Shown here: positions 1-50,470 of the stretch, in pieces
Layout of the letters: every line of letters begins with the position of its first letter
How positions within the stretch are numbered: position 1 is the first letter of the stretch
Notes under the pieces: model-generated
Databases searched by the model: none
Told to the model about the DNA's origin: nothing
The model's input: only the letters and a program-made list of their open reading frames with translations
Assembly: GCA_022925895.1 (NCBI GenBank)
Contig: JAKSYS010000467.1
Coordinates: 1 to 50,470, forward strand
Direction: 5' to 3'
From: Fragilaria crotonensis
Taxonomy: Eukaryota > Bacillariophyta > Fragilariophyceae > Fragilariales > Fragilariaceae
DNA: 50,470 bases
Program-made: the position numbers and the translations under genes

Positions 1-180
1 CCCTAACCCCTTACGCATGATTGTTTCTCGCACGGACGACGGCCAGACGTAAACCCTAACCCCTAACCCCTTACGCATGAAAGTTTTACGCACGGACGAC
101 GGCCAGACGTAAACCCTAACCCCTAACCCCTTACGCATGAAAGTTTCACGCACGGACGACGGCCAGACGAAACTGCAACC
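1..180. repeat. Terminal 60-bp telomere-associated tandem repeat, three copies
   Basis: Three consecutive 60-bp units begin at 1, 61 and 121. Each opens with CCCTAACCCC followed by TTACGCATGA and ends GGCCAGACG. The unit junctions read AAACCCTAACCCCTAACCCC, so telomere-type C-rich words lie on the plus strand, as expected for a left chromosome end. The array continues off the window edge. It is probably the telomere-proximal border of the subtelomere. Confidence 0.85.
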
Positions 181-600
181 GTATCACGTTACAACCGTAC
201 GTCACTATGACAGTACGACAATACAACGATACAACCATTCAACGGTACCACACTATGACGGTATGACAATACAACGATACAACCATTCAACGGTACCACA
301 CTATGACGGTACGACAATACAACGATACAACCATTCAACGGTAACACACTATGACGGTACGACGATACAACGATACAACCATTCAACGGTACCACACTAC
401 GACGGTACAATATTACGACGATACAACTATTCAACGGTACCACACTACGACGGTACGATATTACGACGATACAACCATTCAACGGTACCACACTACGACG
501 GTACGATATTCCGACGATACAACCATTCAACGGTACCACACTACGACGGTACCTCCTTACAACAGTACAACATGACAACAGTAACAGACTACGACGACAA
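181..600. repeat. 48-bp AC-rich minisatellite
   Basis: A unit containing ACAACGATACAACCATTCAA recurs with a 48-bp period (units anchored at 217, 265, 313 and 361) and then degenerates to about 600. The period is a multiple of three, so long open frames appear on both strands. These are repeat artefacts with repetitive predicted peptides and no sign of a real gene. Confidence 0.85.
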
Positions 601-1250
601 TGTGTATAAACGGTATGGCATCACTACAGTGCCGACACCACATCGTCACGACATGACATCGGCCGCATGTCGTCACAACATGTCAACGGTTCGACGACCG
701 CATGTTGTCACAACATGTCAACGGTACGACGACGTCGCAATCGAAACGTGGCAACGTCGCACGTTGCAATCGACGACGTTGCAATCATCGTTCGACGTTG
801 AACGAACGTCAATACGTTTGTACAGTGTGCGATGAATTGTTGTGTGTGTAACGATATTGACACTGTACAAACATGCGTGGAAGTTTACGTAGAAAATTGT
901 TGTGTGTGTGAAGACACCAACACCGTACAAATTTACGTGGATGATTACGTGGAAAATTGTCGTGTGTGTGATGACACCGACGGCGTACGAACCGATACGA
1001 CAATTGTCGTGTGTGTGATGACACCGACGCCGTACGAACCTAAACGACAATTGTCGTGTGTGTGATGACACTGACGCCGTACGAACCTTGTAACTAAATA
1101 CACGTAGAAAATTGTCGTCTAGCATGTGACACGTAAAAGTTTGTCGTATGCGTGATGACAATGACGCAGTGCGAACCTACGTTGAAATATATGTAGAGGA
1201 TTGTCTTTTGTGTTGTGACACGGATGCAAACAAGTACTACCACTTACGTA
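601..1250. repeat. Subtelomeric degenerate repeats (ACGTCGCAACG and GTGTGTGATGAC types)
   Basis: Positions 601-830 are diverged ACGACG/ACATGTCAACGG repeats. From about 836 to 1200 a roughly 50-60-bp unit recurs, built around AATTGTCGTGTGTGTGATGAC and CCGTACGAACC. Similar words recur at 10181-10380 inside the window, which marks that block as subtelomeric too. No gene is supported here. Confidence 0.7.
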
Positions 1251-1766
1251 CGCGTACCAAGTGACGTACGAACGCATGACGTTAATTGTATATAAACGTC
1301 ATCGCAAAACGTCAGTTTTGTTACACGAAATGAATCGTGTTTTTATTTTCAACGCACAGATTTGTCCATGATTCCTTTAATTAAGGAATCTTAGACTTCT
1401 AGTTAAGGCTAATTAAATATAGTGTAGAATATATTAATCCAACCATTCAATTATTTATTACTATTAAATGCAAGTCAATAATAATCTAAGTACCGGCATC
1501 TTTCAACTCCCATCATTGTTAAACATACATTTGCATGACTTGTATACACATGAAACACTTAGCTTTCATGTATGTGTATTGAATGTGGATACTAATTAAT
1601 TTGTTAGCAAATTAAGTCTTACTAAAAATTTATTACTTACAAATATTCTTAACAAGAAAGCACAGGCGCCTGTAACTAAGCATGTTTGGAATCACTTTTT
1701 TGTGTTTTCTCATTAATCCTGCATCGCTTCTGTGTTGCCCTTTAATGTTTGTACTCTTGTAGCGAA
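1251..1766. other. AT-rich stretch without a recognised gene
   Basis: This is AT-rich sequence with no open frame of note. The last bases before the dioxygenase-like gene (GTACTCTTGTAGCGAA just before 1767) are identical in the second copy of that gene at 39590-39605, while sequence further upstream differs. The shared homology starts next to a TTGTAG, so a spliced 5' leader ending there is possible but unproven. Confidence 0.4.
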
Positions 1767-3035
1767 ATGGACGCTGCTCACCATGATGTACCAGGTAGCC
1801 GCAGAGCCGAGACCAATGACTGGGGGGCCATGATTAATGCGACGGCATACATGGTTCCTCCTATCATTGAGAAAATGGACACAGCTAGTCTGGACATCGG
1901 GAATGGTGACAGAGCCCAGATCCACATGAATACACACAGCAAAGACAACTCAGATGATGATGTAAGTGATGACAATCCCAATGCTAAGAAGCGGGGGTTC
2001 CAGCATGTCTACAAGTCAAAGACAAATTCCAGTCACAGAGTGATGGTGGCACATGAAGCATCGACAACAAAAGGTACGCCAAATAGCAAGCTGGGCAAGC
2101 GTAGAGATAATAAAAAGTCAAAGAAAATTGACAGCCTACAGGAGGTGTTGCCATCAAATGTGCACGCAATGGGAAGGTCATTCTTGAGCACACGCCCAGT
2201 GTTTTATAGTGGGACACCCAGGAGAAGTCTTCCAAATGCCATTGACAATGGCATTATGCTTTCAGCAATGGAAGATCTAAAGGTAATCGATACCATTTTT
2301 GGTGCCAGAATGGAGTCTGCTGCTGGTGACACTGTGTTTACCTTGATTCCCCGTCATGATGCAATCCATAAAATGACACATGTGAAAAAAACAATTGCTT
2401 CTTTGTACGCCTTGGACGATGCGAAGCGTGCAGCTGAAGTGCGTGGAAAGACTCGAATCACTGTGGCAGAAGACAATGGCAAGTATGTGACAGTTGGCTT
2501 GAAACCAAACCGAGGCTCTGTGGGTGTTTCTGAGATCTGGCCGCAGAAATTGACCATTGCTGACAGGAACTCAATTAGGAAGTTAATGGCACGTTGTGAG
2601 GAGGCTGCCAAGGGCTACATTCCATCAAATGAACTCCGTGGTCTGCGCATTGCACAAGTTCTTGGTGAGTGGAAGGAGATCAGTGGAGTGTCCTCCAATC
2701 CAATCTGGGGAAGTCTTGCTTGTGGGCGGAACTACTATTTGAATTCCCATGTCGATGAGGACTTTTTTTATTCTTTGACAACCGTTACTTCTGAACATGG
2801 ACTGCAACAAGACATTGACAGATACAGCATGGATGCTGATGTCAGTAACTATTTCACTTTTGCTGAACAAGGAATCGCAGTTGCATTGAGACCAGGTGAC
2901 ATGCTGATTTTCAATCCGCTGTATCACCACTGTTTGTCCTCCCGTACTTCTGCATTTCAAAGCGTGGATGTCTTTTGTTTGTCGTTGTACCTGAAGACGG
3001 CAGTGGTTGGTAAGAACGACAATACTTTGCACTAA
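1767..3035 (+). CDS. 2-oxoglutarate/Fe(II) dioxygenase-like protein, copy 1 (intact)
   Basis: This 422-residue frame starts at the ATG (MDAAHHDVP) conserved with the second copy at 39606. The N-terminal half is polar and Lys-rich, with a likely basic nuclear-type stretch (KLGKRRDNKKSKK). The C-terminal part has the layout of a double-stranded beta-helix dioxygenase. There is an HxD motif at His328-Asp330 (NSHVDEDF), then PGDMLIFNPLYHHC with His387/388, then Arg393, which would fit the 2-oxoglutarate-binding Arg. That residue order is known for Fe(II)/2OG enzymes; the substrate is unknown. It is one of the very few long frames in the window without a frameshift. The paralogue is cut by a transposon before the catalytic domain. 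It could be a host gene or mobile-element cargo. Confidence 0.6.
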   Translation: MDAAHHDVPGSRRAETNDWGAMINATAYMVPPIIEKMDTASLDIGNGDRAQIHMNTHSKDNSDDDVSDDNPNAKKRGFQHVYKSKTNSSHRVMVAHEASTTKGTPNSKLGKRRDNKKSKKIDSLQEVLPSNVHAMGRSFLSTRPVFYSGTPRRSLPNAIDNGIMLSAMEDLKVIDTIFGARMESAAGDTVFTLIPRHDAIHKMTHVKKTIASLYALDDAKRAAEVRGKTRITVAEDNGKYVTVGLKPNRGSVGVSEIWPQKLTIADRNSIRKLMARCEEAAKGYIPSNELRGLRIAQVLGEWKEISGVSSNPIWGSLACGRNYYLNSHVDEDFFYSLTTVTSEHGLQQDIDRYSMDADVSNYFTFAEQGIAVALRPGDMLIFNPLYHHCLSSRTSAFQSVDVFCLSLYLKTAVVGKNDNTLH

Positions 3036-3183
3036 TCACAAATTTAAATGTACATTTTGGAAGGCGGAGGGTACTAGATTGCACAACGATTATTGTTGTG
3101 ATCATTGCGTTGCCGTATTCATACATTGTAGCAGCAGTAGCATTGCATGTCTACATAAACGAGATCCAACATGGTATTCATTA

Positions 3184-6048
3184 CTATGTAGTTCGAAGAA
3201 TTGGAACACAATTAACGCCGGGTGTCGGTAATGCTGTCTCCTGGGAGGTCAAAAACTTACAAAAAGATGCTTCAGAAGTATAAATTTCTTCGATATACGC
3301 CTGAAAGGTACCGGAAACTTTTGCTTGGAGGAAGTTGTGCGAGAGTAATCGTCGCAATCTGCCCTTTACTGGGCAGCTGTTGCTTTCGTGCTTTGGGGCA
3401 CCTGCTGCTCCTTTGAAAACCCAGCACTCACAGCACGCTCGGTTGTTCATGTAATCTTTTTTAAACGGGCAAAGTTTGCGATCATGTGTACTCACACCGC
3501 ATGCGTAGCACATTTTCCATTGGAAGCAAATGTCTTTGTTCTCTGGCAGAGTCTTACTTCCAGTTCCACGTAAGAGTGGTATTCCTCGACATGACGGTTT
3601 TCCACACACAAGACATGCCGTCGTCAATTGTAAGAGAACACGTCGCGCAGCACTTTCGTTCTTTTCAGCATGTCGAATACGGTGAGTGGCCTCAGTTTGG
3701 AGATTTGTCAATGGAATGGTGCGACAGAAAGGACATGCTCCACAGTTGGCAAGCGTTTCTCTCCCAAATGAAGCGGACAAAATCTTGATCGCACAACCCT
3801 TTTGTCCTTGGGATGCATCGAATAACCAGTCGCGAACTGCGCATGATGTCATAACAGCTTTGAAATCACAATGGTCTTGTGGTGTCACAATGTGTTCATT
3901 CAAGAGACGAGTGTATCGATACTCATCATCCCTTACGCGGTGGTCAGAAAGGTTGTCTGGTACAGCAAATAGGACTTGGCCAAACTCTTTTCGCATGCTC
4001 TTCCGTAATCGACCAAACAATTGAACAATCTGCATGGAGTCATACAAATAGCCGACACATACCAAATGTCTGCAGGAGGGATTTTCGTTGCCAACCAAAC
4101 CCATTGTTGTTGAAATGAGAACATCCAACTGTCCTTTGCTCCATTCCGTGGCACTTTGATTAACATCGTCATGAGTGGAGTCAGAGGAAACAAATTTGCA
4201 TTTGAACCTATTGCTCAACTGTTCAAATAGAAGAATCCCATCCCTTTTCTCAGCGACGACAATATGGACAGCTGCAAGTCCCCTTCCAGATTCCAACTTT
4301 GTTTTAACAAAGTGAGCGGCGACATACACATAACGTGAAGAAATTGACACTTTGATTTCAAACCCCTGTGGGAATTTGCCAACCACATGATTCCCAAGGA
4401 TAAGTTTGACGTCGCTGAGGTCATCGGTTCTTGATAAGCCAAGATGCCTTGCAAATCTTTTAACCATAAAAATTGGAAGCGACCCACTCAAGACAACAAT
4501 GGGAATACCCAGACTCGGGAGTTCTGAATAAACCTTGTATTTGTTGTCCCGGAACCTCATTTCAGATAGGATGGTGTGCACTTCGTCAATAACAATTTTA
4601 TCGACAACGTCCACCCAAGACTTGAGAACTTCATAGAACCACATGAACAAATTGCTGATGGCATCGAGGCTCAAAAAGACCAAGCTTGGGAGATTTTCTT
4701 TCTCCCGGAGTTCTTCTGGTAGTGGGCCATCAGAGGTGATGTCCCGCCCCAAAAAAACACAGATGTTTGACTTGAGGGAAAGCTTCTCGAATGCCGTGGA
4801 TGCCATTGCAAACTGATACCCAGCCAAGAAACGATATGGTGAAACATGGATGATTGTCTTTGGTTTTTGGTTCGCAAGGTGGCGAGCAATAGTCGGAATT
4901 ATATACGATTCCGATTTGCCCTCACCTGGTGCTAGTAGAGCAAGACAGTGCTGGGGCTTGTTGTTTAACTCAGTACCATAGCCAAACTCAACCAACTCTT
5001 TCTGCTGCAGCGATAGATAGTGTTCATGGCCATTATTTGGACTAGCAGAAGTTGGATACCGAAGTCGCATTGCAGTGCGTAGGTCTGCCAAGGAAAGGCG
5101 CGTGATGGTGGATTGGGATATTAGATAGGACGTGTCTCCAATAGCACAATGATACGCATTAAAGTGTGCCTCTTCTGAACCAACTTGCTGGCTGGAATAC
5201 GCAATGGCATGTGTCGTTGAAGAATGACCCATTTTTGATGCCCCCATGGCACTCGCTGACAAGAACATGCCAGGTTGATGGCCACCACCGGTCACGAAGT
5301 TAGAAACACCAGCCCAAAAATGCCTTACTTGTGTCATGTTCGGAATCGCAGATAAAGAAAAAATGTCTCGGATGATATGTGATGGTTGAATGACGGAAGC
5401 ATTAATCCTTGTCGGGAATATGAGATTATGATTGTTGTCACTGGTGTTACTGCAGAACATACTGCTTGCTTTCGTTTGGATCAGAGATCGAAACAACAAA
5501 AAGTATCTGGAGATAACTGGGGGTAGCTTGCGCTCAATTTCTTTGCAAGTGCGTCGTGATGCGCTATTGAACCCTTTCAATGAAGAAAGTGTGTAATAGA
5601 CCGTACCATTTGTGTAGAGACAGTGGAACATGGTCGGATCGCGGAGCTCATTCAACCTTGCGGAACCACCACCGAAACCGTGGAAAGACATTTCTAAAAG
5701 TGCCTTCAAATGGTCGAAACAATCCAGAGAGAAAAGTGAACCTTGTTTCCACACGGGACTCACATCTGCTAGAAAAAGGTCACCTGTGTCACAATCAACG
5801 TGGACCTTTATATTGGTCAGAACATCGATTACCGGTTTCCACCAAATTCCCTCTGCTAAGTTTGAAATTGCCACCTTCATCAAATAAACTGTCTTTGGAA
5901 CAATTTGCGACCAGTCATCAAACAGAAAAGAAAACTGATCTATGACAATGTTCCCCCTTTTCATCAAGTGTCGTCTTCCTCCTTTTGGGGAGTCTGCGGT
6001 GCATTTCACGAATTTGGCGGAGCATAGGTGACAGAGAATGGATGACAT
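3184..6048 (-). CDS. E1 main part: tyrosine recombinase-like domain + RecQ-like helicase + zinc knuckles
   Basis: This 954-residue frame continues the zinc-finger protein after two one-base shifts. Residues 120-290 look like a tyrosine recombinase: GSARLNELR (Arg131), SSLKGF (Lys158), MTQVRHFW (Arg242, with Thr in place of the usual His), KMGHSS (His275) and AIAYSS (Tyr284). The His-to-Tyr gap of nine and the Arg-to-Lys gap of 27 match the XerD-type fold. Residues 365-700 form an SF2 helicase: APGEGKS Walker A (373-379), DEVH (488-491), SGS (521-523), and QLFGRLRK motif VI. The Cys-rich tail includes a perfect C-x2-C-x4-H-x4-C knuckle (CYACGVSTHDRKLC) and CCECW...H...C. The helicase part resembles subtelomeric RecQ-type helicases of fungi. 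A joint integration/unwinding role is inferred. Confidence 0.65.
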   Translation of the reverse strand: MSSILCHLCSAKFVKCTADSPKGGRRHLMKRGNIVIDQFSFLFDDWSQIVPKTVYLMKVAISNLAEGIWWKPVIDVLTNIKVHVDCDTGDLFLADVSPVWKQGSLFSLDCFDHLKALLEMSFHGFGGGSARLNELRDPTMFHCLYTNGTVYYTLSSLKGFNSASRRTCKEIERKLPPVISRYFLLFRSLIQTKASSMFCSNTSDNNHNLIFPTRINASVIQPSHIIRDIFSLSAIPNMTQVRHFWAGVSNFVTGGGHQPGMFLSASAMGASKMGHSSTTHAIAYSSQQVGSEEAHFNAYHCAIGDTSYLISQSTITRLSLADLRTAMRLRYPTSASPNNGHEHYLSLQQKELVEFGYGTELNNKPQHCLALLAPGEGKSESYIIPTIARHLANQKPKTIIHVSPYRFLAGYQFAMASTAFEKLSLKSNICVFLGRDITSDGPLPEELREKENLPSLVFLSLDAISNLFMWFYEVLKSWVDVVDKIVIDEVHTILSEMRFRDNKYKVYSELPSLGIPIVVLSGSLPIFMVKRFARHLGLSRTDDLSDVKLILGNHVVGKFPQGFEIKVSISSRYVYVAAHFVKTKLESGRGLAAVHIVVAEKRDGILLFEQLSNRFKCKFVSSDSTHDDVNQSATEWSKGQLDVLISTTMGLVGNENPSCRHLVCVGYLYDSMQIVQLFGRLRKSMRKEFGQVLFAVPDNLSDHRVRDDEYRYTRLLNEHIVTPQDHCDFKAVMTSCAVRDWLFDASQGQKGCAIKILSASFGRETLANCGACPFCRTIPLTNLQTEATHRIRHAEKNESAARRVLLQLTTACLVCGKPSCRGIPLLRGTGSKTLPENKDICFQWKMCYACGVSTHDRKLCPFKKDYMNNRACCECWVFKGAAGAPKHESNSCPVKGRLRRLLSHNFLQAKVSGTFQAYIEEIYTSEASFCKFLTSQETALPTPGVNCVPILRTT

Positions 6049-6179
6049 GCGATTTTCTTACCGCCGTGATGAGAGCAGGACCGTGTAACGTGAACGCGTC
6101 TTCAGAAAACGAACATATAACGGAACAAATACCGGCTTTCAAAACAGATGTTACCTTAGCGATAAGCGAGGAAACAGTG

Positions 6180-7367
6180 TCACACGATATCATTTTGATT
6201 TTGGAATCCTCTTTTTTGGACACGGAATCCAGACATTAAACAGAATTCAACCGCCAATGGATGATGTTGCACTGAAGGTGGTATTTCAAGCATTAAATCC
6301 TTCAGAAAGTATGCAATTGAAAATCCATCTCTCTCGTTGAATTTCTTGTTGACAAACAGACCTCGTCGGAAGGAATATGCTAAAAGCTTTTTGAGTTCAA
6401 TTAGTAATGTAGATGGATCGTGTTGCATGGTGTATGTGCATCGTTGTGACACATCTTCAATTTCACCACCTTCAAATGTTTGCAAAGCAGCCCGAAGATC
6501 ACCAGGTACCATTTTTATGTTCTTCTGGGCATAGTTCAGAAGCCAGACTTCAGCAAGCTGGTGAAGTTTAACCAGGAATACCTCAGTTGATGGATTTGGT
6601 GGTGAATGGATCAAGTTGAAGTCAGTTTTGATTTTTTCAATAAATTGTGTGCCACCGCCACAGCCAAAAATAAGTGGGGTGAACATATGAGTATACGTGT
6701 CGTCCTGTCTTTCCCTTTGAGGTAGTAGTGGCAACAAAGCAGTTCTCGCCTCGCCGTAATCAAATTGTTCCGTGATGCGAGGTGCTTTGTTGAAGAAAGC
6801 TGAGACTTGGGCATGGGAAACGTATCGACCACAGCAGAGTTTGATGAGTTCAACTTCCTGCAGCTGCAACTCATTGCAACCCATATTTTTGCAATGTCGA
6901 AGAGCGTTATCTTTCCTCGGAAAGACGGAACCGCAAGTGCACACATATCCTGTATAAGTTTTTTTGTCACTACGGTACGGCTCTATGGTGCAGGATTCCT
7001 TCGCAACGAGAACTCTTTTAGTAAATTCGTTCAACACAGAACGGACTGTAGACATTCTACTGTCCATGTGATGTTTTAAGGTGATCGCGGATGGATCTCT
7101 CTCCATGTTGATCATGTTGTGAGCATTGCATTGACGGCAGCAAAGGCCGAATGGTGAGAAAGTGAAAAGTTCTCGAATAGGATCAAGGGTCGATCTCTGT
7201 GCTTTGCACCAGAAGACGGACAGAAACAACAGGACTGATAATTCCGTTAACCAGCTTTTGTATTGGAGGAGAGCTTGATGATGGCATGATGGGAATGATG
7301 AGTTTGTTATGGACAAGCCGTGATGTTTGTGTGCCTGTGTAATAAAGTCAGTCGGGAGCCGCGCCAA
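6180..7367 (-). pseudogene. E1 N-terminal part: OrsD-like paired zinc-finger domain
   Basis: This frame carries the family hallmark FTFSPFGLCCRQC (first zinc finger, C-x2-C with downstream His), then GYVCTCGSVF...ALRHC...GC (second finger). A conserved LIKLCCGRYVSHAQV block, THMFTPLIFGCGGG and EIEDVSQRCTYTMQHDPS follow. The finger pair resembles the fungal OrsD/DUF3505 domain, recalled from general knowledge rather than searched. The upstream part of this frame is not conserved. Related copies start with M-x-P-I, and a comparable ATG (MPSSSSPP) lies at 7287 in another frame, so a further shift near 7200 is likely. The C-terminus runs out of frame at an A6 run near 6220. Removing one A restores alignment with E10 (conserved MISCDTVSS). 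It likely binds element or target DNA. Confidence 0.6.
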
Positions 7368-7404
7368 TTTCGATAGTACCGAATTCTACTTGGATCGATC
7401 GTAA

Positions 7405-7508
7405 CTCCCGACGTACAAAATCGAGCTGTCTAACGTAGGAATCATTACTGGGGATCCTCTCGACGTACAAAATGTCCCTCCCGACGTACAAAAATCACTC
7501 CCAACGTA
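7405..7508 (-). repeat. E1 iteron array, word CTCCCGACGTA
   Basis: Direct repeats of CTCCCGACGTA lie at 7405, 7457 (CTCTCGACGTA), 7478 and 7498 (CTCCCAACGTA), with a weak copy (GTCTAACGTA) near 7428. The spacings of 21 and 20 bp match the second halves of the arrays in other copies. The array lies between the element end and the start of its gene, so it could be a recombinase or helicase loading site, an operator, or both. Confidence 0.75.
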
Positions 7509-7566
7509 TCTAATAAAAGTATCCATACCTGAGGATATATAATCTACATAGAAGCTCGCCCCCTTA

Positions 7567-8172
7567 GGGGTAAACATATGTGTGTAGGTGTGGTCGTCTT
7601 TTTCACGGTTTGGTAGGAACGAGATGAGTGCCGCTCTTGCCTCAACGTAATCAAATTGTTTCGTAATGTGAGGTGGCATGGAAAGGGATTCGATTTGACT
7701 CGAAGACACGTATGAACCGCAACACAGCTTAGTGAGATTGACTTGCTGTAGCTTTGTTGGGTCACAGCCACCCTTCTGACAATGCCGAATGGCACTATCC
7801 TTCCTTAATTGAAAAACTTTCCCGCAAGTACATGATACACCCTTGTATGTGACATCATCAACACGATATGGCTCAATTGAGCGATAAGAACGCTTGACTT
7901 CCTCAATTTGTGTTTCGAAGCTTTGCAAAAGGGATTTTGCAGTAGAAATCCCGCTCTCCATTCCATGCTTTTTGAGATGGATTTGAATGCTTCTCAGATT
8001 CAATTGAATCGTTACCGATTTCTTGCATTCGACACCCCAGACCAAATGGCGAGAAGTTGAATGGTCCACAACTGAACGCAAGAGGAGAAACTACTGGAGC
8101 AACACGATCCTGCCATGGGGAAATCTCTGTTGCTGCTTGTCTTTTTTTTGGTGTGGGAGTGATTGGGAACAT
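7567..8172 (-). pseudogene. E2 zinc-finger gene, N-terminal fragment
   Basis: The fragment starts at MFPITPTPKKRQ (8172), the family M-x-P-I start. FNFSPFGLGC then shifts frame within the first finger near 8030. In the new frame it reads IQIHLKKHGM, SCTCGKVF...AIRHCQKGGC, NLTKLCCGSYVSSSQ, and ends at TYTHMFTP, where E1 begins. The visible part equals the E1 N-terminal domain. It is broken both by the frameshift and by the insertion. Confidence 0.65.
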
Positions 8173-8337
8173 GGTCGCAGCATCAAAAGCAAACAAATGT
8201 GATGTTTCATGCAGTACTGTGTGTGTGATGTACCGACGGATTGGAGGTCCGCGCCATATTTTTGTGGCTGATCCGCGCCTGCCATGCTGATGATGTGATG
8301 ACGACGATTATGGAGCCCTACAGCGGAGCTCTGTACC

Positions 8338-8431
8338 ACCCGATGAAGAGGTTGCGTATCTAATGGTACCACCCAATGCTGAAAAAGACACACCCGATGC
8401 AAGTTTTCCCATATTAAATTCCCACCCGATG
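8338..8431 (-). repeat. E2 iteron array, word ACCCGATG
   Basis: Copies are at 8338, 8371 (ACCCAATG), 8392 and 8424. The spacing is 33, 21 and 32 bp, identical to E3 and to E4, whose word is different. The last copy runs into the conserved GTATCAAGTAAA. Confidence 0.75.
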
Positions 8432-8444
8432 TATCAAGTAAAAA

Positions 8445-8642
8445 TATATAAAACCAAATTATAAGGTTATCACCGTCCATGCCCGGTAGAACATAGTGCG
8501 TACCCCGATCCGGCGGTTAATCCGCGAGATCTTATTTAGTAGGGAACTCCCCAATTATTTTCGCCGTGCAAAAAATGAAGTCATCGTTGTCTGCGTAGAT
8601 CCCTCTTGGCGAGATATACCAATAGATTTTTTAACCATACGT
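8445..8642. mobile_element. 198-bp insertion with 14-bp duplication in the E2 terminus
   Basis: GTATCAAGTAAAAA occurs at 8431-8444 and again at 8643-8656. E3 and the other copies have it once, followed directly by the element terminus. The intervening 198 bp are absent from E3. This is the signature of a small insertion with target-site duplication, SINE- or MITE-like. No clear terminal inverted repeats, A/B boxes or coding frame are visible. Confidence 0.6.
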
Positions 8643-8703
8643 GTATCAAGTAAAAAAATACATCCCTGAAGTAATTTTATATAGAAATCGGACCGCCCCC
8701 TTA

Positions 8704-10180
8704 GGAAGAAAAACAGCTGTCTGGTGCCCGTTTAAAATCTTTGAGAGCCCTTGACAAAGCTCAGCCACCTGCTTTTCACCACAGTACGCCACTAGATGAG
8801 CAATCGACTTGTCTGTCGGAGTCTTCCGATGAAGGCGAATATCGAAATAAGGTAGTGTGTCCACCATTCGAGACCGGAGAAACTGTGTGTACTTGTGACG
8901 TAAGGTCATTGTCGAGTGTTTAAGCAATATGTAACCTGCCACAACAGGAATCCCCGCCTTGGGCGTGACATTAGACTCGTGAATCTTCAGATTGTTCAAT
9001 TTCATTGCCGACTGGACATGAGTCGAGTTCCTCCACGAAATGGGATTCTCGTTGAACGCAAAACGTACGGCGAATACAATCAACTGCTTTGTATGCACCT
9101 TCGTGATCTGGGGTTCCAAATACTCATCAAGATCAGAAACCGTCAACTCATGTACTCTTTTTGGATGGACTAGTTCAGCGCTGTCCCACATGTAGAAACA
9201 TCCATCGGCTTCCATAAAAGTAATGCTCAACATTGCATGGATTTCCGAAAGGAGACGCTGTTTGTTGTCAGCCAGGTCGTTGAACTCCTTCTGCACAAGT
9301 TTCCATTTAAACGAGATGCGATGAGCGCCGTCATTGGTCGTGACTTCATTACTTAGTGTAAAGGCTGATTGTTTAGCATCCGACTCTGAGTTTGATTCTC
9401 CATCTACATCGAAAGTCGTATTTCTCAGTGACGTAGATGCCTCTTCTGGGTCCGATCTTGGAGAATCGCATTTGCTTCCTGTCATTGCCTCAGAGTCCGG
9501 AATACTAAATCTTGTCATTTTATTGGGTAATCCGACTTCCTCCTCTATGATGGGACAGTTTGGCGTGGTCATTGGTGGCATCTTGGCATTGCGTTTGTTT
9601 ACACCTTTCACTGCCTTCCACAAACCTTTGTCCATATGCTTTGCGAAGTAAGCAATAATGTGCGGCCAATTGAAACGCTCTGTGTCCATTTCCAAGGACT
9701 TTGGTGAATGTTCAAGCAGGAAAGGTTGAGAAACTTTGTTTGCCCACGCATAGAGCTTAGGCGAGACGTTAAGTTCTCGATCCACATAAGACTTGTAATT
9801 AAACCATACAAGGCGGTGAAAACACAGTGGGTCAGAGTTACGCTGTCGCCAAATCGTATCGAACTCCTGTCCACTCATCGCCTGGAATCCCAAGGACGTG
9901 AACCGATGCCAACTAGTCGGTGAAACTGCACGGCGATAGCCATCATCATCAGCCTCCCTTTTTCGAGCACTGCTTTCAAATCACTATCGCGTTCGATCAA
10001 AACAGGGTTTGGAACGTAAGCAACTATAGTGAAACTGAACTCAGATGAGGTGATATCCAATGAGATATCGGAAGCGAAGAACGGCAACGGGGCCGTTCCT
10101 TCGGTCATGGTGAACGGTGCGGAGGTACGCAACAACTTCCTACTGTTTCTACGGATGTACGGTCGAAGGACAGAACTCAA
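8704..10180 (-). pseudogene. Unknown gene, interrupted by E2
   Basis: Two frames (10180-9875 and 9893-8704) appear to form one protein split near 9890. It starts MSSVLRPYIRR and contains MMMAIAVQFHRLV, then MSGQEFDTIW and a Ser/Glu-rich acidic linker around 9330-9560. A conserved-looking basic/hydrophobic C-terminal half follows (ELTVSDLDEYLEPQ, GIPVVAGYILLKHSTMTLRH, CGEKQVAELCQGLS). The final residues AVFLP are followed directly by the E2 terminus, so the C-terminus is lost. I do not recognise the family. It may be a mobile-element protein, since it sits between subtelomeric repeats and E2. Confidence 0.4.
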
Positions 10181-10504
10181 TGTAAAAACTCGAAACTAGA
10201 AAATTGTGTGCAATTACGCAATTACGGACAACAGTCAGAACGTACTTGCAAAAAACTAAATTAGAAAATTGTGTTTGTAGTCGTCTTAAATCAACATGTG
10301 TGTGATGGCACTGCTGGCGTACGAACGCACGAATTGAATCTTCTTCGTGTGTGCGACTGTACGGTTGCCGTACAAACGTTTGTGCGAAGTCAAAATAGTG
10401 CAACATTGCGACAGTACAACATTGCAACGGTTCAACACAATAGTGTAACATTGCAACATTACAACATTGCAACGATTCTACATAGCTACAGTCTACAGTA
10501 CAAC
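10181..10504. repeat. Interior subtelomere-like repeat block
   Basis: The first part (to about 10380) has GAAAATTGTGTG, GTGTGTGATGGCACTG and GTACGAACG words like those at 840-1200. The second part has ACAACATTGCAAC repeats, similar in style to the 48-bp minisatellite near the window start. It looks like an older subtelomere segment left in the interior. Confidence 0.55.
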
Positions 10505-10745
10505 ATTACCCCCAACCCTATCAGACTTATGAAGGAATTTCATCACCAACCTTAACCCTATTAATCTTATGAAGGAATTTCAACACCAACCTTAACCCTA
10601 TCAGCCTTATGAATATTTCAACATCAACCTTAACCCTATCAGTCTTATGAAAGAATTTCAACACCAACCCTATCCCTATCAGTCTTATAAAAGAATTTCT
10701 ACACCAACCCTAACCCTATCAGTCTTATGAAAAGAATTTGTTCTT
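10505..10745. repeat. 40-bp tandem repeat with AACCCTATC words
   Basis: About six units begin with AACCCTATCAG near 10514, 10554, 10594, 10631, 10671 and 10711. Each is followed by TCTTATGAAAGAATTTCAACACC-type sequence. The C-rich word is close to a telomere repeat. From 10746 to 11100 I see only AT-rich unique sequence. Confidence 0.75.
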
Positions 10746-11108
10746 GTTTTGCGACCATAGCATTGGATCACTTGAAATTTTGACACTTAGAAAAGCAAAT
10801 TTTAGATGCTTTGTATCCCCTTATTTGTTCTTGACGCCAAAATGTTCTCACCGTACCACTTGGTTATACATACCATTCTTATTCTACAACTGGTCTTATT
10901 AAAAAATCCAGTCCCTATTCAATCGGCATTCAGGAAATTTCAATGTGCTCTACATGTTTTTATATACAGTCCATAATCATGCTCTGGTCTTATTAAAATC
11001 TCAAGTCCAATTATTGACTCTGATAATGCGCTGTCATTCAATTTCAGATTTCATTCCTTGTGTATTCCGGCCATAATATCAAGCATGGTCTTTGACAAAT
11101 CATTCCGT

Positions 11109-11553
11109 CTACCATTTGGTAGCGCTTGATTTGTCAAAGACCGTGCATGGAAACAGTTAACCATGATCTGATACCGGCCACTAGCCCTGCATTCTGTCTT
11201 GTCTACCATTTGGTAGCGTCGGAGTTGCATGAGCCTGCCGAAGACAAATCATTCCGTCTACCATTTGGTAGCGTTTGATTTGTCATCGGAGCTCGGTATG
11301 GGTTAACCGACTTGTCTACCATTTGGTAGCGTCGGAGCTGCATGAGCCTGCCGAAGACGAATCATTCCGCCTACCATTTGGTAGCGTTTGATTTGTTATC
11401 GGAGCTCGGTATGGGTTAACTTTGTAATTGCAAGTGGCCCCTTGCACTGTATTTTGAGTTGTCTACCATTTGGTAGCGTCAGAGTAGCATTGATGGAGAG
11501 GTTGTACTGTAGAAGATTTAATGCTAAGACTGACCTAGCTCACCATTTGGTGG
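11109..11553. repeat. Array of palindrome CTACCA-TT-TGGTAG
   Basis: The perfect inverted repeat CTACCATTTGGTAG occurs at 11109, 11203, 11258, 11316, 11371 and 11463, with a degenerate copy (CACCATTTGGTGG) at 11541. Four of the sites belong to two tandem 113-bp units (11201-11313 and 11314-11426), but the first and last sites lie outside them with different flanks. Such arrays are typical of dimeric protein-binding sites, though the function is unknown. The flanks at 10746-11108 and 11554-11708 contain no recognised gene. Confidence 0.75.
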
Positions 11554-11708
11554 TTAAGTTGCCCGCGGTGTTTATTCTCTCGTCAATGCTCACATAGAAT
11601 TATGTGGGGTTGTTTGAACGTCAGAACGCAAGAATCAACCCTGTTTGAAATGTGAACTGAACAGAACGATACCAAGAAATGTCTCTCAATGTGCCTTCAG
11701 ATTCCTCA

Positions 11709-12081
11709 TCATTGCGTGTCCTGTTTTTGTGTAGCAGTGATTGGAAACATGGACAACACAATCAAAATAGCAGACGACTGTGATGTTTGTTGTGATATCT
11801 TGTTTGTGTTTGTGATATGCTGACGGGGATTGGGAGGTCTGCGACACATTTTGGTGGCTGATCCGCGCCTGCCATGCTGATGATTTGATGACGACAAATA
11901 GGGACCCCTACAGCGGAGCTCTGTACCACCCGATGAAAAGGTTGCGTATCTAATGGTACCACCCAATGCTGAAAAAGACACACCCGATGCAAGTTTTCCC
12001 ATATTAGTATTCCACCCGATGTATCAAGTAAAAAAATACATCCCCGAAGTAATTTTATATAGAAATCGGACCGCCCCCTTA
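11709..12081 (-). mobile_element. E3: truncated element copy (terminus, iterons, leader and start codon only)
   Basis: The terminus GCCCCCTTA ends at 12081. The iteron array and leader are near-identical in layout to E2, and the start MFPITATQKQD lies at 11752. Homology stops within the first dozen codons. The right flank continues the E4 gene, which is cut after MLEIPP, so E3 is inserted in E4. Everything distal to its start codon is missing. Confidence 0.65.
11928..12021 (-). repeat. E3 iteron array, word ACCCGATG
   Basis: Copies are at 11928, 11961 (ACCCAATG), 11982 and 12014, spaced 33, 21 and 32 bp. Between the last copy and the element end lies GTATCAAGTAAA followed by a degenerate right arm (TCCCCGA in place of TACTTGA). 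Confidence 0.75.
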
Positions 12082-13038
12082 GGCGGAATTTCAAGCATCA
12101 ATTCCTTCAAGAAGTATGCAATTGAAAATCCGTCTTGGTGATTGAATTGCTTGTTGGCAAACAGACCTCGTCGGAAGGAATATGCTAAAAGCTTTTTTGA
12201 GGTCAATTAGCAATGTTGATGGATCGTGTTGCATGGTATATGTGCATCGTTGTGACACATCTTCAATTTCGCCACCTTCAAATGTTTGCAATGCTGCACG
12301 TAGATCACCAGGTACCATTTTGATATTCTTTTGAGCATAGTTCAGAAGCCAGACTTCAGCAAGCTGGTGAAGTTTAACCAGGAATACCTCAGATAATGGA
12401 TTTGGCGGTGAATGGATCAAGTTGAAGTCGGTCTTGATTTTTTCAAAGAATTGTCTGCCACCGCCACAGCCAGAAATAAGAGGGGTGAACATATGAGTAT
12501 ACGTATCATCCTGTCTTTCCCTTTGTGGAAGTAGTGGCAACAAAGCAGTTCTTGCCTCGCCGTAATCAAATTGTTCCGTGATGTGAGGTGCTTTGTTGAA
12601 GAAAGCTGAGACTTGGGCATGGGAAACGTATCGACCGCAACAAAGCTTGATGAGCTCTACGTTCTCTAGTTTGGAAGCATCACAACCAGCCTTCTGGCAA
12701 TGTCGAATTGCACTTCCTTTTCTGGAATGAAAGTGCTGACCGCAAGTGCATGAATACCCTGAGTATGTTTTTTTGTTGTCAATACGGTATGGTTCAATGG
12801 TTCCTGATGCCTTTGCAACATCAAGTTGTGCTTTAAACATGTCATGGACTGAACGAACTAAGGCAATACCACTTCTCATACCGTGCTTTTTTAAATGATC
12901 ACGGATGCACCTTTCATCCATCCGAATTGGAACATTGATTTTGCATTCTTGACAGCCAAGTCCAAATGGAGAAAAGGTGAACAGTTCTTGAATCGGTCCA
13001 AAATCCGGCTCTCTCTCTTGGGGTGTGGAAGTAACCAT
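12082..13038 (-). pseudogene. E4 zinc-finger gene, N-terminal fragment
   Basis: From MVTSTPQERE at 13038 this is the longest uninterrupted frame of the zinc-finger domain. It includes FTFSPFGLGCQEC, IRDHLKKHGM, YSCTCGQHF...AIRHCQKAGC, VELIKLCCGRYVSHAQV, YTHMFTPLISGCGGG and the QRCTYTMQHDPS block. From VELIKLCC onward it is almost identical to E1 for about 190 residues. A one-base shift near 12195, in a T6 run, precedes the last segment, which ends at MLEIPP where the E3 terminus starts. The region just after the second finger is more diverged between E1 and E4 than the rest. Confidence 0.65.
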
Positions 13039-13161
13039 AGTTACTAGTGTGATGCTTTGTTGTTTGTATGATTGACGATGTTTGAATGTGATGCGAAGTA
13101 CTTCTACAACACCAGTGCGCGCCAATTGAGATAGTACAGGATCTACGGGATCTTGGCGTAG

Positions 13162-13258
13162 CACCCGACGTACACGTCTCTAAATAAAAAGTGACACACA
13201 ACGTACAAAAATTGACACCCAGCGTACAAATCCTCAGTTAAAAATGACACCCACCGTA
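13162..13258 (-). repeat. E4 iteron array, word CACCCAGCGTA
   Basis: Copies are at 13162 (CACCCGACGTA), 13195 (CACACAACGTA), 13216 (CACCCAGCGTA) and 13248 (CACCCACCGTA). The spacing is 33, 21 and 32 bp, the same as E2 and E3 despite the changed word. TATCAAGTAA follows the last copy. Confidence 0.75.
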
Positions 13259-13316
13259 TCAAGTAATATTATCTATATCTGAAGATATTTTATCTATTTT
13301 TAGGCCCGCCCCCTTA

Positions 13317-14846
13317 GGGGTTGCCATCAAGCTGACGCATGGTGTACTAATTGGGTGGGATGGTCGCGTCATACGGCACTGTACGTCCGTAATGGATCGT
13401 GAGAATCCAGCGAAGCACGTGTACGGTTCGTTTTTTGCGGCGAAGACTTCCGTCGTAGCGTACGGTGCGCGAATGGCTTTTGTGCGTGAGTCGTTGAGAA
13501 GAGTCCGTGCAAAGCAGGACCGAAGACGGGATCGACGAAGAACTGCTACGGGCGAATCTGTGGGAAAGGCATTGACATGTGTTGGTGAGGGTGGTGTAGG
13601 ACTTGGCAATGTTCTTGGTGCCCCAATTCCAAAGAAGAATAAACAGGATGACGTGGCGATGGATCGTTGTTCTGAGGACGAGAGGTCGGTTGATGGTGAG
13701 GAATCTTGGAGTGACTACACTTATGCTAGTGGCGGCAGCGATTCCACTGGCGGTAAGGACGGTGGCTTGATTTTGGAAAGGGATCCGTTTGTTGAACGCG
13801 TGGAAAACGATTTGAAGGAGACGAAGGCTGGTGATGTTGTTGCGATCGGTGGCGAGTTGGCACCTCCTGTTGAGCAGGGTACCGGTCCCTTAACGTATTG
13901 TTTCTCTCGTGAGGTGCCGGTGCCCGGCAGCTGTAATCGCGCGCCAATTGATCTCGTAGAATGCGACGACGGGATCCGCGGTTACGTGGATTGCGTGGCG
14001 CGGTGCCCTGGTGATGTCGTATCTCGTGATACGGGTACGATTTTCGAGGAAAATTCCGATCGACGTGGAAAAATCCGTTCCAGGGAACATCACTCGAGTT
14101 CCGGTGTGGCTGCTGGTTTCATCGGCGGATGTGACGATTATGTTGATGGAGAACGTCAAACAAGCGGGTGGGAATCGCTTCGGAGGTGTCGAAACTTGCG
14201 GTCATGGGAATTTGAGGTGTGTGGAACGCGAAACGCACCTCGTGAACACAGATACGGCGGTCGGCATCCGGATCGGAGCGGTCGCGAGGGTGAGCCTGGC
14301 TATGGTGGCAAGGGCTCGTCGGATAACCACCGGAGTCTTTGCCGCAGTCGTGATCCGGGCTCGTCGGATAACCACTGGAGTCTTTGCCACAGTCGTGATC
14401 CTGGTTCGTGGCATGGTGAACGGAAGCGCCCACGTTCGGGCGTTTGGTGTGATATTGAAGGTGACGGTATGCAGTGTGCGTTGGGTCGAGAAGGTGGTGC
14501 GCCTGATTGGGAGCCTCGTGAACACGGTCGACACTGGGAGCATCGTCGAGGAGGAGACATCATTGACACTCGTCGTGATTGTTGTTTTGGCACTCCCAAA
14601 CGCGAGTCACACCGGCAAGAGGGTCATGGGAGCAACCAGGGGCACCGGGGAAGCGACAGACTGGGGGTACCCCGTGGAGATCGATGGGATGGTGTGCCGC
14701 CGGGTACGACGCATCGTGGTGATTCGTCGTGTAGAGTGTCACGTGCTGCACGCGGATGGTGTCGGACGTGGAATGGTGTGCCTGAAGTTGATCGGCAACC
14801 CGGTGTTTTCGGAAGTGAACACACACAAAAAATGCAGCGATAAGTC
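13317..14846 (+). pseudogene. Accessory protein of a CACTA-type transposon, 5'-truncated by E4
   Basis: Right after the E4 terminus the plus frame reads VAIKLTHGV, IGWDGRVIRHCTSV and later HVYGSFFAAKT. This matches MAVKLGHGV, ISWDGRVVRHCTSV and HLYGTFTAAKE of the accessory gene in the transposon at 40447-50468. The rest, to about 14843, is a Gly/Ser/Arg-rich low-complexity tail (repeated SSDNH..SLC.SRDPGS). Two overlapping frames are open here; the longer one (from 13392) continues the conserved segment. Only the C-terminal part of the protein survives, so another transposon of that family once lay here. Confidence 0.55.
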
Positions 14847-14931
14847 GTGAAAATCATAAAACGAATTATTGTAATGCTGCTTGGAGTTTTAAGTCAAGGG
14901 GAGTCAAGTGCGTAGACAGAATGACACAAAA

Positions 14932-14997
14932 CATCTACCGATGCGAATGACATGAAGCATCTATCAATGCGAATGAAACGAAACATCTACCGATGCG
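14932..14997 (-). repeat. E5 left-end iterons, word CATCTACCGATGCG
   Basis: Copies are at 14932, 14958 (CATCTATCAATGCG) and 14984, with 26-bp spacing. The stop codon of the E5 gene lies in the rightmost copy. The core CTACCGATGC resembles the E10 word CTCCCGATGC and the first E5 right-end iteron CTCCCAATGC. Confidence 0.65.
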
Positions 14998-15577
14998 TTG
15001 GTGTTTTTAGTGCTGTCTCCCGGGAGGTCAAGAACCGACAGAAAGATTCCCGGGAGGTGTAAATTTGTTCAATATATGATTGGAAGGTTCCCGTTGACTT
15101 AGAGCGTACGAAGTCATGTGAAAGCAACCGGCGCAATCGGCCTTTCACGGGGCAGCTGCTGATCTCGTGCTTTGCGGCACCTTCAGCACCTTTCATAACC
15201 CAGCACTCGCAACAGGCTCTGTTATTGATGTAATCCTTTTTAAAGGGGCAAAGCTTGCGATCATGTGTACCCACACCACACGCGTAGCACATTTTCCATT
15301 GAAAACAAACATGTTTATTTTCAGGCAAAGACTTACTTCCAGTTCCCTTGAGGAGAGGTATCCCCTCGACATGCTGGGTCGCCCTATGCTTTTTCAGGTG
15401 ACGACGAATGTATTTCTCATCAAACTCGAGTGTTGTAGACTTTATACATAGAAGACAGCCTAAGCCAAATGGTGAGAAGGTGAAACATTTTCGAATCGAC
15501 ACTGGATTAGTTGAAGATGGAAGATCTTCAAGAACATATTGCACCTTTCGTTTCTTTGTTAGAGTGATCGGAGGCAT
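14987..15577 (-). CDS. E5 fusion protein: zinc finger 1 joined to C-terminal zinc knuckles
   Basis: This 196-residue intact frame starts at MPPITLTKKRK (family M-x-P-I start). Residues about 30-70 are CFTFSPFGLGCLLC and YIRRHLKKH. From about residue 75 (IPLLKGTGSKSLPENK) it equals the E1 C-terminus: CYACGVGTHDRKLC (C-x2-C-x4-H-x4-C), RACCECW, and GRLRRLLSHDF. Roughly 1,250 residues of the full protein are missing at a clean in-frame junction. The frame is open from start to stop, unlike most relatives, so it may be expressed. It could compete for binding sites or help mobilise E5 with the full protein supplied elsewhere. That role is inferred. Confidence 0.65.
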   Translation of the reverse strand: MPPITLTKKRKVQYVLEDLPSSTNPVSIRKCFTFSPFGLGCLLCIKSTTLEFDEKYIRRHLKKHRATQHVEGIPLLKGTGSKSLPENKHVCFQWKMCYACGVGTHDRKLCPFKKDYINNRACCECWVMKGAEGAAKHEISSCPVKGRLRRLLSHDFVRSKSTGTFQSYIEQIYTSRESFCRFLTSRETALKTPTHR

Positions 15578-15667
15578 GACAAAGGTATTTTATGTGGTGA
15601 TGTATTCCGAGAGGAAAGAGCCAAAGGGCTGTTTCAACAGTACTGAAACCCACGGGGGATCTCTGTA

Positions 15668-15760
15668 GCTCCCAATGCACATTTCACTAATTGAACAGGC
15701 AGCTCCGGAGGTTCAAAATTGGCTCCGGAGATCAAATCTCTAAATAAAATTGCTCCGGAG
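15668..15760 (-). repeat. E5 right-end iteron array, word GCTCCGGAG with one foreign-type first copy
   Basis: GCTCCGGAG lies at 15702, 15722 and 15752. In the first array position (15668) lies GCTCCCAATGCA, identical to the first iteron of E10 (36386). The spacing is 34, 20 and 30 bp. TCAAGTA-N10-TACCTGA follows. Confidence 0.7.
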
Positions 15761-15835
15761 GCCTCAAGTAAAAATATATGTACCTGAGGATTTTTTATCT
15801 ACTTTGAACCCCTTTTCCTTAGGAGTACTCGCATG

Positions 15836-15851
15836 ATACAATACTGTACTA
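15836..15851. repeat. LINE target-site duplication, left
   Basis: ATACAATACTGTACTA here is repeated exactly at 21269-21284, flanking the LINE. Confidence 0.8.
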
Positions 15852-15879
15852 GGCAGGAGGGGTTCTTCAGGTAATCCGC

Positions 15880-16633
15880 GGCGATATCACGACAACTGTA
15901 TTCGGTTCTCCCATCGTTGATCCCTCTGGTCTCGGTCGATGGTGTGGGTTTACCATTAACGGATCTGGGGGACAAAAAATGTAGCATAATCACTGGGTAC
16001 CGCACCTGCTCGAGCTCGATAACAACAGCACCTCTCGGAAGCACGTTTCATCGGGAATACGAGTATTTCCAAGCGCAAGGATTCCGTCAACCGCAACCCA
16101 GGACTCAATTCGTGGATGACCTATCCTCGACAATCCGGTTACTCAGAGAGGAAAACCATGCACTCGTGGTTATGATGGATGCTAATGCCGTCTTCTCCAA
16201 AGACACCAAGTTGAGCGATATGCTTCGGTCCCACGATCTCGTAGATCTTCACAAATCCCATCCAGCTCCATCTACATACATTGGTTCAGCACACAGAAGA
16301 ATCGATTACATCTTCGGATGTCCTAGAACTGAAGCGGCAATGAGTAGACAGGGTACCCTCTCATACTTTGAGGGTCCACAATCAGATCACAGAGCCTTAT
16401 ATGTAGATTTAAATTTATCCCATCTGTTCGGATCAATGCCAGAGGACCGTCTTCCTAGCCTTCAACGCCGGGCACTCAGGAGCGGAAATCCAGAGCTGAT
16501 CACACTGTACACCAGGACGATCAAACAATATTATGCAGATCATCGGATGCAAGACAGGATCGACGATTTGTTCAAAACATTCCAGCCTGACGCGAACTCA
16601 AGTGCGACGTCTACTTATTGCGTGGGACGATGA
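15880..16633 (+). pseudogene. LINE endonuclease domain, 5'-truncated (EEP/APE-like)
   Basis: Homology starts around 15880 (GDITTTVFGSP) and shifts frame near 15960 into the frame 15917-16633. Visible motifs are VVMMDANAVF (the catalytic xGDxNxxP-like region), SAHRRIDYIFG and the terminal QSDHRALYVDL with the invariant SDH. The N-terminal third of the endonuclease, including its first metal-binding Asn/Glu motifs, is lost, so it cannot be active. A shift near 16600 moves the protein into the next frame. Confidence 0.7.
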
Positions 16634-17276
16634 CCAAGGAAGAGCTATGGAACATGCGGAAAGTGTTCTACGAACGCAACCAAAAATGTATAAATGGTCT
16701 CCTCGTTTGCGGAATGCCGGCGTCCTGTTACGTTACTGGAAATTGCGACTCCGCGAACTCACACATGTTGAGGATTATTCTGCGACATTCGCAAGGTGGG
16801 AGCGAAAGATTCAACAATTCGATTCATCGTTTGCACTGCCGCATAGAACCCAAGAGTTGTCAATCGACGAAGTTCGATCCCATCTCAACCAAGCCAACAG
16901 GACCCTTCGGAAGACTCAACGGGAAGCAACGGCTCTACACAATTTAAGCTACGAAGAGTTACTGGATTCATACGAATCTGACATGAATCCCAACACGCAA
17001 GCCGAATCTCAACGTAAAGCCGTAATTGTCAGACGAACAATGGCCGGAGAGAACAGTCGCCAGTTATATGGCAAAATAAGACAGATCGTGAAACCCAGCG
17101 AGGTATCCGCACTGCAACAATTGCTTGTACCAAGACACGTTGACACGACAACAGCCACGGTGCCAGGTCAAGTCCACAATATCCTGAAGTTTACAGCTCC
17201 TGAAAATCTGATATGGGATACAGTGATCACGCGAGAGGACATTGAAGACCATCTCCTTCAATCGAGACGCCTTTAG
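16533..17276 (+). pseudogene. LINE inter-domain linker
   Basis: This 247-residue frame links endonuclease and RT. It is rich in Arg/Gln, with probable helical stretches (LRKTQREATALHNLSYEELLDSY) and no catalytic motif. It overlaps the RT frame at 17242, where a one-base shift must lie. It is the thumb/linker region usual between the domains in LINE ORF2 proteins. Confidence 0.55.
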
Positions 17277-18708
17277 AGCTGCAGCAGAATCGCCTTGTGG
17301 GCATGGGTTGATACATGACGCCTTAACGTTCTCAAGTCTATCACCGGAGGCAGAGTCATTGCTTGCAGGCGAAATTCCACCAGAATGGCACGGCGACCGA
17401 TATCTCCTGCGTGAGTTTCTAGCATCCTTTCAGATACCAGGTTCAGTACTAGAGGGAGATCCGATTCCAATGACTATCACAGCGGACGACATCGTTAAAG
17501 GATTTAAATCCTGGAAGGAAACGACTACGACGTCACCGTCTGGACGTCATCTCGGGCATTATAAAGCACTGATACAGGATCCAATACTCTTGGACTGCCT
17601 CCGCAAGTTTCTTAACATCGCAATCTCCCGAGGCATAGCCATACCACGATGGTGCAAGGCGGTGAATGTGATGATCGAAAAAGACAAAGGGAGCCCCAAA
17701 ATCAATCGTCTCCGCATTATCCATTTGTTTGAGGCCGACTACAATCTGTTTCTAAAAATTATGTGGGGGTCTCGTTTAGTTCGCCGGTCAGTACAACTTA
17801 GCTTACTCAACGACGGACAACACGGCTCGGTGCCAGGACGAACAACAATGGACCCAGTTATGTTGAATCAACTCACTACCGATCTATGTCGACTCCTGAA
17901 GGTAAACTACGTCCGGTTTGATAATGATGCCTCAGCATGTTTCGATCGCATCATCGTGGCGTTGGGAATGTTGGCTGCGCGCCGTTGTGGTATGCCCAAC
18001 GAAGCCGTCCGAACACACGCTAAATCCCTGGAGCTGATGCAATATATGGTGAAAACGGTATACGGTGTTTCAAATACGTCATACAAAGGGACCACTCTGG
18101 AACCATTGTTTGGCACTGGGCAGGGTAGCGGCGCATCTCCAGCGGTATGGTTGTCCTTAGTAGTAGTTCTCCTGAACACACTAGAGAAGGTCGTTCCAGA
18201 TCGTATCAGTTTTCGATCGGTTGACGGTACTATCACTCACCAACGCCTCGTGGACGCTTTCGTGGATGACACAGCTATCGGCATCACTGATGATGGTACC
18301 AAGACGTTCCGAGAATTAGTTCAAGCGTTGGAAAATGCTGCTCAGACATGGGAACAACTACTGCATTTTTCAGGAGGTGCCTTGAACTTAAAGAAATGTT
18401 CGTGGTATGCACTCTACTGGGATTGGCGACAAGGACGACCACAGCTCAGAGAACTTTCAGATGAAGACCCAACAATCAAACTTTATCAGGGCTCGTCGGA
18501 TACAGATTCCACCGTTCAAATCGACCGGCAAGGCATACACACATCAGCTCGGATCCTTGGAGTTCACCAAACTCCGACAGGCGACTTCTCGCACCATCTC
18601 CACGTACTGAAATCCAAAGCGGACCAATATGCTGGCTATATTCGGTCGCCCCGATTATCGCCATCGGACATCCGTGTTTTCACCGAACGATATACGCTCC
18701 GGCTATGA
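17242..18708 (+). pseudogene. LINE reverse transcriptase domain
   Basis: This 488-residue frame carries the RT motifs in order: SGRHLGHYKAL, RLRIIHLFEADYN, QHGSVPGRTTMDP, VRFDNDASACFDRI (motif A, catalytic Asp), GTGQGSGASPAVW (motif B) and DAFVDDTAIG (motif C, FVDD). This is a complete RT core. The FVDD and GTGQGS forms are common in LINE-like elements of protists. The frame is lost near 18700, shortly after the thumb region, so the copy is probably inactive even though the RT core is intact. Confidence 0.8.
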
Positions 18709-21151
18709 GATATTCATTACCAGCGATCGCGGTGGACGAAGAAGAGTTCGAAAGGTTCAAGCAAAATTATTCCATCTATCGTCCAGAAGCTCGGTCTATC
18801 CAGTCGATTGCCGACTGCAATTCGACATGGACCAGAATCAATGGGAGGACTTGACTAATTGATCTCAGGACCGAAGGAGGCATCGAAATGCTGAAATACT
18901 TCCGTCACGAAGTATACGGCAATACGGAGGTCGGACGTTTACTTCTGCTACAACTTCAGGCCTCCCAAATTGAAGCAGGTATTCCAACCCCATTGCTCGA
19001 GGAACCAAGTATCATTATCCCGTACCTACTCCGACATGGATCCTATCTATGCGACAATTTATGTCCAACCACAACGTCAAGATCACAATCACGGATACCA
19101 TTCTTCTACCACTACAGAGTCCCAATGATCAGTACGTCATGAATCTAGACCGACTCAAAGGCTACAGTCCAAGACAACAGCTGGACATCAATCTTACACG
19201 GATTTATCTGCAGATAACGACGTTAGCCGAGATGTCGGATCGCACATCCCCAGCCAACATATCACTGTGGGCTCTACAAGGCGAACGGCCTGCCGACTTT
19301 GTCTCTAAGGATGCATGGCCCCGTCAATTACCTCCGAGTAGACACCAACAACGACTTTGGAAACGATATATATCGTCTCAATTCCTACGATATGATCGGA
19401 AATGGAGAGCAATACCAACTCTTATATCGACAGGACGAGATACGCCCGACCCGATTCAGCCAATTAATTCCCAACAATCGAGGCCGTTAATGTCGTATCT
19501 CAAAGGACTCCCGCGGAACAAGAAAAGGTTGCTGACTCACATTCAATTTCCAGAGCATGAAGATCGCATCTGGAGAGAATGTCAACGTAAACAGACACTG
19601 ACCATCGCATCCGACGGCGGTTTGAAAGGCCGCCAAGGGACATTCGGCTGAGTCTCACCACTCCTCAGAACACAATTCTGTGCGAAGGGCGGGACCTGTA
19701 GACGGACCTTTGACACGGCCAACTCGACTCGTTGTGAACTCGGAGGATACGCGGCAGCTCTGCTTCTGATCTCACTCCTTCAACGCTCCTGGGGTAAACG
19801 ACATCAATGCACATTCCGATGGGTTACGGACAGCAAATCGGCGATACGCAACGTCCAGAATCACACGCAACAACGGCAGATCAAGGAACGACAGCCATCC
19901 AACCCTGATTATATGAGCATCATAAAGCACGAAAGCAAATTCATTCGACGAAAGATCTCGCACGTCTGGGTCAAAGGACATCAACTTGATACATCTCAAA
20001 TATCAAGCGGCACACATAAGAAAGATGTGTCACGTAATTCGCACGTGGATCAACTCGCCACATGGTATCGCGAGCACTCACACAAACGACAGTCCATCGA
20101 GAAAACTGATCATACTCCCGAAGCAAAGATCACCATCTCAGTCAACGGTGTCAGACTAGTATCGCAGATGGAATCCTGCTTGCGCTTCCACATCAACGGA
20201 TACCATCTTCGATCGTATGTTCAGTCCAAACACAAGTGGACAAACAGCATCTGGAATCGCATCGATGTTGAAGCTTACGGCCGATTCCATCGACGGCTCT
20301 CTCCATCAGCACAAGTCGCACAAACGAAATTCATGTTTGACCAATGGAACACAGGAAAAGTTCGATGCCGCAACGCAAAAGTTAGCGATCCCACCCTAAG
20401 TCTATGTCCCTGCTGCAAAACACAACTCGAGACCACCAATCATGTCCTCCGATGTCACATGAATACTGAACACGACAACGGCCTGCTTCGGTTGCGGACA
20501 TCCCTGTCATCGGCAGGGTCTCATCCGGTTTTTCACCTTATAAAGGAGAAGGTACTTGACTGGCTTGAGTATAGAGGTGATAGCGATGATGCAGTGAATG
20601 CGAAGGAATTTCCAGTCAAGTTTCACGACAGAATCCGTGCGGCTCTTACTGACCAACAGGAAATCGGCTGGGAAAATGCAATCAAGGGATACTTGAGTGT
20701 CGAGTGGAGGAACATGGCTGAAGAAGGTCTATTCGATACAGATACTCCTCAATCCCGCCTCGGCTACCAACGCCTCCAAGTAATATTCAAGGCTTTACAC
20801 ACTTACCACCAGACGGTATGGAAGGCTCGGAATCACACCCTACACAACACCCAGACTATGGAGACTCGTCAGATAAGGGACACCGAATTATATGAGATCA
20901 CAGATTTATACGAGAAGAGAGACAGGTTGCGAGCGGGGGATAGACATTACTGCGAACAGCCATTAGAGGGGATACTGAAGAAATCGCCATCCTCTAGACG
21001 ACGATGGCTATTGTTTATGAAGCGGGCTATACTTAGGTCATCCGCAGACGGCAAACGACAGACACTCATGACAAGTTTCTTCAGGCCAAATGTAACACCA
21101 GGTACAGACACGGGAACAAGAAGCGACGGACCAACGATTACGTGCGATTAG
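18709..21151 (+). pseudogene. LINE C-terminal part: RNase H and CCHC tail, frameshifted
   Basis: RNase H motif 1 (TIASDGGLKGRQGTFG) lies at about 19600-19650. VTDSKSAIRNV-type sequence lies near 19825-19860 in another frame, and VWVKGHQLDTS near 19970 in the last frame (19913-21151). This matches the SDG-DSK-KGH order of RNase H. The tail has CPCCKTQLETTNHVLRCH, a C-x2-C-x7-H-x4-C zinc motif typical of LINE C-termini, then GWENAIKGYLSVEW. At least three frameshifts separate these segments. The stop codon at 21149 lies within the TTAGGG array. Confidence 0.65.
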
Positions 21152-21163
21152 GGTTAGGGTTAG
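21148..21163 (+). repeat. TTAGGG-type array in the LINE 3' end
   Basis: TTAGGGTTAGGGTTAG at the ORF stop is two and a half perfect hexamers. About 105 bp of 3' UTR follow before the target duplication, including CTAACCCTATAATTAG. Confidence 0.85.
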
Positions 21164-21268
21164 ATAAGTCACCGCCTCCCTGCAATATGGGCAGGCCATG
21201 ACAGGGTACACACACTGGCCTTGACGAAAGACCGGCGAAGGTGCTAACCCTATAATTAGTTTATATAT

Positions 21269-21284
21269 ATACAATACTGTACTA
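21269..21284. repeat. LINE target-site duplication, right
   Basis: Exact copy of ATACAATACTGTACTA at 15836-15851. Confidence 0.8.
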
Positions 21285-21689
21285 AAAATTATACGCTACC
21301 ACCATACCGTAGTACACAAAACACAGCGCTATAGTAATGAAAGTACCGTACACAGTACCACACTACCATACACACAGACCACGCCGTAGCTACCATACTG
21401 TACACCACCGCACCATACTAAACGTACTGTAGCAGGCACCGAACACCATGCACCATGCACCAGACACGCCCATAGCTACTTGTACAACGTACAATGTACA
21501 GCGTATAAGCAACAACGAACCATTGCGCTAGTACGACGGTAGTATCCCAGCTGACAGCACTGTAAAACCGCTGTATACTGTACACTGTGGCACAACCAAT
21601 AGTCCACCCACGATACACCATGCTACCCAGTATTTTGTACAAAACACGACAGTACTCGGTGTTTTATGTGCATCGAAATAATGAAGAAA
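21285..21689. other. AC-rich, GTAC-rich non-coding block
   Basis: The block contains repeated short words CCATAC, GTACAC, CACCATGCACC and TGTACAACGTACAATGTACAG. The composition resembles the subtelomeric minisatellites at the window start, but no clean period is seen. It was contiguous with 15822-15851 before the LINE inserted. No gene is supported. Confidence 0.5.
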
Positions 21690-21900
21690 AAAGCTCAGGA
21701 ATAATACTGCAGTAGTTCAGGAGCAAAAAAAATTCTTCATAAAAATGAGGAAACAGCAAATGTCGGAATCCTGAACTAAATAAATAAACCAGAAAAAAAC
21801 TTCAGGAATCCTGAACTAAATATGGGAATCCTGAAATTTTTCCAATAAATATGATAAAAAATTCTTGTATCAACTATGGTACTTAGTTTTGGCACCCTTA
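21690..21900 (-). mobile_element. E6: element terminus only, iteron word GGAATCCTGAA
   Basis: The terminus GGCACCCTTA ends at 21900, and to its right the E7 zinc-finger gene continues. Iterons GGAATCCTGAA lie at 21765, 21805 and 21825, with partial copies (TCAGGAATA, TTCAGGAGC) near 21695 and 21716. No gene sequence follows on the left, so the element is truncated just behind its array. It is the most diverged of the ten termini and its word is the least like the others. Confidence 0.6.
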
Positions 21901-22494
21901 GATGAAGAGATGCGACTTGAGCATGTGACACGTAACGACCACAACAGAGCTTGATTAAATCAACTTTCTGCAATTTAGCGGGGTCACAACCCAATCTTTG
22001 GCAGTGGCGGTGCGCATTATCCTTTCTCAGAAAACTTGACCACAAAGGCATGAAAATCCATTGTTAGTACTTTGGTCAATTCGATAGGGCTCGATGGCTC
22101 CTGTAGCCTGTAATTCTTCCACTTGCATTCTGAGAGTATCAAAAAGGGAAGGGATTGTGGCATACCTCCTTGCCAGTCCATGTATTTTAAGATGGTCACG
22201 AATGCATCTTTCATTGAGGCGGATAGACACAATTTTTGGGCAGAGTCGACATCCAAGTCCAAAGGGAGAGAAGGAAAAAATTCCTTGGCCTGTAACAGAA
22301 GTGTGGCGGTAAAGTGCAGGTGCTACCATTTCACATCTAGCATTCGGCAAATCTTCAGTGGTGACCATGTCAACAATATGATATGATAACAGCCGTGATG
22401 AAGGCACAATTGCCGAGTGCATATCTCCAAAAATGCACCACAGAGTCAAAAACAGGGATACCAGGTTATACATACGGGCGGATTGTTGGGCCAT
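21901..22494 (-). pseudogene. E7 zinc-finger gene, N-terminal fragment
   Basis: The frame opens at 22494. The more likely start by position is the Met at 22368 (MVTTEDLPN). It contains IFSFSPFGLGCRLC, CIRDHLKIHGLAR and GFSCLCGQVF, then a one-base shift near 22030. It continues as RKDNAHRHCQRLGC, VDLIKLCCGRYVSHAQV, and ends where the E6 terminus begins. Both fingers are complete apart from the shift. Confidence 0.6.
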
Positions 22495-22529
22495 ATTTTT
22501 TAGGAGGAAGGGTTCATAGAGTCTTCCAC

Positions 22530-22613
22530 CTCCGGACGTGATAATTCCTAAGTAAAAAATCCCTCCGGACGTGAAAAATCCTCCTCCGGACGTATAATCA
22601 CCACTCCGGACGT
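22530..22613 (-). repeat. E7 iteron array, word CTCCGGACGT
   Basis: Copies are at 22530, 22563, 22584 and 22604, all exact. The spacing is 33, 21 and 20 bp. GCAAGTA-N10-TACTTGA follows at 22615-22638. Confidence 0.8.
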
Positions 22614-22672
22614 AGCAAGTAAAAGCATCTATACTTGAGGATTTTTAATCCAGTTTGAACCCCTTTTCCTTA

Positions 22673-23103
22673 GGAGAAAAAATGATGAAGAATTGTGTAG
22701 AATATATACTGTAGTCTACGGTGGATAAATTGATTTCTGACCCCATTCCTTAAAGTCGTTGTCTTCTCATGATTGAAAATACTTATGATATTGTCATCTT
22801 CAGTATACTTCGAATGGTTATGAAGCGTGCTGGATATTTGACCAGCTTGACGTATTGGCAACGAAATATTGATCAGAAAGAGGAACCATAATGGACAATT
22901 TCTACACGAAAATCGTGTAGAATATATACCACGCTTTTCCAAAAAATTCACTCCGATGACAAATTTTGAATGAACTGTGAGAACATGATTTCACCACAGA
23001 ATACTTACAGAGTTAGAATGCCAGATACTTCAATAAATAGTCGGTCATCGGTCACTCAGCATCTTTGCTGGGACGTCTCAAGTTGTCATAGTGGAATTGA
23101 ATG
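22673..23103. other. Non-coding interval with a strong hairpin
   Basis: AT-rich sequence between E7 and the internal telomere array, with no gene seen. A perfect 10-bp inverted repeat, TTCTACACGA-AAA-TCGTGTAGAA, lies at 22900-22922. Part of it, GTGTAGAATATATA, recurs near 22696. Confidence 0.5.
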
Positions 23104-23131
23104 AACCCCTAACCCCTAACCCCTAACCCCT
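23104..23131. repeat. Interstitial telomere array, four AACCCCT units
   Basis: Exactly four 7-bp units AACCCCT (TTAGGGG on the other strand) lie here, with the C-rich strand on plus as at the left chromosome end. The E8 gene abuts the array directly at 23132. The same AACCCCT word is part of the terminal repeats at 1-130. Confidence 0.85.
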
Positions 23132-23513
23132 TTACATGCTCACCGATGCATCTCTCTTCCATCAGAATCAAAGGGTTGATTTTACACTCCCGACAACAAA
23201 GGCCGAATGGAGAGAATGTGAACAAATCTTGAATTGGTAATAATGGTTCAACTGCCTCCTTTTTCTTGTTGTTGCAGCAGGAAGCATTGCAGTTAAGATG
23301 AAGTGCTATTAAGCACAACTCTGAGACAATGTGTGATGGATGTTCAAAATGCATTGAAGTTGGCAGTGATAAACTTGGTTGCAGAATGGAATACTCACTA
23401 AGCTTGCGGTGAAGTTCATTTTCAAACAAAATTAACATACCAAGGAAGTTGTAGAAAGCTCCGTAACACCCAGTTTGAAAGTTGTTAAATAATAAGGTAC
23501 CACCGGACCTCAA
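23132..23513 (-). pseudogene. E8 zinc-finger gene, N-terminal fragment ending in telomere repeats
   Basis: The frame contains LFTFSPFGLCCRECKINP and EERCIGEHVK, the first zinc finger of the family. Relatives continue after HLKKHGM; here the codons after HVK are GGGGTTAGGGG telomere sequence. The true start is uncertain (possible Met at MHFEHPSH in mid-frame). Nothing beyond the first finger remains. Confidence 0.65.
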
Positions 23514-23561
23514 AAATCTACACCAACCGTAAAATCCTTAAGTAAAAATCCACCCACCGTA
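23501..23561 (-). repeat. E8 iteron array, word CACCCACCGTA
   Basis: Copies are at 23501 (CACCGGACCT), 23521 (CACCAACCGTA) and 23551 (CACCCACCGTA), with a possible weak copy near 23467. The spacing is 20 and 30 bp. The 24-bp site TCAAGTA-N10-TACTTGA is at 23562-23585. Confidence 0.65.
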
Positions 23562-23811
23562 TCAAGTAAATATATATATACTTGAGGATATTTTATCTAG
23601 TTTGAACCCCTTTTCCTTAGGCGGCATCTCACCCAATTCTTACGAGCGAAGATTCAACTGCTAAATGTCGTTAAGTAGAAAGATTCAGCAACATTTTAAG
23701 ATTCACTTCGAGATACGCTCCTCCGAGGTCTGTGTCAACTTTACCCGCGTGTCCCTTTACTCCGAAGTTGTGCACGAATCCATACGTTCTCATATTTCTT
23801 ACTCGACTAAG

Positions 23812-24969
23812 ATGATGATCCTTCGTACTACAGTCGCTGCGTTCGTGCTTGGCGCGGCCACCGCCCAACCTGCCGGATGTGGATCTTCAGGTTTCAGAGT
23901 TGCTGGATCCTCAACCGTCTACCCAGTTGCCGTCGCATGGGGTAGGGGTTATGCTACGGTGCGGCAAAGCAACCACCATCGGTGAGGATGTCAGTAATTT
24001 GCCGGCCGCGGCTAACGATAATGTTGTTGTCGTTGGGGTGGGTCTGGCGTTGGCGCTTCCAGAGTTTGCGGTGGTTCTGTTGAAATTGGCACCATGTCTC
24101 GAGAATGGAGGGCTACCGAGGCAACTTCCGATGATGCCTGGAACTTCAAGTGCGTTGCCGCCGGAAACCGTTTGGTGACTCGCGTCGAGGTTGCCATCGA
24201 TGGCATAACCGTCGTTGTCAAGAGAGGAGGGCCTGGAAGTACGTGCATCGGCTTTCTCAAGGGCTTGACACCGGATCAGCTCCGTTTTATGTACTCCAGC
24301 CTCACCAGACAGCAGCTCATCCAGGGAGGATGGTCGGCAAGTTCCCTTTCCGCGGGAAAAGGAGGAGATCAGCCTTTGTGGAGCACTCTAGACAAAAGAT
24401 GCGAGGACAAGGAGTTCAATTTATCAGGACCTGATCAGTCGAACTCAGGAACAGCTGAGTTCTTCAAGGAGAAGATTTTGAAAAATACTGCTGAGTTGTT
24501 CGATAACTCTGGAGCTCTTGGTTACAGGGGATTTGTGAGTGATGGAGACACATTGAGTTACGTCAAGAACAATGATGCCGCCGTTGGTTTCTTCGGTTAC
24601 TCATACTATTTCAGTAATGCTGGAGTTGTCCTTGCTGCACCGATTAGAAACAGACTTAACGTGTATGTGACCCCGTCGAAGGCAACGATCCTCAGTAATG
24701 AGTACAACCCTCTTACTCTCAGGATCTACATGAACGTGAACAAAGCCAGCTTGGCACAGACCTTGCCTTTCTTGGAATACGGATACACCTCAGCTGGTGA
24801 CAAACTAGTGGAAGATACTGGAAATGACGCAGTCCCAGCGGCTGACCAAATTCTCATGCTTTCCAGACTCGGAAGTGCTAGTGGGATTAAAATTGCCGAT
24901 ATTGTGTGTGAAACGAATGGCAATGTGAGAATTGGAACTGGCAATGCGGCTCAACGTGCACGCTTCAAC
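23812..24969 (+). pseudogene. PstS-like phosphate-binding protein, 5' part, split by retrotransposon
   Basis: The start at 23812 (MMILRTTVAAFVLGAATAQP) gives a signal peptide. FRVAGSSTVYPVAVAWG follows, the binding-loop motif of PstS-type periplasmic binding proteins. Two or more one-base shifts between 23935 and 24060 separate it from SRVCGGSVEIGTMSREW and the long frame from 24094 (NSGTAEFF, GYRGFVSDGD, DAAVGFFGYSYYF). At 24969, in the codon for Asn, the retrotransposon begins, and the frame resumes exactly at 31927. PstS-like proteins bind phosphate, and secreted forms occur in algae. The upstream shifts mean it is probably inactive, unless they are sequencing errors. Confidence 0.65.
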
Positions 24970-25269
24970 GAAATAAATTCCGAGTCTTGTCCGCATTTCT
25001 CTAAGTCCGTTTAGTCGGATGAGTCGGCCGCCTAGTGGTTTCGTCGTACCGCTGTCTCGCGTACTGTCGCGTCGATTCGTGTGTTGCTGTGTGTGGTTTT
25101 CTGGATTCTCCTTCATGTTCACGAGGCTAGTGGAACTAAATAGATGGCATCGGAATCTGGTCCTAATAGTTTTGTCTCTCTCTCTCCTGGTTCGTCTCGC
25201 GGGGTCGGTCCCGTGATATTCATCTAGCGGGGGTCCGTCGCGTCGTTGTGAGTCGACCTGGTTTCCGCC
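24970..25269 (-). repeat. Retrotransposon 3' terminal repeat (B2)
   Basis: 300 bp, repeated at 25511-25805 with only small differences (a CT microsatellite length change near 25180). Confidence 0.85.
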
Positions 25270-25312
25270 CCATGCAGTGCATGGCCAGGAGGTAACCGGC
25301 GCCGGAGGCGCC
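25270..25312. other. Palindromes in the retrotransposon spacer
   Basis: CCATGCA-G-TGCATGG (25270-25284) and GGCGCC-GGA-GGCGCC (25298-25312) lie between the terminal repeat and the joined repeats. They may be structural or replication signals; the role is unknown. Confidence 0.6.
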
Positions 25313-25358
25313 GATGAACCTAGGCATCGGGCCAGGAGAGGAGGTGTGGGTGGGTGGG

Positions 25359-25510
25359 ATTAACTAGAGTAGTGTCTTTGTTGATTCGAGTTCGTCCGGA
25401 TTGTGAGCAATTCGCATCTTGTGTTGTGTCCGGGTGTTCGTCTGTCTGTGTCTCGTGTTCGTCTGTCTGACGGCGACTGCTCTCCCTTTCCCGAACTTCG
25501 GACATGCCAC
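25359..25510 (-). repeat. Retrotransposon internal repeat (A2)
   Basis: 152 bp from ATTAACTAGAG to CATGCCAC, nearly identical to the 5' terminal repeat at 31775-31926. It abuts the other internal repeat, giving the CATGCCAC-GAAATAA junction that a circular intermediate would have. Confidence 0.85.
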
Positions 25511-25805
25511 GAAATAAATTCCGAGTCTTGTCCGCATTTCTCTAAGTCCGTTTAGTCGGATGAGTCGGCCGCCTAGTGGTTTCGTCGTACCGCTGTCTCG
25601 CGTACTGTCGCGTCGATTCGTGTGTTGCTGTGTGTGGTTTTCTGGATTCTCCTTCATGTTCACGAGGCTAGTGGAACTAAATAGATGGCATCGGAATCTG
25701 GTCCTAATAGTTTTGTCTCTCTCCTGGTTCGTCTCGCGGGTCGGTCCCGTGATATTCATCTAGCGGGGGTCCGTCGCGTCGTTGTGAGTCGACCTGGTTT
25801 CCGCC
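25511..25805 (-). repeat. Retrotransposon internal repeat (B1)
   Basis: 295 bp, a copy of 24970-25269. Confidence 0.85.
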
Positions 25806-27113
25806 ATTTTCCGGTTGTCGTTCGTCCGCAGGATCATGGGCGACTGTGAAGAAAGTTTGTCGATTCGTCATGCGCGTGGCGACCCCGATCGTGGTGTCTG
25901 GCACTTGGATGCGTAGGTATCTCATGAACGTCCTGCTCCGCCAACGGCCCACCATCTGTATCGTTTCGCTTGGCACACCTGCCAAGTGCATTGCCATGGC
26001 CGCGCCCGACCTAATCGAGTGCGTACCGATTCGATCGGCCTGGAGTCCCAGCCTCTCCTCTCCCGATAGTATTGTCGCGGCCCTCAGCTGTTCGAGGATC
26101 GTTTTCGAAGAGACGTGTTCGAGCTCGTTCGATGTTGTCGATACGAAAGCGTTTATCTTCGGGTTCGTCCGACCAAGTCGTTCGTAGCCTCTAATTCTGT
26201 GAATCAATTCCGCAAGTGTCCGTACCGGACATATGTCTGCCTGACCGGGGTTGTTGTTCCTGTGCTGCGTCACCTTCGCTCCTTTGTCTCCGTTCTTTGT
26301 TGTCGATAGGTGATCGTTACGGCGTCTGCATTTCGGGTTTGTTCGTAGGAGAAAGTCGTCAGCGTTTCGTCCTGTTTCCTGAATCGAACGTCGTCTACTC
26401 TGACTACCGATGTTCGTCTGCCGCCTCCCACGTCGGAGTATTCGCAAGACCTCATGGCGAAGAAAAAGGCCGTGACCACCAGTTGTCCGACTGCCACGTC
26501 CAACTCGTTCCTGGACCAGGATCTCACCTTCCTGATCACTTCAAGAGGAATGGCTTGTTGTTGTGCGACTCCCGGGTCGTCGTCCGCGTACTTCTTCAAT
26601 TGTAAAGCCAGAAGGGGGGTCGAGGCGTCCGGCGGAGTCGTGGATTGGGCTCTCAAGTTTGTTAAGCCTGAAGGTCTGAGCCACACCGTCGAGGGTGGCA
26701 CGAATGGTACCGGACATGGCTCCATTGCCATCTGTCGCAGGCTGTCTGGAGCGAAGCCGTCCGTCCCGAAGGGCGGCAGCGAAACACGCGAAGATTTCCG
26801 TCCTTTCGTTTCGTCCGAACCGGCGGAGAAAAGGGTCGAGGTCGACTCCGACTCGCTCGAGGAATCGTGCGTAGCAGTTCCAGCTGCTGCTGCGCTTGGC
26901 GCGGGTTGAGTCGGCAAGAGCTGCGTTTTGGGCAGCAGACGCAGCCAGTCTCCAATCTGCGAAATGAGGGCTGGCTGCAAGGGGATGATCCTGAAGTTCT
27001 GTGGGACAAAGGGTGAGCCATGTTTCCTGATGAGCGAGGTGACCTCGTCGTCGTCGAGCGCGAAGTCTCGCGATAAAATGTCCGCCACCTTGTTCTCTCG
27101 CCCCGGGAACCAT
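25704..27113 (-). pseudogene. Retrotransposon tyrosine recombinase
   Basis: Frames 27113-26541, 27088-26270 and 26447-25704 together form one recombinase. An N-terminal SAM-like core-binding part comes first (RAKRSSSWNCYARFLERVGV). Catalytic motifs follow: TAFFFAMRSCEYSDV (first Arg), THSIRSGAAMAM (HxxR), IQMVGRWRS, then RTFMRYLR (Tyr). All four key residues are present, so the domain was functional before the frameshifts. In this family it integrates the circular cDNA without target duplication. Homologous sequence occurs in the fragment at 36540-36896, which E10 has cut inside this same gene. Confidence 0.75.
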
Positions 27114-27233
27114 TGAGTGTAGTGGTCGATCTCGTGCGTCAGACAGAAATCAGCGAAACTCCTCGCGATGGTGAGGTGAAGCGGACAGTTGTCGTCGAAG
27201 CTGGACTTTGCCAGCCACCCTGCGGCCGAGGTG

Positions 27234-27728
27234 CTATCCCCTTGGCTTAGCAGGACGTCCGAGACTGGCGACCACTTTTTTTCCTTCGCGGAATTCGACT
27301 ACCATTCCCACGAAGGCTGCTAGAAACTCCAACGTATTAAGTGTCGCTCGTCCCGCTAGATCTTCGGGCAGTTGGTATCGCCAAGCAATCCCGCTTTGGA
27401 GACCATATCCTCCTATCCCTTGCGGGCAAGCGTCCACCCGAACGATTCGCGTCGGCCACCTGCAGACCAATCTGTTGATGGAGATCCCTTGCGCCGCTCT
27501 TCGCAGGAAGCTCCTCCAAAGGCTCAGGTCATCGCGTTGGGGATTCGTCAGTCTCGTCTTTCCACTTCGTTTCGATCTCTCGCATGCCTTGTAGAGTCGC
27601 CCCATGAAATGCCTGGAGTACGGGACGACGTATGCGGCGTGGCTGAGTCGTCCGAGGGTCTTCTCAGATCGTTCGTCGTTACGTGCGCATGCCTGTTCGC
27701 TAGGATCTTGTCGATCACTTTCGTCCAT
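27234..27728 (-). pseudogene. Retrotransposon RNase H domain
   Basis: The frame contains IVRVDACPQGIGGYGLQSG (RNase H-like first Asp in a DAC form) and LNTLEFLAAFVG (the Glu-containing second motif), as in DIRS/Ngaro RNase H domains. It lies between the RT and the recombinase. The upstream part (HFMGRLYKACERSKRSG) is the RT-RNase H connection. The next frame starts after a shift near 27240. Confidence 0.65.
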
Positions 27729-27896
27729 GCGTGGTATTTGTCCTCAGGCAGAGCGACCGTGAAGCGGCGTGTGTCTACCAGCCATCCCAAGATCATCTTC
27801 CGCTCAGATGGTTTCGCCTCGGCCAGGAACTTCGGGATGGCAAGGATGTCGTCTCTGGGAAAGGATTCGTTTCCTCTGCGTTGTGGGGTCTTCCCA

Positions 27897-28643
27897 CTAT
27901 GTGCAATGCAAGGGGAATCGCTGCCGAGCTCTTTTCTGCGTCTCTTGGGTTGAAAGCCCCAAAATGTCGTCCAGGTAACAGTCGAATCTGGGTAGATCGT
28001 CGTCGTTTGCGATCGGGTAGTTCACAGCGAAGAAATCGGCTTCTCCGAATTCGCTCGACCCGTCGATCATTCCATCGTCGTTATCTACGGCTTCGTCAGA
28101 ATCAAGCAAGTGTTGATGCGGCGAGTGGAATACCTTCGGGTCCCAGTCTGATCTCCTGACGAGGTCATTCGCAAGGTCCGTGATTACTTCGGACACGTCG
28201 CTCCACTGGGACGGGTTTGGTGCTCCTCCGAAAGTCATCCTGAGTGCCACGAGGAGCAGGTCGTCAATGCTAGTGCAAGACTTCAGGGCGGTTCGTGCCT
28301 TTAAGTGTATTCGTCTGTAGGCGGATTTGCAGTCCACCTTTGTGAGGAGGATGGGTTCTTTCGGCCACAATTGTCTGAGGTACGAGATGTGGTACATCAG
28401 TCGACTGAAAGCCCTGCCAAATCGTGCGGTCGTCAGTTGTGACGTGTCCACTCTGTCGTTTACGCTTCGTCCTGGGATCCCGCTGGGGTTGAATGACTGG
28501 TCGTGTGTGAGCCTTAGCTTCTCGATGGTCTGTCCCTTCTCGTCGATCGATGTCTGTGCCACCATGCCCAAAGGCGCCACCTCGCAGCCTTCTAATTCCA
28601 GAGCGGCCTCCCTCGGTAGGGGCAGTTGCCAGCCCCTTTCCAC
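27897..28643 (-). pseudogene. Retrotransposon reverse transcriptase
   Basis: The frame reads KLRLTHDQSFNPSGIPGRSVNDR, then ILLTKVDCKSAYRRIHL (motif A with catalytic Asp), LVALRMTFGGAPNPSQW (motif B, FGGAPNP) and FDCYLDDILGLS (motif C, YLDD). FGGAPxP and an acidic insertion before motif C resemble DIRS/Ngaro-type RTs. The RT core is complete. The C-terminal continuation is frameshifted after 27897. Confidence 0.75.
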
Positions 28644-31600
28644 TTCTTCTTTAGCATTGATATCAACTTCGCTTCGTGGCCTCGGGCCGATTTGTGATTG
28701 CCACGGGCGAGGTTGTCGCGGACGTCGGCGAGGCGGTCGGCGTCGGAAATCTCGCGGAGGGAAAATCCGCGCCGTCTGAAATGCGCTCTTGGAAGCGCGA
28801 CCAGAGCGGGTGTGCGGAGAGGAGCGGCGCCAGGAGCGCGGCGGATCGAAATTCGGATCCGGGTGTCACCGCGCTGAACGGTTGGGCGTCCACGGCTGCC
28901 CTGAGGTCCAGCGCGTAGCGCCGGAGGACTGCCAGGTTGTGAGCGGCCGCCTCGTGAGTCCATTCGAAGCGGAATTCGGTCGGGTGCGTCGTCGGCTGGG
29001 GGCGTCGAGGATGCTGGCCAGAGCATCGGCGAGTCGAGGTTCGGGAAGGCGCGGGAAAGGCGAGTCGACATTCGGAAGCGGTATCGTCGGAAGTGGAACC
29101 AGGGCGAGTGACTTACCGTTGGTCCTAGGACCCCAGAGGGTGTCCAGGAGTCGTGACGTGAGACGAACGTCCTCGTTCGCAGTGCCGGGGCGGTCAGCTC
29201 CGCGGCGGACGGTCGTGGGCGGTCGGGCGGGGCGAGGCGGTGTCGCGGCCGCGAGCGATGTCTCATGCGTGGCGATCGTTGCCGTCGGGCGTGGTTGTGC
29301 AGCGGGATTGCTATGGACGGACCCGCTATGGGTCCATCGGTCGGCTGGCGCGAGTCGCGGAAAGGCGGTGCGTCCCCTGTCGTTCGTCGATTGTGAAATT
29401 CGCGATGGGCTGCCTCGTGATCAAAGGACCACCGGGAAGGCTGAGCGACGAAAAAGTTGTAGTGTAAGCAGATGCAGAGGGTCCTAATTTCGTTTTCTTG
29501 CTGGGCGGCGTCGAGTCGGACGAGGGTCATGCGCATGCGCGCCCTGCATTGTTCGATCCATGCCCTAACGCTCGCGGTTTGTTCGGTCGTAAGGGCGACG
29601 TGCGAAGCGCTCAGGAAGCAGCTCCGGACACACTTGCCGTTCAAGTGCCAGCGGCAGCACATGTTCGGGAGCGGCCCGCTCCGCACGTGATCGAGGAAGA
29701 CCTGCCAGACGTCGTTGGCGTCCTTCGTGAACAGGTCCTGCTGCGGGTTCGTGACAGCGTCTGCTGGTTGTCCCTTTCGTCCAGATCGTGCGCCGCCTCC
29801 TCCTGATGCGCTGGGGCTTCCGCCTTCGCGGCAGCGCTGCCCCGGACCCCATCCTGTCTTTCAAGAAGTCGCAGGCGGAAGACGAAGGCTCCGTCCTCCA
29901 GTTGCTGACGCGTCGAACGGAAGTCTAGCAGATTCAGGTTGATATCGTCCTCGTGTTCCACTCCTGCGCACAACACCAAGTATTGTTGCGTGCGTTTCTC
30001 GATGAACCAACCGAGGCGACAGGCGGCCGAGTTGTCTTCGTGAGCTAGCTGTCGTAACGTCGCTAAGGTCGATCCGACTGCTCGCGTCAGGAAACGACAC
30101 CACTCGTCCAACATATGCGTCAACGGGGACCGCGGGCCGAAGAGGAGCTCGGCCACCCCGCCATGTTCTCGAGTAGTCGCGCGAGCTCGTGAAAATCACG
30201 CGGGATAGTGAAATTGAGCTTCGTCATGCTCTTGATGTCTTTGTCCGAGAATCCAGTTGTCGTGTCTGTCGTCTTAAGTTGCATTTGAACAAGGGTGCTT
30301 GCGTGGTCGAGAGCATCCCTGCCCGTCGCGTTCGATCGTGCGAGCGTCTGGGGCCCGCAGCAAAAAAGGCTGAAGGCTCCTGGTCTGTCCGAAGCGTCGG
30401 CTAGGAAGGATGCGGTCCGAATGGCTGCGCAGAAACCCATTGGGATGAATGCATCCCTCCCTTTCGTGTTGCGCAAGAAATGGTGTATGTGGTTTTGGAC
30501 GTACGCCACGTTGCTGAGCGCTAGGATGTCTGCGAAGGTCTGGACGGGGCGAGTTGGGGTCCTCCCCAGGCGTCCTTCTCCGAAACGAACAGGATCATCC
30601 GCTTTGTCGACGGGGGAACGAGTCGAATCCTGTCTTCGGGATTTGAGGAGATGACGCGACTGCGCTAGCGACCTGTCTTTCGAGGAGGCTCGACAAGTTT
30701 CTGATGGCGTCGTTCTCTCGTCCTGGCGTTTCTGACTGATCGTCCGATTGATGAGGCTTTTAGCCTTCACGGCCAGGTACTTCATGTGTAGGACTTTCGC
30801 CCAGTCGTCCGCTCGCCTAGAGTAAGCTGACGAAGCCGCCACTCCCCACTTTGTTGGACCGTGAGTGGTTCTGGTGCTCGCTGCAACGCAGAGAACCCAT
30901 CGAGGTACGTAGGACGCTGCTTCGGCCAACCTCGACGCCCGGTCGGGTCCGGGTCCTCACTCGCCCTCTGTTTGATGGTCCTGACTATCATCAGGGCCAA
31001 TTCCTCAGGGTCGGTGACGTATGATTCCATGATGGCTGCTGCGATGAACGCCGGAACTGGTACTGTCGGTTTCATGGTGAAACCGACGACCGTGACGTCT
31101 TCTGTGTCGTCCGCGTCCGCGTCGTTCGTCTTGTCTTGGTCGTTAGTCTCGTTAGTATGTTTGCTCGACTTGGATCTGCCTCTTGGGGCACTGCCTTTCT
31201 TGGGGCGTCCTCTCGTCGCTGCCACAGGAGGTGGCCCGCGCCGGCGCCGATGCCTGTCCGGCGCTCGCTGACGCCTGACACCGAAGATCTCGTCGTCACC
31301 AATTCTTCAATCGCTCTTCGTACGTCGGACGTAGAATTCCACGTGAGCATTTTGGACCAATCGTAAGGCGTTCCAACGTGGCTTCTGACGATCTGTTTCG
31401 TGTCGACCGCCATGGCGGCTGCGAATCCACCGCCGCCGAGAAGTGCCCATAGGGCGTTCGTTCCGTCGTTTAGTCCGTCGTCGGCGTCGTGGTGAAAGTG
31501 GTGGAACAGACGGATCGTCCCGTGCGTGTTTACCATCAGGTGTGCGATGTCCGGCGAACACAGGTGTACAAACCCTGTAGACTCCGTATTAATCGAATTC

Positions 31601-31710
31601 GATTTCGTGTGTAATCTGTTGAGCTTCGGGACCACTTCCCACTGGTCAAGGGCACGGAAGACGTCTTCCCACGTAGACGTCATCGTCATAGGGGACGACA
31701 TGTCGGCCAT
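28644..31710 (-). pseudogene. Retrotransposon Gag-like region, frameshifted
   Basis: Successive frames 31710-31072, 31225-30782, 30929-30120, 30156-29641 and 29686-28592 make up a Gag-like protein. The first part starts MADMSSPMTMTSTWEDVFRA. The middle is basic and polar (RGRPKKGSAPRGRSKSSK). A Cys/His motif CCRWHLNGKCVRSC...SH lies at about 29660, a CCCH-type knuckle of the kind seen in Gag proteins. The end (29400-28700) is Arg/Pro/Ser rich. At least four shifts are needed to read it through. Confidence 0.55.
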
Positions 31711-31774
31711 CCTATCTGCGTTCGTCGTTCGAGTCGTCGGTCGGTTGGTGGTTTGAGGGAAGAGGCCAGATTAA

Positions 31775-31926
31775 ATTAACTAGAGTAGTGTCTTTGTTGA
31801 TTCGAGTTCGTCCGGATTGTGAGCAATTCGCATCTTGTGTTGTGTCCGGGTGTTCGTCTGTCTGTGTCTCGTGTTCGTCTGTCTGACGGCGACTGCTCTC
31901 CCTTTCCCGAACTTCGGACATGCCAC
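31775..31926 (-). repeat. Retrotransposon 5' terminal repeat (A1)
   Basis: Copy of 25359-25510. It ends CATGCCAC, with the final AC matching the AC that precedes the other element end (24968-24969). Confidence 0.85.
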
Positions 31927-32031
31927 GCCTGGAGTCTACTCTACACAGCGAAGTGCCCTAAAGTAGATGTCATCCTCAGCAGCATCGCCCCCGCTGCAAC
32001 TGCCCATGGACAGGCTCTATCGCGCACTTGA
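31927..32031 (+). pseudogene. PstS-like protein, 3' end beyond the retrotransposon
   Basis: Sequence from GCCTGGAGT reads AWSLLYTAKCPKVDV and ends ALSRT with a stop at 32029-32031. It is in the same phase as the frame ending at 24969, and the open frame at 31819-32031 covers it. It is probably the true C-terminal tail of the gene. Confidence 0.65.
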
Positions 32032-32049
32032 GCCACAGGCGTGAACTCT

Positions 32050-33075
32050 TTAGATGTCGGAGCAACCAGTGCACTCGCAGACAATTCCGTTTACAAGGTT
32101 ACTGATAAGGACTACGTCTTGTCTTGTCCAACACCTTCTGTCAAGAAACTCATTGAGCTGGTCGTATCCTGGAGTTTTTGCGTATGTGAATAATGCAGCT
32201 GTCCTTCCATCAGTCGCGGCTTCCTTCGATTCTGCCTGAGCCCTCAGGGTACTACTCTTCTTGACAAGCTCGGCCTCGCTTCGAATGAGCTGGTCAACAA
32301 CGATGCTCACCAACCGCATCCCGAAAGGCTTTAACCCCTGTTTTTCGGGCAGCAACACCGCCGAAGTGAAGGGCAGAGGCGAAGTTGCCATGAGAGACCT
32401 CGCGATCGGGACATGGTCAAGGTTTCAGGAGGCAAGTTCTCGAGAGATCTATTCCTTCGGTCACTACGACCATGATGTTGAGGCTTCTTTCCTTTCTATT
32501 GATGCCGGGCTTGAGAAGCCTCTCGTTCTCAGTGGAGACCACATGGTTTTCGTCGACGACAAAGCCGTCGCTGCTTCAACGTTAGCGGTTGGTGACAAGC
32601 TGTCCCTTGTCGGTGGGTTTGCGACGGTGAAGATGATCAAGGCTGTCACTGACGTTGGGGTGTTCGCTCCTTTCACAAAGGACGGAACCATTGTTGTCAA
32701 CTCTGTTGTTGCCTCTTCTTATGTCAACCTCAAAGGCGAGGACTCGCTTCTCATTGGAGGCATCTTTGCCTTCGACCTTCACTGGCTTGCTCACCTGTCC
32801 CAAGCCCCACACCGTCTTGTGTGCGAGATCAGCGCCTCTTTCTGTGCTTCCGAGACCTACAATAAGGGGATTCCGTGTGGGTTGAAACGCCGCTCGCCGT
32901 CGCGCTCTGGCTGGTCAAGCAGAACCCTGTGGTTATGACTGCTGTCTTCGTCCCAGCGTTCGCTGTCGCTTTCCTCGCCGCTGCGGTTGAAGCTCTTATC
33001 TCCAGTCCGGCACTCCTCTTGATTTTGGTTGCAACTGCATTTATCATGTCGTCCAAAACGAAGAAGTCCGCCTAA
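32050..33075 (+). pseudogene. Hedgehog-type Hint-domain protein with C-terminal membrane anchor
   Basis: From about 32310 the frame reads GFNPCFSGSNTAEVKGRG, the start of a Hint domain with the splicing Cys. PLVLSGDHMVFVDDKAV (the conserved His block), TLAVGDKLSLVGG, GVFAPFTKDGTIVVNSVVA and SSYVNL follow, all typical of Hog/Hint autoprocessing domains. After a one-base shift near 32870 the frame 32875-33075 gives two hydrophobic segments (PVVMTAVFVPAFAVAFLAAA and LLLILVATAF) and a basic end. Upstream (32060-32240) there are coding-like pieces in other frames (KVTDKDYVLSCPTPSVKKL; YVNNAAVLPSVAASF), probably the N-terminal secreted part. It could be a host gene; the shifts suggest decay. Confidence 0.6.
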
Positions 33076-33743
33076 AATCGGATTTCGTTACATATTATGT
33101 GAAGTGTTACTACCTAGAGCGTCTTGCGCAAAATCAAGTCACTATTACGAAACGTCATTAATGCAAACTACTGAGCTGAATTGAATGTGGGGAAACACAC
33201 AAGATTGATCATGAAGCGAATGGATGGCTGTTAGCCTTAATTGAACGTAGGAAAACACACAAGATTGATCCCGAGCGAATGGATGGCTGTTAGCCTCGAG
33301 GGTAATCGCTGTATCAGTGATGTTTGATTGACCTACGACTACTAGTACACAATTTTCTAGTTCAGTTTCGCAACATACGTTCTGTCCGCCGACCGTATTT
33401 GCGTACACCGAATAGGAAGTTGTCCTGTAAATTTGTCACCGTTCCTTCTCCGACGTGTTTTTATAGTATCATTTCTACACACTCTAAGAGCACACCTCCA
33501 GTCATGAAAGGGAGGTTCCCGAACCTCCTCGTTTCGATTCGACCATTGTCCCCTATCCACCTGATAAGGGCAATGATGTTCCTGCAAAGACATATTCAAC
33601 AGAGCAACAGGGTGAAGAGAAAACAAACCACATTGATAACACTTTTCCCACACAATTTTTTATTTTAGTTTTCGCAAATACGAGTCTGTCCGTCAGCCGA
33701 TTTGCGTACCCGAAATAGGAAGTTGTCGCGTGAAGAATCAATC
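33076..33743. repeat. Repeat-rich intergenic block
   Basis: Two tandem units of about 59 bp (33179-33238 and 33239-33297) share ACACACAAGATTGATC and CGAATGGATGGCTGTTAGCC. A separate unit of about 80 bp (CACAATTTT...CTGTCCG...TTTGCGTAC...AATAGGAAGTTGTC) occurs at 33348-33426 and 33651-33730. The words resemble other subtelomeric sequence in the window. No gene is supported. Confidence 0.65.
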
Positions 33744-33998
33744 ATGACGAGCCATCGGCAACGCCGGTCTCTCGTTGCAGCAGGACTCCGTGATCCGGAT
33801 AATCGTGACTTTTCGCCTGATACCCCAGAATGGAACGAAAGCATCTTGTTTGAAGATATTGTTCCTCTTTCTCGTACGGAAGTTCGGAGGTATCATCTGA
33901 CTCAGTTTAAGTCCATCACCAATCCAACGGCTTGGAATCGATACTTGCATCTCGGGCTCTATGCCTACGATGACGGTTTAGAATTCGACTGTATCTGA
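33744..33998 (+). CDS. Unknown short protein, probably truncated by E9
   Basis: From MTSHRQRRSL the frame gives 84 residues with a basic start and a mixed polar body (PEWNESILFEDIVPLSRTEVRR, AWNRYLHLGLYAYDDG). It ends within bases of the E9 homology, so the stop may not be native. I do not recognise a family. Confidence 0.3.
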   Translation: MTSHRQRRSLVAAGLRDPDNRDFSPDTPEWNESILFEDIVPLSRTEVRRYHLTQFKSITNPTAWNRYLHLGLYAYDDGLEFDCI

Positions 33999-33999
33999 A

Positions 34000-34070
34000 T
34001 CCACCCACCGTATCAAGTAAATATATAAATACTTGAGGATATTTTATCTAGTTTGAACCCCTTTTCCTTA
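34000..34070 (-). mobile_element. E9: solo element terminus inside E10
   Basis: 71 bp matching E8 almost base for base: one iteron CACCCACCGTA, TCAAGTA-N10-TACTTGA (34013-34036) and the terminus CCCCTTTTCCTTA ending at 34070. Nothing else of the element is present. Right of it the E10 recombinase-helicase gene continues in the region equivalent to E1 residue 325. Confidence 0.65.
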
Positions 34071-36301
34071 GGATGTTGGATATCGGAGTTGCATTGCCGA
34101 CCGCAGATTTAGCCAAGGATAAAATATTCTGACATCTCGAGAATCCATATGATGTATCTCCTAAAGCAAAGTGATAGGCATTGAAGTGGGCCTCTTCTGA
34201 ACCGACTCGTTCACTGGAATAGGTAGATGCATGAGTAAATGTTGAATGACCCATTTTGATGTCCGATGGTGCTTGAGCACAAGTACTTGTGTTGCTCACC
34301 ACCAGTAACAAAATTTGAGACGCAAGCCCAGAACTGACGAACCTGTGTCATGTCTGGTAATGACAACAAGTTGAAGAGATCCTGAATCACATGAGATGGT
34401 CCAAAATCTGATCGATTGACTCGCCTTGGAAAGATTAATGATTGAGAGTCTTCATCTGAGAAAAACTTCCATTGTTTTGGATCAGGGATCGAAACAACAA
34501 AAAATATCGGGAGATAATTGGTGGAAGCTTGCGTTCAACTTGTTTACACTTTTGTCGTGAAGCATTGGTGAAACCTTTCAATGATATAAGGGAATAGTAG
34601 ATAGTATCATTGCTGTAAACGCAGTGAAACATTGGTGGTTCAACCAATTCGGTCATTCGTGCCGAGCCACCACCAAATCCATGAAAAGACATCTCGAGTT
34701 GTGCAGTTAAATAAAATCCAGATGCTCGAGAGGCAAGCACAAACCTTGCTTCCAAACTGAGTGAATATCGACAAGAGCAAGGTCCCCTGTGTCCTTGTCT
34801 ACCCTTACCTTGATATTTGTTGCAAGGTCAACAATGGGTTCCCACCATAGCCCGTCTGCCAATTCAGTAATTGCATCCCGCATCAAGAACACTGTCCGAG
34901 GTACGATTCGAGACCATTCATCAAATAAGAAAGAATATTGATCAACCATAATGTTGCCAACCGTATCAAGTGTTGTCTTTCTCCTTTAGGCATGCGACGA
35001 CGCATTTCACGAATTTGACGAACCATCGGTGACAAATGTGAATCACTGGTGATTCACGTACTGATTTGACAAGTGCAGGACCAAAATTGTAAATGACTGG
35101 TTGGAAAATGAACAGATAACGGAGCAAACGGCTGCCTTCAGAACTGATGAGATCTTTGAGAAGACAGAGGACACTGTGTCACAAGAGATCATGTTGATTT
35201 CTGAACCATTGGTTGAGACTCGGAAAGCAAACATTAAACAGAACTCTGCAACGAAGGGAAGAGATGCCACCGATTGAGGGACTTCAAGCAACAAGTCCTT
35301 CAAAAGTAGGGCACTGCAAAGGCATTGCTTGTGTCAAAGCCTCTCGATGCAAAGAGACCTCGTCTGTAAGAAAAGGATAAAGCTTTTTCAACTCTGGAAG
35401 CAAACCCGTGGATCGTGTTGCATTGTGTAGGTACAACGATGTGATATCTCTTCTATTTCACCACCTTCAAATGTTTGAAGTCCAGCGCGAGATTGCCAGG
35501 AACCATCAATATATTTTTTTGCACGAACTTAAGGAGCCAATCCTCAGCATGCTTGTGGATTTGAACCAACAAGAACTCAGTTGATGAGCACGGTGATGAA
35601 TGGATCGAAGAAAAGTCGGATTTTATCTTCTGGACAAATTGTTTGCCACCACCGCATCCATGAATAAGGGGTGTAAACATATGTGTGTACATATGATCCT
35701 GTTTTTCCCGTTTTGGAAGAATAGGAAAAAGCACAGCTCTTGCCTCACAATAATCAAATTGCTGTTTTGAATTGTGTGGTGATTCGTTGAAAAATGAAGT
35801 GACTTTAGCATGAGTCACATACCTGCCGCAGCAAAGCTTGATGAGATCAACTTTCTGTAGTTTTGAAGAATCACAACCCACAGTCTTGCAGTGTCGATTT
35901 GCATTTCCAATCTTTACAAAGGATTGACCACACACACAAGAAAATCCAGCATAGGTCTTGCTGTCGCTCCGATACGGATCGATACTTCCCAAAGCCTTTG
36001 CATGAAGTAGTTCCTTTTTATATTCTTCAAGGAGAGAATGGACTGTAAAAACCCTACTGTCCATACCATGTTTTTTCAGGTGAAGTTGAATGGATCTCTC
36101 GTCTGACTGAATTGAAGTGGACCGAATGCATTGTCGACAGCCTAGACCAAACGGAGAGAATGTGAAAACTTCTTGGATAGTCATGATGGGGTGGACAACA
36201 GGAGAAGGATTCTTGAAAGCAAAGCCATTTGCTTCAATCAATGCTGGCAAATGTATCCCATCCGATGCGCATCGCTTCCTGGATGTTGCAATCGGCAGCA
36301 T
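34071..36301 (-). pseudogene. E10 zinc finger-recombinase gene, 3' half missing
   Basis: The start at 36301 (MLPIATSRKR) is followed by FTFSPFGLGCRQC, IQLHLKKHGM, FSCVCGQSF...ANRHCKTVGC and VDLIKLCCGRYVTHAKV, in frame to 35453. Frames 35303-35043, 34949-34707, 34755-34435 and 34311-34071 continue the protein with shifts between. These carry MISCDTVSS, DQYSFLFDEW, GSARMTEL (first recombinase Arg), SLISLKGF (Lys), DMTQVRQFW (second Arg), KMGHSTFTHASTYSS (His and Tyr) and GSEEAHFNAYH. The recombinase residues of E1 are therefore conserved in a clearly diverged copy, including Thr in place of the HxxR His. Confidence 0.65.
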
Positions 36302-36385
36302 GGTATGATTTTATTGTGATTGCCAAGGGATGAATGGTATGGAGTTTGAATTCATGGATACCAGAGTCTACAGAAGCAATCCGTA

Positions 36386-36481
36386 GCTCCCAATGCATAT
36401 TTCCTTAAGTTATCAGTGGCTCTTGATGCAGAAAAACAGCTCCCGATGCAAATTCACCTATGTAAAATGGCTCCTGATGTA
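36386..36481 (-). repeat. E10 iteron array, word GCTCCCGATGCA
   Basis: Copies are at 36386 (GCTCCCAATGCA), 36419 (GCTCTTGATGCA), 36439 (GCTCCCGATGCA) and 36470 (GCTCCTGATGTA). The spacing is 33, 20 and 31 bp. TCAAGTA-N10-TACTTGA is at 36482-36505. Confidence 0.75.
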
Positions 36482-36539
36482 TCAAGTAAAAATATATATA
36501 CTTGAGGATATTTCATCTAGTTTGAATCCCGTCCCCTTA

Positions 36540-36896
36540 GGGTTGCCACGCGTATGACGAATCGACAAACTTTCTTCACAGTCGCTCATCATCCTGCGGA
36601 CGAACGACAACCGGAAAATGGCGGAAACCAGGTCAACTCACAACGACGCGACGGACCCCCGCTAGATGACTATCACGGGACGGACACCGCAAGACAAACC
36701 ATGAGAGAGAGACAAAACTATTAGGACCAGATTCCGATGCCATCTATTTAGTTCCACTAGCCTTGTGAGCACAAAAGGAGAAATGAGGAAAAACCACATA
36801 CAACACACAAATTGACACGACAGTACGCCAGACAACGGTACGACGAAACTACTTAACAGCCGACTCATCCGACTGATTCGGACAAGACTCGGAATT
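36540..36896 (+). mobile_element. 3' fragment of a second Ngaro/PAT-type retrotransposon
   Basis: The sequence is a diverged reverse-complement match to 25868-25511: the end of the recombinase gene (ATGACGAATCGACAAAC, then ACGACAACCGGAAAATGG) and the whole internal repeat to GGAATTTATATC. It is in the opposite orientation to the full element. Its left part was cut by E10 and is not found elsewhere in the window. Confidence 0.75.
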
Positions 36897-37182
36897 TATA
36901 TCGACATCACTATGAACATGGACAATTTTAAATATATTAAAGAATTTTCAGTTTTCAATTGACGTATAGATGTGTAACCCTACAACTGAATAAGTGGCAA
37001 TTCCAGATTTCCTAGGAATTCCGAAATCTCCTGCTGGCGTCCTCATGTTCGATGACGTACATACATACCAGCACCGTTTCCCGTACAAGCTAGTACTCGA
37101 ATACCTCCCCGTCCACGCTATCATACATTTATCGCAGCCGTATTTACTCGAGCTGCGAGCGCTGCCAATCAAGCGAAACTTT
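36897..37182. other. Intergenic, no feature recognised
   Basis: This is sequence between the retrotransposon fragment and the secreted-protein gene. A short plus-strand frame (36994-37188) has no recognisable motif. Confidence 0.3.
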
Positions 37183-38591
37183 TTATGAGAGAACGAGCTC
37201 CATATGAAAGCAGCTGTTTGAAGTTCGCTCGTCAATCAGTTTCACGCGTGTTTTGACACTTGCCACAAACCTCTCTCCCAGCAAACCCGGTAGGGCCGCT
37301 GCACCCACGTCGATTACACTGATCTGTGTTGGGTCTCCACAGTGCCTGGAAACGTTTCCGGGTCCTACCTCCTTGATCTTCGTTTCCATGGCAGCTTCAA
37401 TAGTTGCTCTTGAATTAATGATCCCGTTCAGATTAAGACCAATCACCTTTTCCACGAATACATCGATCACCATATCTCCATATCCTCCGTAGAGGGCACG
37501 CTGTTGCTCCACGTTTTCCGCCACCGTTCTTCCAGCGTTGATGAGGTTGCCAAACATTGCTCGGGCTTGATCTGCTGGCGAGCGTGTTGTACTTGTAATA
37601 ACTCCTTTGGGCTGACCAGCAGCACGAAGTCCGTCTTTCACAATGTCCAGCATTCTAGTCGGCACCTCTGAGATATCGGCATTTGCTCCAGCAACAACAG
37701 CAACATCGGTAATGGAGTATGTGCTTGTGCCATCACCGGCAGTTGCCTGATGTGAGTCGTACTATCAGGGTTTGCCTCCAGCAACGTTCCTGCGACATTG
37801 ATTGGCCCGTGTGATCCAGGGGCTGTCCCACTGACTGCAATGGTTGTGAAGAAGGAACCGCCAATGCGGTCAGAAGCGCCAGTGCCGGAGGCCCAATAAA
37901 GTGTGACTGGCACGTCTTTGGTGAGAGTTGCTACCACCTTGTACGTAAGGGCCAAACCTCCCTCATCAGGGCTCCATTCGAGCTTAACGTCCTCCAGACC
38001 GTCATTGCTGATTTCCTCTACGAAATCGACGAATACGGCAGAGTCGTAGGCGCTATCACGAACATTGGCAACACTTACAACGACTGAGATAACGTCACCT
38101 GTGGATGAGACAGGGGCCAATACCTCGCGCCAGTTCGTGGAACCTGAGTTTAGGTCAAAGGCGTTCAAGCCGAGAGAGTTCATACTGTTAATCTCCCCCA
38201 AAGACTTTCTTGCTTTCTTGCTGGTGACTGAAGCGGAAAAGTAGTCATTATATGTAGAACCAAAATAACCTCCTGGGATTTCCAAAGTAACAAAACGGTA
38301 TCGCAATCTGACTTCCGTAACCCCCGGCTTCGTCGTGAATTCTCGGCGTGCAAAGACAGGCCCTACATCAGAAGTCGATAGCACAAGATCGTTGTTGACC
38401 ACATCAACAAGTCCGCGGCGGCGAACTCCGGCAGGTGGTCCAGCATCCTCGATGTGCTGTGTAATCGATGCGGCGATAGGATTCATCGCGATATCCCACC
38501 CGTCCAATCCCTTGCTGAAGTCATTATTATTTACGACGCTTGGACCCACAAAACTGAAGACCGCTAGATTAGTGCCTGTTGCCGACGGCAC
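37183..38591 (-). pseudogene. Secreted bacterial-like protein with M15-type peptidase tail
   Basis: Frames 38591-37638 and 37665-37183 are one protein with a shift near 37660. The first part has VVNNNDFSKGLDGWD, a jelly-roll/CBM-like opening common in bacterial secreted proteins. REFTTKPG, LEIPGGYFGSTYNDYF and a second Ig-like part (VKLEWSPDEGGLAL, VTLYWASGTGASD) follow. The tail reads ITSTTRSPADQARAMF, QRALYGGYGDMVIDV, VSRHCGDP, ISVIDVG and SCFHMEL. The order SxxRSP, S-x-H-C, D-V, F-H-x-E matches zinc ligands His-Asp-His of M15 peptidases (D-Ala-D-Ala carboxypeptidase type). The N-terminus is replaced by the LINE fragment at about 38592. A bacterial origin by transfer is plausible but untested. 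Confidence 0.5.
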
Positions 38592-39337
38592 TCCACCTGC
38601 AGTGCCATGTTAGGGGTTTGCCGTTTTGACGCGTTTGAGCCAACGTCGTCGAACTGAGGGCCGGCTTTTGAGGTCGGAACGAGATTGGGGTTTGAGTGGT
38701 AGTGCCTGAGCTCTGCGGATTCCATGGAGTAGTAGATTGTTTTGTCTTTGTCGTCTTGGTGCTGGTGGAGTATCTCATTTTGTCCGAGCCGTAGGTCTCG
38801 TACCAAACGAGTTATGGCTCCGATTGCCACTTGCGTTCTGCTGCGTCCTGCCGATAGAATAATCTGTCCAAACTTTGGGGTGCCCATGGAGGCCAGGAGC
38901 AGCCACTTCTTTGATGTATATCCCAAAAGGAGGTGATGCCAGCCAAGGAGCGTTTGTTCCTCGATTGCCTCGTGTAGAGTTTCGTAGAGGTGCCCGTGAA
39001 ATTTCTCGTTGTGAAATTGTATCGGTTGACCGGGGCTTTGGAGATACTGTTCTAGACAGGAGGCAAATGCTGCACGGCTTGGGTGGTTATCCTTCGGAAT
39101 GGTTTTGACCATGAGTTTAATGCTCTTCTCGCGATTTGGATTGTTGTGACAGTGCAAGAAATGATGGATGTTCTCCTCCAGTTCTTTGCACAGAGGACAA
39201 AGTTTCAAATGAGGGTCTTTGACGGGCGATCGTTGATACAGTTGGTCTCCTAGGGGCAGTTGGTTGTGTATGAACTTCAGATGTGCGGGTTGGTGATTTA
39301 GTGGGATTGCCTTGAGGTTCCTCCCAAACGCTGTCAT
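38592..39337 (-). mobile_element. LINE fragment (C-terminal coding region)
   Basis: The frame 39337-38564 carries LCPLCKELEENIHHFLHCH, the C-x2-C-x8-H-x4-C motif of LINE C-termini, then GWHHLLLGYTSKKWL, which aligns with GWENAIKGYLSVEW of the LINE at 15852-21268. It belongs to a different, diverged LINE. Near its 3' side (38606-38620) the minus strand has AAACCCCTAACATG, one telomere-type unit. The RT and endonuclease are absent. Confidence 0.6.
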
Positions 39338-39605
39338 ATCTATTGTGTCCCATACCTTGTCGGGCCATTTGTGTTGGGTTTGTGTGTATTACCCTCAAAC
39401 TCAGAAAGAGTCACAATGCAAATCCAAGTTGCTACTTCAAACTATTTGAAATGAAACATGTCGACCATTCTTCAGCGATCTCCGTTATGTTATCAAACAC
39501 CAGCCAGTGATCTCAAGTTTATCCTCTCTGCTAGTTCCCAAGACCAATCCAAGCACGGGGCCTACATCTCTGGCATGCTCAGTATACGAGTACTCTTGTA
39601 GCGAA

Positions 39606-40469
39606 ATGGACGCTGCTCACCATGATGTACCAGGTAGCCACAGAGCCGAGACCAATGACTGGGGGAACATGATTAATGCGACGGCATACATGATTCCTCC
39701 TATCATTGAGAAAATGGACACAGCTAGCCTGGACATTGGGAATGGTGGTAGAGCCCAGATCCACATGAATACACACAGCAAAGACAACTCAGATGATGAT
39801 GTAAGTGATGACAATACCAATCCCAAGAAACGGGGGTTCCAGCATGTCTACAAGTTGAAGACAAATTCGAGTCACAGAGTGATGGCTGCACATGAAGCAT
39901 CAATGACAAAAGGTACGCCAAATAGCAAGCTGGGCAAACGTAGAGATAATAAAAAATCAAAGAAAATCGCCAGCCTGCTGGAAGTGTTGCCATCAAATGT
40001 GCATGCGTTGGGAAGGTCATTCTTGAGCACACGCCCTGTGTTTTATAGTGGGACACCCAAGAGAAGTCTTCCAAATGCCATTGACAATGGAATTATGCTT
40101 TCAGCAATGGAAGACCTGAAGGTAATCGACACCATTTTTGGAGCCAGAATGGAGTCTGCTGCTGGTGACACTGTGTTTACCTTGATCCCTCGTCATGATG
40201 CAATCCACAAAATGACTCATGTGAAAAAAACAATTGCTTCTCTGTATGCGTTAGATGATGCAAAGCGTGCAGCTGAAGTGCGTGGAAAGACACGAATCAC
40301 AGTGGCAGAAGACAATGGCAAGTATGTGACAGTAGGCTTGAAACCAAACCGAGGCTCTGTGGGTGTTTCTGAGATCTGGCCGCAGAAATTGACCATTGCT
40401 GACAGGAACTCAATTCGGAAGTTGATGGCTCGTTGTGAGGAAGCTGCATCAGAAGGTGGGATATGTTAA
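39606..40469 (+). pseudogene. 2OG dioxygenase-like protein, copy 2, broken by a transposon
   Basis: The start at 39606 is the same MDAAHHDVPGS as copy 1, with high nucleotide identity over about 840 bp. The frame enters the transposon end at 40447 (GCATCAGAAGGTGGG) and stops at 40467-40469. Copy 1 continues with AKGYIPSNELRG at this point, then the catalytic domain, which is absent here. Between 39338 and 39605 I recognise no other gene. Confidence 0.75.
40447..40460 (+). repeat. Transposon terminal inverted repeat, left
   Basis: CATCAGAAGGTGGG. The start CA resembles CACTA-type ends but is not CACTA itself. Confidence 0.75.
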
Positions 40470-40878
40470 CTATTTTTTAAGCTTTGAATTGTTACCGGAT
40501 AATGACATCCCTATCGCAAGTTCTGCACATGTATGTTAAGTGGCTAACACATATGTTGTCTCAAACATATATTGTATCTTTTCACAATTTAGGTGCAATA
40601 TTGTATTCACAATGTGACACATATTGTTACATATCAAATAGTTTGTCAACATATTTGTTTAAATGAAATAGTTATAAAAAATCACATATGGCGATATCAT
40701 GCTATACCTTGGACATATATTTTGCCAAGTCACCATATATATTTGTTCTTTACGCATTGCGGTGTTCTCATTTCAGCATACATTGTATCAACTTAGCCAT
40801 TTGTTTTCATAACATTCACCATTTTAATGCATTTAATGAACTATGGCTGCCAGCAGCAGCTGTCGCAATCACAAGCAA

Positions 40879-42641
40879 CTACGACTCATTTTCGTCATCC
40901 GAGTCCCATGCTGCCTCCACAGGTACCTTTGCTACCGCTGTTTCCAATGCATTGTTGTCAGCACCAGTACCGTCGTGCTGTTCTTGCCGCTCATCGCCAC
41001 GGGCATTCTTCAATCCTGCCCGTGTCCTGCAGAATGCCAGCAGCTCACGTTCCATGTCTTTTGACTGCGGGCATGCCCTGTTCTCTTTAACCATTATGCG
41101 CAGTGCATTGAACTGTCTTATTCCGTCATCGCTCCACCCACCATACTTGCAGGTTCCTTTTTCTTTTCAGTGTACTTTCCCGCTTGTCTCTTTGTTTTCT
41201 TCGTCGTCATATTCTGCCCATCATCTGCTTCCGTTGGGTTGTCTTCGTCAACCAACTCCGTGCCGGTTTTCCATTTTTCCAAATAGTTGTCAATCAGCAA
41301 CAATCCAAACGCTTCGTCACTTGTTGTTACCATTTTCGAATTGTCGCTGTGCCGCGCCTCCGATACAAGCATTGTTTTCTTCGCGATTCTCCACGCATTT
41401 GCACCACATACACACTCCAAGAAGTTATTGAAGAAGAAGAAGAAGGCCCTTTTCTCCCTGTCTGTTGTTGCTGTCCTAAGCTTACAGAATTCTTCAAACG
41501 TGAAGAAGTCTTCGCCGCGTTTTTGAAATCCTTATTGATTGCGCCCGAACAATTCTGAGACCAGCTTGTTCACACGTACTCCTTTTCTGGTTCAACGCTG
41601 TATTGAAACATTTCTCGTATGTCAACTGAAAAAGAAATGATTTTTGGCTTTTCGATTTCAAGCACCTTTCGAAACGCCCTTCGAACATTACTGGACTGTT
41701 AACAAACTTACATCGACGGAACAACTCGTTTTTGACGTATATCACAATTCGATTTCTCACGTGCTTCTCTTCTCGTGGCGGCGCATTGGACTCATTGTCA
41801 TCGCAATCATCGTGCTGAACATGCGTAGACGACACCTTCTTCTTCGCCGTTGGAGTATCATTGTCATCTGGAGGATCCTCCGCGCCTTCCTGGGCACAGT
41901 GGTTCAACTCCTGACCAAGACGTCGTCTTGCATCCATTGCTGTTTTCCGACATCTCTAACAAACTGATCCATTCTGAGAACAGAGTCGTCATCATCTGAC
42001 ATGTCATGTGTCACCACGTTGTTGTCATCACCCGCATTACTTTTCCCCTCATCCTCCCTGTCATCATCTGATTCGGACTCTTCATCGTCAACCTCTTCAA
42101 ACTCTTCATCGTCAACCTCTTCAACTGAGTAAGAGGAGTCATCAATTTCCTCAGGAGCGCTCCTTCTGCTCACCACCACCACCTTTTTTGGTGCCACTTT
42201 CCTCCTCTTCTTCTTACCACGAGGAGGAACAACACGTCGTTTGCGTCCCTTTGCAGTGATCTGCACTGGGTCTGGGTTAACTGCTGTCGCGATCTGCACT
42301 GGTGGGTCCGGGTTAACTGCAGTCGTCGATGCTTTAACAGATTTAGCTGCAGTCGTCGATGCTTTAACAGATTTAGCTGCAGATTTAGCCGCAGATTTAG
42401 CGGCAGATTTAGCCGCAGATTTAGCCGCAGATTTAGCTGCTGCTTTCTTAGCAGCTGCTTTAGCAGCAGCTTTAGCAGCTTTAGCAGCTTCAGCCTTTTG
42501 CTGTGCCGCCATCTCATTCCTCTTGGCTCTTGTTGTCGGTGTGTCAAGTTCGGCGTTCTTCGTCTTGGTCTTGGTCGCGCGTGGAGGCGTGGTCCGAGTA
42601 CTAGCCACTGAAGGTTGCTTAGTTGGAGATGTTTTCGGCAT
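40879..42641 (-). pseudogene. Transposon accessory protein: Lys/Ala-rich tail and GGWS domain
   Basis: The start MPKTSPTKQPS (42641) is followed by a histone H1-like run of AAAKSAAKS repeats at about 42330-42500, basic KGRKRRVVPPRGKKKRRK, and an acidic Asp/Glu stretch to 41960. Downstream frames (41937-41494, 41420-41118, 41094-40879) continue with RIVIYVKNELFRRCKFV, GLLLIDNYLEKWKTG and KYGGWSDDGIRQFNALR, then VKENRACPQSKDMERELL. Splitting could reflect introns or shifts. The shift at KYGGWS is a single base, so at least one is a frameshift. The Lys/Ala run is nucleotide-level low complexity, so the antisense frame is an artefact. It is probably DNA- or chromatin-binding. Confidence 0.5.
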
Positions 42642-42776
42642 GAGGACGAATGAATCAAAATGTAAGAAGAAGCAAGCAAGGGTTAGAATAGCGGTCTCAG
42701 TGGTTGTATCAATTTGCAGCAAGTATGAGACGACTTGTAATTTTGGGTGATGAATTTGGGATTTTGAATCTCCCAC

Positions 42777-43774
42777 CAGTTTTCAAAATTGTATGAGTTG
42801 TCCCTGTTTGTTCATTTTCTACCTGTACATGACTTATACAAAAAATGTATCGCTTACTACTTATATTCACAAAACATGTGCAAGTCGTTTATTTTTTTAA
42901 ATGCACTTACATGTTCACTATTTAGCTTCCCACATTTTCCGTTTATATACTTGTATGAATATGTGTGACTATAAAATTATTTATGACATGATGATCACTG
43001 CAGTCTTGTTTTTGCGTTGACGTACTCGCAATCTTGTTTCACTACCAGTAGTTGTCGTACTCGGAGTATGCAACACCAGTGTTCTTATACCGGCAGCTAG
43101 TTCTTGGTAATCATTCAAGGGTGTCGTGGTGCGTATGCATACATGATGTAAATTACATATATATGTACATCCATGTATTGAGCAAGCATTAAATTTTTGC
43201 GTTCGTACTGATTTGTTGCTACGTACTGGTGCAGTATAGTGTACCTGTACCAGTATGTAGTCCTGTCCTGGGAAACGAATGTATCATCTATACATGAAAA
43301 TGCTATGTACTGTAATTACTTTTTCATTTAACTAAATACATAATTTTATTATAATCGATGGATGTGTATATAACGTAATTCAATGTTATATACATCAATA
43401 ACATATATATGCTGCATTTAGAGGTCTTGGAAAGAAGTCCCAGGTGCAAAATGCCCTACATTCGCCATAGTACTTACAGTACGTCGATTTTGCTGCTTTT
43501 AGTACCTTTGGTGAATGGTGACACCAAAAAGCACAATCTGATGACAGAGTACTCTCATGAAGTACTCTTGTTTTGGTTGTTTGTTGCAACATCATCACGT
43601 CGCCGTCGGATAGTTCTCGCTGACTTTTCAACAAATAGATAGTCCACGCCAGGATTGCGTGTTGATTGTCTTTGTTGGAGAGCGCGCTCGACAACCATCC
43701 TCTGTGGCTGGTTGTTGTGAGGTTGGAACAGGCATTGCGCGGCCTTCACCTGCCAGGAAGCAGGAGAGAGCCCG
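42777..43774. other. AT-rich intergenic region inside the transposon
   Basis: This lies between two divergent accessory genes and is very AT-rich around 42780-43400 (TATATA runs). It is a likely bidirectional promoter region. Small frames at 43395-43694 have no recognisable motif. Confidence 0.4.
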
Positions 43775-46092
43775 ATGTCGCCCGATCGACGTGGCGTTGA
43801 TGCTGTGGAAAAGGTGGTCGTGGACGGGAGGGATGGGGAACGGAAGGTTGGGACGAAGAAGGCTGGGAAGAAGAAGGTTGCGCAGAAGACGGTTACAAAG
43901 AAGAAGGTCGCGCAGAAGACGGTTACAAAGAAGAAGGTCGCGGAGACCGGGAATAAGACTTCCCCGAGCGTGACATCCGTGAGAAACCTTGGGAACTCGC
44001 CACGTGTTCCGGGAGTCGGTGATGTGGCGGACGGGGGGAAGTCCCTCCCCACTCACCGCGATGAGAGGCGGACTCGCCCGACTCATGTGCGCATGATGTC
44101 GTTGTTGTCCATGGCCGTTGTTCCGGAGGCGAGGAGTGCGTTCCGGCAAAGGTTCAGGACGGCGAGCGGGGTTGGGTGCAACGAATTCTTGTGTCAGACT
44201 CGATCAGCGTCGTTGCCGAAGCTTTCGGATGTGAAAGCCGTTCCGACTGCGTTCGGCGCCGACATGTTCCCGAGTCTGACTCCAGTCGGAGTTCCTCAAC
44301 GAGTTCTACGTGATGGACGTGGTCCTCAACCGGGCTCCTTCGCCGGCCGCGGTGTCAAACGGTTGTGGAAGGCGGGGAGTGCGGCGGTGTCCAGTCTTCT
44401 GACGTCAATTTTGATGAAGTTCGTCACGTCCTGTCCCGCAAACCAGAAGATGCTGCCCCTGCCGGATTATTTCTACAGGGCGGCGATTTTGTTCCTGCCT
44501 CAGTGTGGAGTGTTCTACTGTCATCGGGACCGTCACATTGGGGATGCTGGAGTGCCGGCTCATTGAGGGCGTATGACATGAGCTGGCTCCGCTTGCGGAG
44601 GAGGAGGGTACAAGCGACGACTTCCTCGTATACCTTCGGCAGTGACAGCTTTGTGAGACGGTTCTATTCGGAACGTGGGAACCCTGAGCCTTACGGTCCG
44701 AATCATCTTGCACAGTTCCGCTATCTCAGCGAGAACCGCCGCGTGTCCGCCTGGAGAATCTCTACGGGATACCGGCACTGTTCCCTGCAGAACCGGGTGG
44801 TGTACAGGGCTGTCCAGTGCCACGACGCCGAATTACCCGGGTTGCCACCGATTTCATTGCTGGCGTTGACCTTCGGAACGTCCCCCTGACTACCGGGCTT
44901 ACGAATTCCGGAACCAACTTAAGACATCTAGTAGTGCAAAGTTTGATTGCCGGCACTACGTTGATGGCAGCCACCACTATGATATTCCTGACTCCTGCTG
45001 GGTCATCGACGCGGACGAGACCCACTTCGTTGACGTTCACGTTGGCGTAGTTGGCATTCCGGATCGTGAGTCCGTTGTCATGGTCGGAATGTCACGAAGA
45101 TTGATGCGCACGATGACCACCTTGAGTTGCTGGAGCGGCTGACGTCTCGGTGTCGGGAGCTTCGAGTGTCGGGGGAGGGGCACCAAGGGCTAAGTCGGCT
45201 GATGTTGGTTCGATGTTCGCGCTTGGCACCAGGGTAGAACGAAGGAGTCGCCCGCCGCCCCTGTTTACAGCAAAATTCCGTACGCAGCGAATTCGTGTGT
45301 TGCGGACGGCGTCCTCCGGGTCTCGTCGTTGACTTGGCGATATCCCAGTCGTTGCTTCCCGCAGGTGTACTCCGTTGTGGGACACCGAGGGGAACTCCGG
45401 TTTGAGTCCGGTTTCGCCGATGGACGGCGTCGTCCTTCCGACGGTCAACGGCGGGGTGCTGGTGATGGGAACGTTGTCGATTGTGACGACGACAACGACA
45501 ACGATGACGGTGACGATGACATTGTGACGTTGACGTCGTCAACTACAATCGCGGTAACGTGCGAGAATCTTCGGGAGAGAATGGAGATGCTGGAACGTCG
45601 CCAACGGGTTGGGTACACCGTGGACATGAGCGTCAACCTCGGGAATTCGTCGCACTTTGACGTGAACGACGCCTCGCAAGGTTTCAGTTTGTGGACGAGG
45701 AAGTGCCGGGCTGTGGGGAGAACTGGTACGTTCTTCCCAACGTACGGCGTAAGACCAGATGGAAGAACCAAGTTCCACGGCATGGCGGTGAAGCTTGGCC
45801 ATGTGTGGCCATCAGCTGGGATGGCAGAGTTGTCCGACACTGCACGTCTGTTTCCTGTCCGGATGGGAAGGAATTCGGGTTTGTGACCAGGGGGAGGGAC
45901 TCTTCCTTCCGGAACCATCTTTACGGAACGTTCACGGCTGCAAAGGAGAAAATTGTGAAGGCTGGACGGGCCTCGTGTGCTGCCGGTTACTGTCCCCCCG
46001 GGGCGCCCTCTCCGGCTGGCTCGAAGAGAGCTAGCAGGAAGCGACAAAAGAAGAGGGGAGGAGACCCCGCCGGGAGGCAGCCCTCGGGTTGA
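43775..46092 (+). pseudogene. Transposon accessory protein with HFD / WDGRV-RHC domain
   Basis: The gene begins with a basic region of triple KKVAQKTVTKK repeats (43850-43945). It runs through several frames (to 44566, 44365-44889, 44817-45050, 45329-45886 and 45691-46092). The conserved C-terminal part reads NLGNSSHFDVNDASQGFS, NWYVLPN, HGMAVKLG, ISWDGRVVRHCTSV and HLYGTFTAAKEKIV. An H-x-D followed by a late His would fit a 2OG/Fe(II) dioxygenase-like fold, but this is only a suggestion. The same C-terminal part occurs at 13317-13470, broken by E4. Many one-base shifts make it non-functional as read. A further open frame at 46138-46539 is Gly/Arg-rich and may be its tail. Confidence 0.5.
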
Positions 46093-46560
46093 AGCCGGGG
46101 TGCCGCGGCCACGGAGCCCGGTTGGCAAGCCGGCGGGTTGGCGTCTGCTGCTGAGGCGGCTGTCGAGCTCCTTGACATCGGGCTGCCGCTGTGTTCGGAA
46201 GGTTCCGATGCCGTGCGGCGATTCCGTTCTGGCAAACGGGAGCGTGATGTTGGTGATTCGCCGTCCCGTGCGGACGGGCGGGAGGACGGAGCCGTTGGTG
46301 GCGGTGGTGGTGAGCTGCATTTTGGTTCTCGAAAACCAAACGTGGCGGTGAGTGCCGGAACACCCTGCGTGGGTGGACGGAAGGGAGATGGAACAGCCGG
46401 TGACAGCTTGACTTTCGGTGGCTGGCAGGTGCAACTCGCTGACCTGGAGGTTGGTGGACGATACAAGATACCGAAGAAACAAAAAGTAAACATGTTCAAC
46501 TTTGATTACTGGTTCTACTACTACTGCGGAGTTTCCTAGCTGACAACACTGGGGGACTGC

Positions 46561-49500
46561 CTACTGGCTACCCCTACCCGTCTTCGCTGGGGCCACCCGT
46601 TTGCGTTTAAAGTTTCCCGCCAAACGTTGTGCGGTGGACGCTGGGGCACTCGACTTCTTGCCTGGGTTTTCGGCGGCCTTCGCGGCCTTCGCGGATGCTT
46701 TCTCTGCGGCGGCGTGCTCCTTCTTCTTCTTGGTGGCAACCTTTTCGGCTTTTTCCGCGGCTACCTCCGCAGCGAAGTCTTCTGGGGTCTTGACACTGTA
46801 AATTTCCCTACCACTTGGCAGGCGGTTGATCAATTCGTCTTTCTCATACTCCTCTTCAAACCAGGTGTCATCGTCGACGTCATGTTCCAAATCATGGTGG
46901 CACCTGTTTATGAGGGAATCCCACGCACGGGGCCACTCTGCTTTGCGACGGATCAGGAACAGGTAATGCCGCTCGTTCATTGGAGGTTTCACTCCAAATT
47001 GAACATCTGGAATACCTAGTACCGGTGACCTTATGGACTCAACATCCACCAGGAAGAGGGTTGGATGTCTGTCGTTAAAGGAATGGAAATGTGGGGTATA
47101 ATGACCTATGAGGGTGTTCGGTGTGTTGAGGTCACCTTCGTCAACTGGATTGAAGGAGTGGGCGACGGCGTACAACCCGGCTGTCAATTTTGTCTGTCCA
47201 TTCGAGTTGATGTCAATGGAGTCTCCTTTCGGAAGCCCGCGGAGGTCAACGAACGTGTGGATGAACACCGGTTCGGGTTGTGGGTACCCTTCCCACTCGA
47301 TCATCGCGTAATCGTTCCATGCCTTGCCGTCGTAGCAAGGATGGGCGCGGTAATTGTTGCCGTCCTCGTCGTTGAAGGACGTGAAGCATGGGAGCTCTCC
47401 CTTCGGCATTTTGGGCAGGCAATGTCGACTCAAAGGCCGTTACTCGGTGCGAAAGATGGGCCATCTCCAAGTTGTCTCCGGAGCGCGGGCGAGTCCAGCG
47501 AAATGTGGCGCGTTCATTGCCTTCCTCCCATGCAAGGTAAAAACGACGACCACCCTTACCATCGGAGAAAGGGTGTCAACGTCAGCTGCACTGCTGTCGA
47601 CGTTGCGTTTGACGTCATTCTCTACGTCTGTAGAAGCGAGTGAAATGACTAAATTTTCAGTATAGCGATTGGCTGCTTGTTTTGTGAAGGATATGGCTCG
47701 CTTCTGTGTGTTTCGGGATGTCGCCTTCGCGAGTGGGATGTGAGCTGACTCAGCGTAGGCGCTGTTCACGTTGTCGGGAACACCGTGGTCAAGGATGTCT
47801 TCGCACAGATGCAGTACCAAGTGCGTCTTGATCGTATTGTTTCCCATTGCTCCTGGACGGGCGCCACTTCGGCGACAACACGCATCAGCCACTGCAAGCA
47901 GGTGTGCGAACGCTTGACCATCTTTGACATCATCGGTTGTTTCATCCATTGGTGCCACACCAGGAGAGATGTAACAACTCCTATCCAATCTTGAATGTGG
48001 TTTTCATAACGAAACCTCTGGTCATCCCCTACTACAGCTACCTTTTTCCCAACCTCGAAGATGCCTCGAAGTAGGTGGTGTGCAGTGCAAATAATGTGAC
48101 TAAAAGACACCCTGTCATCTCGTGCCCCATCAGATTGGATCCTGATGAAAACCCCTTGGGAAGTTCGTTCGGGGATGTCGCGATCGCTCTGTCTGGACAA
48201 TGATCTGCCCAACTTAGCGCACAGCACATCGTATTGTTTCAATGCGTTTGAATTGGGACCAGCTTGGGCTGAGAAGGCCTGCAGGCAATATTTAAACCAA
48301 CCGAGGGAAATCAAATGGAGCATTTCGCCTGGGCAGGCTCCAAATATTCCGCGCTGATTGTGGAGACCAAACCTAACCTCAGCGAATCCATTCTTAAGAT
48401 AGTTCTGGGACAGCAACTGGAGCTCAACGGTGTGGCCCTTACTCACAAGAGCATCGATTTTTGGGAACACGGTGGCGAAAGTTGGACTTGGAATAACCAC
48501 TCAAGTATGGGACATTCGCAGATGCGACAAAGCTGTTGTATCTGTGAAAATCGGGCGGTGTAGTGACCACAAAGACGGTCGTGCCCTCTGTGTCACCGAT
48601 GATGAAGGGTACATACGGGTGGAACACGACGGGGTGGATCTTTCCATTGTAGCTAAGATCCCATCGGAAACCATGATTCTGTAATCTCAAAAACCGGATT
48701 CCTCTAGGATGAACTGGATCTGCATGTGTGTCTCGTTCAGGATTAACGTTGACCAACTTACGTCTTTGGGGCACCGCGGGTCTTCAACACGGGCGGTCCC
48801 CTTGGCAAGTCAGCGGGTGCATTGAACTCGGCATCTATTTCGGAATCTGAAGGGAGATGGGCGGGGTGCTGTGATTGATGTATCCGAGGATTCGCATGGC
48901 AATTGGGAGCCGACGTATTGAGTGGTTCAGAAGACCATGAGAGATTGTTATTGGCTCCATCTGAGTCTGCCTGCCATGTCGATGTATGTCTTGTCCATTG
49001 CCATGATACAGGGGAGGAGCATGTCGACATCAGGCTTCTTAATCAGGGCGTCGTATGTCTTTCTGTAGCAACGGCCTGTGTGGATGTCACCCACGTGGGA
49101 TGATGTTTCTGGTGCAACAAATGGATCCTTTGCTTTGTCAAAGAAATAATTCCCATCTTGATTGAGCGTGGGACATGAGAGTAGCGATGCGAATACTTCA
49201 CTGGCGTCAAAGAATATCAACGAGACGGTCCTCTGTGTATAAGGCAGGTACAATTTCTTCTCTTTCGGGATTAATCCTTTCATGTTGTACCTTTCAAATA
49301 AATTTGCGATCACCTTCTCACGAGTTGGTTGAAATCCCTCACGGAATGAATGGCCGCTCCCGTTTGATTTAGCAGCCCACTTAAGTACTAGGGTGAATGC
49401 TTTGAGAGGACACTTCAGATCCCTAAGAAGCTGCAACAACTCAATTTGGACTCTTTCCTCCCGAGAAAACGCGCAAGACCGAGCGGGTTTGCTCGCAGCT

Positions 49501-49936
49501 TGAACAGTTTTAAGTACAAATCCAAAACGCTGAGATCAGGACCTTCCTCCGATTCAGTTTCTGAAATGTCTTGATCGTCAGCATCGCCTTGCTCGGGAAT
49601 ACCGTCGTCGTCAAACATAATGTAGTCATCGACTTCGTTGACATCTTCAACACGCAGCTCATCGTCGGCCTTTCCAGCAATTCCCCCACTCTCCAATACT
49701 GGAAGCAATCCATCGGACAAAGGAGAACTCAAATTTGGACGGAAAGTGCGAGAAGTACCACCTTGCAACAAATTACCGGTTTTCACGTGGCCGATGTTTG
49801 ATACAATGGAGGGCACTGTTGTTGCTGCTTTGTCACTTGCCATGTAATGAGATTTACATGCCAAACTCTGATTAAGGTGGTGCAAAAGTCTCTTGAAACT
49901 CTTGTTGCAAACCGTACAATGATCAGGTGTTACCAT
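46561..49936 (-). pseudogene. CACTA/Plavaka-like transposase, frameshifted
   Basis: The start at 49936 (MVTPDHCTVCNKSFKRL) gives a zinc finger C-x2-C-F-x-L-x2-H-L-x-Q-S-x-x-C, typical of Plavaka-type N-termini, then an acidic linker. Frames 49439-48948, 48774-48439, 48500-47766, 47988-47440 and 47433-46561 continue it. Motifs in order are LLPCIMAMDKTYIDMAGR (first catalytic Asp), LSYNGKIHPVVFHP, VPFIIGDTEG then HDRLCGHYTARF in the next frame (second Asp region), GLHNQRGIFGACPGEMLHLI, and GWFKYCLQAF. The C-terminus is Lys/Ala-rich and basic. At least four shifts separate the motifs, so this copy cannot make its own transposase unless the shifts are sequence errors. Confidence 0.65.
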
Positions 49937-50454
49937 CTTGTTGGATGAGAGTGTGTGTGGAGTTAAGACAAAATATCACAATTTTGTTCCCACGTAAGCG
50001 TATATTTGGAAGGAGACAAGAAATGGTTGGTTCATAAAATGCTCGTCTCCCCCAAAACCAAAAGCTTGAAAATTTCGCAAACCAATACCAAACAATGGAT
50101 GGTCGTAAAAACATGGCTTAAATGTATATGGCGTATGAATATCTAGAGTCTGTTCAGAACAAACAATTTAATGAGCCACATGCGATACTTACCACATGTA
50201 TTCAGTATAAAGTAAAAATGTTTAGAGAAACATTGTTACATTTGCAACTGTTAAGGTAAGTTATACGCATAGATGCTACTAGGTAACACACATTGGTTTA
50301 ATATAAATATATTTTGCCACAGTATATGACTCTGAGAAATGTCGCAGTATAGAATGACTAAATACATACAAATAGTGATAACATATACGTGACTTCAAGC
50401 AACATATTACAATTTCTTAACAAATAGTTAACATATATTGTCAGTGATACAAAA
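49937..50454. other. Transposon right subterminal region
   Basis: AT-rich sequence upstream of the transposase, presumably its promoter. Repeated ACATAT/ATATGT words (also abundant at 40470-40800) may be subterminal transposase-binding motifs, as in CACTA elements. Confidence 0.4.
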
Positions 50455-50468
50455 CCCACCTTCTGATG
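50455..50468 (-). repeat. Transposon terminal inverted repeat, right
   Basis: Complement of the left repeat, with two further window bases TG beyond it. Confidence 0.75.
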
Positions 50469-50470
50469 TG

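What the first reader, a model, noticed from the sequence alone, without database searches (positions are those of the whole stretch)
3184..7566. A tyrosine recombinase fused to a RecQ-like helicase, with OrsD-like zinc fingers and zinc knuckles: candidate undescribed mobile element
The E1 frame 6048-3184 contains, before the helicase, GSARLNELR, SSLKGF, MTQVRHFW, KMGHSS and AIAYSS. Counting residues gives Arg131, Lys158, Arg242, His275 and Tyr284. XerD has Arg148, Lys172, Arg247, His270 and Tyr279, so Arg-Lys and His-Tyr distances (27 vs 24, and 9 vs 9) fit closely. All of these are conserved in the diverged E10 copy, including an odd Thr where HxxR has His. The helicase (APGEGKS, DEVH, QLFGRLRK) and a C-x2-C-x4-H-x4-C tail follow. 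A recombinase plus helicase in one protein, in an element present in at least ten terminal copies, would be a distinct class. Subtelomeric RecQ-type helicase genes are known in fungi; I do not know of this architecture being described as an element with defined ends.
Basis: partly seen in the sequence, partly recalled or inferred. Interest (0 to 1): 0.93.

Follow-up and report, generated by a model that had tools for sequence, protein, structure and literature searches.

The report
Telomere-directed recombinase-helicase mobile element
At the chromosome ends of a diatom sits a repeated DNA element whose main protein joins a DNA-cutting tyrosine recombinase to a RecQ helicase; copies have one exact end, point at the telomere, and appear to replace the chromosome tip beyond their joining point, which looks like a so far undescribed way for DNA to spread over chromosome ends.

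The parts
7562..7568 (-). 5' terminus of the distal element (CCTAAGG on the minus strand), joined to a truncated older copy
   Evidence: C508 holds the uninterrupted sequence TTTACC|CCTCTCATATC, 97.1% identical to the flank over 663 nt
7406..7508 (-). Four iterons (TACGTCGGGA-like) at offsets 60, 80, 101 and 153 from the terminus
3184..7367 (-). YR-RecQ helicase gene, over three frames in this copy (shifts near 6215 and 5951-5988)
6180..7223 (-). N-terminal part with C2H2-type Cys/His motifs (by eye), presumed DNA binding
   Evidence: tblastn to P0006 27-364, ending near 6213; consensus; no OrsD hit
5044..5931 (-). Tyrosine recombinase catalytic region (residues 40-335 of P0001; R131 E134 K158 R242 H275 Y284)
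4006..4953 (-). RecQ-like SF2 helicase core (residues 366-681)
1767..3035 (+). Convergent second gene P0003, HxD...H dioxygenase-like (invariant H334, D336, R381, H394)
   Evidence: convergent neighbour of 15 of 21 YR-helicase copies that reach the C-terminal region
180..1750 (.). Subtelomeric sequence (TAS) distal to gene 2, shared in whole or part with the ends of C578, C551, C269, C754, C490 and C413
1..180 (.). 60-base repeats with CCCTAA units at the contig end
   Evidence: long runs of CCCTAA/CCCCTAA begin C754 and C490
7569..8705 (-). Older copy, 5' part only (terminus 8705), cut at TTTACC|CCT by the 7568 terminus
8706..12083 (-). Unit with terminus 12083 (iterons GCATCGGGTG); carries ORF P0005 (8646-9893), which runs into the 8705 junction, and telomere-like repeats at 10497-10731
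12084..13318 (-). 5' part of a copy (terminus 13318; relative residues 42-343)
13319..15823 (-). Internally deleted copy (terminus 15823; relative residues 42-80 then 1242-1366) followed by an opposite-strand 483-aa ORF
   Evidence: ORF without Pfam hit
15824..22674 (-). Truncated unit (terminus 22674; relative residues 45-169), with a plus-strand reverse transcriptase gene
22675..23621 (-). Truncated unit (terminus 23621; relative residues 37-78)
23622..34072 (-). Unit with terminus 34072; much of it GC-rich with unidentified ORFs
34073..36541 (-). Diverged YR-helicase copy (terminus 36541), cut at relative residue 755; the R242 position is a stop

Best explanation
It is a DNA-based mobile element of diatom chromosome ends with a single functional end. 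The unit runs from the terminus CCTAAGG, past iterons and a YR-RecQ helicase gene and a convergent dioxygenase-like gene, into subtelomeric sequence and the telomere. SHOWN: the YR-helicase fusion (YR by conserved residues and predicted fold), the shared 5' terminus, CC(T) at the target, the common orientation toward chromosome ends, and one worked case in which the sequence beyond the target is lost. INFERRED: the zinc fingers bind the family-specific iterons; the YR cuts at the CC|TAAGG terminus and at a CC(T) in another chromosome end and exchanges strands there; because everything distal of the site up to the telomere goes with it, one crossover is enough and the recipient's tip is replaced. 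The RecQ-like helicase may make the step replicative by unwinding the donor toward its telomere, similar in logic to the Rep-helicase of Helitrons. Repeated rounds give head-to-tail arrays of 5' parts, each cut by the next terminus.
Confidence: 0.62

Rival explanations
1. A passive subtelomeric gene family: chromosome ends break and are repaired by break-induced replication or end joining from other ends, and the YR-helicase genes ride along, as assumed for Y' elements and fungal telomere-linked helicases.
For: P0003 with adjacent TAS is 92.7-94.7% identical across ends whose YR-helicases are only 48-54% identical in protein, so homologous exchange does act here.
Against: It does not predict the same exact terminus behind 53 distinct flanks, CC(T) at the joint or phased iterons beside the terminus.
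Confidence: 0.15
2. A linear extrachromosomal element with a telomere at one end and a CCTAAGG end at the other is joined to broken chromosome ends by microhomology end joining (AGG-3' on CCT); the YR only makes or resolves the linear form, as protelomerases do.
Against: The same CCT in a 14-nt remnant recurs seven times, which fits recognition better than chance breaks, unless these are copies of fewer events; no linear form seen.
Confidence: 0.15
3. A conventional two-ended YR transposon (Crypton-like) whose 3' end was not recognised; distal target parts were lost later by erosion.
For: YR DNA transposons are known, and only one nested pair was followed to the far side.
Against: Besides E1, six copies in the window keep the 5' part of the helicase gene; five lack its 3' end and the sixth is internally deleted. 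The 600 nt beyond the 7568-junction target are absent. Orientation is uniform.
Confidence: 0.06
4. A telomeric retroelement adding itself by reverse transcription.
For: Head-to-tail truncated arrays at telomeres resemble Terminons and similar elements.
Against: No reverse transcriptase match in the YR-helicase or P0003 proteins; it is the coding-strand 5' end that is fixed and the 3' side that is lost, the reverse of target-primed reverse transcription.
Confidence: 0.02

Closest known systems
Fungal subtelomeric / telomere-linked RecQ helicases (TLH; Ustilago, Magnaporthe, Agaricus)
   Same: Subtelomeric, multi-copy, RecQ-like helicase genes with truncated copies (passages of PMC7473861, PMC4522978, PMC12857005)
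   Different: [quoted passage not shown] no YR, fixed terminus or CC(T) target in the passages seen. A hidden YR there is possible and untested.
Cryptons and other YR DNA transposons
   Same: DNA element with a YR as presumed integration enzyme
   Different: Fused RecQ helicase, one end found, telomere-directed; no Pfam YR-type hit
Terminons and telomeric retrotransposons (bdelloids, Fusarium FoTeRs, Drosophila HTT)
   Same: Elements at chromosome ends, for Terminons in long head-to-tail truncated arrays (passages of PMC6431247 and PMC12857005; abstract listing of PMC4481407)
   Different: They are retroelements; here no reverse transcriptase in the unit's two genes, 5' end fixed, 3' side lost
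Helitrons
   Same: One large protein combining a DNA nuclease with a helicase (RepHel, passage of PMC6431247; its catalytic tyrosines are recalled)
   Different: Rep nuclease; helicase class and AT target recalled; here a YR, a RecQ-like helicase and a CC(T) target
Yeast Y' elements
   Same: Telomere-localised unit with a helicase gene (passage of PMC4522978)
   Different: No recombinase known to me; spread by homologous recombination (recalled)

Membership tests
Tyrosine recombinase superfamily | Catalytic Arg-I, Lys, Arg-II, His/Trp and Tyr in order | tested here: met
   Invariant in 32 of 32. Arg, Arg, His and Tyr in register with eight known YRs under a greedy setting; Lys158 is assigned by its place at the end of a strand in the model, not by that alignment
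Tyrosine recombinase superfamily | His (or Lys) of HxxR box II | tested here: not met
   T/R/V/I at this position in all 32 rows (alignment)
Tyrosine recombinase superfamily | YR/topoisomerase IB catalytic fold | tested here: met
   [not shown]
RecQ-like SF2 helicases | Helicase core with RecQ as nearest fold | tested here: met
   leading hits RecQ, BLM, RECQL5, WRN
OrsD family (Pfam) | Match to the curated profile | tested here: inconclusive
   No hit at E<=10 for seven relatives or E<=1 for E1's frames; HMMER filters drop weak matches
Crypton | Two-ended insertion with a short repeat at both ends (recalled definition) | tested here: inconclusive
   Only one end found; a second end is not excluded everywhere
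Fungal telomere-linked helicases | Subtelomeric RecQ-like helicase gene family | tested here: met
Fungal telomere-linked helicases | Sequence homology to a fungal TLH outside the helicase core | not testable with these tools
   No collection here offered a named fungal TLH; no hit bears a fungal name, but most hits are unnamed
Telomeric retroelements (Terminons and others) | Element-encoded reverse transcriptase | tested here: not met
   None matched in the YR-helicase protein or P0003; the reverse transcriptase at 17242-18708 is on the other strand, in one unit of this window
2OG-Fe(II) / Tet-like dioxygenases (gene 2) | HxD...H iron ligands plus family profile | tested here: inconclusive
   H334, D336, H394 and R381 invariant in 25 rows; one of 25 touches 2OG-FeII_Oxy_6 (Tet-like) at E 0.13; no PDB match

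The most novel reading that the evidence does not exclude
A new class of DNA element: a one-ended, self-spreading chromosome end. A YR fused to a RecQ helicase recombines its CC|TAAGG site with CC(T) in other chromosome ends, swapping or copying everything out to the telomere, so that the telomere itself serves as the second end; fungal telomere-linked helicases may be unrecognised members.
Probability: 0.45. Interest if true: 0.95.

Novelty: categorically new. Interest (0 to 1): 0.87.

Why it matters
The telomere-targeted elements in the papers seen here are retroelements, and subtelomeric RecQ helicase genes have been known in fungi since 1998 (reference in PMC7473861) without a settled role. 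A YR-helicase protein with a fixed terminus and a CC(T) target would give such genes a mechanism (site-directed replacement of chromosome tips), would help explain fast turnover of chromosome ends, and is directly testable.

Tried and rejected
OrsD homology: no Pfam match. YR by library: no hit in Pfam, PHROGs or NCBIfam. hhalign against single XerD, Cre and lambda Int gave nothing, as did two unrelated control proteins. Against a profile of eight YRs, P 0.024: the default run aligned 36 columns (His-Tyr box), -mact 0.05 aligned 192 columns with both Arg boxes and the His-Tyr box in register but not the lysine, and a global run gave nothing. PDB sequence search: the single protein found nothing, the alignment only helicases, P0003 nothing. 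Viral contigs: 106 stretches matched a word pattern, none confirmed. A first junction count gave no intact sites, apparently because BLAST did not accept my gap scores; only its tally of the base before the terminus is used, and one search is the valid count. Of 53 junctions (distinct in their last 50 nt; a few differ by one or two bases only), 30 had no intact homologue at the thresholds (>=85% identity, >=45 nt, reaching within 2 nt) and are not in the target count. Of the four exceptions to CC, one (L048) compares with another copy of the same junction, one (L031) has an ambiguous C run, one (L042) differs near the join, and one (L060) reads GCTAAG; all four stay in the 23. The junction regex asks for CCTAAGG, so it finds exact termini only; the target letters do not depend on it. 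A break of TAS at window position 1128 in C271 looks like a Copia-like insertion, not an element end (by eye).
Full report
WHERE IT IS. The window is the left end of contig C411 of a 62.1-Mb, 881-contig genome. The genome gives 61 light-harvesting-protein matches. The window opens with 60-base repeats containing CCCTAA units.

ONE PROTEIN, BROKEN IN E1. Full-length relatives are single frames of about 1,280-1,370 aa with Cys/His motifs, then YR, then helicase, then a Cys-rich tail. E1 matches the same relative in three frames: 7223-6213, 6217-5951 and 5988-3223. Whether these are assembly errors or decay is unknown; matches without internal stops exist on C783, C84 and C578.

SECOND GENE. P0003 (1767-3035, +) converges on the helicase gene. 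H334, D336, R381 and H394 are invariant in 25 aligned rows, the pattern of an iron dioxygenase; one of 25 touches the Tet-like Pfam family at E 0.13. Of 21 YR-helicase copies whose match reaches residue 828 or beyond, 15 have a P0003-like gene in convergent orientation within 1 kb (coordinates; both lists are lower bounds). The P0003 family is wider than the element: 102 matches, many on contigs without a YR-helicase hit.

ONE EXACT END. On the minus strand the unit starts CCTAAGGGGGCG. The same terminus stands behind 53 distinct flanks in the loci held (a few of these differ by one or two bases only). About 60 to 150 bases inside lie 3-4 copies of a family-specific iteron at similar offsets: TACGTCGGGA at 60, 80, 101 and 153 (terminus 7568); GCATCGGGTG at 61, 93, 114 and 147 (12083); TCTCCGGAGC at 62, 92 and 112 (15823); TACGTCCGGA at 60, 80, 101 and 134 (22674); CATCAGGAGC at 62, 93 and 113 (36541). 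The count isolated such a set at these five of the nine window termini and not at 8705, 13318, 23621 and 34072.

THE TARGET IS CC(T). For 23 of 53 junctions an uninterrupted homologue is held (>=85% identity, >=45 nt). It reads CC exactly at the join in 19 and CCT in 13. CC at 23 nearby offsets (-12 to -3 and +3 to +15) averages 4.5%; binomial P is about 2e-22. Over the 53 flanks the preceding base is C in 30. The 14-nt remnant CCTAAGGAGAAGGC directly followed by CCTAAGG occurs seven times, at five sites on four contigs, twice as a tandem pair, with 0 for the reversed pattern; the uninterrupted form CCTAAGGAGAAGGCCCTGTTT occurs five times. Repeated use of the same CCT points to recognition rather than random breakage, unless some of these sites are copies of one event.

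DIRECTION. Three terminus searches (lower bounds) give 72 distinct termini on 27 contigs. All 16 contigs with two or more (61 termini) are uniform in orientation. C23, C490, C592 and C754 carry telomere repeats at the left end and C411 its CCCTAA-bearing 60-base repeats; all five have minus-strand elements. C578, C551 and C269 have TAS at the right end and plus-strand elements; C413 has TAS at the left end and minus-strand elements. That is nine of nine pointing outward. C427 also holds one telomere-repeat match (contig length not seen) and shows no element.

NO SECOND END FOUND. In the window the nine termini cut the array into units; no shared 3' boundary stood out in the self-comparison, and the last unit runs through P0003 and TAS to the telomere-like repeats. 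Besides E1, six copies keep the 5' part of the helicase gene; five lack its 3' end, and the sixth is internally deleted. At the 7568 junction, contig C508 is 97.1% identical to the flank over 663 nt and then continues into the gene; its next 600 nt match the window only at 77% or less, in other copies. So that older copy was truncated, not split. I followed this by sequence for one junction only.

MIXED EVIDENCE. P0003 with adjacent TAS is 92.7-94.7% identical at the DNA level between E1 and C578, C592 and C551, while their YR-helicases are 54, 48 and 51% identical in protein. Homologous exchange between chromosome ends therefore also acts, and TAS need not have travelled with the gene.

MECHANISM. 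A recombinase with one recognised site at the border of a chromosome end needs a single crossover with CC(T) on another end to exchange everything out to the telomere; the helicase could turn this into copying. This accounts for the fixed 5' end, the CC(T), the missing 3' end, the orientation and the nested 5' fragments. The chemistry, the direction of copying and the iteron-finger pairing are inferences. End joining of a linear form gives a similar picture and, with passive repair from other ends, is the main rival.

KNOWN WORK. Ten full-text searches listed no paper whose title or abstract start describes a YR-RecQ fusion or a one-ended telomeric DNA element (one search listed 20 of 102); subscription journals and preprints were not searched. 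[quoted passage not shown] PMC4522978 and PMC12857005 describe subtelomeric helicases; PMC6431247 describes Terminons and Helitrons; PMC12477816, PMC12636532 and PMC11960938 held nothing of the kind in the passages seen. Only passages were read, no paper in full.

Noticed in passing
window 15917-21151 (+): A reverse transcriptase gene (RVT_1, E 1.4e-7 for 17242-18708) with neighbouring frames, probably a non-LTR retrotransposon inserted in a truncated copy.
   Followed up: partly
window 24968-25885 and 36540-36903: Inverted and direct repeats: 25510-25885 matches 36903-36540 at 86%, so the flank of the 36541 terminus exists uninterrupted at 25.5 kb; 24968-25182 is repeated at 25509-25723.
   Followed up: partly
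window 13392-14843 (+): A 483-aa frame without Pfam hit takes the place of P0003 behind the deleted copy; junctions in C551 and C84 lie in related sequence, so it may be an alternative second gene.
   Followed up: partly
window 8646-9893 (-): ORF P0005 (415 aa, no Pfam hit over its cut-off) lies in a unit that has a terminus but no YR-helicase match: possible non-autonomous unit with cargo.
   Followed up: no
window 11094-11490: Short tandem repeats around TCTACCATTTGGTAGC; purpose unknown.
   Followed up: no
L073 (around C271:5887 and C271:6333-7173): What looks by eye like a Copia-type retrotransposon end inserted in the subtelomeric repeat at the position equal to window 1128, and a separate 0.8-kb insert further in.
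   Followed up: partly
C551, C578, C592 (L074, L070, L080): Mosaic chromosome ends: P0003-TAS 92.7-94.7% identical in DNA behind strongly diverged YR-helicase genes, with homology starting at the end of the P0003 gene.
   Followed up: partly
P0136: A P0003 relative is listed as a Comamonadaceae MAG protein; perhaps algal contamination in that bin.
   Followed up: no
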